Source: a virus
Strand: one strand, 5' to 3'
Length of the DNA stretch: 40,034 nucleotides
IMG/VR virus record: IMGVR_UViG_3300042389_000626
Location: 1-40,034 of that record
Shown here: positions 1 through 40,034 of the stretch, one piece after another
Layout of the letters: each line of letters opens with the position of its first letter
Position numbering within the stretch: position 1 is the first letter of the stretch
Notes under the pieces: model-generated
Told to the model about the DNA's origin: nothing
Databases searched by the model: none
What the model saw: only the letters and a program-made list of their open reading frames with translations
Translations under genes and position numbers: made by a program

Positions 1-134
1 CCTAAAAATTGGTTTACAATTCTAACTAATTCGCTAGTATCTACGGGAGTTCCTGCGGTGTTTGCTGCACCTGCTAAGTATTGCGATATATTACTTGCTA
101 AAAGGGCTCCTCTATTGTCTCTTATTACTGCCAT
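1..134 (-). CDS. N-terminal fragment of a virion-region protein (runs off window)
   Basis: Only the first 44 codons are in the window, starting MAVIRDNRGALLASNISQYL at the ATG complementary to 132-134. The rest lies beyond the left edge. I do not recognise it. The gene upstream in transcription (144-767) ends nine bases before its start codon, so the two are probably co-transcribed with the tail and baseplate genes. By position it is likely a structural or assembly protein, but that is inference only. Confidence 0.7.
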   Translation of the reverse strand, partial: MAVIRDNRGALLASNISQYLAGAANTAGTPVDTSELVRIVNQFL

Positions 135-143
135 GGTATTTTA

Positions 144-767
144 TTATTGAACGTAAGTTACTGTTATTGGAATTGTTTGTGAACCACCCGTTTCGTTACC
201 ATAAACTGTAATTGTAGTTCTGATGGTCGAAGTTAAAGATGGATTTGGAATAAATTTGAAAGATAATCCTTTTGCAATCGCTGCCGTTGCAGATACATCG
301 TCACCGATAAATACTGGAACAGAACCAATTTCAGATGTTACACCTTCGCCTACAATATCACCTGCATTTTTATTAGATAATACAATAGTATATCCTAAAC
401 TTCTATTACCAGCTGGAGATGTAGTTGGAGATAATGCAACCTCACCACTTTTTTGATTAACTGAAATATTTGGAACACCAAACTCAACAACAGGAATTCT
501 TGTTGTATTTTTTGGAAGGGTTACCAACTTATATTTCATAACTTGTGTTTCATCAGGATTAGCTTCTAATACAGGCATATTTTTAATTGCTGCATCGTAA
601 TAAGAAGAACCCAATGGATGAGCCGGTTCATAAAGTGTGTAATCAATCTCATCATCTGCTAATGCAAATTGAGTTATGTTTAAACCCTGACCTGCTGCTA
701 ATTTTTCTCTACCTTTTTTGGTAAGAATTGCATCAACCGTTAATTCGGTGTTACTTAAATATCCCAT
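144..767 (-). CDS. Phage structural protein with Ig-like C-terminus
   Basis: A 207-residue protein beginning MGYLSNTELTVDAILTKKGR. From memory this type of N-terminus (a conserved helix with LTKKGREKLAAG) recurs in proteins of marine T4-like phage virion clusters. Residues from about 100 onward are rich in Thr, Ser, Val and Gly, have no Cys, and read as beta-strands of an Ig-like domain (SLGYTIVLSNKN, TTITVYGNETGG). It is transcribed after the 1753-residue tail protein, and an ATATTTAT element lies about 24 bases before its start. A virion or tail-decoration role is inferred. No enzymatic motif is visible. Confidence 0.75.
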   Translation of the reverse strand: MGYLSNTELTVDAILTKKGREKLAAGQGLNITQFALADDEIDYTLYEPAHPLGSSYYDAAIKNMPVLEANPDETQVMKYKLVTLPKNTTRIPVVEFGVPNISVNQKSGEVALSPTTSPAGNRSLGYTIVLSNKNAGDIVGEGVTSEIGSVPVFIGDDVSATAAIAKGLSFKFIPNPSLTSTIRTTITVYGNETGGSQTIPITVTYVQ

Positions 768-790
768 AGTATTATATTAATCGTTTGTTA

Positions 791-798
791 ATAAATAT
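791..798 (-). promoter_or_regulatory. ATATTTAT element upstream of the 207-residue virion gene
   Basis: ATATTTAT on the minus strand lies 24 bases before the ATG. It is one of six such elements just upstream of genes in virion-type or late-type blocks. Confidence 0.4.
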
Positions 799-815
799 AG
801 TTTTTATAAAAATTA

Positions 816-3800
816 TTACTCAACTTCTAAAATTGGTTCATTTGCATCTCTACCTGCTTTACTTACTTTCAATGTATTAGGGTTAGTAGTAAAGGTTTCA
901 ATAGGAGAACTACCATCTAAAGTAGTTGCCGCAGTGTTTTTTGAACCTTTAAAGAAACTATTTTCCAATCCTCTTGTTAAATCCGAAGTATTTCTATAAT
1001 GTGTTGATAAATATCCACTAACTGGTTTTACCGAAATTATATTACCTTTAACTGTCGGTATAGTTGAACCCGAAAATGGTTGTATGTTCAAAGAGGTTTC
1101 AGTATAAACCGAAGATGTCAATATATAACCATCTCTAGGGTCACCACTACCATTTATTGTAGTTTTATATTTTAAAATATCTCTACTCTTTTGTTCAGTT
1201 ACTAAATTAACTCTAATTCTTTCTTTAACAATATTTCTATTTGTATCATAATAAGTTCTAATTGCAGAACCACTTTCAGCATAAATACCAAACCCAATCG
1301 TTTCATAGTCACTTTGACCAACCACTATATTACTATTAATTAAATCAATTTCAGTCAATATAGTCGGTTCACCCAACCCTGCATTAATATTTGTATATTG
1401 TTGATATGAATCACTTGATAAAACAAAATTATCATTTGTATTAATTAACGAATCATATTGATAATTATTTGCTGTAATTTGGTCTATTGTGGTATCAGTT
1501 ATTAATGTTTCAAATTGGCCATTTTCACCAGATAAATTTTCCCCCAAATTTGAATCTATTATAACTTCCAATTGTCCGTTGTCTGCAGTCAATGTTGTCG
1601 TATCTGAAAAATGTATGGTTGCATCTTTTTGATAATCTTCTGCAGTTGGTTTTTTATGAGAAACTTTACTTCTTTCTAAAATGTGTGGTTCAATCAATAA
1701 ACCAGTAGTTGCTTTAACTCTTGCCGGTAACATTTTCTTAATATCCTCAAACATAGATTTCTCATATAGTTTTATTAAGTTAATGTATGCGTAAATATCT
1801 CTACCATCAAATCTTTGGAAATAATAATTTCTCAAATCATCCAAACGTTTATAATTTGATTTGTATCTATCGGCCGGGTCACCTATGTAATTATCTAAAT
1901 TAACACCACCCAATGATTTGGCAATATCAATATTCAATTCCTTTGTAGGAGAGAAGAATAAACCAACTCTATTAGAATCGGTAGGAGATTGGTCAAATGC
2001 TTTTTTAGTAGAACGATTTTTTGATGATAAATCAACACCTTCAGAAACATTTTTACCATTCATTGTATATTGTTCTTCAAATCTTACTTTATTTGTTGAA
2101 TATCTAGTAGAACCAACATCAGGTATCTCCAACACAACACTTCTATCTATTGGTTCGAATTGGTATGGATAAGTTGTTATAGATGTAAACCCATACGCAC
2201 TTGCCGTAAATGATGCCGATGGATTTAGTGAATATATGGGTTGTAAGTTTCCATCTTCATAATCATTTCTTGTCAATGATGCGGAAAAATACATATTTGT
2301 ATCCACATTTATTAAAGAAGATGTTTGATTTAAGTTTTTAGGATATTCAAAATCTAAACGGAAATATAAATCATCGGTTGATGACGAAATGTGGTTACCA
2401 TTAATCATTTCAGGAAACGAAACGTGTTCATAGAATCTTTCCTTTTGTAATGGTGTACTCCATAAACGAAATTCATCAACACTACCTGTAAAATTATTAC
2501 CCATTCTAATATACGACCCATCATTCCAACTAGATGATATGGCTAATATAGACGATGAATATGATTGTTGAAATATAGTTCTTTCCTTATCAGATTGCCT
2601 TATGTTTAATTCAAAATTATGATAACTACCACTTACTTCTCTACTAACTCCAATACCAAAAAATCTATTATTGAAAATAGGTAATAAAGATGACGATATA
2701 GCAGAACCACTATAATTAAGTGTTACAACTCCATAATTACTATCTGTGCTTCCACTTAAATTTAATATGATACCACCACTGCCACTAATAATATTGTAAT
2801 TACCTGATGTATATGGTTTTACAAAAAATTCAATTGTATCGGGTTTTCTATTTCTTTCAGTATTTTTCCATTCAAATTCAATATAAGAACCACTTATCAT
2901 ATTAAGAGCGGTTGTAATATTATCCATTACCAATTTACTCTTTGATATATCAGTTACCTCTGGCCCTCCGAATTCTAATATTGAAAGATTAGATGATGGT
3001 ATACCATAACAACTTAATAATGCGTAAACTCCTCTTCGAGTTCCTTTATGTTTTAGTAAGTAAGGTAGATTGTTTGCAATTCTTCTCCAAATTTCAAATG
3101 TTCTTTGCTTAGCTGGACTGATATTTTTTGTTGTGCCTTCACTATCCACCCCAAATACATATTCCCAAAGTTTAGCATCATCTGCCAAATTTTTAGCATC
3201 CCAATTAAAAGACTTTAAAACATCAAATAATAATCTATCAGGAACACCATTTTTTGATTTATATCCCAAACCTCTACCGTTTTCAATGGATTTTGTATAA
3301 TAATAAATTACATCAAAATGATGAGCCAACATATTCAATAATAAATGAAAACTTTCGGAATTTTCAACATCATTGATAAATGTTGGAATATTATTCATAA
3401 CCCAATTAGGATTTTCTAAATCAAATGTCTCAGCTGCAACCGATGCTGATGCATACCAATTGGTGACATTTGTATTTGTATGATATAATCTATTACCACC
3501 AATATCATGTGGCCAACTCAAAGAAGATGATGTATATAGGAATGCTTCAAAACCGTCAAATCCTTGAAGTATTTGATTTTTCTTTATTATTTGTTTTTCA
3601 ACTTCTTGCTTTGATACCAATTCATTTACATATGAGCCTGAGGGCCCACCCGTATAATTGGTTGATGCTGATGTAATTAATTGTTCGTATTTTTCAATTA
3701 ATTGAACTTTATAAACAAAATTATCTACTCTTTCTTTTGCTGAACTAAAATGAACAAAATTATCCCACAAATATCCTTCTAATGGATTTGAACCAGATGC

Positions 3801-6077
3801 ATAATCTATATTTAAATCGTCTTGATACGATAATGACGAACTTAAATACGTTGTAACTAAACTATTTGCAGATGTCGAACTACTTAATATTAAATTATCT
3901 AAAGATTCATATGTAGTAGATTTACCAGTAGTAAAATCAACTTCTATATTAAAATTAGGCCCCTTTATTGGTGGACATTTTAAAGTATCTTGTTCATTTA
4001 AAATTATTGTTTCTATCAAAGGATTACTCATTAATTTTGTAATCCAAAATGTAGAGTTTTCATTTATATTTGCCGGAATGGGTGAATATAATTTTAATAT
4101 AATAGATTTAACTTCTTTATCAACTATTTCATTTCCTAATTCATCTTTCTTTTTAGATGATAATGTCCAATTATCTTCCTCATACGATGACACTAATATT
4201 TGTTCATCGTCACCAAAATTTGCAAGATGAGTTAAATATTTACTATCTTTCTCCGGCTCTATAAATGATAATTTATTTATAAATGCATCATAAATAGATT
4301 TTTTTATAGAATTTTCATCCAAATATATAGATGGGTAAAATATCTGAGTTACAACTTCATATTCATTACCATTTAAAGCTTCCGCACCTCCATTATTTCT
4401 TGGTAACAAATATAATGTTATATTATCACTACCATTCCATTGAGGAAATCTGTCAGATAAATTTCTTAAATTTATTTTAAAAGAACCATTTGGTGTTAAT
4501 TTTTCAAATAATCCTACTTTTGTTTTATCTTTTAAAAGTAAAAAAACATCAACAAAACTGGTTGCAAATGTGTTATATTCTACTTCCCATTCTATTTGCA
4601 AATCCGAAAAAGATGGAACATCAATTACTTCTGGAAACAATACCTGAGTTATTGAGGGGTAGTCATTAATAGCCGTAAATGTGATTAAAATTTCTACTCT
4701 TTGTCCGGTACCGTATAATTTAGATGTTGGGGTTAGTATGACCTTTTTAGTTCCATAAACTTCATTGAAGTCTTTTTGAAAATATAAACTTACATACCCA
4801 ACGCCTGCTTCGGTTAGAATATATTTGTCGGTTGATGTGTATGCAATTACCTCATCCGCATTTTCCGTTCTAAATGCAATTCTTATTTCTTTTTCTAAAT
4901 CGGAATCCTTTACTTGTACATTATATTGAGTTTCGGAAACCATAATAACAGGTGTAGCTACATTGATTTCTTTTTCCAATATTGCAACAACAACTATACC
5001 GGATGATAATTCTTTACCTGTTAATTTGAATGCTTTACCAACCGAATTCCATTTTGAATAATCACCCTCCGGACTATTTTGTGCAACGGTTAGTGATGTG
5101 TAGTATATGTTTTTATATAAATACGAAGTGGATATGTCACCAACAATTGATAAATTAACATCTGAATTTTCTAAAACCGATTTATTTATACTTTTATTAT
5201 TAGTATTACCATCTGCTAATGAAATTGTTCCAAAATCTACCTTCCCACTAGAATTATTTAATATTTCATAATTTAATTTTAATATATCGCCCAATTCATT
5301 TTTGAAATTAGAAGAAAATCCAATTTCATAATTTATTATAGCAGGTGTAACGGGTTCAACCGGAACATTATTTTCTTTTGAAATTGCTTTAAATTTAAAT
5401 TCTAAATTTATTGTTCCTGATGTCGAATCTAATCGCCTTTCAGATGATGCATAAGTTCCATCGGTATTTAATATAAATTCTTGTATTGCAATTACTTCCG
5501 TAAATAAAACATCATTTGTCGTTAATGATGGTTTGTAGTTATACTTAAATGAGTTATTATATGTTCCATATTCGGATAACCCACTAAACCCGGTATTACC
5601 ACCCATACCACCAAACATAGATGAATATGGATTTATGTTTAAATCAAAATTTGTGAACTTTAATTCGGAGTTATATGAGTATTTTTTAGAAACACTTACT
5701 GTAAAATAATTTTCAGCTGTTTTATTATTTGATATTGCTTTATATGTTCTACTACTTCCAAATGTGGTTGATGGGGCAAATGTATCTACTACCGATAAAC
5801 CGACACCAATGTTAGAACCATCTCTTTCAAATTGAGAATTTTCAGGAGAAGTTAAATATATTTTTAATGCACCTGCATCATTTGATGTATACGATGGTGG
5901 TATAAAAGTTTGATTTGGTTCAACTGGAGGAGTATAACCACCACCACCCGTACTACCGCCTGATAAATTGGGAAACGATTCATATTGGCCGATACCATCC
6001 CATGATGGATTTGTTAGTTCACCACCCATCATATCCTGAACATTGGCCTTATATTGTTTAAAATGCTTTACTCCCAT
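816..6077 (-). CDS. Giant tail/baseplate protein with LamG-like domain
   Basis: A 1753-residue protein, the largest in the window. The N-terminus has a Gly-rich linker (around residues 39-50) followed by several hundred residues of Ig/FN3-like beta sequence. A helical, aromatic segment at about 910-1010 (LLFDVLKSFNWD, NNLPYLLKHKGTRRGVYALL) resembles tail-protein I-type or wedge proteins of contractile-tailed phages. Residues of about 1060-1215 (YIEFEWKN, IEFFVKPYTSG, GSVDEFRLWSTPL) look like a LamG/concanavalin-type jelly roll. A conserved LPARVKATTGLLIEPHILER segment lies near 1450. The C-terminus is Thr/Ser/Asn-rich. It follows the gp6/gp25-like baseplate genes, so it is probably a baseplate-wedge or fibre-anchoring protein. 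The exact T4 equivalent cannot be assigned from sequence alone. Confidence 0.8.
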   Translation of the reverse strand: MGVKHFKQYKANVQDMMGGELTNPSWDGIGQYESFPNLSGGSTGGGGYTPPVEPNQTFIPPSYTSNDAGALKIYLTSPENSQFERDGSNIGVGLSVVDTFAPSTTFGSSRTYKAISNNKTAENYFTVSVSKKYSYNSELKFTNFDLNINPYSSMFGGMGGNTGFSGLSEYGTYNNSFKYNYKPSLTTNDVLFTEVIAIQEFILNTDGTYASSERRLDSTSGTINLEFKFKAISKENNVPVEPVTPAIINYEIGFSSNFKNELGDILKLNYEILNNSSGKVDFGTISLADGNTNNKSINKSVLENSDVNLSIVGDISTSYLYKNIYYTSLTVAQNSPEGDYSKWNSVGKAFKLTGKELSSGIVVVAILEKEINVATPVIMVSETQYNVQVKDSDLEKEIRIAFRTENADEVIAYTSTDKYILTEAGVGYVSLYFQKDFNEVYGTKKVILTPTSKLYGTGQRVEILITFTAINDYPSITQVLFPEVIDVPSFSDLQIEWEVEYNTFATSFVDVFLLLKDKTKVGLFEKLTPNGSFKINLRNLSDRFPQWNGSDNITLYLLPRNNGGAEALNGNEYEVVTQIFYPSIYLDENSIKKSIYDAFINKLSFIEPEKDSKYLTHLANFGDDEQILVSSYEEDNWTLSSKKKDELGNEIVDKEVKSIILKLYSPIPANINENSTFWITKLMSNPLIETIILNEQDTLKCPPIKGPNFNIEVDFTTGKSTTYESLDNLILSSSTSANSLVTTYLSSSLSYQDDLNIDYASGSNPLEGYLWDNFVHFSSAKERVDNFVYKVQLIEKYEQLITSASTNYTGGPSGSYVNELVSKQEVEKQIIKKNQILQGFDGFEAFLYTSSSLSWPHDIGGNRLYHTNTNVTNWYASASVAAETFDLENPNWVMNNIPTFINDVENSESFHLLLNMLAHHFDVIYYYTKSIENGRGLGYKSKNGVPDRLLFDVLKSFNWDAKNLADDAKLWEYVFGVDSEGTTKNISPAKQRTFEIWRRIANNLPYLLKHKGTRRGVYALLSCYGIPSSNLSILEFGGPEVTDISKSKLVMDNITTALNMISGSYIEFEWKNTERNRKPDTIEFFVKPYTSGNYNIISGSGGIILNLSGSTDSNYGVVTLNYSGSAISSSLLPIFNNRFFGIGVSREVSGSYHNFELNIRQSDKERTIFQQSYSSSILAISSSWNDGSYIRMGNNFTGSVDEFRLWSTPLQKERFYEHVSFPEMINGNHISSSTDDLYFRLDFEYPKNLNQTSSLINVDTNMYFSASLTRNDYEDGNLQPIYSLNPSASFTASAYGFTSITTYPYQFEPIDRSVVLEIPDVGSTRYSTNKVRFEEQYTMNGKNVSEGVDLSSKNRSTKKAFDQSPTDSNRVGLFFSPTKELNIDIAKSLGGVNLDNYIGDPADRYKSNYKRLDDLRNYYFQRFDGRDIYAYINLIKLYEKSMFEDIKKMLPARVKATTGLLIEPHILERSKVSHKKPTAEDYQKDATIHFSDTTTLTADNGQLEVIIDSNLGENLSGENGQFETLITDTTIDQITANNYQYDSLINTNDNFVLSSDSYQQYTNINAGLGEPTILTEIDLINSNIVVGQSDYETIGFGIYAESGSAIRTYYDTNRNIVKERIRVNLVTEQKSRDILKYKTTINGSGDPRDGYILTSSVYTETSLNIQPFSGSTIPTVKGNIISVKPVSGYLSTHYRNTSDLTRGLENSFFKGSKNTAATTLDGSSPIETFTTNPNTLKVSKAGRDANEPILEVE

Positions 6078-6090
6078 TTATTCTTTTTTT

Positions 6091-6098
6091 ATAAATAT
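6091..6098 (-). promoter_or_regulatory. ATATTTAT element upstream of the giant tail gene
   Basis: ATATTTAT lies 14 bases before the ATG of the 1753-residue protein, inside the 27-base gap to the previous gene. Confidence 0.4.
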
Positions 6099-6104
6099 CT
6101 TATA

Positions 6105-7376
6105 TTATGTAAATTCCACTCGTTCTCTACCCATTCCACCACCTGGCAAATTCTGTCTGTCCAATGTATCATATTCTCGGTAGATACTTCCACCGCCACC
6201 ACCCTGACTAGGAGTTGGTAAAACCACTTTTGGGGCCGGTGGTTCTATCGGTGCAGGTGCAGTAACTACTATTGGTTCGGTTATAACTGCTGGTTCTATA
6301 ATTTGTGGTTTTGCAACCGGTTCTTTTTTAATAGGAACTTCACCAACAAATGTGTCATTTAAATTAATTTGAACTTTGTCACCATCGTATACATTTCTTA
6401 CAAATGTAGTCGGAGTTTTAAATGTTTCTAAATTATTTGCAATTTGTTTTCTTAATTCTACTATTGCAAATTCTTTAGGAAGGGTTTTAATTTCAACCGG
6501 TCTTCTTTTTAAAGTTTTAATATTAAAATCAACACACTCAAATAATATTTTCTTAATTTCATTTGTCAATATATTGAAATCATATTGGTCACAATCATCA
6601 AATCGTTCTTCAGATGGTTTACCAAATTTTGATTCAGTAATATTATAGTATTTATTGTTTAAATAATAATTTACCGATGTTTGAAAATCTACATATATTT
6701 TTTTTCTAAAATCTGGAAACTTACTTAAACCAAAATCTTTTTTTAATACATTAAAAAAATCTTTACCAAATTGAGTTTGTAATGCTGAATCGATTCCTTC
6801 TAAAAAACTACCTTCAAATGCATATATCGAATCTAATAGTGATTTTTTATAATATTTAAAATCTTTACTTAAGTTTTGTAAATTATTAAATTCTCTATTT
6901 GTAATTGAATTTATATTTTCATCTTTTGTTTTCAAAGGTAAAATACGAATTTCTTCTCTTGAAGGAGAAATTTCTTGTATCCATACTCTTGTTAATAAAT
7001 TATCCGTTCCTACTCTATTTCTAACAAAATTTATATTAAGTTTAAGAATACCATTTGTAAATCCTAAATCATTTAATAATTTTTCTGCATCAATTGCTAA
7101 TTCTTTTAAACCACCTTTATTTATGATAGAATGCATGTAATGTTTAATCTCACCCTTCTTTATATAAGCAACATTATTACCAGATTTTTGTGGTAATAAA
7201 TTACTATTGATGTCGTATACGGAAACTTCCATTACATCATATTTACAATCACCAAAATCGGTTTCTTGTATTTCATTTTTTGAAACTATAAATAAATCAT
7301 CTGCTAACAAAAATTTTCCTTTGTTATCTGTGTTTACATCAATTTGTTCAAAGTTTGTATATTTTTTAATACTCAT
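6105..7376 (-). CDS. Virion protein with Pro-rich linker and Gly-rich tail
   Basis: A 423-residue protein that I do not recognise. Residues 1-320 are a mixed alpha/beta region rich in Lys, Asn and Phe. Around 335-395 there is a low-complexity Pro/Val/Ala linker (KKEPVAKPQI, PAPIEPPAPK), then a Gly run before a short basic-acidic end. Such Pro-rich linkers commonly join a virion-bound domain to a flexible extension. It lies six bases downstream of the coiled-coil/Ig protein and 27 bases upstream of the giant tail protein, so it belongs to the tail operon. A structural role is inferred from context only. Confidence 0.7.
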   Translation of the reverse strand: MSIKKYTNFEQIDVNTDNKGKFLLADDLFIVSKNEIQETDFGDCKYDVMEVSVYDINSNLLPQKSGNNVAYIKKGEIKHYMHSIINKGGLKELAIDAEKLLNDLGFTNGILKLNINFVRNRVGTDNLLTRVWIQEISPSREEIRILPLKTKDENINSITNREFNNLQNLSKDFKYYKKSLLDSIYAFEGSFLEGIDSALQTQFGKDFFNVLKKDFGLSKFPDFRKKIYVDFQTSVNYYLNNKYYNITESKFGKPSEERFDDCDQYDFNILTNEIKKILFECVDFNIKTLKRRPVEIKTLPKEFAIVELRKQIANNLETFKTPTTFVRNVYDGDKVQINLNDTFVGEVPIKKEPVAKPQIIEPAVITEPIVVTAPAPIEPPAPKVVLPTPSQGGGGGSIYREYDTLDRQNLPGGGMGRERVEFT

Positions 7377-7382
7377 AATCTA

Positions 7383-8528
7383 TTAATATGAATCTGGATG
7401 ATTTTTTGTATATTTAGTTGGATATGATTTTGATGCCGATTTGCCATCACCTTTTGTTACTGTAACAGTTAGTTCCGATTTGTAATCAGTAGAACCACTC
7501 CATCCAAATGTTTTTTTCTTAGAATCTTTACCCTCACCTGCTTTACCAATTATTCCCAATTCAACAGTCTCACTCGCACCAGCTGCAATTGGAAAAGATT
7601 TGCCTTTAGGAAATGCCATCCAATTTGTATTAAATCCAGATGGATTTGCATGACTTAATGTTATGGTTACCGGTGTTTTATCATTGTTTGTAAAATCTAA
7701 GATACCGCCACTATTCCATTTAGTATCACCACTTTTTGCGTTTTGTTTTGATGCAATTTTAAATTCTTTATCGTTAGATGGGCCGTTAATTTTTAAAATA
7801 ACAACTTCATTTATCACATCTGCACCACCCGCTAATGCTTGTGCCTGTGTTCCTGTTGTAATAGCCTGTTGTTGTTGGACTGCACCCAATTGTGCTTGTA
7901 ATCCTTCAATAATTGAATTTAATGAATCAATTTGTTTAATCAATGCTTCAATTTGAACTTTATATCCTGAGTTTTGTGATTGTAGTGATGTTCTTAATAT
8001 TGATTCTTCCACCGATTTTTGAACTGCAGTTTGAATTTGGTCTGTAAAAAGATTTAATGTATCTTTTAATGTTTCCATTTGATTTGCAATTAAATCATCT
8101 TTTTGTTCTATTGTTAATTTTTCAATAGTTACCCTCTTAACCTCATTATCTAACCTTTGTATTTCATTAACAGCAACTTGATAAATTGTATCTAAATCAT
8201 TATATTGTTTTTGTAAATCAGCATATTGTAAAGATAGTTTATCATAAATTGGTTTGGGAATTAAATTTAAATTTGGTTCCGGAATATTTGGTTTTAGTTC
8301 GATGACGTTTACATTAATTGCTTTTTTAATTTCGTCTTCATCGTATTTATCTTTATTTAATTCTTTAAATATCAATGAGGACGCGACGTTTTTATTATCA
8401 ACAATTGTTACATTATATTCGTTTTTAGCAATAGCTTCCGAACCAGATGAAATTAATATAGATTCTAATCTATTACTTCTTTCTTCTTGTAATTTTTGTG
8501 CAATCGTTTCAAGTGCAGTTAGTGCCAT
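7383..8528 (-). CDS. Coiled-coil virion protein with Ig-like C-terminal domain
   Basis: A 381-residue protein. Residues of about 95-220 are strongly heptad-like (LQYADLQKQYNDLDTIYQ, IEALIKQIDSLNSIIEGLQ), which predicts a long parallel coiled coil. After a short Gln/Gly/Ala linker, residues of about 240-381 form a beta-rich domain (VVILKINGPSNDKEFKI, VTITLSHANPSGF, KSELTVTVTKGDG) typical of an Ig-like fold. The layout, an oligomerising stalk plus a globular tip, fits a fibre or whisker attached to the baseplate or neck. It has two-base spacing to the upstream gene, suggesting translational coupling. Confidence 0.7.
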   Translation of the reverse strand: MALTALETIAQKLQEERSNRLESILISSGSEAIAKNEYNVTIVDNKNVASSLIFKELNKDKYDEDEIKKAINVNVIELKPNIPEPNLNLIPKPIYDKLSLQYADLQKQYNDLDTIYQVAVNEIQRLDNEVKRVTIEKLTIEQKDDLIANQMETLKDTLNLFTDQIQTAVQKSVEESILRTSLQSQNSGYKVQIEALIKQIDSLNSIIEGLQAQLGAVQQQQAITTGTQAQALAGGADVINEVVILKINGPSNDKEFKIASKQNAKSGDTKWNSGGILDFTNNDKTPVTITLSHANPSGFNTNWMAFPKGKSFPIAAGASETVELGIIGKAGEGKDSKKKTFGWSGSTDYKSELTVTVTKGDGKSASKSYPTKYTKNHPDSY

Positions 8529-8530
8529 TG

Positions 8531-9586
8531 TTAAATTATTTGAAATGTGTATTTTCCATCAGATATATAATCTATACCATCTATTACAACTTTTAATTTT
8601 AATTTATAAATTCTATCAATTGGTAATGATTGTAAATCTAATATAAAATAACTACCATTTGAATCACAACTTATTTTTGTGTAATTACCAAATGGAAATA
8701 TAACCTCTTCAGTTAAATAATCTTCTAATTGATAATACGATGTTTGTGGTAAATATTTTACATCACTATAATTGAATGTAGTTGCAAAATCTTTAATAGG
8801 AAATAATTCTCTACCTCTTACTTTGATTTTTATTTTACTATTTGCGGTATATTTTGATTTTAAATTGGTAATTGATACTTTAAAATTATCCACTGGCATT
8901 GCCGTTATTGACCCCGTTGGTGCAAATGAACTGCCATCCCAAACTACTTCTAATGTTGGTTCATATATAGTGTGTGTCTCTTTCGAAAAGAATTTAAGAA
9001 CACCATAATCCAATACATCCTCTTCAGCTGCAAAATTATGATGAATAATAAATCCGTTATTTGGTAAAGAACCACTAACCCACAATTTAACAATATTAGT
9101 TACATCCATTTTAATATCATCACTTTCATAATTAAAAGATTGTGATGCCTGTGATGCCGTATACCATGTACCTCCTTCTGCGTTTGATGAACCGGTTGTA
9201 CCAGCTACATAATATGCAGTTCCACCAATTGTATTATCTTGCCAACTATCTACTCCGTTTTTATATTTCCAACTAATACCATCCGATGTTATATTATCGA
9301 ATTTAGTACCGGTTCCCATTGTCCAACTTTGTGAAACTGCATTTGCAAATAATGTATATTGCAATGGAATTTCCTCAGACCCAGCAGCTTTTAAATTTAA
9401 ATATGTTTTCCACCCACTACCTGTTTCTAAATTTGAAACATCGAATTTAATCAATGTTCTGGCTAAATCTTTTGTAGAACCATAATAAAGTTTACCTACT
9501 TCCAATATCTCATCTCTACCTGAATTTTGTTCGGGTTGTTGTAAGTAGATACTAGCGTCATATGATGATGTGTATAATTTATGCAT
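8531..9586 (-). CDS. DNRLRE-like beta-rich tail protein
   Basis: A 351-residue protein starting MHKLYTSSYDASIYLQQPEQ. The first 220 residues follow the pattern of DNRLRE domains: a repeated-unit start (DASIYLQ), LIKFDVSNL, a central IKMDVTNIVKLWVSG strand and a late FFSKET...PTLEVVWDG strand. Residues 225-351 are another beta-domain. Cysteine is almost absent. The start codon overlaps the stop of the gp6-like gene, so the two are translationally coupled. DNRLRE domains occur in extracellular and virion proteins; here a tail-fibre or baseplate-surface component is the likely role. The family call rests on pattern reading and is moderately sure. Confidence 0.6.
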   Translation of the reverse strand: MHKLYTSSYDASIYLQQPEQNSGRDEILEVGKLYYGSTKDLARTLIKFDVSNLETGSGWKTYLNLKAAGSEEIPLQYTLFANAVSQSWTMGTGTKFDNITSDGISWKYKNGVDSWQDNTIGGTAYYVAGTTGSSNAEGGTWYTASQASQSFNYESDDIKMDVTNIVKLWVSGSLPNNGFIIHHNFAAEEDVLDYGVLKFFSKETHTIYEPTLEVVWDGSSFAPTGSITAMPVDNFKVSITNLKSKYTANSKIKIKVRGRELFPIKDFATTFNYSDVKYLPQTSYYQLEDYLTEEVIFPFGNYTKISCDSNGSYFILDLQSLPIDRIYKLKLKVVIDGIDYISDGKYTFQII

Positions 9587-11604
9587 TATAATGCCCTCCC
9601 TTTTATGTCTTTATTTGGATATTTTACTTCAAAGATACATGGGTCTAAAGATGGATAAACTATCTTTCCCTTTGTAGCTTCATCAATATTATATCTATTT
9701 GGTGAATATTCTCCGTCTCCCGCACATAGATTGTATATTTTAACCGATGGAACACTCATAACTCCTTCTACATTTGCAAGTAATAATTCTATTTCCGAAA
9801 TGTTTATTGGTTTATTGAATGTCCAATTATCTATATTAAAATAAGATTGAACTTCTGCTAAACAAGATGCAAGAACTTCTCTTTTATTATAATTGGAATA
9901 ACTAATTATTTCAAAATCACATCCAATATTAACTATAAATCCGTCAATCATATTTACCGCATCGGTAATCATTCTATATTCACCCAAATATGTTTTAAGA
10001 TTTTGTTTAATTGCCTGATTTAATTGTGTTAGTTTTTTATCACTATTATATCCTAAAACATACATGTTTATTGCAAATGGGTTATTCACCTCTGCAATTG
10101 CACTCTTTTTTTGTGTTAAATATTTAACCAATTCTTTTTGAATTTCTGATTTGGCCATTCCTTTCATTGAGTCTACTAAATTTGTAAACTCTGCAATATT
10201 ATTAGGACTTGCTAAAATAGAAGATGGAGAATTGTTATCAATTTCACCATCTGGACTAACATATACTTTTGCAACACTACCATATCTTGCTGGCATTGAT
10301 AGAGCTCTAACAACATAGTCTTGTCTTGTTACTGCTCTATTTTGAGAACCAAATGTTGCCAAAGCGTTTTGTCTAATTTCTTCAATAGACTCTGCACCTC
10401 TACCACCTACTGCAGCCTCAATATTTTCAACTGCCAATGTTGTTTTAATTTGATTATATATTCTTAAGTTATCATCGTTTAAAGATAATAAATCCTCTTC
10501 ATATTCTAATCTAGTAATATTGGTTAAATCTCCTTTGTTTATATTAGAATTAATACCACCACCTACTAAATATTTTACAATTAATGTTGTATTTGTAGGT
10601 GCAATACCAAATGTATTTGTTTTTAAAAAGTTAGATGGGTCAATTCCTTGGTTTAATCTATTAATTGAATTTGCTAACCCTAATCCTATATTTTTTGTAT
10701 TTGGTAAAATGATTTCATCATTCATTGTAATATCACCACTACCAAATTGTAAATCGGTTGTATTATTTGCATTTAATTTTACCGAATATCTTCTAGGAAC
10801 TTTTTGAACTTCTAAAATATATGGAACCACCGATGAAGATGTATATAATTCACCATTATATTCCATATTGGGTTGTTCAACAAATATACTCTCTTGAGCC
10901 AAATAAGGAACTTCATAATATTTGTTATTACTACTATCCGTAACAGAAACTATATGAATAATATTAGTATCAGTTAATGTTAAAGTTGGATAATCAACAT
11001 CACCACCCATCATAAATGTAGTAGAAACTTCACTTGCTGATATTGCCTTTACTAATTTACTAATTAAATATTGTGTAGGAACTCCCGTTGCATCTCTTTC
11101 ATATACACTTATTTCTCTATCTATTTCGTTTTCAAAGTCAACCGAATCGGTTGTTCTAAATATAATATCGGAACTACTATTAGACTTTATCTCCATTCCC
11201 TCTTTTATTTTTAAATAAAATTTAGAATCTGGACCATAGTTACCGGCCGCACCTAATGATGGAACAATTTGATAAACTTTAATAGTTGTAGTTGCGGGTG
11301 ATGTTAATTTTGGTTTATATCCCATTGTTTGTGCAAGTGCCACAACGTTTTTACGTTCGGTAGCATTTGCTAACATAGATTCCTTTAATTGTGTATCTTG
11401 ATAAAATGAAAGAACATCACCAACATATGATGCCATATCAATAAAGATGGTACCAGGTGAAGCTTCGGAAAAATCGGCATAACTATCTGGAAAATATGTT
11501 TGTGTAAAATTTACCAAATTTTGCTTAAATGCTGAAAAATCTTTACCAATATAGTTTATATCTTTACCGGTTCCCCAAGATTTATTTAAAGGTTTAATTG
11601 CCAT
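9586..11604 (-). CDS. Baseplate wedge protein, T4 gp6 / phage J-like
   Basis: A 672-residue protein; T4 gp6 has about 660. The N-terminal region (YIGKDFSAFKQNLVNF, PDSYADFSEASPGTIFIDM, ASYVGDVLSFYQDTQLKES) is the classic signature of the gp6/J-like baseplate wedge family. The middle has ESIEEIRQNALATFGSQNRA and VTRQDYVVRALSMPA, also typical of the J-like core. In T4, gp6 dimerises to link neighbouring wedges around the hub and governs baseplate opening. It lies directly after the gp25-like gene, the same functional pairing as in T4 and P2-type phages. This is one of the surest assignments in the window. Confidence 0.93.
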   Translation of the reverse strand: MAIKPLNKSWGTGKDINYIGKDFSAFKQNLVNFTQTYFPDSYADFSEASPGTIFIDMASYVGDVLSFYQDTQLKESMLANATERKNVVALAQTMGYKPKLTSPATTTIKVYQIVPSLGAAGNYGPDSKFYLKIKEGMEIKSNSSSDIIFRTTDSVDFENEIDREISVYERDATGVPTQYLISKLVKAISASEVSTTFMMGGDVDYPTLTLTDTNIIHIVSVTDSSNNKYYEVPYLAQESIFVEQPNMEYNGELYTSSSVVPYILEVQKVPRRYSVKLNANNTTDLQFGSGDITMNDEIILPNTKNIGLGLANSINRLNQGIDPSNFLKTNTFGIAPTNTTLIVKYLVGGGINSNINKGDLTNITRLEYEEDLLSLNDDNLRIYNQIKTTLAVENIEAAVGGRGAESIEEIRQNALATFGSQNRAVTRQDYVVRALSMPARYGSVAKVYVSPDGEIDNNSPSSILASPNNIAEFTNLVDSMKGMAKSEIQKELVKYLTQKKSAIAEVNNPFAINMYVLGYNSDKKLTQLNQAIKQNLKTYLGEYRMITDAVNMIDGFIVNIGCDFEIISYSNYNKREVLASCLAEVQSYFNIDNWTFNKPINISEIELLLANVEGVMSVPSVKIYNLCAGDGEYSPNRYNIDEATKGKIVYPSLDPCIFEVKYPNKDIKGRAL

Positions 11605-11611
11605 TTTTATT

Positions 11612-12046
11612 TTATTCTTTTATTGTTACCTGAATACTGTCTGTTATATCAGGATTAATTACCAATGAAAATACTACATTTAAATTAATTAAATGATTAT
11701 CAATATCTTTATCATCAAAATCGAAAACAATTTCTTCAATATTAACTTCAGGTATCCAATAATTTACAGCCTGCTCTATTGATTGTTGAATTTTATTTTC
11801 TATTTGTCCTGGAATAAATGGTTCAAATAAAACTCTATGAACATCACAACCAAAAAGAGGGTTCATAATTCTTTCACCTTTTTTTGTTAAAATGAGATTT
11901 TTAATATTTTCTGCAAGTTGTTTTCTAGTTGTATAATTTTTTTGAAATACACCATCCTTATTTGAATTAGAAAATCCAATACTTAGTGCTTTATTTTCAT
12001 TTTGAACTAAGTCGTTAACCGGTATTTTACCTAAATCAATTGCCAT
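11612..12046 (-). CDS. Baseplate wedge protein, gp25/GPW family
   Basis: A 144-residue protein; T4 gp25 has 132. It shows the family pattern: a flexible N-terminus, a helix KQLAENIKNLILTKKGERIM, the conserved NPLFGCDVHRVLFEPF turn, a helix (IENKIQQSIEQAVNYWIPEV) and a final sheet (INLNVVFSLVIN). The family is structurally related to the T6SS protein TssE and initiates sheath assembly on the wedge. It is seven bases upstream of the gp6-like gene. No lysozyme active site is seen, in line with current understanding of gp25. Confidence 0.92.
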   Translation of the reverse strand: MAIDLGKIPVNDLVQNENKALSIGFSNSNKDGVFQKNYTTRKQLAENIKNLILTKKGERIMNPLFGCDVHRVLFEPFIPGQIENKIQQSIEQAVNYWIPEVNIEEIVFDFDDKDIDNHLINLNVVFSLVINPDITDSIQVTIKE

Positions 12047-12049
12047 TTA

Positions 12050-12550
12050 TTATTTAAATCTTTTTACTAATTCACTATAATCTCTTGTCAATGCTTTTAT
12101 TGTTGCATCTTGTAAACCATCACCGGTTGATTCGAATTGTTGTGGAATGTTTTTAGGAATTTGAATACCCTCTCTATAATCCATTGTTTCCCAATCTCCT
12201 TCCATAGTTTTTTGTGGTTGTATCATATCTAATACACTTCCACCACCTTGGCCACCTTCCACACGTTGTGCAGCAGTAAATGGTTGAGTCATGTTTAAAA
12301 TCTCATTAATCATAGGGTCTTTTGTAAACTCCTTTTGTATTTGAGGTCTTTGCTGAATAACTTGTTGTCTTTTAACCGGTGTAGGTGTAACTTCTGTCAT
12401 CTCTCTTAATGATGGAGTAGCTGATTTCTTTTGTGAGTTTAATGTAACTGCACCAGATTTGATAAGTTTAACAAGTTCTTCTTTTACTTGTAACTTAACT
12501 TCGTTTTTAACAACTTCTTTAATTAAAGTTAATAAAATTTCTGATTTCAT
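12050..12550 (-). CDS. Unknown tail-cluster protein
   Basis: A 166-residue protein of unknown function. It starts with an amphipathic helical segment (MKSEILLTLIKEVVKNEVKL), then a Gln/Pro/Lys-rich flexible region, a Gly stretch around residue 105, and a short helical C-terminus (LTRDYSELVKRFK). It has no Cys and no known motif. It is three bases upstream of the gp25-like gene, so it is in the baseplate operon. An ATATTTAT element lies about 27 bases before its ATG, suggesting a transcript start for gp25/gp6 here. It may be a small assembly or connector protein. Confidence 0.7.
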   Translation of the reverse strand: MKSEILLTLIKEVVKNEVKLQVKEELVKLIKSGAVTLNSQKKSATPSLREMTEVTPTPVKRQQVIQQRPQIQKEFTKDPMINEILNMTQPFTAAQRVEGGQGGGSVLDMIQPQKTMEGDWETMDYREGIQIPKNIPQQFESTGDGLQDATIKALTRDYSELVKRFK

Positions 12551-12576
12551 AATAATTGTTTATATATGTTTTAGTA

Positions 12577-12584
12577 ATAAATAT
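12577..12584 (-). promoter_or_regulatory. ATATTTAT element upstream of the gp25/gp6 block
   Basis: ATATTTAT, with flanks AG and TAC, lies 27 bases before the ATG of the 166-residue gene. Confidence 0.4.
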
Positions 12585-12598
12585 CTAAAGTTTAAAAA

Positions 12599-13975
12599 TT
12601 ACCCACCACCACGATTTACAGCACTTTTAACTGTTTGTATAGTTGTATTTAATCCAGTTTGTACCGATTGAACACCTGAGTCGATTGCACCTGTTAATCC
12701 TTTTTCACTTATTTGTTCTAATACGGAAGTTGCACCTTCTTCTAATCCATAATCAATAAGATTTTCTTTTACTTCCTCAAATAACTCTTTAGGATTTTTT
12801 ACCATCTCCTTAAGACTTTTACTAAATGGATTAATTACAGGAATAGCAAATGGTTTTGTTATATAACCGGCCCAAGGAGTTACCATCACCGGTATTGGTA
12901 TACCGGTTAATGATGTTTTATGAAACGTTATATGTGTACCAATAAGTGTTAATAAGTGTAAATTTGCATTTACTATAAAACTAAGTAACCATTGGTCAAC
13001 AGTCCCAGCTGGTAGCAACGGAACAGGAATAAAAACTCCAGGAAAAATACAAAAACTCATAATAGTTCTATCTCCAGGAGTTCTCAATGCGGGTGGGGTT
13101 GCAAAGATTGGTGTATCATCTCTATTCATTTGTCTAAATGCCCACCAAGCTACTATAATAAGTGCAACTTTTTGCATCAAATCTCCCTTTGGGTCATATT
13201 TAATTGATTCAATCATTAGACCAGCTAGAGCTTGATTTGCTTCATTTAGTCCGTAATTTATTAAACTAGCAATGGATTTCTTTTTAAATTTTATTTTAAA
13301 GTTTTTCTTTTGACCACCAAATATATTTTTTTCACCAAATTTGGGTGATGTTTTAGTTTCTACAAAATTGGTTGATTTAAATCCAGATTGTTCGACATGT
13401 AACATTCCAGGAAAAGCTATAAAGCCACCCACAATAACGCTTTCATATTCTGTTAAAAAGGTTTCAACCCACTCTGCGGTTTCTAAATAATTTAGAACAT
13501 GTTCAGCGCCCGAACTTCTTTTTGTATTTTCTTTTTCTGCAGAACCATCTGCAATTTCTTTAGCTTGTTTTTTTAAAATTTTAACACCAATTTTAAAATC
13601 AACGGCCACTTTACCAGTTCTTCTATCATATGATAATGCTCTTTTTCTTTTTATAAAATTTTGATATTTTTTAAAACTCTTTGTCGCTGTATTTAAAGTT
13701 TCAGACTCCATGCCAAACAAAGCTACCGGATTATCTTTTGTTAAAAATGTTCTCATATTTAAATAGAACATTCCCCAACTACCAGAGGATTCTATTTGTT
13801 TTTTCTTTTTATCTGCCGCATCGGCCATTGCTTTCTTTCTAGTAGCTTTGGTTTCTTTTTTAGTTTCGGCTTGTTTGTATTGTTTTTTTAAAGCATCATT
13901 TTTAGCTTTTTCTTGCTTTCTATTTAATGTTGCTGTTTCTGCACCATGGCGACTTGTAATAGGAATGTACACCAT
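12599..13975 (-). CDS. Unknown tail protein with basic coiled-coil N-terminus and hydrophobic core
   Basis: A 458-residue protein. Residues 15-65 are an extremely Lys/Ala/Glu-rich helix (AKNDALKKQYKQAETKKE). From about 260 to 400 there are hydrophobic stretches (KVALIIVAWWAF, FCIFPGVFIPVPLLPAG, ANLHLLTLIGTHITF, IPIPVMVTPWAGYI) broken by prolines. The C-terminal 60 residues are again helical. It sits between the spike gene and the small gene before gp25. The hydrophobic, proline-broken core could belong to a tail-tip or membrane-interacting baseplate protein, but no family was recognised and this is inference. Confidence 0.65.
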   Translation of the reverse strand: MVYIPITSRHGAETATLNRKQEKAKNDALKKQYKQAETKKETKATRKKAMADAADKKKKQIESSGSWGMFYLNMRTFLTKDNPVALFGMESETLNTATKSFKKYQNFIKRKRALSYDRRTGKVAVDFKIGVKILKKQAKEIADGSAEKENTKRSSGAEHVLNYLETAEWVETFLTEYESVIVGGFIAFPGMLHVEQSGFKSTNFVETKTSPKFGEKNIFGGQKKNFKIKFKKKSIASLINYGLNEANQALAGLMIESIKYDPKGDLMQKVALIIVAWWAFRQMNRDDTPIFATPPALRTPGDRTIMSFCIFPGVFIPVPLLPAGTVDQWLLSFIVNANLHLLTLIGTHITFHKTSLTGIPIPVMVTPWAGYITKPFAIPVINPFSKSLKEMVKNPKELFEEVKENLIDYGLEEGATSVLEQISEKGLTGAIDSGVQSVQTGLNTTIQTVKSAVNRGGG

Positions 13976-13981
13976 TTTAAA

Positions 13982-15253
13982 TTAGTTTTTACTTAAGAAA
14001 TTTCTTGCAGATAATATTACATCCAATTTTCCTTGTAATTCTTTAAATGCGGGAGTATTAACTGGCCCAATTGCAGATGGGCCTGCGGGAGTGTAAAATA
14101 CTTGATTTGCAATCAAATCTATTAGTGAAGTTAATACATCAACTAACTCACCACCCAATACCATTTGTTGAACATCTGCCCCTGCATCGCCGGCACCACT
14201 ATCACTTCCCAAATATACTTGTCCACTACCTTCAGTATTCAAATATATTTTAGTTCCAGTATGTAATGTAATGTCACCATCCGAATGTTCATAAATAGAA
14301 CTTGCTGCATCTACTGAAAAAACACCATCAGTTATCACACCGGTGTTGCCTTTACCAAATATAATAAACTCACTTGCTTTTGCTGATAAAATAATTCTAT
14401 CGGAATTTACAATCAGTTGGTCACCTGTTAGGTTGCCAGATGATGGGTATCCTGAAAATGCTGTTTTTGATTTACCAATAGTTTCTTTAAATGGAACTTT
14501 TATTTTTCCAGATGTTAGGTAAATAGATGTTCCATCTTTATTAATATCTTCATCAACCAATTCACCCAATTTTTTACTATTTAAACTTGGATTTTGTTTA
14601 TTACGAATGAATATACCAGGTGAAGAAGTTTTACCATCCTCAGTTAAAAAAAATTCAGAAAATCTAATAGTATTACCTACTCTACCAGTTATAAATGTAT
14701 CACCGATTCTGGGTTGTAAGAAATGTATTTTTTCGTTTACTTTATATTCTCTTTTATTTTTTTGTTTACTTGTATTTGATTTCTCAGGTATACCGGTAGT
14801 TTGTGCAGCTGAATAGTTTTGGTCTGTTTTTGGTGTTCCAATATATTCAACCGGTTCACTTGCAATTGTAGTTTTTAAATCTTCTCTATAATTTGGATAT
14901 TGTGTATTTGAAAATGGTAACCAAAAATGTTGTTTACCAATATCCAAAATTAAAACAGTTTCACCTACAATTGGATATGTTACATTATTTTTATCAAACG
15001 GAATAGCGTAATCTTCTAAACGAATCGAATACTCTCTTTGAAATTGAATAGCACCTAAAAATCTAACATCAGGGTCTTTGTCTTTATATTTATTATCATT
15101 ATAAATTACACTTGCACTAATATTATATTCAAGCTTATCATCTTTTATTTCTTGAATTTTTGTATATACCTTTCTAACATTCGCTAGAAATATATTCATA
15201 CTATTACCACTATCGCCAGTAAATTCGGAGTTTGTAGTTATATTGTCGTACAT
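13982..15253 (-). CDS. Baseplate central spike, gp5/VgrG-like, no lysozyme domain
   Basis: A 423-residue protein. Residues of about 20-135 form a beta-domain (IFLANVRKVYTKIQEIKDD, YPIVGETVLILDIGKQHFW) consistent with an OB-fold such as the one at the start of T4 gp5. From about 250 to 345 the sequence becomes short repeated strands (NSDRIILSAKASEFIIFG, GVFSVDAASSIYEHSDGDI, LHTGTKIYLNTEGSGQVYLG), the pattern of a VgrG/gp5 beta-helix needle. A Gly/Ala/Asp turn and C-terminal helix follow. T4 gp5 also carries a lysozyme domain between these parts; no such insert or Glu/Asp/Thr catalytic pattern is seen. It lies between two helical small proteins in the baseplate operon. Confidence 0.72.
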   Translation of the reverse strand: MYDNITTNSEFTGDSGNSMNIFLANVRKVYTKIQEIKDDKLEYNISASVIYNDNKYKDKDPDVRFLGAIQFQREYSIRLEDYAIPFDKNNVTYPIVGETVLILDIGKQHFWLPFSNTQYPNYREDLKTTIASEPVEYIGTPKTDQNYSAAQTTGIPEKSNTSKQKNKREYKVNEKIHFLQPRIGDTFITGRVGNTIRFSEFFLTEDGKTSSPGIFIRNKQNPSLNSKKLGELVDEDINKDGTSIYLTSGKIKVPFKETIGKSKTAFSGYPSSGNLTGDQLIVNSDRIILSAKASEFIIFGKGNTGVITDGVFSVDAASSIYEHSDGDITLHTGTKIYLNTEGSGQVYLGSDSGAGDAGADVQQMVLGGELVDVLTSLIDLIANQVFYTPAGPSAIGPVNTPAFKELQGKLDVILSARNFLSKN

Positions 15254-15658
15254 CTATAATTTAGTTTTAATTTCTTCAATTTCTATTTCTAAATCACCCA
15301 TTTTTTCTTTTGTCTTTTCTTCTACTGCATTTATAGTATCTTCCATATCTGCCAGTAATTGAGCCTTTTCGTTTTCACTTAACCAACCATCTTCACCAAT
15401 ACCCTTAGCTTCAGCAGCTGCAAGTCTTTGTGCAATAGTTGCAAGTTTAATTAAGTGGTCATCGTTTTTAACCGATACCTCAATTAAGTCTTTTATAATT
15501 GGTGCAATTACAGTTGCTTCACCAACATTACGAATTAATTTCCTCAAAGATTCTATCAATTCGGAAATGTTTTTCTTTTTGTTTTGTTGATTTTCGTATA
15601 TATCTTTAAACAATGATGATAAGTTTTTACCATCAAATAATTGAAATTCGTTTGCCAT
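15254..15658 (-). CDS. Small helical protein next to spike
   Basis: A 134-residue, almost wholly helical protein. The C-terminal 40 residues are heptad-like and acidic-basic (AQLLADMEDTINAVEEKTKE, EIEIEEIKTKL), predicting a coiled coil. Its stop codon directly abuts the spike start, so the two are translationally coupled. It may be a chaperone or hub-adaptor for the spike, but no family was recognised. Confidence 0.65.
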   Translation of the reverse strand: MANEFQLFDGKNLSSLFKDIYENQQNKKKNISELIESLRKLIRNVGEATVIAPIIKDLIEVSVKNDDHLIKLATIAQRLAAAEAKGIGEDGWLSENEKAQLLADMEDTINAVEEKTKEKMGDLEIEIEEIKTKL

Positions 15659-15681
15659 ATTTGTTATTTACCTACTAATAA

Positions 15682-17379
15682 TTATTTACTAATCAAAAAT
15701 TTACCCAATACTAAATAATCCATATCACAATTATGAAATGTCCAAATTGCTTTTTGTGGGTCATTTGTCATTGTATGGTCTTTTAAGTTAAACGATGTAT
15801 TCAATAGAATAGGTGTTCCTGTTAGTTTTTCGAACTCCTTTAATAAGTCATAGTAAAGTGGGTTATCTTCTCTTTTAAGTGTCTGTATCCTTGCAGAATT
15901 GTCAACATGGGTTACTGACGGAATGTTTACATCCTTTTTAACTTTGACAACCTGATTCATATAGGGAACATCTTCTTCTGATAGAAAATACTTTTGATAA
16001 TCTTCATGTGTAACCGATGGAGCAAATGGTCTAAACATTTCTCTCTTTTTGACAACCTTATTAATTCTATCTCTAATGTCGGACAAATGTGGATTACCTA
16101 ATATAGAACGATTACCTAATGCTCTTGCACCAAATTCGGTTCTACCTTGAAACCAACCAACTATATTACCTTCTTCAATTAATTTTGCAACCTCTTTACA
16201 CAATGTCTGATGGGTATCATGCATTATAACCTTACTTCTATTGTTTTGTAATATAATTTTAAGTAATTCAGGACTACTCCACTCTTCACCCAAATATGGA
16301 GATTGATTATCACCACCTTTTACTTTTGGATTACCCAATAGAATGTGATGTTGATATAAACATGCACCTATTGCAGAACCCGCATCCGATGGAGCAAATG
16401 GAATCCAAACATTTTTGATTGACGTAGCTGTTTTTATTTTACCATTGGCAGTTCCGTTGTATGCACATCCACCGCCCAACACCAAATTCTCACATTCCCA
16501 AATATTGGTAATTCTATTGATAATAAAATATAAAGCACTTTCATACCATTTTTGTAATGATGCAGCTAAGTCTTTGTGATGTTGTTCAATGGGTTCATCT
16601 TTAAATCTTGGTGGAAACCCAATCAAATCAATTAACTTATCATTAAACATATCGTTATCGGATGTATGCCATGTAAAGTAAGACATATCCATCTTTACGA
16701 TGTCAATTTCACCACCAGTAGTAACAACTTTGTCAAATATGTTATTATATTTTTGATTATCACCATATGGTGCCAATCCCATTACTTTATACTCACCTTC
16801 GTTTGGTTTAAATCCTAAATAAGCAGTAAATGCCGAATAGATTAAACCCAATGAATGTGGAAAGTGTAATGTTTGTATTTTATGAAAGCCTATGTCATCA
16901 CACATTGCTGCATATATAGTATGTGATTCACCAACTCCATCAATTGATAAACCTATTGCTTTATCAAATGGTGATGTGTAGTAAGATAGTGCTAAATGTG
17001 ATAAATGGTGTTGTGTATAAGTAATAATTCCTTCATATCCAATAGATTTCAATATTCCTTTTAAATTACCTTCGGTTTGATTCCATCGTTTATTAAAGTT
17101 TCTCCATTTCATTGGAAATCTTAAACCACCCCATTTACCAATTGTTTCTTTAACTCTTTCATATTTTAAATTCGGGTCTTCATACCAACAAACCATATCA
17201 ATCTCATCAATTGTTATCTTTGTGTATTCCAAACACCATTGAATTGCTTTAAACGGAAAAGAACTATCATGTTTAATTCCAGATAGTTTCTCTTCTTCAA
17301 TAGCACAAATTACTTTACCATCTATAACGATTGTAGCTGCTGAATCGTGGTAAAATCCTGATAAACCTAATTGTATCAT
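15682..17379 (-). CDS. Carbamoyltransferase, NodU/TobZ/HypF-type
   Basis: A 565-residue protein, the usual length for NodU/TobZ enzymes. The N-terminal Kae1-like domain shows GLSGFYHDSAATIVIDG, the metal-binding HHLSH at residues 124-128, SIDGVGES near 147 and LVLGGGCAYNGTANGKI near 300. The C-terminal YrdC-like half has VGWFQGRTEFGARALGNRS and REMFRPFAPSV. These enzymes make carbamoyl-adenylate from carbamoyl phosphate and ATP and move the carbamoyl group to a hydroxyl of a sugar, antibiotic or nucleoside. The phage substrate is unknown; a surface glycan or modified base are the main options. It lies between baseplate genes and the sigma factor, four bases after the latter's stop codon. All visible catalytic motifs are intact. 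Confidence 0.93.
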   Translation of the reverse strand: MIQLGLSGFYHDSAATIVIDGKVICAIEEEKLSGIKHDSSFPFKAIQWCLEYTKITIDEIDMVCWYEDPNLKYERVKETIGKWGGLRFPMKWRNFNKRWNQTEGNLKGILKSIGYEGIITYTQHHLSHLALSYYTSPFDKAIGLSIDGVGESHTIYAAMCDDIGFHKIQTLHFPHSLGLIYSAFTAYLGFKPNEGEYKVMGLAPYGDNQKYNNIFDKVVTTGGEIDIVKMDMSYFTWHTSDNDMFNDKLIDLIGFPPRFKDEPIEQHHKDLAASLQKWYESALYFIINRITNIWECENLVLGGGCAYNGTANGKIKTATSIKNVWIPFAPSDAGSAIGACLYQHHILLGNPKVKGGDNQSPYLGEEWSSPELLKIILQNNRSKVIMHDTHQTLCKEVAKLIEEGNIVGWFQGRTEFGARALGNRSILGNPHLSDIRDRINKVVKKREMFRPFAPSVTHEDYQKYFLSEEDVPYMNQVVKVKKDVNIPSVTHVDNSARIQTLKREDNPLYYDLLKEFEKLTGTPILLNTSFNLKDHTMTNDPQKAIWTFHNCDMDYLVLGKFLISK

Positions 17380-17382
17380 ATG

Positions 17383-18081
17383 TTATATTTTAATATCACC
17401 ATCTTTGTCAAATTCATTATATAATTCCATTTGTCTTTCTTTCATTTTGTTGACAACTTTGGTTATGTAATGTGTAGGGTGGCCGGTCATTTCTCTAATA
17501 AGTAGATAAAGTGATTTTTTATTAAAATTTTCTATATACTCTGCTCTTCTAAATAATTCTAATACAGAATCTGCAATTTGTAAGTCTCTTTTCTTTGGAA
17601 AATAGTTTTCTAAATGTTTATCCCAATATTGTAACATTCTAACATTAAAAATTCTATGTTCATCATTTCTTTGTTCTTCTCTAAAATTATTTTCTGTATC
17701 AAATGATTCTGGTAAGCCGGACATTATATCCGTATCTTTATATCGTTTATAATTTGCATTATTATTTAAAATCAAATAGTTTCTTGCAACAATAGTAAAG
17801 TATGAGAACGCTTTACCTTTACCACTTTTATACATATGAATTTTTTCAATCATAAATGTAACAACCTCTGCCATTACATCTTTCGGGTCATCATCAAAAT
17901 AAGTAAATTTCCATTTATTGTAAACTATCTCTGCAAGCTTATCAAATGCAGATGCAATTCTTTCTCTATACAATTTATCTTTAATATATTGGTCATTGGT
18001 TAGATTGTATTCAATAATAGCATCTTCGGTATCTTTTGTAAAGTATTGACGATTAGGGCCCCTTTTTTTTCTAATTGGCAT
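17383..18081 (-). CDS. Late-transcription sigma factor, T4 gp55-like
   Basis: A 232-residue protein. T4 gp55 is 185 residues, and marine homologues are often a little longer. Residues 35-115 match a sigma-70 region 2 helix bundle: AFDKLAEIVYNKWKF, DPKDVMAEVVTFMIEKI and GKGKAFSYFTIVARNYLIL, followed by basic NANYKRYKD, where region 2.3/2.4 contacts the -10 DNA. The C-terminal acidic/basic tail could bind a sliding clamp as in T4. Host RNA polymerase carrying such a factor reads late virion genes. The start overlaps the small membrane gene upstream by 11 bases, and the stop is just before the carbamoyltransferase. Confidence 0.8.
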   Translation of the reverse strand: MPIRKKRGPNRQYFTKDTEDAIIEYNLTNDQYIKDKLYRERIASAFDKLAEIVYNKWKFTYFDDDPKDVMAEVVTFMIEKIHMYKSGKGKAFSYFTIVARNYLILNNNANYKRYKDTDIMSGLPESFDTENNFREEQRNDEHRIFNVRMLQYWDKHLENYFPKKRDLQIADSVLELFRRAEYIENFNKKSLYLLIREMTGHPTHYITKVVNKMKERQMELYNEFDKDGDIKI

Positions 18082-18346
18082 TTTGTTGTTTTTTGAATTT
18101 TTCGATAGTTTCTTTAATTTGATAAAATATAGAACCTACTTCATCATCCTTCTCAAACATTTCACGACTATCAATTAGTCTCAATGCTTCCAGTAATGCT
18201 TCGTTTCTTTCTAACTCGGTTTGTAAAAAAATATCATTTTCTTCAATGATATCTTCGTATTTTTCTAATTTATTTAAAAGATTATAAATTGCAAATGATA
18301 ATGCAACTAATAATACTGATAATATTGTGATTATTGTGTATAACAT
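18071..18346 (-). CDS. Small membrane-anchored coiled-coil protein
   Basis: A 91-residue protein with an N-terminal membrane segment (residues 2-22, LYTIITILSVLLVALSFAIY) and an acidic helical remainder (LNKLEKYEDIIEENDIFL, YQIKETIEKFKKQQN) likely to be a coiled coil on one side of the inner membrane. It has no Cys or lipobox. It overlaps the 5' end of the gp55-like gene by 11 bases, and its start lies two bases after the deformylase stop. The function is unknown. The layout resembles Rz-like spanins or membrane clamps, but nothing confirms either. Confidence 0.65.
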   Translation of the reverse strand: MLYTIITILSVLLVALSFAIYNLLNKLEKYEDIIEENDIFLQTELERNEALLEALRLIDSREMFEKDDEVGSIFYQIKETIEKFKKQQNAN

Positions 18347-18348
18347 AA

Positions 18349-18984
18349 TTAAACGATTTCGTATCCTTGTAAAAATAATTTATTTGCGTGTTTGTATTTA
18401 ACTTCAATCATTTCACCTTGTGGTGATTTCATTACAATTTTTTCATTTCTACCAAAATCTACTTTTTTTACAACTTGTGTATTATAAACTCTATCTTTAA
18501 TAGTAAATCCGTCTAAATGGTCGATTTCATGTTGAACTATAACCGTCATCATTGTTTCCACCGAAACTTGTTCGTTTTGCTTATCTCCTTCGGGATTAAT
18601 TTCAAATGTTAATTCACCTAAGTTATCAGTTTGTATGATAATTTTAGAAGCCCGTATAGTTCGTATTGGTGATGTTAATGTAGATGGAATTGATAAACAT
18701 CCTTCATAAAATATAAAACCTTCTTTTGATTTTTCTTTAATAAATGGATTGACTAAAAATAATTCCTCATCTCCAAATTTAATATAACAAGCTCTCTTTT
18801 TAATTCCCAATTGTGTTGCGGATATTCCCAAACCTGGATGTAATTTTAATCCTTCAATTAAAGTTGACTCCAATGTATCCACTTCTAATGTTGTAAGTTC
18901 CGTTCTAGGACATGGTGTTTTTAAATATTCTCTAAATTCGGCTGTTTCTAAACCAAATTGATTTTTGTCTGTTACTAATTTCAT
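18349..18984 (-). CDS. def: Peptide deformylase
   Basis: A 211-residue metalloenzyme that removes formyl from the N-terminal Met of new proteins. All three family motifs are seen: GLGISATQLG at residues 51-60 (motif I, with S for the usual A), EGCLS at 94-98 (metal-ligand Cys) and QHEIDHLDG at 151-159 (His152 and His156 as ligands, Glu153 catalytic). Residues 160-211 are longer than in cyanophage deformylases, which end shortly after motif III. Phage deformylases are known in marine T4-like phages, where they may keep host or phage proteins processed during infection. It is part of a tightly packed operon with the DUF2061 gene upstream. Confidence 0.94.
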   Translation of the reverse strand: MKLVTDKNQFGLETAEFREYLKTPCPRTELTTLEVDTLESTLIEGLKLHPGLGISATQLGIKKRACYIKFGDEELFLVNPFIKEKSKEGFIFYEGCLSIPSTLTSPIRTIRASKIIIQTDNLGELTFEINPEGDKQNEQVSVETMMTVIVQHEIDHLDGFTIKDRVYNTQVVKKVDFGRNEKIVMKSPQGEMIEVKYKHANKLFLQGYEIV

Positions 18985-18987
18985 TTT

Positions 18988-19197
18988 TTATTTTTTAAGT
19001 CCGTATTTTATAAATTTATACCATATTCTTTCATGTAAGTAATATTGAATGGGTTTATATACTAATTCTGCCACCCCAAATGCCGCTCCTACCTTAATAT
19101 CACCACTTACCCACCACATTATACCAAATCCGATTAAAGTTGATACAATACGATATGAAATGGTTTTGGCAATGTGTCTTTTACGCTCTACTACCAT
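18988..19197 (-). CDS. DUF2061 membrane protein
   Basis: A 69-residue protein if read from MVVERKRH, the start chosen because the family begins at KRHIAKTISYR. An in-frame ATG at 19233 would add 12 residues but overlap the upstream gene by 53 bases instead of 17. It matches DUF2061: KRHIAKTISYRIVSTLIGF, a membrane segment, AAFGVAELVYKPIQYYLHER and a C-terminal IWYK. From family knowledge, DUF2061 proteins often lie next to or are fused with adenylylsulfate-kinase or sulfate-activation genes. Here the neighbour is an HxGH nucleotidyltransferase of the type seen in those fusions. The molecular role is unknown. Confidence 0.85.
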   Translation of the reverse strand: MVVERKRHIAKTISYRIVSTLIGFGIMWWVSGDIKVGAAFGVAELVYKPIQYYLHERIWYKFIKYGLKK

Positions 19198-19540
19198 CTT
19201 TCTCAATTTCACCTTTACGAATTTTAGTTCCACTAATTACTTCAATATTGGTAGGAGGTTCGTGATAAATCACTTCATAACCAACCCCTCTACCATAATT
19301 TACCGATTCAATATCTGGAACAATTGATAACATTATTTTATCCCAATTGTTTGTAAAAAATGATTCTTTTTGTAATTCTTGTAATACTTCTTGTGCTGAT
19401 TTTGGATTATTTTCATCCTTTTGTACATCTCTAATTGCAACCCAACAATTTTTTCCTTTTTCTAATTGTTGATTAATTAACCACTCATGACCTTTGTGCC
19501 ACGTTTGCCATCTTCCGATGAATAATGCATATTTTTTCAT
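19181..19540 (-). CDS. HxGH nucleotidyltransferase (cytidylyltransferase-like fold)
   Basis: A 119-residue protein with the two signatures of the superfamily: FIGRWQTWHKGHEWL (HxGH, residues 15-18) and ISGTKIR near 100-106 (ISxTxxR), which bind the nucleotide triphosphate. The VAIRDVQKDENNPKS and NYGRGVGYEV segments resemble, from memory, the small nucleotidyltransferase domain found with adenylylsulfate kinase and DUF2061 in some marine bacteria and phages. It could also be an NMNAT-type NAD-synthesis enzyme. At 119 residues it is shorter than typical NMNATs (about 170). A strong promoter-like element lies 20 bases upstream, and the DUF2061 gene overlaps its 3' end. Confidence 0.8.
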   Translation of the reverse strand: MKKYALFIGRWQTWHKGHEWLINQQLEKGKNCWVAIRDVQKDENNPKSAQEVLQELQKESFFTNNWDKIMLSIVPDIESVNYGRGVGYEVIYHEPPTNIEVISGTKIRKGEIEKDGSRA

Positions 19541-19559
19541 AAATTATAATTTCGTATTT

Positions 19560-19592
19560 CTAATATACGAAAATAATTCTAAATTACCAAAT
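19560..19592 (-). promoter_or_regulatory. Promoter-like element A (ATTTGGTA-N14-TCGTATATTA)
   Basis: On the minus strand ATTTGGTA is followed after 14 bases by TCGTATATTA, ending 20 bases before the nucleotidyltransferase ATG. It is one of six copies with identical spacing. The upstream box resembles the TTTG box of Bacteroidota promoters. The downstream box contains TATATT, like a -10 element. Confidence 0.7.
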
Positions 19593-19594
19593 AA

Positions 19595-20707
19595 TTAGTA
19601 AGTTTTAACTAAATCTTCTTCTTGCTGTTTTTTATATTTCAACCAAAAATTAATAGCGTTCTGGTCGTTTATCCATTTTGATTTATCATTCCAATCAAAA
19701 TCGCTTTTTGCATAATATGGTAATTTATGCTGTATTTCTCTTGCTCTACCTGATGACTTTGGAGTAAATTCATCTATAAGTCCGTCAGAGTTTGTATCAT
19801 ATCCATCAATGTTTCCATCACCATCCAAGTCAATAGGAATCCTAACAGATGTAATTTCATTCGTTTCGTTAATCTCATTTTTCTCGTTTTCGTTAAAAAT
19901 ATTATCTCCATAAACCTCATATAACCCTAATTTTTCGTCATTTTCCATTATATCAACAATATGTTGCTTTTGTTCTTTCTTTTTTTGTAAAATTAAACCA
20001 TTAAATGCAATAATTAACGCAACTGCTAATGGGTCAAATACAATTACAATCAAAAATATGAAGAATTTTACCACATTTTTCAATTCCATACCAAATGCTT
20101 CCGCAATAAATCGAAATCCACCGACTTCTTTTTCTAAATCCAAGTTTGAAGTCTTAATTTCGTTGATTTTTTCATTATTTTTAGCATTTTCAGTTTGTAA
20201 AATCTCAATTTTTTTGTTAATTGTAGCAACTTGCTTATCTTTATTATCAATTGAACGTAAAAGACGAGAATTTATCTTACCTTTGTCTAAAATTGTGCTT
20301 TGAGTTGATGATAATTGACCCAATTGTGTGTTTAATTGATTGAGTTGTATGGTATTTTGGTCAATTTTTGTAGTATAGACTAAAATTTCTCTATCTACCT
20401 GTTGCAATTTTAAGGACTGAGATTGGAATGCATTGGAAAGATATCCAAATATACCCGCAGAGGTGATTAACATCAGTAATGCAACGGCAGAGGTCAAATA
20501 CCACTTATTAAATCCCTTTATGTTTTCCCACTCTTGTTTAAGATAAGTTGCTGCAACTAACTTTGCAAACTCTAATGCACCGGCCATTACCATAACTGAT
20601 ACGGCTGCTCCACTAAATAGAACACCTAAACCGGTTACGGAGAAGTAAGCTGCACATCCGGCAATAATTAGTGCAGAAAATCCGACTAAATATTTAAGCC
20701 AATTCAT
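19595..20707 (-). CDS. Membrane protein with coiled coil and calcium-loop-like motif
   Basis: A 370-residue protein. Hydrophobic segments lie at about 4-25, 30-50, 70-92 and 212-236, predicting an N-terminal membrane bundle and a later helix. Between them residues of about 95-195 are a long heptad-rich helix (QLNQLNTQLGQLSSTQS, KKIEILQTENAKNNEKINEI). Around residues 290-311 is a tandem Asp/Asn loop, DLDGDGNIDG followed by DTNSDGLIDE, as in dockerin, EF-hand or thrombospondin-3 calcium sites. Such loops are usually extracytoplasmic, whereas the last membrane helix and basic flank leave topology unclear. It starts directly after the stop of the 58-residue gene. No family was recognised. A phage membrane sensor or exclusion factor is possible. 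Confidence 0.7.
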   Translation of the reverse strand: MNWLKYLVGFSALIIAGCAAYFSVTGLGVLFSGAAVSVMVMAGALEFAKLVAATYLKQEWENIKGFNKWYLTSAVALLMLITSAGIFGYLSNAFQSQSLKLQQVDREILVYTTKIDQNTIQLNQLNTQLGQLSSTQSTILDKGKINSRLLRSIDNKDKQVATINKKIEILQTENAKNNEKINEIKTSNLDLEKEVGGFRFIAEAFGMELKNVVKFFIFLIVIVFDPLAVALIIAFNGLILQKKKEQKQHIVDIMENDEKLGLYEVYGDNIFNENEKNEINETNEITSVRIPIDLDGDGNIDGYDTNSDGLIDEFTPKSSGRAREIQHKLPYYAKSDFDWNDKSKWINDQNAINFWLKYKKQQEEDLVKTY

Positions 20708-20884
20708 TTATCGATTGATTCTGGTTAATTCGGCAACTCTCTCTACTATCTTTCTTGCATCTTCCAAAGTAGTGTGAGCAACTGATGGTGACATTGATTG
20801 TGCACCAGTAATTCCGTTTTGTAAAATCCTTAACTTTCCGTCTAAAGATTCTAATAACATTTGTATTTTTTCGTTGTATATCAT
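20708..20884 (-). CDS. Small unknown protein (58 residues)
   Basis: A 58-codon reading frame from the ATG complementary to 20882-20884 to a TAA that abuts the start of the membrane protein. It begins MIYNEKIQMLLESLDGKLRI and ends ERVAELTRINR; it is mostly helical with a Gly/Ser/Pro turn in the middle. The exact stop/start junction (no gap) argues that it is a real gene coupled to the next. An ATATTTAT element sits four bases upstream of the ATG, and promoter-like element F lies about 58 bases upstream. The function is unknown. Confidence 0.7.
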   Translation of the reverse strand: MIYNEKIQMLLESLDGKLRILQNGITGAQSMSPSVAHTTLEDARKIVERVAELTRINR

Positions 20885-20888
20885 AGTA

Positions 20889-20896
20889 ATAAATAT
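20889..20896 (-). promoter_or_regulatory. ATATTTAT element upstream of the 58-residue gene
   Basis: ATATTTAT lies four bases before the ATG, after the Hsp20 terminator. The short distance would give an almost leaderless transcript if it acts as a -10 element, so its role here is doubtful. Confidence 0.3.
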
Positions 20897-20902
20897 TTGT
20901 TT

Positions 20903-20942
20903 TATAATAAAAAAGGTAGAAGTGTTTAATCTCCTACCTTTT
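20903..20942 (-). terminator. Intrinsic terminator after Hsp20
   Basis: On the minus strand a nine-base perfect stem, AAAAGGTAG / CTACCTTTT, encloses a 14-base loop and is followed by a T-rich tract (TTATTATAAA). It begins 23 bases after the Hsp20 stop codon. Confidence 0.8.
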
Positions 20943-20974
20943 CAATATACGAAAAATAACTGAATTAACCTAAT
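20942..20974 (-). promoter_or_regulatory. Promoter-like element F, overlapping the Hsp20 terminator
   Basis: TCGTATATTG is preceded at the common 14-base spacing by ATTAGGTT, six of eight bases identical to ATTTGGTA. It covers the last bases of the Hsp20 gene and the start of its terminator. A transcript starting about seven bases downstream would begin inside the first terminator arm. Confidence 0.5.
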
Positions 20975-21351
20975 TTCGGGGTTAATTTTTTTGGTTTGGA
21001 CTCTTCTTTTCTTTCAATAGTAATTAAGAGAATACCATTTTTAATTTCAGCCTTTGCCTTTCTGCCATCGAAGTTTTTACCTACGGTAACTCTTTCTTCA
21101 ATGTCTGAAATTAATTGATTGAAAGGATTTTCTTTGTCCTCTTGTGTTTTTTTGGCTTTAATTTCAATCTTGTCTTCAAAACAATTGATTTCAATGTCAT
21201 CAGGATTGTGTCCTAATACTGACAATGCAATTGTTGCAGATTCATCTTTAATGTCTACTGCGAATTTGTTTTGAACATAAGTTGTTTTTGTTTTTGATTG
21301 TTCGATTGGAAAAAATTCTTCGAACAATTTACTGTAATCAATCATGTACAT
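20965..21351 (-). CDS. Hsp20 / alpha-crystallin small heat shock protein
   Basis: A 128-residue protein. The alpha-crystallin domain covers residues 25-115: the beta-strands FAVDIKDESATIALSVLGH, DDIEINCFEDKIEIKAKK and RVTVGKNFDGRKAKAEIKNG, then LLITIERKEE, which matches the family's GxLxIxxP-type end. The C-terminal extension SKPKKLTPKLG carries a K-x-L-x-P-like tail. These are ATP-independent holdases that keep unfolding proteins soluble. T4-like cyanophages commonly encode one, possibly for virion assembly. The start may be the Met at codon 1 or codon 3 (MIDYSKLF). It is followed by an intrinsic terminator and preceded by a 27-base interrupted palindrome. Confidence 0.93.
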   Translation of the reverse strand: MYMIDYSKLFEEFFPIEQSKTKTTYVQNKFAVDIKDESATIALSVLGHNPDDIEINCFEDKIEIKAKKTQEDKENPFNQLISDIEERVTVGKNFDGRKAKAEIKNGILLITIERKEESKPKKLTPKLG

Positions 21352-21384
21352 AATATAAATGTTTTTAGTTAATAATACTCTATA

Positions 21385-21411
21385 TAGTCCAAATACTATA
21401 CCAAAGGACTA
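21385..21411. promoter_or_regulatory. Interrupted palindrome upstream of Hsp20
   Basis: TAGTCC and GGACTA face each other across 15 bases, 34 bases before the Hsp20 ATG. On the minus strand TTTGGTA lies inside the palindrome and a TATATA run follows it, so it may overlap the Hsp20 promoter as an operator or hairpin. It is not the CIRCE element. Confidence 0.35.
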
Positions 21412-21428
21412 CTTTTGACATTTTGACA

Positions 21429-22076
21429 TTAAATTATGTTATCTTGTCTTTCAATGATTGTAGACATATGGTCTGCCCAATGCATAATAAATTGCAGTTT
21501 GTAAACTAATTGTTTCTTCAAATCGTGACCTGCTAAATACTTTTGATTATCTTCGTCATACATACCATCAGTAAGTTTGATTGCGAAATATTCCTTCTCA
21601 TTATACTGAATACCATAGTGGTTCAATGTAAAGAAAGTTCTATCAGTTAAAGTCATATATGGGATATTCTCATTACGAACAAACAAAGTTCCGTATTTCT
21701 TTTGAGACCATTCTTCTTGATTTGGTAAATAGTGTAATTCACCTTTAACACCCAACTTTCCCAAGTCGTGATGTAGACAACTAAATATCAATTCTTCTTC
21801 GGTGAAATCAATCTCTCCACCTTGCATTACGAACAGGTCTCTCATTTTAAGAGCGTTCTTACATACATTAAAGATGTGGTCTATATACCCACCTATATAT
21901 GCGTTATGATAGTGTTTTGAGCCAGATGCGGTAGATAGTGTAAGATTGACACCCAATTCTTCTTCGGAATACATATGGAGTAATTTCTCCAATCTTTCAC
22001 CTTTAAAATATTTTTTAATTATTGCAATAAACTTATTGTAGTTTTGCTTTAATTCTTGTTCTGTTTTTTGTTTCAT
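21429..22076 (-). CDS. HD-domain metal-dependent phosphohydrolase
   Basis: A 215-residue protein. The HD-superfamily layout is clear: histidines in SKHYHNAYIGGYIDHIFNV (around residues 55-67), then FSCLHHDLGKLG with the HD pair at 103-104 and Lys107, and a late MYDEDNQ acidic segment and HWADHMST around 205 as the last metal ligand. HD proteins cleave phosphoesters of nucleotides or cyclic nucleotides. Homologues in T4-like phages are unassigned; nucleotide metabolism or removal of an immune signal nucleotide are both possible. Promoter-like element B ends 29 bases upstream, so this gene leads its own transcript. Confidence 0.85.
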   Translation of the reverse strand: MKQKTEQELKQNYNKFIAIIKKYFKGERLEKLLHMYSEEELGVNLTLSTASGSKHYHNAYIGGYIDHIFNVCKNALKMRDLFVMQGGEIDFTEEELIFSCLHHDLGKLGVKGELHYLPNQEEWSQKKYGTLFVRNENIPYMTLTDRTFFTLNHYGIQYNEKEYFAIKLTDGMYDEDNQKYLAGHDLKKQLVYKLQFIMHWADHMSTIIERQDNII

Positions 22077-22104
22077 AATTTAGAGTTTAAATGTTTATAA
22101 TACT

Positions 22105-22137
22105 CTAATATACGACAATTTTTTGATATTACCAAAT
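22105..22137 (-). promoter_or_regulatory. Promoter-like element B (ATTTGGTA-N14-TCGTATATTA)
   Basis: This is a perfect copy of both boxes at the shared 14-base spacing. It ends 29 bases before the ATG of the HD-domain gene and abuts the stop codon of the radical SAM gene. Confidence 0.75.
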
Positions 22138-23202
22138 TTAGATTAAAGATTTTTTCAAATCTATCAATTCATACATATTATGAAAAACATAAGGATTGGT
22201 GGCCACCTTTTTAAATTCTTCTAAAAATAACATATGTTCTGGATGAGTTGCATTACCTACATCTATTAATTTAAATTGGCCGTCCGTAAATGTTCCCCAA
22301 TTGGTAATTCTGCCAAAAAATACTTTTGTTTTATTTTTGAATATAGAATATATTAAATTTAAAAAAGTTTCCATTTCATTATAATTTGAGTCTTGAACTA
22401 CAAAAGAACACTTAACACTCTGTAAAGATTTTATGGTTGAAATAAAATTTAAATTTGAAATTAGATTATCCCAATTACCTCCCAACCTTGTTACATTTTC
22501 ATAAGTATATTGAGTACCAGCATCAATACTAATTTCACAACTGTGAACATATTTATGTATATTTGGCATACTATCCCACATTTCTTCATTCCACAAACTG
22601 GCATTGGTATGTAGATGTATTGATTTTAAATTTGGATATTTTTTTGCATTGAAATTTCTTAAATAACTTCTATATGATACGGATGCAAATGGGTCTGCTG
22701 TACCAGAACAATATATTGTTTCAATCGAATCGGAATATGCATTTTCTATTTCTTCTATTGTAAGATTTACACTTTTTATCTTGTCACTATTGGCCACAAT
22801 CATATCTACTCTACATGATGGACATTTATAATTACAAGTTCTATCAAATGACATTTGAATTATTTTGGGGCCCACCGGAATTATACCAGTTTGGGTATCG
22901 TAATTCATTTTCATTTCATCACTCAAATTATCTATGTGAATAATTGGGCCGGAAATACTTTTATCATAATGAATTAATCTAGCTAAAAATGGACATTGTT
23001 TTTTATCACAATAACGATACGAACCATCCATTACAGACTTTCGTATTTCGATTGCTTCAGCTGAATTCCATAATTCTTTTATGGGAACCCCATTAGGTAA
23101 TTCTTTTTTCAGCCAGCTGGCACAACACATAAAATTTTTATTTTCATGTATTTCTAATGCTTTAAACGGAACCGTACAAACATATTGTTTTAAATCTATC
23201 AT
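22138..23202 (-). CDS. Radical SAM protein with N-terminal SPASM-like Cys region
   Basis: A 354-residue protein. The radical SAM cluster motif CNYKCPSC (Cys123, 127, 130) follows MSFDRT, the expected first strand of the TIM-barrel. The N-terminal 75 residues carry YVCTVPFKALEIHENKNFMCC and IKELWNSAEAIEIRKSVMDG, then YCDKKQCPF. This is the pattern of a SPASM domain (auxiliary Fe-S ligands plus the LWNS/IR motif), but placed before the radical core rather than after it. SPASM enzymes modify peptides or sugars by SAM cleavage. The stop codon is next to promoter B, and the start overlaps the SGNH gene's last base, so it ends the accessory operon. The substrate is unknown; the small ORFs or the Cys-tailed protein upstream are candidates. 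Confidence 0.88.
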   Translation of the reverse strand: MIDLKQYVCTVPFKALEIHENKNFMCCASWLKKELPNGVPIKELWNSAEAIEIRKSVMDGSYRYCDKKQCPFLARLIHYDKSISGPIIHIDNLSDEMKMNYDTQTGIIPVGPKIIQMSFDRTCNYKCPSCRVDMIVANSDKIKSVNLTIEEIENAYSDSIETIYCSGTADPFASVSYRSYLRNFNAKKYPNLKSIHLHTNASLWNEEMWDSMPNIHKYVHSCEISIDAGTQYTYENVTRLGGNWDNLISNLNFISTIKSLQSVKCSFVVQDSNYNEMETFLNLIYSIFKNKTKVFFGRITNWGTFTDGQFKLIDVGNATHPEHMLFLEEFKKVATNPYVFHNMYELIDLKKSLI

Positions 23203-23870
23203 TATATTAATTTATCTTTTTCACATAATGAATTAATAGTTTTTCTTAATGTATCGTCACCAATCATTTCCAAAAACTTATTCGTTAATTGTTTATGCCC
23301 TAATTCCGAATAATGTGCATCCACTATTAAACCATCGGTTTCATTGGTAATTGTAGAAAATTCACTATCACCCCATATTTTAATACGCATATCCCAAAAA
23401 GGTGTCCATTGAATCAATATCATATCTTTAAATAACCAATTCAAGAATATTATTCTTTTACATATTTCATCGTAATAAATTGGTAGTGTACGATTTACAA
23501 GTACTTCTTCTATTGTAGATTTAGATATAAATGATAGAGTAGGATATTGTTTTAAAGAAGGAATCACCGTTACAAATTTATTATTATCATTACCTAATCT
23601 AAACCTTTGCATTGAAGACCACCCTATGATAACGATATCTCCCTTATTGATTAATGGAACATTTGTATAAATCGTTTCAAATATAGTATCGTTACCTAAT
23701 GCACCTTCGGCGAGGTGTTGGACTTCTAACCCTAACTCATCACCTATAATATCACCAAATGTTTTAGGTACATATCCTTTCCATTGAACATAGGGTAATG
23801 ACCAAGAAGCATATAATTGTCTTTCAAATGGAGTAGAAAACGAATCACCGAATATCCAAAGTTTTTTCAT
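23202..23870 (-). CDS. SGNH/GDSL-like protein
   Basis: A 222-residue protein. It opens MKKLWIFGDSFSTPF, block I of SGNH hydrolases with the nucleophile Ser in GDSF. IVIIGWSSMQRFRLG around residues 80-95 sits where block III is expected, and VDAHYSELGHKQLTNKF near the end gives the Asp-x-x-His-like block V (DAHYSELGH). SGNH proteins act as esterases or acetyl/acyl transfer enzymes on carbohydrates. Two more related proteins occur within 5 kb, so the family has expanded here. It shares one base with the radical SAM gene and overlaps the sulfotransferase gene by four bases, a tightly coupled operon. Confidence 0.8.
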   Translation of the reverse strand: MKKLWIFGDSFSTPFERQLYASWSLPYVQWKGYVPKTFGDIIGDELGLEVQHLAEGALGNDTIFETIYTNVPLINKGDIVIIGWSSMQRFRLGNDNNKFVTVIPSLKQYPTLSFISKSTIEEVLVNRTLPIYYDEICKRIIFLNWLFKDMILIQWTPFWDMRIKIWGDSEFSTITNETDGLIVDAHYSELGHKQLTNKFLEMIGDDTLRKTINSLCEKDKLI

Positions 23871-24529
23871 ATTAATTTATTTAGCTTTTCTTCTATTCTT
23901 ACTTTTTTAAGTGGTGAATTAATCCACCCATTAATACACATTTCATTATATTCTATCTCACAATATTCATTTAAACATTTTATTGTTTCAATATCTTTAT
24001 TGACAAATAAATCTTCATAATAAAATAATGGATAACCTTTATCTGAAATAACTTTTAACTCCAAAGCTTTTGATTCTAAATGATGTACTAATTCTATTAC
24101 ATCGTTCTCATCATCCTCTGTTAATTCATAATATTTTTGTGTATGCCAAGTTTGTAAAGGTGTTCTATTTTTAGATATTTTAAGATGAAATGCATATGAT
24201 TCAGCTTGTAATCTTTTATTTTTTCTTTCTAATACTATTATTTTATCAAAAAACGAATAAAACCATTTCCAATAATCTTCCACACTTTTAAAAGATTCAT
24301 ATGGGTAATTATCACTATCTATAAATGTTTTTATTAATATATTTTTTTTATTTATTATTTCATTAATTGATTTTAGTTGATTGTATGTATCATCTCTATT
24401 CGGATTTGCAAAATTGAATGGTTCAAAGAAAGAATCATATTTTTTACGTTCTCTAGCTAAACAACATTTTAAATAATAAAATGTTGATGTGGAACCACTC
24501 CTACCATTACATACTATTGCAATTCTCAT
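23867..24529 (-). CDS. Sulfotransferase-like protein
   Basis: A 220-residue protein. It starts MRIAIVCNGRSGSTSTFYYL, matching the 5'-phosphosulfate loop of PAPS-dependent sulfotransferases (R-S-G-S-T). DKIIVLERKNKRLQAESYAF in the middle corresponds to the 3'-phosphate binding R...S motif. These enzymes move sulfate from PAPS to hydroxyls of glycans or small molecules. It is compact compared with typical families (about 250-300). The ATG overlaps the stop of a 28-residue ORF (ATGA), and its own stop overlaps the SGNH start. Loss or change of activity cannot be excluded from sequence. Confidence 0.78.
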   Translation of the reverse strand: MRIAIVCNGRSGSTSTFYYLKCCLARERKKYDSFFEPFNFANPNRDDTYNQLKSINEIINKKNILIKTFIDSDNYPYESFKSVEDYWKWFYSFFDKIIVLERKNKRLQAESYAFHLKISKNRTPLQTWHTQKYYELTEDDENDVIELVHHLESKALELKVISDKGYPLFYYEDLFVNKDIETIKCLNEYCEIEYNEMCINGWINSPLKKVRIEEKLNKLI

Positions 24530-24612
24530 ATAACAATTTTATTAGTTTTTAAAGGTTTATCATAGAATTCCATCCTTCTTTTTGCAAAAAATTTATTTAT
24601 AGAAAATTCCAT
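24526..24612 (-). CDS. Tiny ORF (28 residues) coupled at both ends
   Basis: A 28-codon frame starting MEFSINKFFAKRRMEF and ending KTNKIVI. Its ATG overlaps the stop of the upstream SGNH gene (TAATG) and its TGA overlaps the next ATG (ATGA). Such exact coupling on both sides suggests it is translated, or at least serves to hand ribosomes on. It is strongly basic. It has no Cys and no known motif. It could be a leader peptide or simply a coupling frame. Confidence 0.45.
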   Translation of the reverse strand: MEFSINKFFAKRRMEFYDKPLKTNKIVI

Positions 24613-25436
24613 TATATTAAATAATTTTTACTTTTATTTATATCAGTTTCCATTAAATTTGATTTTAATATAAATTTATACAATTCTTCTGCAATTAATT
24701 TATATCCTATATTATTTGGATGTTTGCCGGCTACGGATTCGTTCCAATGATTATTATCTTCCCAAACGTATCTCCTTTTTGAATCAATCAAAAAGTTTGA
24801 AAATGTTTTTTCTTTATACCCCCAATATCTACTATTATCAATTAAATTACTATTATCAACTTCACCGATTATATCTTTACTAATCATAGTATCAAATGCA
24901 TCACAAAAAATATATTGTATTCCCATTTGTTTAAATATAAATTGTAAGTGTAATATATAGTTTTGATTTACGATATCATAATATGGTTTACTAAATAAAT
25001 TAGATATATAATAGTATCTAAATTCCTTTTCTACTCTATTATAATTTACATTATTACCATTAATACCATCAAAGATATATTTAATTAGATGTTGTTTACT
25101 CTTATATCGTTCACCCCACATATGTAAAGAATCTTCGTTTGGAAAAAATGGTAAATTGTCTCTCAAAGATGATGACCACATAATAACAACAAAATCATCT
25201 TTGGTGATGATTTCATTTTTTAATTGATAACAAATTGAATTAAATATTGCGTTATTTGAAAAAGAAGCTACACCATAATTAATAAATTGGCAATCCAAAA
25301 AATCCGATAGGTGTTTAGGCCAACAATATTTTTGTCGTATTATTGTCCTTTCCGATTCAATAGATTTACTAAGTTCTTCACTTAGATTTCCACCCACACC
25401 TTCCGTCCAACTATCACCAAAGGTAAATAGTTTCAT
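24612..25436 (-). CDS. SGNH/GDSL-like protein
   Basis: A 274-residue protein. Block I is KLFTFGDSWTEGVGG (Ser in GDSW), DDFVVIMWSSSLRDNLPFF lies near residues 85-100, and block V appears as HWNESVAGKHPNNIGYKLI close to the C-terminus, with the HPNxxGY His. The block III Asn/Gly spacing is unclear. It is longer than its paralogue at 23202 and of similar lineage. A short 38-residue ORF ends four bases upstream, and the stop codon overlaps the start of a tiny ORF. A likely role is acyl or acetyl removal or transfer on a glycan; the substrate cannot be read. Confidence 0.78.
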   Translation of the reverse strand: MKLFTFGDSWTEGVGGNLSEELSKSIESERTIIRQKYCWPKHLSDFLDCQFINYGVASFSNNAIFNSICYQLKNEIITKDDFVVIMWSSSLRDNLPFFPNEDSLHMWGERYKSKQHLIKYIFDGINGNNVNYNRVEKEFRYYYISNLFSKPYYDIVNQNYILHLQFIFKQMGIQYIFCDAFDTMISKDIIGEVDNSNLIDNSRYWGYKEKTFSNFLIDSKRRYVWEDNNHWNESVAGKHPNNIGYKLIAEELYKFILKSNLMETDINKSKNYLI

Positions 25437-25440
25437 AGTA

Positions 25441-25557
25441 TTATTGTGTTACATCTACATATATAAGATTTGCAACTTCTTGCATAATAGTTACTATGTT
25501 TGTGTCTGTGGTTGAGTTAGTTAAAACAATTTCACTTTTAATTATTCTTGGTTTCAT
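25441..25557 (-). CDS. Tiny ORF (38 residues)
   Basis: A 38-codon frame starting MKPRIIKSEIVLTNSTTDTN and ending NLIYVDVTQ. It lies four bases before the SGNH gene and 34 bases after the Cys-tailed 508-residue protein, so it fits the operon spacing. The sequence alternates beta-like and helical segments and has no Cys. No family was recognised. It would be a candidate small substrate or regulator for the adjacent enzymes, but this is inference. Confidence 0.55.
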   Translation of the reverse strand: MKPRIIKSEIVLTNSTTDTNIVTIMQEVANLIYVDVTQ

Positions 25558-25591
25558 ATTTTTATTTTTAAATAAGTAATTTAATTATAGT

Positions 25592-27118
25592 TTATTTTTC
25601 TACGCCGCCGGCACAGCCCGGACAATCACCACAGTAGTATTTGGGAAAGCAACCACCATAACAATAAATACCACATGCGTTATGTTGTACAAAAAATAAT
25701 CCTAATGTAGAATCTGCCAAACTCAAATATACATCACTCGGTTCTACGTTTAACTCATAAACTTTTCTATTAACATAAACAATTTCTAAATCTATAATTT
25801 TAGATTTAGTAAGTGTATTATTACTATCATAAAATACAATTGAATCATTTATTCTAAATCTATTGGTATCTGAAAAAGTAGTTCTTAATGTATCGTATTC
25901 TTCAATATACATAACGGATGTTGGTAAATCTTCATATACTATACCATTTTCCAATGTAACTCTAATCATTGTGGTAGTTCTGGTTCCACTACTTATATGT
26001 ACCACTTCAGTTGACCCGGTTGTAAATGTTGTTAAATCTGTGTTGTAACTACCTGAGTTAACATTTGGTAGATATGTTGGGTTATCAATTGTACCCTCAT
26101 CCTCAGGAATCCAATCAAATTTCATAGTTTTGATTGTGTCTCCTACCAAAATTTCATTTGGTAATTTTAGTACATTATCAGGATATAACAATGGTGTATC
26201 ATCATCTAATATATATTGTTTCGAATATAGCATGGTTTCCGGACTTTTAGTCATCCATAAAATCCTACTGTTTGCATTCATTAAACCATTTTCATCATAT
26301 GTAGTTTCAAATTGATTATTCTTAATACCAGCGGTCATCGTATATGAACCCAAATGTAAACAACTTAAATTACCACCATATAAAATATCTAAACTTCTAA
26401 TTACCCCAATTTTCTCATTTATAAAATTTTCTGAATTTATGTGATATTCTTCGATAAATTCCGAATCGGTAACCGAAGTTTTCAATGTTGTTAAATCTTC
26501 TAATGATTCTATTTTATAAAATTTTGGATATACATTATAACCGGTGTGTGGTAGTCTTGTTTTTACAATATAATTTGGTGTGTTTCCAACGGTTGTGTGT
26601 AAATCGATTAATTTATCAATATTTAATTCTGTATCAATTGATGAACTATAATAAAAATTTGTAGAATATGATTCATTAGATATTAGTCTATGAAAATTAA
26701 CCTTATCTTTAGTATATTCTTCATCTACAATTGCCGTTGCATCATACGATGTTCTAATTATTAAAGTATTATCATTATCCTCAATAAATGGAACGGTAAC
26801 AGAACCTTTAGGAAGCATATGAATTTGGAATGTTCCACTTAACTCCTCCATGATTTCTGACATTTTATCTTTTAAAGAAGTCTTCGGAAATTCAGGATTT
26901 TTATAATTAACTATATTTTCATTTGAAATTAAATTACCATCTGTATAAATAAAATGTAAATTATTAATAGAATTATCTATTAAAAATTGTTTAAATGTCA
27001 CCCAATCAAGGCTTAATATGATTTCATTATGAACATCAACATTAGTATTTGTTTCAATTATTTTTAAATTTCCTTCAGAATCTCTTAAGAAGTCGGTTCC
27101 AATTATAAGTGCCTTCAT
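25592..27118 (-). CDS. ATP-grasp-like + degenerate Hint-like protein with six-Cys tail
   Basis: A 508-residue protein with three parts. Residues 1-290 resemble a permuted ATP-grasp: GNLKIIETNTN (the Glu-x-Asn-x-Asn type metal motif, residues 16-26), IIRTSYDA near 120, the ATP-Lys candidate YIVKTRLPHTGYN (Lys186) and FIEEYHI near 221-227. Residues 315-480 resemble a Hint/intein-type autoprocessing fold: EILVGDTIKT, MIRVTLENGIVYEDL, VYELNVEPSDVYLSL, then FFVQHN with His479-Asn480. The usual first Cys and block-B His are not seen, so it may be degenerate. The tail from Ala481 has Cys at 482, 486, 490, 496, 499 and 502. An ATATTTAT element lies 18 bases upstream of the ATG, suggesting late expression. 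It may be a virion protein or a modified-peptide carrier. The domain calls come from pattern reading only. Confidence 0.6.
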   Translation of the reverse strand: MKALIIGTDFLRDSEGNLKIIETNTNVDVHNEIILSLDWVTFKQFLIDNSINNLHFIYTDGNLISNENIVNYKNPEFPKTSLKDKMSEIMEELSGTFQIHMLPKGSVTVPFIEDNDNTLIIRTSYDATAIVDEEYTKDKVNFHRLISNESYSTNFYYSSSIDTELNIDKLIDLHTTVGNTPNYIVKTRLPHTGYNVYPKFYKIESLEDLTTLKTSVTDSEFIEEYHINSENFINEKIGVIRSLDILYGGNLSCLHLGSYTMTAGIKNNQFETTYDENGLMNANSRILWMTKSPETMLYSKQYILDDDTPLLYPDNVLKLPNEILVGDTIKTMKFDWIPEDEGTIDNPTYLPNVNSGSYNTDLTTFTTGSTEVVHISSGTRTTTMIRVTLENGIVYEDLPTSVMYIEEYDTLRTTFSDTNRFRINDSIVFYDSNNTLTKSKIIDLEIVYVNRKVYELNVEPSDVYLSLADSTLGLFFVQHNACGIYCYGGCFPKYYCGDCPGCAGGVEK

Positions 27119-27136
27119 AGTTTTTATATGTTTTAT

Positions 27137-27144
27137 ATAAATAT
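27137..27144 (-). promoter_or_regulatory. ATATTTAT element upstream of the ATP-grasp/Hint gene
   Basis: ATATTTAT followed by ATAAAAC lies 18 bases before the ATG of the 508-residue protein, separate from the upstream promoter-like element C. Confidence 0.4.
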
Positions 27145-27163
27145 AAGTATTTACTAAATAATA

Positions 27164-27448
27164 CTAAATTATTGATTTTGATTTTTTATTTATAGTGTCT
27201 ATATAGGTACTATCTATGTCCGACCACTTATTTAATGGACATGAGTTTTTTGTTTTTTCTGTAAATACTTTTTTTTGAATAGAACATAAACATTTTTTAC
27301 AATATTCATCTTGTGTAACTCTTCTATTTTTTCCATAATGTTCACATCCTAAACATATCTCATATCGTTTTTCTGCTAATTCTTTTTGTTCAGGTGAAGG
27401 ATTAAACGATATTATCCACGAACCTATAATTTCTCTTATTTTATTCAT
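27164..27448 (-). CDS. Small Zn-ribbon-type protein
   Basis: A 94-residue protein. It carries ICLGCEHYG and EYCKKCLCSIQKK, two Cys-x-x-Cys pairs, then SCPLNKW. This is the pattern of small phage and bacterial zinc-ribbon proteins such as the DUF6171 type. The N-terminal IREIIGSWIISFNPSPEQKE is helical. Zn-ribbons of this sort usually bind nucleic acid or act as adaptor modules. It is preceded by promoter-like element C, 24 bases upstream, and followed after 45 bases by the ATP-grasp/Hint gene, which has its own ATATTTAT element. The function is unassigned. Confidence 0.75.
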   Translation of the reverse strand: MNKIREIIGSWIISFNPSPEQKELAEKRYEICLGCEHYGKNRRVTQDEYCKKCLCSIQKKVFTEKTKNSCPLNKWSDIDSTYIDTINKKSKSII

Positions 27449-27472
27449 AGTAATTTATTTTCACTATATTAA

Positions 27473-27505
27473 CTAATATACTACAAATATTTTACAATAC
27501 CAAAT
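27473..27505 (-). promoter_or_regulatory. Promoter-like element C (ATTTGGTA-N14-TAGTATATTA)
   Basis: ATTTGGTA and TAGTATATTA are separated by 14 bases on the minus strand, with one base (A for C) different from the consensus second box. It ends 24 bases before the Zn-ribbon ATG and partly lies within the end of the SGNH gene. Confidence 0.7.
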
Positions 27506-28203
27506 TTTTTTATAATATACTTACCAAACAATTTGTTGTATGATGAACTCCAATGATGGTCATTTTTATGTCCAACATATCCATTGGTTTCATACCATTC
27601 GTCAGTTAAAGTATGCCATTTTCCTACCTCACTTTCAAATTGTATCTTATCAAATATAAAATCACTTTTAATTCTCATAGTATCCCATGTAAAAACAAAA
27701 TTTTTAGATGGTGTTAATTCTATTAAATTTTCTATAATTTCTATACTATTATAGATGGCAGCGTCCGTAGAATTTATTATTTGTTGTATTTCGGTTTTTT
27801 TAATCCATTCCGCCGATGTATATTCTTTACCCCAAAATTCAATATTCCAAATATCTGCCATTTGAGGGCCGCAGAATCGGTTTATAATTTTTATTTTTTC
27901 ATTATATGTTTTAGTTATCCAATGAGATTTTTCAACAGGTATTCTTGTTCGTTGAAAAAATGGTAAACAAATTATAAGTAAATCGGTTTCTTTTAAATGT
28001 TTAATTAATTTAATCCAATTGTCTATAATCGTTTGTACATCTCTGTTTGCTTGACCATCTATGGTTGTATTATATTTACTAATGTTTAATCCATTTCTTA
28101 CTACTTCCGGCCAAAATGAATTATTAGACCAATTTTTTGAATAAGTGCATGGAGCTGCGAATGAATCACCTATAACAAATAATCTTTCTATTTCATTTTT
28201 CAT
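27481..28203 (-). CDS. SGNH/GDSL-like protein
   Basis: About 240 residues, read from MKNEIERLFVIGDSFAAP. A longer frame exists upstream (from 28236), but its first codons fall inside a G-rich dispersed repeat and give a Pro/Asn-rich N-terminus, so it was rejected. Block I is VIGDSFAAP with Ser in GDSF, and a DLLIICLPFF strand lies near residues 68-77. HHWSSSYNKLFGKYIIKKF close to the C-terminus holds the likely catalytic His (in GHKNDHHWS). It is the third member of this family in the cluster. A 65-base gap carrying the G-rich repeat separates it from the upstream sulfotransferase gene. Confidence 0.75.
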   Translation of the reverse strand: MKNEIERLFVIGDSFAAPCTYSKNWSNNSFWPEVVRNGLNISKYNTTIDGQANRDVQTIIDNWIKLIKHLKETDLLIICLPFFQRTRIPVEKSHWITKTYNEKIKIINRFCGPQMADIWNIEFWGKEYTSAEWIKKTEIQQIINSTDAAIYNSIEIIENLIELTPSKNFVFTWDTMRIKSDFIFDKIQFESEVGKWHTLTDEWYETNGYVGHKNDHHWSSSYNKLFGKYIIKKFGIVKYL

Positions 28204-28215
28204 ATAATATAAATT

Positions 28216-28264
28216 GGGGTGGGGGTTGGGGGGCAAAGTCGTTTTTTAAGAAAATTTTTTAGTA
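28216..28264 (+). repeat. Dispersed G-rich repeat, copy X
   Basis: Read on the plus strand it starts GGGGTGGGGGTTGGGGGG, continues CAAAGTCGTTTTTTAAG and ends AAAATTTTTTAGTAT. It matches copies at 38113-38159 and 37356-37400, which lie in the opposite orientation. The G tract could form a quadruplex on the plus strand and is exceptional in this AT-rich genome. Confidence 0.7.
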
Positions 28265-28268
28265 TCCC

Positions 28269-28931
28269 CTATTGATAGTTGTAGTAATTGTGTAGGGTTT
28301 GGTGATTTTTCAAAAAAGTTAATAACAAATCATATTTAGTTTTTAATTGATTATAATCCCACATAGGTACACTATCCTTTTCATCTCTTAACATTCTACT
28401 CAACCAAAAACTATCCCAACCAGCCAGTTCCATTAAACTATTTCGTGACTCTTGAGGTATAAATTTTAAAATATCAGTTAAATTATTTATACCCACCGAA
28501 CTCCTATCTTGATATAAATCAGGATTATGTGTTTCATCTTTAAATAGTGTAGATAAATCTTTTAATTCTATAAATTTAAACCCTACTTTATTCCATATAG
28601 GATATAATTTTAAATATAGGTTAGATTTCCAATGAGTACCATTACCCAATAGGTATTGGTTTACATGGTCATTTAAAGTATGGTCTTTACAATTTAAAGC
28701 AAAGTCGGTAACCAATCCGGATAGCATATGTTCGGTCACATCTCTATATACAAATATGGTATCTTTTGTTACATACTTTTCAATATCTTCTATATCAAAC
28801 GAACAATAATTTGGTTTTCGGTAACAAGTTTGGTTATCCATAAAACGAGTTCCACATTTTAAAGGAGCAATTATTTCAGGACCACGTTTAAACTTAAAAT
28901 GACGTAATTGTTTTGCAAGAACTTTTTTCAT
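28269..28931 (-). CDS. Sulfotransferase-like protein
   Basis: A 220-residue protein. EIIAPLKCGTRFMD near residues 18-31 corresponds to the phosphosulfate-binding loop (P-x-x-G-T), and TIFVYRDVTEHMLSGLV near 55-71 to the R...S motif of the 3'-phosphate site. The remainder is helical, with a W-rich C-terminus. It is a close paralogue, in layout, of the next gene upstream (28928-29572), and they overlap by four bases (ATGA-type). Family assignment is from motifs only. The acceptor is unknown, but the two tandem copies suggest different positions on the same glycan or peptide. Confidence 0.72.
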   Translation of the reverse strand: MKKVLAKQLRHFKFKRGPEIIAPLKCGTRFMDNQTCYRKPNYCSFDIEDIEKYVTKDTIFVYRDVTEHMLSGLVTDFALNCKDHTLNDHVNQYLLGNGTHWKSNLYLKLYPIWNKVGFKFIELKDLSTLFKDETHNPDLYQDRSSVGINNLTDILKFIPQESRNSLMELAGWDSFWLSRMLRDEKDSVPMWDYNQLKTKYDLLLTFLKNHQTLHNYYNYQ

Positions 28932-29572
28932 ATTATATTTCGATGTAAGTTTGACACAATAGATGATTTCAATGGATTTTTTGTAACTCCCATTGATAGT
29001 TTATTATAAAATTCAGTTTCTCTTTTAACTATTTCCATTAATTTGTTCCATTCTATTGGATAATCTAATTTCATCATTTCTACTATTTCTTCTTTATTCA
29101 TCCAATTAGAACGACCTTTGAATTGAAATTCCTCGTAATCAAATATAGGTATCTTATAACCCAATGAAATTAATAATGTAGAAAGATTTTTTAAATCAAT
29201 TAATTTTATATCAACATTACATTGGATATAAAGATTATATAGTTTTTCCAATATACCACTACTCCAATGACCATTTAGTCTATCTCCATCTCCATCTATA
29301 TTAAAAAAAGAAAAGACTATATCGGAAATTGGTGTATTAGAATCATATGAACACACCACTTCGGTATGTAACGCAGAAACCAAATTTTCCATTGGGTCTC
29401 TATACAAATAATAAACCGATTTATCAAACCAATCCGGTTGTGAACATATTTCATTTATTGGTAGATTATAGTTTAAAGGAAATAGTTTTTTCAAATAACG
29501 AGTTCCATGTTTAAATGGAACAATTATAACTACTTTATTTGTAGAATCTAAAAAGTATTTTACATTTTTCAT
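28928..29572 (-). CDS. Sulfotransferase-like protein
   Basis: About 214 residues from MKNVKYFLDS. Earlier in-frame ATGs at 29623 and 29602 overlap the 48-residue gene upstream, so the start eight bases after that gene's stop is preferred. KVVIIVPFKHGTRYLKKLF has the phosphosulfate-loop form, and YYLYRDPMENLVSALHTEVV carries the R-x-P...S motif of the 3'-phosphate site. It is laid out like its neighbour at 28269. A sulfate-transfer role is inferred from these two motifs, with the acceptor unknown. Confidence 0.74.
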   Translation of the reverse strand: MKNVKYFLDSTNKVVIIVPFKHGTRYLKKLFPLNYNLPINEICSQPDWFDKSVYYLYRDPMENLVSALHTEVVCSYDSNTPISDIVFSFFNIDGDGDRLNGHWSSGILEKLYNLYIQCNVDIKLIDLKNLSTLLISLGYKIPIFDYEEFQFKGRSNWMNKEEIVEMMKLDYPIEWNKLMEIVKRETEFYNKLSMGVTKNPLKSSIVSNLHRNII

Positions 29573-29580
29573 ATTAACCT

Positions 29581-29727
29581 TTATTTGGGGTTTCTCCACC
29601 ATTTTTTCCTCTCTATATACCAAAACGGAAACTTACACACCCAATAGATAGATATACCACAGGCAGCAAGGAAAATGAGAGGAAACATCATTATAACAAT
29701 AAAGATATCATATAATCTCTTAACCAT
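29581..29727 (-). CDS. Tiny membrane protein, possible lipoprotein (48 residues)
   Basis: A 48-codon frame. Residues 1-23 read MVKRLYDIFIVIMMFPLIFL then AAC, i.e. a short basic start, a hydrophobic core and a lipobox-like L-A-A-C with the Cys at position 23. The rest is aromatic and basic (WVCKFPFWYIERKKWW). It could be a small lipoprotein, for example a spanin outer-membrane subunit or an exclusion protein, or a plain membrane protein. Its start is five bases after the 358-residue protein's stop, and the sulfotransferase start follows its stop by eight bases. The tight fit supports it as real. Confidence 0.6.
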   Translation of the reverse strand: MVKRLYDIFIVIMMFPLIFLAACGISIYWVCKFPFWYIERKKWWRNPK

Positions 29728-29732
29728 ATAGA

Positions 29733-30809
29733 TTATCTAGCAGGTTTTGGAATTTTAGCAGCAAGTTCTGCAGTTCTTTGATTAGATGCTCTTAACTCTG
29801 CGGCAAGTTGACTTTGTGCTTCTGCGTCACCGGCTTGAGCACGTTTAAGATTTTCGGCTTGTGTATTTAGAGCAGCTTGTGTAGAAGTTTTAGTATCTTG
29901 TAGTTCGGTCTTTAATTCCGTAGTCTTATTTGTAATAGTAGAATCTAATGCATCTGCTCTCTTATCACCACTATTCTTATCAACACTTACCAGTTCGGTT
30001 GACTTATATGTTACATTAGACTCATTCTCACCCTTTAATTCGGTTTGAGGAGCATTACTACCTATGGCAGTTGATGAATAGCGTGTTGAGGTTATACTAC
30101 TATCTTTGACGTTACCAGTATAGTATATTCTTTTAATGTCGTTAAAGTCTTTTCTTAGAGCAATGATTCTCTTTTGAAGTTCTTCTAGATTTTTAGCAAG
30201 GAGCGTCTTATCTACAATGGCTTTATCGGTAGTAGGAGATAATACAGGCATTTGTTGAATAGTATAGTTAGCAGCAAGGTTTAAATCCCATAACTCCCAT
30301 TCATCAGGTGGTCTCTCTGTACTATCGGTTAAAGAATAGTTTAATTGTTGAAGTAATTTTTTAGCAACGGGTATACCAGTATCTTCATCTTCTTTTCTAT
30401 CGTATATCCACTCTACTTCTTTTACACCTGAGAAAGGTAACATAATACCTTCTATCTCTGCGGTTTCTCGTATTGATTGTATATCCAATTCAATGATAGG
30501 AAGTGTATTACCAATTATAACCGAACCTGATAGGGTGTTTACCGTCGTTACATCATCATACCAAAGATGGGGATTTACATTTTTTGAATCCATAAGGTCG
30601 TTATACAACTCTTGTGAACAAAAATAATCATCTTCTATCTTTATAATCACTACTATTGTATCATCTAATACCGGATGTAGTGTTAATTCTTTAGTTGCGG
30701 CTGGGAATGTATATGGGATAGTCTTTAACGAACCCGATGATGCGTCTACCGACCATACGTTTTCTTTTCTACTATACCTTTGTGGGTTATTAATTACTTC
30801 TAGTATCAT
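29733..30809 (-). CDS. Unknown protein with coiled-coil C-terminus
   Basis: A 358-residue protein. The first 200 residues are mixed beta/helix with many acidic residues and a WELWDLNLAANYTI segment. Residues of about 205-225 are helical (LAKNLEELQKRIIALRKDF). From 250 on it is Thr/Ser/Asn-rich, ending in an Ala/Gln/Glu-rich helix (NLKRAQAGDAEAQSQLAAEL) likely to be a coiled coil. It has one Cys. The composition recalls phage virion or injected proteins. It overlaps the upstream 99-residue gene by 20 bases, and an ATATTTAT element precedes that upstream gene. No family was recognised. Confidence 0.7.
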   Translation of the reverse strand: MILEVINNPQRYSRKENVWSVDASSGSLKTIPYTFPAATKELTLHPVLDDTIVVIIKIEDDYFCSQELYNDLMDSKNVNPHLWYDDVTTVNTLSGSVIIGNTLPIIELDIQSIRETAEIEGIMLPFSGVKEVEWIYDRKEDEDTGIPVAKKLLQQLNYSLTDSTERPPDEWELWDLNLAANYTIQQMPVLSPTTDKAIVDKTLLAKNLEELQKRIIALRKDFNDIKRIYYTGNVKDSSITSTRYSSTAIGSNAPQTELKGENESNVTYKSTELVSVDKNSGDKRADALDSTITNKTTELKTELQDTKTSTQAALNTQAENLKRAQAGDAEAQSQLAAELRASNQRTAELAAKIPKPAR

Positions 30810-31089
30810 ACCAATTCATTATCTTTTTATATATTGTAACTTTTTTTGTTTTGCCATTCCTCTTTCTTTCTTCCATCAATATCTTTCTCATACATTCTTC
30901 ATATCCACCTTCCTCTATTAGTATATTGATTATATCATTAACTATTGTTTCCTCATTTACTACGTTATAGGTTTCTTTTGATATTATAGTCTTTTCTTTC
31001 TTTAATGTAGTATATCCTATAATCTTTGCTACGCCTGTTGCGCATCCAAAGTCCGAGGCTGTTTTTATAAAGGTATCTTCTTTTAACAT
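30790..31089 (-). CDS. Small unknown protein (99 residues)
   Basis: A 99-residue protein starting MLKEDTFIKTASDFGCATGV. It is lysine- and glutamate-rich, with helices around IVNDIINILIEEGGYEEC and MRKILMEERKR, and ends in a basic KKIMNWYDTRSN. Its 3' end overlaps the 358-residue gene by 20 bases, suggesting coupling. An ATATTTAT element lies four bases before its ATG, immediately after an intrinsic terminator, so this gene probably opens a transcript. No function could be read. Confidence 0.65.
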   Translation of the reverse strand: MLKEDTFIKTASDFGCATGVAKIIGYTTLKKEKTIISKETYNVVNEETIVNDIINILIEEGGYEECMRKILMEERKRNGKTKKVTIYKKIMNWYDTRSN

Positions 31090-31093
31090 ACCA

Positions 31094-31101
31094 ATAAATA
31101 T
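31094..31101 (-). promoter_or_regulatory. ATATTTAT element upstream of the 99-residue gene
   Basis: ATATTTAT followed by TGGTATG lies four bases before the start, immediately after the terminator at 31105-31140. Confidence 0.35.
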
Positions 31102-31104
31102 CTT

Positions 31105-31140
31105 TGAATAAAAAAACCCCCTACATTTTAAGTAGAGGGC
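31105..31140 (-). terminator. Intrinsic terminator
   Basis: On the minus strand GCCCTCTAC and GTAGGGGG pair, with one bulged base, around a seven-base A/T loop, followed by TTTTTTTATT. It lies just after the stop of the 36-residue membrane ORF and before the 99-residue gene. Confidence 0.8.
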
Positions 31141-31146
31141 TTTCGT

Positions 31147-31257
31147 TTATAATTTAATAAACCTTTTGATGAATCCAATCGCGTAAGGTAAAACTTTCCA
31201 CCCTACTAATACACCTATCCAAAAAGGTAAGTGTAAAACGAAATCTAATACTTCCAT
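31147..31257 (-). CDS. Tiny membrane protein (36 residues)
   Basis: A 36-codon frame, starting MEVLDFVLHLPFWIGVLVGW, that ends four bases before the terminator stem. A single hydrophobic helix spans residues 5-20 and a basic end follows (GFIKRFIKL). Gene-plus-terminator arrangement supports it as a real last gene. It could be a small holin-like or regulatory membrane peptide. No match is known to me. Confidence 0.55.
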   Translation of the reverse strand: MEVLDFVLHLPFWIGVLVGWKVLPYAIGFIKRFIKL

Positions 31258-31423
31258 ATTTAATTTAGTTTGGTTAAAAAATAAGTCAACCAATTCCGAT
31301 ATCGTATAAATAAGTATCACTTAGGCAAAAGAAAAACAGTTAATTTCACTTTGTGTGTATCATACATCATGTCAAAATTGCGTCCATAGCAAAAAAATTG
31401 GTCCCCGGTATTCGCACGTATCC

Positions 31424-31553
31424 GACCCGATTTTACACGCTCGTCTTTTTTTGAGCTACACGTAATTCAGTGCACCACTCTTACGGCATGCGCAAGCACA
31501 AAGAACCCGATAGCTCTACCACCTGCTATCGGGTCATCCCTCTCGGGAGCTCC
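31424..31553. ncRNA. Candidate structured RNA region
   Basis: A GC-richer, ORF-free stretch. Its main feature is a perfect ten-base inverted repeat, ACCCGATAGC (31505-31514) and GCTATCGGGT (31525-31534), with a ten-base loop. Next is TCCC-TCTC-GGGA (31537-31548), which on the minus strand is a GAGA tetraloop hairpin. GACCCGAT at 31424-31431 can pair instead with ATCGGGTC at 31528-31535, so two folds compete. GAGCT near both ends could close the whole. No tRNA or known ribozyme core was found. The strand is unresolved. Confidence 0.4.
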
Positions 31554-31605
31554 TTGTAATTAAAATAAATAAACGAACCTATGAATTAAACAAACCATAT
31601 TCTTT

Positions 31606-31818
31606 TTAAAACATACTCGCTACCCACTTAGGATAGTTAGTATATTGTTGCATTAGTTCAGTAGCTCTATAATCTTTCACTTCTACCCTACTACCTATAT
31701 GCATCTCTTTGCACCATTGTTGAAACTTTTTATCGTTTAATACCTTCTCTCTTTGTTTCTCTATATTATTATACTTCTCTATGTCTATACTATGTATTGT
31801 GTCTACTATACTATTCAT
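31606..31818 (-). CDS. Small unknown protein (70 residues)
   Basis: A 70-residue helical protein. It begins MNSIVDTIHSIDIEKYNNIE and has FQQWCKEMHIGSRVEVKDYR near the middle, with the C-terminus YPKWVASMF. It is basic and compact, of the kind common in phage early regions. It has no clear motif. It lies 51 bases after the 76-residue gene and before the structured non-coding stretch. Confidence 0.6.
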   Translation of the reverse strand: MNSIVDTIHSIDIEKYNNIEKQREKVLNDKKFQQWCKEMHIGSRVEVKDYRATELMQQYTNYPKWVASMF

Positions 31819-31869
31819 ACTACTATGTTTTATAACTTAACTGAATTTATTTTTATTAAGATTGTCCGA

Positions 31870-32100
31870 CTAAGCTTTAGCCTTTGCAGGATGTAGTTCA
31901 AAGATTTGTTTTAGATATTCATCTTCATTCTCCATATCTTCTGCAGACATCTCATTGTATCTCTCTAATAAAGCTATTGCGGACCTGATTTCATCTAACT
32001 GCTTTGACGCTGCCCATTTAGGTTTACCGTCTTGCAATGATTTAATCTTCTTCATTAATACTATCTCGTCTTGTTTAAGTTTGTGTATTGCGTAATCCAT
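31870..32100 (-). CDS. Small helical protein
   Basis: About 76 residues from MDYAIHKLKQDE. An earlier in-frame ATG (32127) overlaps the upstream zincin gene by 67 bases, so the later start, overlapping 40 bases, is preferred though not certain. The sequence is a Lys/Glu-rich helical hairpin (LKQDEIVLMKKIKSLQDG, LDEIRSAIALLERYNEM) ending HPAKAKA. The function is unknown. The large overlap with the 3' end of the upstream gene is unusual. Confidence 0.55.
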   Translation of the reverse strand: MDYAIHKLKQDEIVLMKKIKSLQDGKPKWAASKQLDEIRSAIALLERYNEMSAEDMENEDEYLKQIFELHPAKAKA

Positions 32101-32492
32101 TTTGCTTTTTGTTTTATATGTGCCCAACAGGGCTTTGTGTATTTATCTTCGTTTCTTCTTGCTTGCCTCTCATACGGGTTTCTACTGTATGTACCGGGGT
32201 AAGCATCGTATTTTGTTAATATCGGTTGTAATTGATGTGTCCATTCGTGTATGCAAGTGCCTATCAGCTCTCTTACATCATAGCAATTGTTATAGTATAT
32301 GTGCACCTCATTATCAGTAGCATCATACTCACCACAATCACTATCCCATCCTATGCGGACTGACCATACGGGTTGATATTTTTTTCTATTGTTCACTCCC
32401 ATATTTTTCCGGCACCAGCGCAATGCCATATTTGCTATCGCTACGGCATGCTTTCTCTCTAAACTTTCAACCTTTGTGTTTAAGTAAATCAT
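32061..32492 (-). CDS. Zincin-like metalloprotein (HExxH)
   Basis: A 143-residue protein. IGTCIHEWTHQLQP holds the HExxH metal-binding motif (His82, Glu83, His86), and NPYERQARRNE, about 24 residues later, provides a Glu candidate for the third ligand, as in SprT-like or M-type zincins. The N-terminal half is alpha/beta with a KKYQPVWSVRIGWDSDCG strand. It could be a protease or a metal-dependent binding protein; proteolysis is inferred from the motif only. The terminator at 32511-32540 lies upstream, between it and the tRNA-like gene. Confidence 0.72.
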   Translation of the reverse strand: MIYLNTKVESLERKHAVAIANMALRWCRKNMGVNNRKKYQPVWSVRIGWDSDCGEYDATDNEVHIYYNNCYDVRELIGTCIHEWTHQLQPILTKYDAYPGTYSRNPYERQARRNEDKYTKPCWAHIKQKAKWITQYTNLNKTR

Positions 32493-32510
32493 TCGTATTA
32501 TTTCGTTATA

Positions 32511-32540
32511 AAAAAAGTGGCTCTATTGGGGAGCCACTTT
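32511..32540 (-). terminator. Intrinsic terminator after tRNA-like gene
   Basis: On the minus strand AAAGTGGCTC and GAGCCACTTT form a perfect ten-base stem with a seven-base loop, followed by TTT and an A/T tract. It ends the transcript that carries the lipoprotein gene and the tRNA-like gene. Confidence 0.85.
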
Positions 32541-32560
32541 GTTAACTATCAAAGCTTTCT

Positions 32561-32768
32561 TTGTAAAGTAAATCGGAGAATAACCTATTTGTAAAGTAAC
32601 CAATATGCTTTTGATATAGAGCGGTGAGCTAGAATTGAACTAACTCCTATAATCTGGGAGACTATCATGCTTCCCGCGGCTTTTACGTCCGTGTGGATAC
32701 CATTACACCTTCACCGCTTCATTAGGACGAGGAATCTTTACAACCATATTGCTATGGAATCTTTACAA
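32561..32768. repeat. Short repeats flanking the tRNA-like gene
   Basis: TTGTAAAG occurs twice on one side (32561, 32589) and its complement CTTTACAA twice on the other (32736, 32761), the latter within a 15-base direct repeat GGAATCTTTACAACC. CAATATG at 32601 and CATATTG at 32745 are also complementary. The leader and trailer of the precursor could therefore pair as nested helices around the tRNA. Confidence 0.5.
32620..32717 (-). tRNA. tRNA-Gly(CCC)-like gene with 27-base D-loop hairpin
   Basis: A 98-base cloverleaf on the minus strand. The acceptor stem GCGGTGA/TCACCGC is perfect and T is the discriminator, as in bacterial tRNA-Gly. The T arm is GTTAG-TTCAATT-CTAGC. The anticodon arm is ATAGT-CTCCCAG-ATTAT with anticodon CCC. 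The variable loop is AGGA. The D stem GTGT/GCAT has two G-U pairs, and its loop AATGGTA carries the conserved GG. Between this and GCAT lies an extra 27 bases that fold on themselves (TCC..CGG / CCG..GGA). Without the insert the length is 71, normal for Gly. Position 8 is A instead of the usual U. CCA is not encoded. Confidence 0.7.
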
Positions 32769-32780
32769 CCTCGTGCTAAA

Positions 32781-33095
32781 TTATTTTACTACTGATGTAG
32801 TATCAGCTACTGGAGCTACTACTGCTGTATCTACTTTTGTAGAATCCACTGCAGTTGAATCAGCTTTCACTTCAGTCGATGCAGTTCCACATGCTACCAT
32901 ACCCAAAGTTAACACTAATGCCATCGCACCTACTTTTGCTTTATTCAAAATAGATGATAAACGCTTTGCGTTATAAAGAGCCTTAGTTGTATAAAAGTCT
33001 CTCTTTTGTTCACTAATAGTAGTAGCAGCTTCGTTTAAGTTGTTTACTAATTCTGTTACCTGATAGTTTACCTTTGTTGCAATTTTCTTTGCCAT
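32781..33095 (-). CDS. Lipoprotein-like protein with displaced lipobox
   Basis: About 104 residues from MAKKIATKVNYQ. An earlier ATG at 33140 would add 15 residues; the later one has a better A-rich leader. Residues 1-55 are a charged helical segment (YQVTELVNNLNEAATTISEQ). They are followed by KAKVGAMALVLTLGMVAC, a lipoprotein signal with a lipobox-like G-M-V-A-C and Cys69, then a Ser/Thr/Asp/Val-rich tail (STAVDSTKVDTAVVAPVADT) typical of outer-surface lipoproteins. The signal is displaced some 55 residues from the start, which is odd. It is transcribed from promoter-like element D ahead of the tRNA-like gene. A superinfection-exclusion role is possible but inferred. Confidence 0.6.
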   Translation of the reverse strand: MAKKIATKVNYQVTELVNNLNEAATTISEQKRDFYTTKALYNAKRLSSILNKAKVGAMALVLTLGMVACGTASTEVKADSTAVDSTKVDTAVVAPVADTTSVVK

Positions 33096-33206
33096 GTTAT
33101 TTTTTTGCTTCCCTTTAATTATTAATTGTTCAAACTCCATTGAGGCGGGTCGCTTTTACCTCAGCTTCGTTTGTATCTTTATTGTGTTAATGTCTCTTTG
33201 TTATAT

Positions 33207-33239
33207 ACAATATACGACAAATTTTTGACACTACCAAAT
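33207..33239 (-). promoter_or_regulatory. Promoter-like element D (ATTTGGTA-N14-TCGTATATTG)
   Basis: Both boxes are present at the shared 14-base spacing, one base off in the second. Downstream lie a 5-base inverted repeat (TGAGG/CCTCA) in the leader, the lipoprotein gene and the tRNA-like gene. Confidence 0.7.
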
Positions 33240-33635
33240 TTATTTTATTATAGTTCCGTATCCACCACTATTGGTATTAGTTCTAAACCAATTCCAATCT
33301 TCATTGCCATAAAACCTATCCCAATTAGGGCCTTTACTCAATCCTTTGCGTCCGTTGTATTGGATAACTCCGATATCTTTTAAGTTCTTGCGAATAGTTG
33401 AATAGTATCCGTTTATACTTACTTTACCTATCTTGCCGTCCTCAATTAACATTTCCCTAATGATTGATGTCCACGATGGTTTACTTACTAATGTCATCAC
33501 ATTGTATAAGTGTTTATATACTTTAGCAATCATTCTTTTGTTTGCTGAATCATATCCTACCTTCTCTTCCCAAATTTCGTTTGGTGTATCAATCGGGTCA
33601 ATTAAATGATTTGGTGTGTTTGTTATCTTATTCAT
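33240..33635 (-). CDS. Possible winged-helix DNA-binding protein
   Basis: A 131-residue protein. Residues of about 40-105 (YKHLYNVMTLVSKPSW, IIREMLIEDGKIGKVSINGY, YSTIRKNLKDIGVIQYNG) follow the helix-turn-helix-wing pattern of small regulators. The C-terminus is aromatic and Gly-rich. No Zn ligands are seen. Its stop abuts promoter-like element D, so it is the last gene of the early block above. The HTH call is by pattern and tentative. Confidence 0.55.
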   Translation of the reverse strand: MNKITNTPNHLIDPIDTPNEIWEEKVGYDSANKRMIAKVYKHLYNVMTLVSKPSWTSIIREMLIEDGKIGKVSINGYYSTIRKNLKDIGVIQYNGRKGLSKGPNWDRFYGNEDWNWFRTNTNSGGYGTIIK

Positions 33636-33658
33636 ATTATTGTTTTAATGGTGTTTAA

Positions 33659-34030
33659 TTATTTATCAGTATCTTCCGGCCTTCTTGCATTCATGTCTCT
33701 AAAGTTCGCATCCACTAATACCTCTAACGCCGGCACCATGTCGCTTAACTCTTTGGACGCAAGGACTTCTTTTTTATCCTTCTTGCTCAATACATTTTTG
33801 ATTAAGCTATTCTCTAACTTATCCATTTTAGTTTCTACTTCTAACTCACCTATATACTTACGCACCGATGTTTCGTCAACAAAGATACGGGGTTTGTCCA
33901 TCTTGGGACCTGATAACTCAATGACTTCGTAAATGTGCTTACCATCACCAAAGTTGAATTTCTTATTCTTTACTACGGCTTTATAACCTCTCTTACCTAA
34001 CTTAATTTCTTTTACTTTACTCTTACTCAT
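33659..34030 (-). CDS. Small unknown protein (123 residues)
   Basis: A 123-residue basic protein starting MSKSKVKEIKLGKRGYKAVV. The first half is beta-like (HIYEVIELSGPKMDKPRIFV) followed by a helical DETSVRKYIGELEVETKMDK. The pattern of strand, strand, then helix resembles the neighbouring 88-residue protein at 34516 (ILYKVTSPNKDVKYFSSKKD), which also starts with Lys/Ser-Lys repeats, so they may be distant paralogues. The function is unknown. Confidence 0.6.
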   Translation of the reverse strand: MSKSKVKEIKLGKRGYKAVVKNKKFNFGDGKHIYEVIELSGPKMDKPRIFVDETSVRKYIGELEVETKMDKLENSLIKNVLSKKDKKEVLASKELSDMVPALEVLVDANFRDMNARRPEDTDK

Positions 34031-34095
34031 ATTACTTTACTTTAATGTTTTTAATTACTTCGTTGAATGGATACCAGGGTATTGACCTTTGCATA

Positions 34096-34413
34096 TTAAT
34101 GTGTTGAATTTAATTCATAATGAAACTTTTGTAATTGCTTTGTTTCGTATTGGTGTGCGGCAGCTTTTCCTCTTATTACTTTGACTATAAACAATTCGTA
34201 TACCTCTTGTGCATACTCTCTCATATCGTTATACAATGCCCAGTTCTTATTCTCTTTACGAGCTCGACTGAAATGTTTTTGTAATCGTAGTTTTGCAGAA
34301 TAGTGGAAACGTCTACCAATAGCCGCAGTAATACCAATATAACTTTTACCATTTTCAGTATTCACTATTTCGTATACTATGTGGTTTCTATCGTTTCGTT
34401 TCTTTCTATTCAT
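34096..34413 (-). CDS. GIY-YIG-type endonuclease-like protein
   Basis: About 105 residues from MNRKKRNDRNHIVYEI. An ATG at 34437 exists, but this later start lies one base after the stop of a 32-residue gene and is coupled to it. HIVYEIVNTENGKSYIGITA matches the GIY-YIG signature (V-Y-E...Y-I-G), followed by GRRFHYSAKLRLQKHF with the conserved Arg and, later, HQYETKQLQKF with the Glu metal ligand. Stand-alone GIY-YIG proteins in phages act as homing endonucleases or repair nucleases. It is compact, with no extra DNA-binding domain seen. Confidence 0.8.
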   Translation of the reverse strand: MNRKKRNDRNHIVYEIVNTENGKSYIGITAAIGRRFHYSAKLRLQKHFSRARKENKNWALYNDMREYAQEVYELFIVKVIRGKAAAHQYETKQLQKFHYELNSTH

Positions 34414-34414
34414 A

Positions 34415-34513
34415 CTATTTAATTTTAATGTCCTCAAATCTAATATCCTTATCGGTTAAGTTTAATGTGTGTCCGATATATACCACACTCAAAAAGATTA
34501 CTATTCCTATCAT
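34415..34513 (-). CDS. Tiny membrane protein (32 residues)
   Basis: A 32-codon frame starting MIGIVIFLSVVYIGHTLNLT with one membrane helix (residues 2-14) and a polar end. Its stop is one base before the GIY-YIG start and its ATG two bases after the stop of the 88-residue gene. The tight spacing supports translation. The function is unknown. Confidence 0.5.
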   Translation of the reverse strand: MIGIVIFLSVVYIGHTLNLTDKDIRFEDIKIK

Positions 34514-34515
34514 TG

Positions 34516-34782
34516 TTATATTGTTTTAATTGGTAACTTCATATTCTCTAATCGTTTGATTTCTTTGAACGCATCTACGACTAACATTTTGTTATCAGTT
34601 AGTTTATTCACATATGCGGTTGCGTCCTTTTTACTACTGAAATACTTTACATCCTTATTCGGACTCGTTACCTTATATAGTATGTAGTCGTATGGCTCAT
34701 ACTTATTTTCTTTTAACTTCAATTCCTTTGTAACTGATTTTATCTTATAGTTACTCTTTACATTTACTTTACTCTTATTCAT
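34516..34782 (-). CDS. Small unknown protein (88 residues)
   Basis: An 88-residue basic protein beginning MNKSKVNVKSNYKIKSVTKE. A strand ILYKVTSP is followed by KYFSSKKDATAYVNKL and a C-terminal helix (VDAFKEIKRLENMKLP). It resembles in layout the 123-residue protein at 33659. The function is unknown. Confidence 0.6.
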   Translation of the reverse strand: MNKSKVNVKSNYKIKSVTKELKLKENKYEPYDYILYKVTSPNKDVKYFSSKKDATAYVNKLTDNKMLVVDAFKEIKRLENMKLPIKTI

Positions 34783-34824
34783 ATTACTTTACTTTTAATG
34801 GTTATTAACTAAAATAGTGTTAGA

Positions 34825-35196
34825 TTATCCTAACACTATATCAATGGCTCTTTTTGTCAAACCGAAAGCTTTTAACTCTCTTTTACATTCGGCAACAAAT
34901 CGTTTTTCAATTTGACCTAACTTAATAGGATATTCCGAAATAATTTGTTTAATCGTTGCAGACTCTTTTTTCAACATACCAAAAAACTTCATTTGTTTTT
35001 TCAATTCGGTATTATTGCGAACCGCAACAATATGTTTACGACCCATAAAGTCCGTAAATTCAACAATTGAATTGGGTTTAACCGATTGAGACATTTTACT
35101 CGCAGCAAAATTCTTATATTGAGGTTTTTCGTTACGGCTCGTATTATACGCAGTTTCCGTAAATTGATTAAATTCGTTTGTGTTTCTACTATTCAT
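34825..35196 (-). CDS. Small unknown protein (123 residues)
   Basis: A 123-residue protein. It has a polar Asn/Thr-rich N-terminus (MNSRNTNEFNQFTETAYNTS), a short beta part (NSIVEFTDFMGRKHIVAV) and a helical, basic C-terminal half (QIEKRFVAECKRELKAFGLT). It is preceded by promoter-like element E, 48 bases upstream, and begins the block that runs down to 33240. No family was recognised. Confidence 0.6.
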   Translation of the reverse strand: MNSRNTNEFNQFTETAYNTSRNEKPQYKNFAASKMSQSVKPNSIVEFTDFMGRKHIVAVRNNTELKKQMKFFGMLKKESATIKQIISEYPIKLGQIEKRFVAECKRELKAFGLTKRAIDIVLG

Positions 35197-35243
35197 ATAT
35201 TACTTTTTTTTAATGTGATAGGTCTCTCTCTCAACCCAATACA

Positions 35244-35276
35244 CTAAATTACGACAATTTCGGGAATCTACCAAAT
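35244..35276 (-). promoter_or_regulatory. Promoter-like element E (ATTTGGTA-N14-TCGTAATTTA)
   Basis: ATTTGGTA is followed after 14 bases by TCGTAATTTA, two bases from the consensus second box. It is 48 bases before the 123-residue gene. Confidence 0.6.
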
Positions 35277-35285
35277 TTTTACTAA

Positions 35286-35432
35286 AAGTTCTTTATTGAT
35301 AATCAACGAGTTATGGCATTATAAAAAAAAATATGTATAACGCACTGATACTCAATAAAGAATTTTACCCTCATAACTGGTTGATTTTCAGTGCTTTACG
35401 CCGGCACATTGATTATCAACCAGTTATGCATT
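35286..35432. repeat. Nested inverted and direct repeats
   Basis: ATCAACCAGTTATG (35415-35428) has an exact inverse at 35372-35385 and a one-mismatch direct copy at 35302-35315. TTCTTTATTGA near 35289 is inverted as TCAATAAAGAA near 35352. GCACTGA (35342-35348) and TCAGTGC (35388-35394) also face each other. The combination can form alternative cruciforms, as at replication origins or partition sites. Confidence 0.65.
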
Positions 35433-35532
35433 TAATAAATTTCTAATGAATCCAGTATATTTTAAAGATTATCTATTTTAAGTCCACGTTGAATTAAATA
35501 ATATCTAATAAATCATTCAGTATGTTAGATGA

Positions 35533-35624
35533 AACTCAATGCCAGTAAGGATTTGGCAATGCCGATTATTTTTTGTATCTTAATAGTTAAAGTGCGCCTG
35601 TCCGGCAACTCAATGCCAGTAAGG
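35533..35624. repeat. 18-base direct repeat pair
   Basis: AACTCAATGCCAGTAAGG occurs at 35533-35550 and 35607-35624, a 74-base period. The spacer has further GGCAATGCC-type words. Only two copies exist, so this is iteron-like rather than a CRISPR array. Confidence 0.7.
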
Positions 35625-35924
35625 GTTTTAGGGGAATAAAAATCACTTCGCAGTAAATAATTCTGTTCAAATAACTAATCGCAGAAATTCTTTTGGTCTA
35701 TTATTTTTTATACAGGAAAAAAATTCAATCGCAGAACGCATGGGTGGGATATAAACTATCTTACTGATACACTTATATAGGGTTTCGGTTTCTTTGTAGT
35801 GTGTAAGTATGTAACGATTTTAATATGACACATACTAACTATTGACACTCTTTAACACAATTTACCACTTTCACCCACAAATTAACACTAAATTATTTAT
35901 TTTGACATGGTATCGTTTGATATA

Positions 35925-37355
35925 CTAATACGCAAACCATTGAGTTAATTTTTGTTCACTTTGTTTTATCTTATTAGTATCTATTTCCCTCACTATAACA
36001 GGTAATACCTTACTTAATTCTATTTCACTTATAATACTATCCTTATTCCGTTTGATTATCTTTTGTATTCCTTTGTCAGTATTATGCCACTCATTCAATT
36101 GTTCACTCAATATTCTATTCTTTAAGATACCATTTGATATTCCGCACATTGGTATAAAGTTCTTATGATAATTAATTAAGTAACTTTCTTTTTCATTAAT
36201 CGCAAAGTCTTTTGGTATGATATGTTGCAACTGCCACTTACCCTCACCTAATCCATGATTATCCCACGACATCCAATCCTCAAATCTTGCTTCAATGTAT
36301 TGTTTAAATTCATAAGGTTCAATTCCCAATATTTCTTTTGTTCTACGGGTTTTTGGTTTACCTTTCAGTGCTCCATACACATATCGCCTTATTAATTCGT
36401 TTAACTTAAATATAGGGTCAGTATTATACCTTTCTTTTAGTTTTTTTATTTCATTGGGTAACAGGTGTATTCTCCTATATTCTTTTGCACATTCCTTACA
36501 TTGGTTAGTGTGTCTCTTAAATTCTTTTATAGGTTTATGTTCTATACATAGATTGCATATCTTATAACCCCTCTTAATTGGTTTATCAGGACACTTTGAA
36601 TTAGCAGTCCTATATACATAATAACTTATCCTATCTAATTCTTTTGTTAACTCTTTGTCTCTATACTCTATACCATGCTTATCATTATAAAATGTATATT
36701 CTTTAATAACAGGTGTTTCTTTCCAGTTAGTATATTCCTTATACCTATTACTATGTATAAATTCTTTTAGTGTTTCTACTCTACTTGTATACTCTTTAAT
36801 CCTTGCTGAATTTTTATTATCTCGTATTTCAATTTCGTTTTTGATTCTTTTTTCTATTCTTTGTTTTGTTATACAATTATTACAACCTCTGCGACGCATT
36901 GTATACCAACTTACAATTGTATTACACTCATTACATTTTACCTTTATATCTTCTCTTTTGATATTATCGGTATGTAGGGTAAATCCTAAATCACTTATTG
37001 TTTTATATGTTTGCTCTCGTAACTCTTTGTCTCTAATTGCTACTACGCTTTCAATCGTTGGTAGTTTATATATACCCAACTCTTTTAACCTTTTGATTAA
37101 CCAACTTTGTGACCTACTTTTTTTACCTATTCGCTTATATTCTTTTTGTATTAACCCCGTTGTCTCTATTCCACTACTTACACATTGTTGCAGAAATTGA
37201 TTTTCTTGCTCCATTGTAAACCCCGTATGTAATATATGATTCTTTTTATGCCATTCTCTTTTTAATTCTTTTTTACATGAGACGCATAAACTTTTACCCT
37301 TTCCAACGGGTAGATTACATTCTTTACAATATCTTTGTTCTACTTTTTTACTCAT
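35925..37355 (-). CDS. HNH endonuclease-like protein with several Zn-binding motifs
   Basis: A 476-residue protein. Zn-type Cys clusters lie at residues of about 9-30 (YCKECNLPVGKGKSLCVSCK), about 140-163 (KCNECNTIVSW and GCNNC) and about 285-310 (ICNLCIEHKPIKEF and QCKECAKEYRR). The C-terminal HNH-like core is WQLQHIIPKDFA, with the His-Ile-Ile-Pro motif, NYHKNFIPMCGISNGILKN and a following helix. A central Lys/Glu/Tyr-rich linker separates DNA-binding and cleavage parts. This is a layout of stand-alone homing endonucleases in phages. Its start codon abuts a copy of the dispersed G-rich repeat. No intron was found in neighbouring genes. Confidence 0.8.
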   Translation of the reverse strand: MSKKVEQRYCKECNLPVGKGKSLCVSCKKELKREWHKKNHILHTGFTMEQENQFLQQCVSSGIETTGLIQKEYKRIGKKSRSQSWLIKRLKELGIYKLPTIESVVAIRDKELREQTYKTISDLGFTLHTDNIKREDIKVKCNECNTIVSWYTMRRRGCNNCITKQRIEKRIKNEIEIRDNKNSARIKEYTSRVETLKEFIHSNRYKEYTNWKETPVIKEYTFYNDKHGIEYRDKELTKELDRISYYVYRTANSKCPDKPIKRGYKICNLCIEHKPIKEFKRHTNQCKECAKEYRRIHLLPNEIKKLKERYNTDPIFKLNELIRRYVYGALKGKPKTRRTKEILGIEPYEFKQYIEARFEDWMSWDNHGLGEGKWQLQHIIPKDFAINEKESYLINYHKNFIPMCGISNGILKNRILSEQLNEWHNTDKGIQKIIKRNKDSIISEIELSKVLPVIVREIDTNKIKQSEQKLTQWFAY

Positions 37356-37400
37356 ACTATCAAAAAAATTTACCTAACCGACATTGATTTCCCCGGCCCC
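37356..37400 (-). repeat. Dispersed G-rich repeat, copy Z
   Basis: Read on the minus strand, GGGGCCGGGG is followed by AAATCAATGTCGGTTAGG and TAAATTTTTTTGATAGT, the ATG of the HNH gene coming next. The A/T part matches copy Y closely; the G part is shorter. Confidence 0.55.
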
Positions 37401-37402
37401 TT

Positions 37403-37567
37403 TTACTTTCTCATTGTTATACTTCTAAAGTTACTTGCATCCTTTGTAAGTTCTCGTAACTCCTTCACTTCATATAATACACATAACATACCTACTATTG
37501 CAATTACCCACAGTACAAAGGTTACCCCTTCTATTACATCTTTTGTTAGTTCCTTATTACTATTCAT
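37403..37567 (-). CDS. Tiny membrane protein (54 residues)
   Basis: A 54-codon frame, beginning MNSNKELTKDVIEGVTFVLW, with one membrane helix around residues 13-31 and a charged C-terminal helix (EVKELRELTKDASNF). It ends directly at copy Z of the G-rich repeat, and its start follows the next tiny gene's stop by three bases. The coupling supports a real gene. The function is unknown. Confidence 0.6.
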   Translation of the reverse strand: MNSNKELTKDVIEGVTFVLWVIAIVGMLCVLYEVKELRELTKDASNFRSITMRK

Positions 37568-37570
37568 ATC

Positions 37571-37738
37571 TTAATCGTTTATTAATCCCTTACTCTTTAA
37601 CCTTTCCTCTCTTTGTATATAGTAATCAGTTAATCTTTTTTCTAATTCCTTTATTCTCTTATTCCTCTTCCTGTTTTGTATTATAGTCATTATACCTATC
37701 GTTATAAATCCTATCATTAATACTACTATCTTAATCAT
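37571..37738 (-). CDS. Tiny membrane protein (55 residues)
   Basis: A 55-codon frame starting MIKIVVLMIGFITIGIMTII. One membrane helix (residues 2-20) is followed by a very basic helical region (QNRKRNKRIKELEKRLTDYY). Its stop is three bases from the 54-residue gene and its start lies 34 bases after the 105-residue membrane protein. It resembles a small membrane-anchored coiled coil; the function is unknown. Confidence 0.6.
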   Translation of the reverse strand: MIKIVVLMIGFITIGIMTIIQNRKRNKRIKELEKRLTDYYIQREERLKSKGLIND

Positions 37739-37772
37739 TGTTTGCTGAATTTATTTTATCTTACTTTCAAAT

Positions 37773-38090
37773 TTACTTTAATAACTCTAATATTACATAG
37801 GACAATTTGTATCCCGTAAATGCACCCAACGCAGAGGGTATCGGAAACACTATCATTTTTCCTAAGTCCGTTACATATTTTGGTCTATTAACTATCTTTG
37901 CCATAAAAAAGTAATAACTAAAATATGCCAATAGAACTGCGATATCAGTTTTCATTGCAATAAACACTACAAGGGTTGCACCCAAAAATCCAAATATAAA
38001 GTTATCCCTAAAACCTTCCCAGATTTCCTTTGTAGTTGCGTCCTTATATTCCTTTACTATCTTTTGTATTTGTGCCTTTTGTTTTTTCAT
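37773..38090 (-). CDS. Small multi-pass membrane protein
   Basis: A 105-residue protein. It starts with a charged helix (MKKQKAQIQKIVKEYKDATT), followed by two or three hydrophobic segments (FIFGFLGATLVVFIAM, IAVLLAYFSYYFFMAKI, and a weaker SALGAFTGYKLSYVILELL). It has no known motif. It lies just before copy Y of the G-rich repeat. A holin-like or membrane-modulating role is only a guess. Confidence 0.6.
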   Translation of the reverse strand: MKKQKAQIQKIVKEYKDATTKEIWEGFRDNFIFGFLGATLVVFIAMKTDIAVLLAYFSYYFFMAKIVNRPKYVTDLGKMIVFPIPSALGAFTGYKLSYVILELLK

Positions 38091-38112
38091 TATCTTATTT
38101 TAGTTTTGCATG

Positions 38113-38159
38113 ACTATCAAAAAAATTTCCTAAAACGACTCGCCCCCAACCCCCGCCCC
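38113..38159 (-). repeat. Dispersed G-rich repeat, copy Y
   Basis: On the minus strand it starts GGGGCGGGGGTTGGGGGC, then GAGTCGTTTTAGG and AAATTTTTTTGATAGT. It aligns over its whole length with copy X (28216-28264), which is on the other strand, and in the A/T half with copy Z. Confidence 0.7.
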
Positions 38160-38185
38160 TTCGGTTCGTGGTTTGTGGTTTCGTA

Positions 38186-38689
38186 TTAATTCGGGCTTTT
38201 AATCTTTACTACATTAACATAATCGTTTACACTACTATCCCACAAATCAATCAATTCGTTTAATTTATTCACTTCAAATAATTCACCTTTTCCAGGCATT
38301 TTCATTTCAGTTTGTATTGTCTCTATTTTAGACTTTATATACCTTTCAAATTCAACTGCTCCGCCGGCTTGTAGTTTTTGCTCCTTTATTATTTCAATCA
38401 ATTTAAAATCCTCAGCTCCGTTATATCTTTTTTCACTGAATCTTTGTTGAATTGTGTTTTTTGTATAACCCACTTTAATATAGTCTATTCCTTTATATTG
38501 TATCTTAATTAAATAAACTCTATGCTCACCATAAATCCCCATTGCCGTAGTCCAAAGGTAGTCAATAGTTTCCGGGTGCGTTTCCATTAATTTATTTAAA
38601 AGATATTTTCTTTTGTTTATATCCCCACTACTCTGCCATTCATTATATAATTCAACTCGTATGTCCTTTACATCATTAAACCAATTCAT
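38186..38689 (-). CDS. T5orf172/GIY-YIG-superfamily protein
   Basis: A 167-residue protein. VYLIKIQYKGIDYIKVGYTK followed by QQRFSEKRY is the pattern of T5orf172-type domains, a GIY-YIG relative (strand, then I-K-V-G-x-T, then R-F). AVEFERYIKSKIE later gives the conserved Glu helix. The N-terminal 55 residues are helical. Such proteins occur in phages as putative nucleases of unknown target. It starts 12 bases after the 105-residue gene's stop. Confidence 0.68.
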   Translation of the reverse strand: MNWFNDVKDIRVELYNEWQSSGDINKRKYLLNKLMETHPETIDYLWTTAMGIYGEHRVYLIKIQYKGIDYIKVGYTKNTIQQRFSEKRYNGAEDFKLIEIIKEQKLQAGGAVEFERYIKSKIETIQTEMKMPGKGELFEVNKLNELIDLWDSSVNDYVNVVKIKSPN

Positions 38690-38701
38690 AATTTATTTTA
38701 T

Positions 38702-39019
38702 TTAACCTAATGCGACATATCTTAATTTGTCAATGAATATATCCATGTTACTAATTTCCTTTTGTGTTATATAGTATATGCGTCCGTTGCTACTATGTAA
38801 TTTGAAATACGTTCCCAATTCATTTTTTTGTGCCGGCTCTCTATTCAATATTACAGTTATTGCATATTTCATATTAGATAATTCAAATTTGTATTGATAT
38901 TCACTTGCAGCATAATTTATATTATCAATATTAAATTGTTCCTCAATTCTTGCAACATAAAAGTTTTTCTTGCCCAATGTCTTATGGTTTAACTTATTTA
39001 AGTTTTGTATCGTTAACAT
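38702..39019 (-). CDS. Small unknown protein (105 residues)
   Basis: A 105-residue mixed alpha/beta protein beginning MLTIQNLNKLNHKTLGKKNF with strands around YKFELSNMKYAITVIL and a GRIYYITQKEISNMDIF motif near the end. It is reminiscent of small phage host-takeover proteins but has no known domain. Spacing to its neighbours is 3 and 12 bases. Confidence 0.6.
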   Translation of the reverse strand: MLTIQNLNKLNHKTLGKKNFYVARIEEQFNIDNINYAASEYQYKFELSNMKYAITVILNREPAQKNELGTYFKLHSSNGRIYYITQKEISNMDIFIDKLRYVALG

Positions 39020-39022
39020 AAT

Positions 39023-39220
39023 TTAACTTTTAATTTCAAAATCTTTATTGTATATGTTATTCTCTTTTATTTTATTAACAGTATACGCAATTCCTTTACT
39101 CAATCCTTGTGTATGAATACCTGGCTCATCTTTTAATTCATCAGCGTATTCAATTAAATCGTCTAATACTTTCCTTTCAATTACAATAAACTCTTTGTAA
39201 GCTCCTATTAACTGGTCCAT
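39023..39220 (-). CDS. Small unknown protein (65 residues)
   Basis: A 65-residue helical protein. KEFIVIERKVLDDLIEYADE and DEPGIHTQGLSKGIAYTVNK suggest two helices and a loop. It is acidic overall. No motif was found. It lies three bases before the 105-residue gene and is part of the same operon. Confidence 0.6.
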   Translation of the reverse strand: MDQLIGAYKEFIVIERKVLDDLIEYADELKDEPGIHTQGLSKGIAYTVNKIKENNIYNKDFEIKS

Positions 39221-39225
39221 AATTT

Positions 39226-39321
39226 TTATTTGTTTTTCCTTTTAATGTATTCGGTATATAAATAAAATATGTATACTGACATTATACATACTACATAGAA
39301 TATAGTTTGCCTATGATACAT
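39226..39321 (-). CDS. Tiny membrane protein (31 residues)
   Basis: A 31-codon frame starting MYHRQTIFYVVCIMSVYIFY with a single membrane helix and a basic end (YIKRKNK). Its first codons overlap the last of the 87-residue gene by 11 bases, and its stop lies five bases before the 65-residue gene. It fits the pattern of other tiny membrane proteins here. It may be a real gene or a chance frame. Confidence 0.45.
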   Translation of the reverse strand: MYHRQTIFYVVCIMSVYIFYLYTEYIKRKNK

Positions 39322-39574
39322 TTGTATTGTCAATTTCGTTTTCAAATGCTTTGATTGCCTTCTTTACATTTTCCATTTCAGGTATGTCTAATTTTTCACC
39401 GATTGAAACAAATCCTATCGTTAATATTGCAAATACAATACCAATACTAAATTCTACAACTCGTTCATTATATAAACCGTTGGTCTCTGCGGTAACTCCG
39501 TTATGTGTCGTTAATTCCAATCCTAATAAGGTTTCTCTTTTACTTAAGAAACTAAATCCTAATTCTATTTTCAT
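39311..39574 (-). CDS. Small membrane protein (87 residues)
   Basis: An 87-residue protein starting MKIELGFSFLSKRETLLGLE. It has one clear membrane helix around residues 46-62 (FSIGIVFAILTIGFVSI) and an acidic C-terminal helix (ENVKKAIKAFENEIDN). No family was recognised. It lies 18 bases after the 115-residue gene. Confidence 0.6.
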   Translation of the reverse strand: MKIELGFSFLSKRETLLGLELTTHNGVTAETNGLYNERVVEFSIGIVFAILTIGFVSIGEKLDIPEMENVKKAIKAFENEIDNTNVS

Positions 39575-39592
39575 AATTTTTATTTTGTTTGT

Positions 39593-39940
39593 CTAAAACG
39601 GGTTATTAAAGTTTGTATTACCCGTTGTTTGCTGTGCTTTTGGTTTACATTTTACTATCAATGATTCAAATATTAATGCAGTTAGTTCAAATGATTTTAA
39701 TTTTCTACCTGCAATCCAATCTCTACAATATTGTACCGTATTCAATCCATCCCTTAATACTATTTCATATTCGTTTATTATTGTTCCCTGTCTAAATATT
39801 ACTATTGTATAAGGTGCCTTATTATACGCAACTCTAAAAGTATATTCCGTTTCGGTTTCAATTACATCACCTATCATAAACTCTTTATAGTGATGCGACC
39901 AACTTTCTAACTTTTTATAGTTCTTTATTGTCAAACTCAT
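39593..39940 (-). CDS. Small unknown protein (115 residues)
   Basis: A 115-residue protein, mostly beta-strands in the first two thirds (DVIETETEYTFRVAYNKAPY, TIVIFRQGTIINEYEIVL), ending in a helix (LTALIFESLIVKCK) and an Asn-rich tail. It has two Cys and no motif. Its start overlaps the 3' end of the partial gene upstream by 26 bases. Confidence 0.6.
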   Translation of the reverse strand: MSLTIKNYKKLESWSHHYKEFMIGDVIETETEYTFRVAYNKAPYTIVIFRQGTIINEYEIVLRDGLNTVQYCRDWIAGRKLKSFELTALIFESLIVKCKPKAQQTTGNTNFNNPF

Positions 39941-40034
39941 ATACTAAATAGTTTTGTTCTTTATGTGTTTCAACTCTTGTCGGTTTTGTATGTAGTAAAC
40001 TATCTGCTGACAATTCAATTTCATTTTTAACAAT
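39915..40034 (-). CDS. C-terminal fragment of an unknown protein (runs off window)
   Basis: The last 39 codons and TAA stop of a gene that begins beyond the right edge. The visible part starts IVKNEIELSADSLLHTKPTR and ends YLVYEFDNKEL. It overlaps the start of the 115-residue gene by 26 bases. Too little is visible for an assignment. Confidence 0.5.
   Translation of the reverse strand: MVKNEIELSADSLLHTKPTRVETHKEQNYLVYEFDNKEL

Follow-up and report, generated by a model that had tools for sequence, protein, structure and literature searches.

The gene described here (Table 1) lies in a viral window, i.e., the whole 40,034-nt stretch of DNA that was analysed, and its product is probably, at a probability of about 0.6, a precursor protein of the phage that releases a small, disulfide-rich peptide from itself. 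In the proposed mechanism, a Hint-fold domain that has lost its N-terminal nucleophile and kept its closing His-Asn would cut at its C-terminal border only, and cyclisation of Asn480 would free a hypervariable mini-peptide with six or eight Cys. The permuted ATP-grasp-like domain in front of it is likely to form, in an ATP-dependent reaction, an amide or ester bond on the precursor itself, on the peptide or on a partner. A microprotein encoded downstream would be an obligate partner and a 95-aa Cys protein a near-constant one, while tagged oxygenases, sulfotransferase-like proteins, Trp halogenases, radical SAM proteins and SGNH-like proteins are probable tailoring enzymes that a common receptor would recruit. 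The most likely use of the product would be display on the virion or delivery to the host surface. Reduced to cutting at its C-terminal border, a Hint domain would serve as a natural device for peptide release in one step.

Table 1. Coordinates in the window of the precursor gene, its parts and its neighbours.
Feature	Position	Strand	Basis or remark
Precursor gene, 508 aa	25592..27118	-	Single ORF; permuted ATP-grasp-like + Hint-fold + Cys-rich tail
ATP-grasp-like domain, aa 1-290 (putative)	26249..27118	-	D9/E22/N24 hairpin first; K186, E224, R241 after
Hint-fold domain, aa 301-480 (predicted)	25679..26218	-	Without block-A Cys and block-B TxxH; Foldseek and profile matches
His479-Asn480, predicted cleavage after Asn480	25679..25684	-	N 75/75, H 74/75
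Predicted released six-Cys peptide, aa 481-508, ACGIYCYGGCFPKYYCGDCPGCAGGVEK	25595..25678	-	Even Cys count, Cys enrichment
38-aa microprotein, MKPRIIKSEIVLTNSTTDTNIVTIMQEVANLIYVDVTQ	25441..25557	-	Conserved micro-ORF after precursor stop
94-aa Cys-rich (zinc-ribbon-like) protein ending KSKSII	27164..27448	-	Upstream of precursor; family and tag
SGNH/DUF6071-like enzyme ending KNYLI	24612..25436	-	Pfam DUF6071 E-value = 6.7e-8, Lipase_GDSL 0.0014
Sulfotransferase-like P-loop protein ending LNKLI	23867..24529	-	RSGSTSTFYYL N-terminal motif by eye; no Pfam match
SGNH-like protein ending EKDKLI	23202..23870	-	GDS motif by eye; no Pfam match
Radical SAM (twitch/SPASM-like) protein ending KKSLI	22138..23202	-	N_Twi_rSAM and Pfam Radical_SAM matches
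Neighbouring protein ending HRNII (weak tag form)	28928..29623	-	ORF list

The protein belongs to a large and previously undescribed family, which is a new Hint-fold family of phage proteins. At least 98 distinct family sequences, many of them full-length, were collected with the DNA pattern YDTTAx[IV]D followed by a profile search, earlier finds being counted; since YDTTA was part of the scan pattern, residues 125-132 are to some extent invariant by construction, which does not apply to the other conserved residues discussed here. Near relatives in IMG/VR are 87-88% identical to the window protein over the full length, those of a further clade 58-62%, and the family tree has several deep clades. 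Alignment A6, consisting of the window protein and 75 distinct relatives (76 rows), spans 25-88% identity to the window protein with a mean column identity of 30%. All members found sit in viral contigs (up to 336 kb) and are proteins of freshwater and marine phages. Searches with the window protein in Pfam, NCBIfam, PHROGs, PDB sequences and cultured phages gave nothing significant. For the latter, no relatives appeared at E-value <= 1e-5 with the window protein as query or at E-value <= 1 with a distant member, and two queries against 84,980 bacterial and archaeal genomes returned no family members. No paralogues of the precursor were found inside the same phages, and the architecture is not described in the literature searched, subscription papers being outside its scope. 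An earlier note, made from the letters alone, had read in this ORF the residues ETNTN (22-26), IIRTSYDA, K186, FIEEY, HN (479-480) and six Cys, and all of them are present, on the minus strand; it did not see how large the family is, that the number of Cys is even, that a microprotein is obligate or that the neighbouring enzymes share a C-terminal tag.

The Hint fold rests on an AlphaFold2 model computed from 76 sequences (mean pLDDT 85.4, pTM 0.83); an earlier model from 13 close sequences had a pLDDT of 40, and its fold search already indicated Hint. The best 50 Foldseek matches listed against the PDB were all Hint domains (hedgehog, inteins and bacterial intein-like domains), with hedgehog 1at0 at the top (E-value = 2.6e-8) and BIL 2lwy and the class 2 intein 2jmz also listed. 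A sequence profile searched against the PDB placed inteins first (KlbA intein 2jmz, E-value = 8.6e-4). Additionally, one relative matched PT-HINT (E-value = 2.9e-4), and Hint (PF01079) and Intein_splicing gave E-values of 0.028 and 0.011, respectively; none of the proteins reached the curated cut-off of the BIL type A/B or PT-HINT profiles, and the window protein had no match to them. On the model, the family has the Hint fold, as the earlier note had supposed.

Block A is recognisable, reading PKLLDTDLVEMADGTFKTALxLxVGD in many relatives and YILDDDTPxLYxDGxxK in the clade of the window protein. Its Cys, which had been suspected to be missing, occurs in none of the 76 sequences, the aligned position being occupied by K, H, I, D, V, F or, in 5/76, S. 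The block-B TxxH is likewise missing: most members have D397-x(3)-[S/C/T/A], with Ser or Cys mostly replacing the His, and a His stands one column earlier in 10/76. The block-F His is kept in 27/76. The residues for Hint C-terminal cleavage are present, namely the terminal Asn (75/75) and the preceding His (74/75). Across residues 295-480, the columns conserved at 93% or more are D397, D425, L465, H479 and N480 only. The junction of HN with the Cys tail is not a product of chance: in an alignment with a mean column identity of 30%, HN and the first Cys persist in 74-75 of the 75 relatives. The +1 position, on the contrary, holds 13 residue types (A, G, Y, P, V, S, T, L, I, R, Q, F and E; A in the window protein), so that the family departs from the Cys, Ser or Thr that inteins require there. 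This pattern, with no block-A Cys and a variable +1, argues against an N-terminal acyl shift and splicing, and splicing or ligation by the Hint domain was rejected because the nucleophiles are lacking. Of the Hint reactions, only one still has its residues, namely one-sided cleavage at the C-terminal border through cyclisation of the Asn, and this reading, raised as one option in the earlier note, is the one that we would predict. The reaction could proceed slowly or depend on a partner, since the block-B His is mostly lost and the block-F His is found in 27/76. One member (L104:4798-6708), on a very long branch, is alone in carrying Ser-Asn in place of His-Asn; its tail is long and Cys-rich, without a recognised S74 domain.

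The same losses could also be read as those of a catalytically dead spacer in a fibre-type virion protein, with the Cys tail as an attached receptor-binding tip. Apart from the missing N-terminal nucleophile and block-B His, such a reading draws on a Peptidase_S74-type domain found behind the Cys region in nine relatives (above the Pfam cut-off in L100, weaker or recognised by eye in the others) and on fibre-like genes of 1240-1476 aa located downstream in three genomes. Peptidase_S74 is a self-cleaving chaperone of phage fibres, and the domain is absent from the window protein and from most relatives. We consider a dead spacer unlikely, as it gives no reason for the Asn to persist in 75/75 and the His in 74/75 sequences while most Hint positions drift. 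The S74 domains are nevertheless the main pointer to a role in the virion and also count in favour of the self-releasing precursor, and the earlier suggestion of a self-processed virion protein gains support from them. In the window protein's own clade, L022:9501-9743 bears an S74-type domain, acquired separately, that by eye is like those of the distant S74 clade, and the module has therefore probably been exchanged between clades.

The tail of the window protein, with Cys at 482, 486, 490, 496, 499 and 502, is representative of a conserved feature and not a peculiarity of one sequence. In 65 of 75 tails there are 26-56 residues beyond the Asn, and Cys makes up 19.8% of these short tails vs. 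0.5% of the body. The Cys count is even in 63/65 of them (six, n = 35; eight, n = 27; ten, n = 1), the remaining two having seven. Gly, Pro, Trp and Tyr are frequent in the tails, whose charges are few and which are nearly devoid of His (0.2%). Where two bodies are at least 75% identical, identity averages 86% for the body and 57% for the tail, a comparison that takes in a truncated tail (L103) in a few of the pairs. Such a pattern fits rapidly diversifying disulfide mini-proteins, and the tails are probably disulfide-bonded mini-peptides. In aquatic phages they make up a natural library of diversified mini-peptides rich in Cys, one that cultured-phage collections lack.

The N-terminal half was assigned from its residues. 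D9, E22 and N24 are conserved in 75/75 sequences, K186 and R241 in 76/76 and E224 in 69/76, and the spacing D9-x12-E22-x-N24 is the same as that in DdlB, D257-x12-E270-x-N272 in DdlB numbering. When the profile of this half was searched against the PDB, the only two matches at E-value <= 10 were both ATP-grasp carboxylases, aligned on aa 9-40 (E-values = 0.78 and 1.6), and when 157 E. coli ORF translations were scored, DdlB ranked first and AccC second. The best 50 Foldseek matches listed, being Hint only, contained no ATP-grasp. In known ATP-grasps the E-x-N hairpin comes last, while here it comes first and is followed in order by the Lys, the hinge Glu and the Arg, suggesting a circular permutation; searching with the unpermuted profile gave no PDB match and brought no gain, and the case for a permutation is one of residue order and spacing. 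Taken together with the weak profile matches, these residues make it quite probable that this half is a circularly permuted ATP-grasp-like domain, in agreement with the ligase-like module that the earlier note had described. Because the metal and ATP residues are conserved, the domain may be active. Peptide ligases of the R2K clade, which also occur in phages (PMC4431377, PMC7824862), are no more than a lead.

Of the two tiny ORFs pointed out earlier in this cluster, one (38 aa) proved to be a conserved gene that follows every member. In 75/75 members, a micro-ORF 24-49 codons long begins 4-54 nt past the precursor stop, compared to 69/421 (16%) of control genes, and its pN/pS is about 0.13, a rough count over non-independent pairs. 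There are at least four sequence types of the microprotein, split by clade.

Concerning the enzymes nearby, the radical SAM, SGNH-like and sulfotransferase-like genes run in the same direction as the precursor. The place in the core of the system that the earlier note gave to radical SAM is not supported, as it is an optional neighbour present in 17/69 loci. In the window, the radical SAM protein matches NCBIfam N_Twi_rSAM (E-value = 7.2e-14, under its cut-off) and Pfam Radical_SAM (E-value = 1.9e-5). Oxygenase-like proteins (cluster 2) occur in 56/69 loci, sulfotransferase-like proteins (cluster 3) in 50/69 and Trp halogenases (Pfam E-value = 5.7e-95) in 8/69, and all these counts are lower bounds because the flanks differ in length. 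The tagged flavin-dependent tryptophan halogenase genes are located at L060, L079, L097, L121, L125, L128, L139 and L173. Further away in the window, at 15682-17379, there is a NolO-like carbamoyltransferase (PHROG E-value = 4e-119), homologues of which lie near the precursor in 17/69 loci.

Twelve neighbouring families end in K-x-x-K-[ST]-[LI]-[IL] (window 22138-29623; loci L002-L173), including 2OG-Fe(II) oxygenase-like, sulfotransferase-like, radical SAM, SGNH-like and Trp halogenase proteins as well as the 95-aa Cys protein. A terminal [ST]-phi-phi is found in 62% of 370 proteins of the tag families, which were picked for having the tag, vs. 2.9% of 407 other neighbours. In a 238-kb relative, the strict tag is found on 7/325 ORFs, of which six lie at 94-97 and 116-123 kb, the second of these stretches surrounding the precursor. 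The Ser of the tag is encoded by both TCN and AGY codons and all three stop codons occur, so the tag appears to be selected at the protein level; translational coupling was rejected as its cause on the same grounds. The motif is that of a class I PDZ ligand, and a search of ten phage records for a PDZ domain as the receptor gave none over the cut-off. Assembling a modification pathway through a C-terminal tag common to otherwise unrelated enzymes would be new.

These enzymes invite a RiPP-type reading, in line with the peptide release and modification system of the earlier note, in which radical SAM proteins and others would introduce thioether or other linkages into the Cys core, with the Hint domain acting as the leader peptidase. 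The common tag on radical SAM, 2OG-Fe(II) oxygenase-like, Trp halogenase and sulfotransferase-like genes in the vicinity agrees with it, and so does the presence of Trp in the tails of 8/8 halogenase loci vs. 55% of the others, a comparison confounded by descent as seven of the eight belong to one clade. Such a product seems rather improbable to us, given that radical SAM is confined to 17/69 loci, that the even Cys count indicates disulfides and that the sets of enzymes differ greatly among loci. A metal-binding tail (zinc or iron-sulfur) serving the fused or neighbouring enzymes, to which CxxC-like spacings in many tails and the zinc-ribbon-like 95-aa neighbour (63/69 loci; 94 aa in the window) might point, is more doubtful still, since clades differ freely in the spacing and number of their Cys (6, 8, 10) and the tails are hypervariable with 0.2% His, all of which is unusual for a metal site and usual for disulfide mini-proteins.

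Returning to the self-releasing precursor, it is conceivable, and we put it forward tentatively, that its relatives form a widespread phage system making diversified and decorated disulfide-rich peptides with a permuted ATP-grasp, a C-cleaving Hint domain, an obligate microprotein and tailoring enzymes docked through K-[ST]-[LI]-[IL]. Such a system would be loosely comparable to conotoxin biosynthesis, with the products used on virions or against the host. Tail-fibre proteins with Peptidase_S74 share the C-terminal S74-type chaperone with nine relatives, though not with the window protein. ATP-grasp ligases (DdlB, biotin carboxylase, R2K/CDC123 clade) share D-x12-E-x-N, the ATP-binding Lys, the hinge Glu and the Arg, but in this family the hairpin is N-terminal (permuted), the domain is fused to Hint and there is no Pfam match. 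Class 2 inteins (MjaKlbA, PDB 2JMZ) similarly lack Cys1 and keep the terminal Asn; however, they splice via a +1 nucleophile, whereas the +1 residue here is any of 13 types. In its mode of action, the protein would be like the BIL and pretoxin-HINT domains of CdiA and polymorphic toxins, where Hint also ends in His-Asn without a fixed +1 nucleophile and a C-terminal effector is cut free at the Asn (PMC9086364, PMC7664689), a cleavage that is predicted here. For instance, a BIL domain ending in WVHN is thought to free the C-terminal toxin of Pseudomonas CdiA (PMC9086364). The window family differs in the absence of the N-terminal Cys, the fusion to an ATP-grasp-like domain, the phage origin of the gene and the obligate microprotein, and, while those domains free a toxin enzyme, it would free a Cys-rich mini-peptide.

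What the first reader, a model, noticed from the sequence alone, without database searches (positions are those of the whole stretch)
32620..32717. tRNA-Gly(CCC)-like gene with a 27-base hairpin inserted in the D-loop
Acceptor, anticodon and T arms are canonical for Gly (T discriminator, four-base variable loop), but the D-loop carries 27 extra bases that fold on themselves. Without them the length is the normal 71. Known bacterial tRNA introns are group I and sit in the anticodon loop, so this would be a new kind of insertion or an enlarged D-arm. A at position 8 is also unusual. The molecule could be spliced, could work with the extra arm, or could be a tRNA mimic.
Basis: partly seen in the sequence, partly recalled or inferred. 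Interest (0 to 1): 0.74.

Follow-up and report, generated by a model that had tools for sequence, protein, structure and literature searches.

The report
Phage glycine-tRNA mimic with extra arm
A phage carries, just behind a lipoprotein gene, an RNA domain built like a glycine tRNA but with an extra 27-base arm; relatives keep a normal-size tRNA or only a 12-base-pair mini-tRNA at the same spot, so the element is probably a handle for tRNA enzymes rather than a tRNA that reads codons.

Summary
On the minus strand, 32717-32620 is a tRNA-Gly(CCC)-like cloverleaf with 27 extra bases in the D-loop. ARAGORN and Rfam at gathering score miss it. About 50 related viral contigs carry the element at the same place, between a lipoprotein gene and a terminator domain. 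All arms covary. Some relatives have ordinary 71-74-nt tRNA-Gly forms, one has a 13-nt D-loop hairpin, many share the 25-28-nt insert, and others keep only a 12-bp acceptor/T-arm minihelix. So the insert is a real, inherited D-arm enlargement, and nothing points to an intron.

The element does not behave like a decoding tRNA. U33 is absent in 14 of 37 forms and U8 in 23 of 37, against 134/134 and 129/134 in canonical tRNAs of related phages, which have separate tRNA-Gly(UCC) genes. The bacterial glycine identity set stays nearly invariant. Paralogues lie directly 3' of GOLLD RNA in related phages, one with its own D-loop hairpin. Downstream, a terminator loop kisses an upstream segment, with covariation.

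Best reading: a non-decoding, glycine-identity tRNA-like module that tRNA enzymes process, and perhaps charge, in phage 3' UTRs and ncRNAs. Processing and charging are inferred, not shown.

The parts
32781..33140 (-). Lipoprotein-like ORF (119 aa) directly upstream; lipobox ...LGMVACG, Thr/Asp/Val-rich C-terminus
   Evidence: ORF list; homologues at the same place in 39 viral loci; no Pfam or PHROGs family
32728..32773 (-). Leader hairpin between stop codon and tRNA-like element (CGAGG...CCTCG around two copies of GGTTGTAAAGATTCC)
   Evidence: sequence; relatives have unrelated hairpins at this spot
32620..32717 (-). tRNA-Gly(CCC)-like element (TLE), 98 nt, G1 to U73
   Evidence: 37 curated cloverleaf forms with covarying arms
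32671..32697 (-). 27-nt extra segment in the D-loop, between G19/U20 and A21 (placement uncertain by 1-2 nt)
   Evidence: alignment with insert-free homologues L126, L127, L132, L134
32654..32660 (-). Anticodon loop CUCCCAG, anticodon CCC at 32656-32658
32617..32619 (-). C74 U75 A76: CCA-like 3' tail (TCTA/TCCA/TCAA in most relatives)
32547..32616 (-). 3' domain: closing stem 32607-32616 / 32547-32555 around GGTTATTCTC (32576-32585) and TTTACTTTACA (32562-32572)
32600..32605 (-). Segment UAUUGG that pairs with the terminator loop (5' half of pseudoknot)
   Evidence: covariation with 32524-32529 across 41 distinct loop/segment combinations
32510..32540 (-). Intrinsic terminator hairpin; loop CCAAUA at 32524-32529 is the 3' half of the pseudoknot
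32061..32492 (-). Next gene downstream, metalloprotease-like (CIHEWTHQ motif), used as synteny anchor
   Evidence: (PHROG 87, E 0.0048)

Best explanation
It is a non-decoding, glycine-identity tRNA-like module embedded in the 3' UTR of a phage lipoprotein transcript. The 27 bases form a stable outward extension of the D-loop, at the naturally variable site between G19 and A21 at the tRNA elbow, and are not removed. The module offers the acceptor/T-arm stack that tRNA enzymes recognise. Host RNase P most likely cuts at its 5' end and 3'-tRNA processing plus CCA addition at its 3' end, which separates the lipoprotein message from the downstream pseudoknot-terminator RNA. The identity set suggests that GlyRS charges it. 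Shown here: the fold, its conservation, the absence of the insert in homologues, the minihelix forms, the relaxed U33 and U8, the kept glycine determinants, and the paralogues behind GOLLD. Inferred: persistence of the extra arm in the RNA, cleavage, charging, and any benefit to the phage.
For: Compensatory changes in all arms across 37 cloverleafs. Same-locus homologues of 32, 41-42, 71-74 and 98-100 nt, with only a roughly 12-bp acceptor/T stack and T-loop common to nearly all. U33 in 23/37 against 134/134 canonical array tRNAs, and U8 in 14/37 against 129/134. G1-C72 37/37, C2-G71 36/37, G3-C70 37/37, U73, C35 and C36 37/37, which is the bacterial Gly set in PMC9976931. Tail U-C-N-A in most forms. 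Leader A at -1 in 35/37. Related phages of the group carry separate canonical tRNA-Gly(UCC) genes. Paralogues lie 4-7 nt after GOLLD in five phages, one with its own D-loop hairpin.
Against: No transcript, cleavage or charging data. The insert hairpin is not more stable than shuffles, and in the window its unconstrained fold does not favour the D-stem. U73 is not the R73 that RNase P prefers (own knowledge). One GOLLD-linked minihelix (L378) lacks glycine identity and L169 has U2-A71, so charging cannot be universal. The window's own copy has U33 and a plausible anticodon loop, so decoding is not excluded for it. Counts of sequences are not independent events.
Confidence: 0.55

Rival explanations
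1. A working decoding tRNA-Gly(CCC) that tolerates an extra D-arm hairpin and reads GGG/GGA codons.
For: The window copy has U33, anticodon CCC, A37 and full Gly identity; insert-free homologues reach 44-54 bits with RF00005.
Against: Close relatives with the same insert have C33 or A33, or 8-nt anticodon loops; syntenic forms lack an anticodon arm; GGG is only 4 per 1000 codons in the window; related phages have separate canonical tRNA-Gly(UCC).
Confidence: 0.17
2. The module stays covalently attached as a 3' tRNA-like structure of the lipoprotein mRNA and of GOLLD, protecting or recruiting, as plant-virus tRNA-like structures do, and is not cut by RNase P.
For: It lies directly behind a coding region or an ncRNA; CCA-like tail and Gly identity kept; identity set preserved even without decoding features.
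Against: Transcription runs on into a conserved pseudoknot-terminator domain, so a free CCA end needs cleavage on at least one side; the 12-bp stack is the classical minimal RNase P substrate (own knowledge).
Confidence: 0.14
3. A structural docking module: the T-loop/acceptor stack packs against another part of the transcript or of GOLLD, with no enzyme involved.
For: T-loop conserved even in minihelices; modules appear as insertions in two structured RNAs; L378 lacks Gly identity.
Against: Does not explain the conserved glycine identity set or the U-C-N-A tail.
Confidence: 0.08
4. A decaying tRNA pseudogene on its way out.
For: Relaxed U33 and U8, and arm loss in some lineages.
Against: Compensatory changes and near-complete pairing in every arm; identity set kept; retained at one locus across dozens of contigs.
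Confidence: 0.04
5. A D-loop intron that is spliced out to give a 71-nt tRNA.
For: Removing it leaves a normal length; a TA/TA repeat flanks it in L081-like copies.
Against: Minihelix and short-hairpin homologues; no bulge-helix-bulge was identified; no known bacterial or phage enzyme for it (own knowledge).
Confidence: 0.02

Closest known systems
Bacterial tRNA-Gly(UCC/CCC)
   Same: Cloverleaf, U73, G1-C72, C2-G71, G3-C70, C35, C36, T-loop TTCRANN, D-loop G18G19
   Different: 27-nt D-loop extension, A8, relaxed position 33 in the family, syntenic forms without D and anticodon arms
tRNA or pseudo-tRNA associated with GOLLD RNA (RF02032)
   Same: Irregular tRNA-like elements beside a phage structured RNA; paralogues of this element lie directly 3' of GOLLD in related phages
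   Different: In the window the element follows a lipoprotein gene, not GOLLD; literature describes tRNAs near GOLLD, in its linker, or a pseudo-tRNA inside it (PMC12286853, PMC6582537)
Plant-virus 3' tRNA-like structures (Val, His, Tyr)
   Same: tRNA mimic with kept aminoacylation determinants in a 3' untranslated region; nearby pseudoknot
   Different: DNA phage, glycine identity, mimic lies upstream of a terminator domain; no charging shown
Staphylococcal non-proteogenic tRNA-Gly (cell-wall synthesis; own knowledge)
   Same: Glycine-accepting tRNA freed from decoding constraints
   Different: No transferase partner identified here; different anomalies
Archaeal tRNA introns at non-canonical sites, including the D-loop (own knowledge)
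   Same: Extra bases in the D-loop
   Different: Those are bulge-helix-bulge introns that are removed; no such motif or need here
tmRNA
   Same: tRNA-like acceptor/T-arm domain without decoding
   Different: No tag reading frame or split ends; Gly not Ala identity; some related phages carry a separate tmRNA

Membership tests
tRNA-Gly (decoding) | Cloverleaf with covarying arms | tested here: met
   37 forms
tRNA-Gly (decoding) | Bacterial Gly identity set U73, G1-C72, C2-G71, G3-C70, C35, C36 | tested here: met
tRNA-Gly (decoding) | Universal U33 and U8 across the family | tested here: not met
   23/37 and 14/37 against 134/134 and 129/134; the window copy itself has U33 but A8
tRNA-Gly (decoding) | Recognised by tRNA gene models | tested here: not met
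   several insert-free relatives are recognised
tRNA-Gly (decoding) | Charged and used on the ribosome | not testable with these tools
   needs experiment
tRNA intron | Insert is removed from the mature RNA | not testable with these tools
   no RNA data; homologues argue against it
tRNA-Sec / class II tRNA | Long variable arm, model score above cut-off | tested here: not met
   25 bits against 47; homologues place the extra bases in the D-loop
GOLLD RNA | RF02032 match | tested here: not met
   none in the window; present next to paralogues in five related records
Plant-virus tRNA-like structure | Aminoacylated 3' end of the RNA | not testable with these tools
   identity elements present, charging unknown
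tmRNA | Ala identity (G3-U70) and tag reading frame | tested here: not met
   G3-C70 and U73; no tmRNA match in the window

The most novel reading that the evidence does not exclude
A large group of aquatic, probably Bacteroidota-infecting phages uses glycyl-accepting tRNA-like modules as processing or charging handles on a lipoprotein mRNA and on GOLLD RNA. The modules range from full cloverleafs with an added D-arm hairpin down to a 12-bp minihelix: a tRNA-like-structure system in DNA phages and a natural series showing which parts of a tRNA the function needs.
Probability: 0.4. Interest if true: 0.85.

Novelty: new variant of a known kind. Interest (0 to 1): 0.67.

Why it matters
At one syntenic locus, nature has kept, enlarged and stripped the same tRNA. 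That makes it directly testable which tRNA enzymes (RNase P, CCA-adding enzyme, GlyRS, EF-Tu) phage RNAs exploit without decoding. It also gives the GOLLD nanocage RNA, whose function is unknown, a recurrent covalently linked tRNA-like partner, and it shows a tolerated D-arm extension that current tRNA finders miss.

Tried and rejected
Class II/tRNA-Sec reading: rejected, because homologues place the extra bases in the D-loop and the score is far below cut-off. Alternative inner D-stem GUGU/ACAC: weaker, because type-2 copies break it (UCAC) while the outer GUGU/GCAC (GCAU in the window) keeps at least three of its four pairs in all 37. Link between A8 and the insert: rejected, because insert-free relatives have A8 too. 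Search of bacterial genomes with the 3'-domain motif: 24 hits, none with the element, taken as chance. Nucleotide search of named phages: no relatives. A loose acceptor pattern in viral contigs was mostly noise. Pairing of the insert loop GUAAAA with UUUAC in the 3' domain: dropped, because the loop changes to GAAA in L112 while the other side stays. Literature searches found no report of this element; the library lacks Weinberg 2009 and Morgado 2020.

Full report
OBSERVATION. On the minus strand 32717->32620 the window encodes a 98-nt tRNA-Gly(CCC)-like cloverleaf with 27 extra bases in the D-loop. ARAGORN and Rfam at gathering thresholds find nothing. The best relaxed Rfam hit is tRNA-Sec at 25 bits (cut-off 47), which reads the extra bases as a long variable arm. 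The window is a 40-kb virus record. Its baseplate protein is 39-40% identical to that of Flavobacterium phage immuto and of Microcystis phage Mel-JY01. The host is unknown.

RELATIVES. The element lies between a lipoprotein-like gene (33140-32781) and a metalloprotease-like gene (32492-32061). Both genes and one DNA motif were used to fetch syntenic loci from IMG/VR. At the same spot the relatives carry: (a) the enlarged form of 98-100 nt in two sequence types (TATCCACACGG... and TTACC[T/A]CACGG...); (b) L171, with a different 13-nt hairpin (ATAC-GAAA-GTAT) at the same D-loop site; (c) ordinary 70-74-nt tRNA-Gly forms, several of them recognised by ARAGORN and Rfam; (d) 41-42-nt forms; (e) 32-nt minihelices made of acceptor plus T-arm only. 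L307 has the downstream domain but no tRNA-like element. The insert is therefore an inherited enlargement of a dispensable D-arm.

IS IT A REAL RNA FOLD? In 37 curated cloverleafs, acceptor pairs 4, 6 and 7 are paired in all 37 with 3-5 pair types each, anticodon-stem pairs are paired in 32-37 with up to six types, and T-stem pairs in 34-37. L087 replaces GTTAG/CTAGC by TGTAG/CTACA. The insert itself is less well supported. Its energy is not exceptional against shuffles. It is conserved across many metagenomes, its changes fall mostly in the apical loop, and in several type-2 copies the cloverleaf with a nested D-hairpin is the minimum-energy fold outright (L101, L112). In the window the unconstrained fold prefers another D-region pairing by about 3 kcal/mol.

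IS IT A DECODING tRNA? Among the 37, seven-nucleotide anticodon loops have U33 in 17, C in 10, A in 2 and G in 2; six loops have eight nucleotides. Canonical array tRNAs of related phages have U33 in 134 of 134 and U8 in 129 of 134; the tRNA-like elements have 23/37 and 14/37 (Fisher p about 5e-11 and 2e-14, not corrected for shared ancestry). Records with arrays carry separate ordinary tRNA-Gly(UCC). In contrast, the bacterial glycine identity set (U73, G1-C72, C2-G71, G3-C70, C35, C36; PMC9976931) is kept in 36-37 of 37, and most minihelices keep G1-C72, C2-G71 and U73. The exceptions are L169 (U2-A71) and the GOLLD-linked minihelix of L378. The tail is U-C-N-A in most forms. The selected features thus look like acceptor-end recognition and not codon reading.

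SURROUNDINGS. Immediately downstream is a conserved 3' domain: a closing stem, GGTTATTCTC, TTTACTTTACA, and an intrinsic terminator. Its terminator loop is complementary to a segment just inside the closing stem and covaries with it: CCAAUA/UAUUGG in the window, CCGAGA/UCUCGG, CCGAUA/UAUCGG, CCAAGA/UCUUGG, CUAGAGA/UCUCUAG, AUGGAA/UUCCAU and others. Mean longest Watson-Crick match is 5.3 against 4.0 (sd 0.14) with partners shuffled, 0 of 400 reaching it; with distinct loops only, 4.9 against 3.7. L180, L344 and L298 show no such pairing.

GOLLD. In five related records a GOLLD RNA (RF02032, 261-302 bits) ends 4-7 nt before a paralogous tRNA-like element: L375, L376, L377 and L380 as cloverleafs, L378 as a minihelix without glycine identity. 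L376's copy has its own D-loop hairpin insert, CCACGCGGG-UUCG-CCCACGGG, resembling the window's CCACACGG...CCGCGGG. Two further phages, LR756502 and Acinetobacter phage vB_AciJM_313, have an irregular tRNA-like element 9 and 18 nt after GOLLD. tRNAs near GOLLD, in its linker, and a pseudo-tRNA inside it are known (PMC12286853; PMC6582537). The library holds no description of 3'-linked, D-loop-extended or minihelix forms, but key GOLLD papers are not held.

MECHANISM. I infer that the module is recognised by tRNA enzymes through its acceptor/T stack: RNase P at the 5' end, 3' processing and CCA addition, possibly GlyRS. The consequence would be separation of message and downstream RNA, or a glycylated RNA. 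The D-hairpin sits where tRNA D-loops naturally vary, so it can point outward from the elbow and be tolerated. None of these steps was observed; RNA sequencing and in vitro cleavage and charging would settle them.

VERDICT. The larger finding is a variable tRNA-like module family attached to phage transcripts and to GOLLD.

Noticed in passing
L376:1573-1669 (record G003): GOLLD-linked tRNA-Gly-like paralogue with its own D-loop hairpin capped by UUCG; the same record has a 32-nt minihelix at the lipoprotein locus.
   Followed up: yes
L101, L102, L112, L116, L344, L171: Eight-nucleotide anticodon loops (CATACCAG, CATTCCAG, TATTCCAA) in tRNA-Gly-like elements.
   Followed up: partly
window 32510-32616 minus strand and homologues: Terminator whose loop forms a covarying pseudoknot with an upstream segment; no Rfam family reached threshold.
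   Followed up: yes
L377:1854-2068, L376:1670-2000, L378:2590-2870: GOLLD transcripts in these phages seem to run on past the Rfam model through extra structured domains to a conserved terminal hairpin (TATTAACC.GAGCATGAC...GGCGTATTTTGAA).
   Followed up: no
L378:707-1052, L380:15160-15495, L375:4249-4615: Phage-encoded tmRNA genes next to the tRNA arrays.
   Followed up: no
window 32728-32773: Hairpin with two exact direct copies of GGTTGTAAAGATTCC between the lipoprotein stop codon and the tRNA-like element; relatives carry unrelated hairpins there.
   Followed up: no
L137, L138, L139, L298, L305: Further structured insertions between the tRNA-like element and the 3' domain, including a second T-arm-like element in L298.
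   Followed up: no
L373:930-975 (Microcystis phage Mel-JY01): A T-arm-like hairpin (GTAGGGTTCGATTCCCTGC) before a terminator, near a metalloprotease-like gene homologue; possibly a remnant of the same module.
   Followed up: no
window 15682-30809: Gene block that looks, by eye, like surface-modification genes: carbamoyltransferase-like, SGNH-hydrolase-like, sulfotransferase-like and radical-SAM-like ORFs; a peptide deformylase at 18349-18984 (PHROG match).
   Followed up: no
window 34096-34437: GIY-YIG homing endonuclease ORF about 1.4 kb upstream of the tRNA-like element.
   Followed up: no
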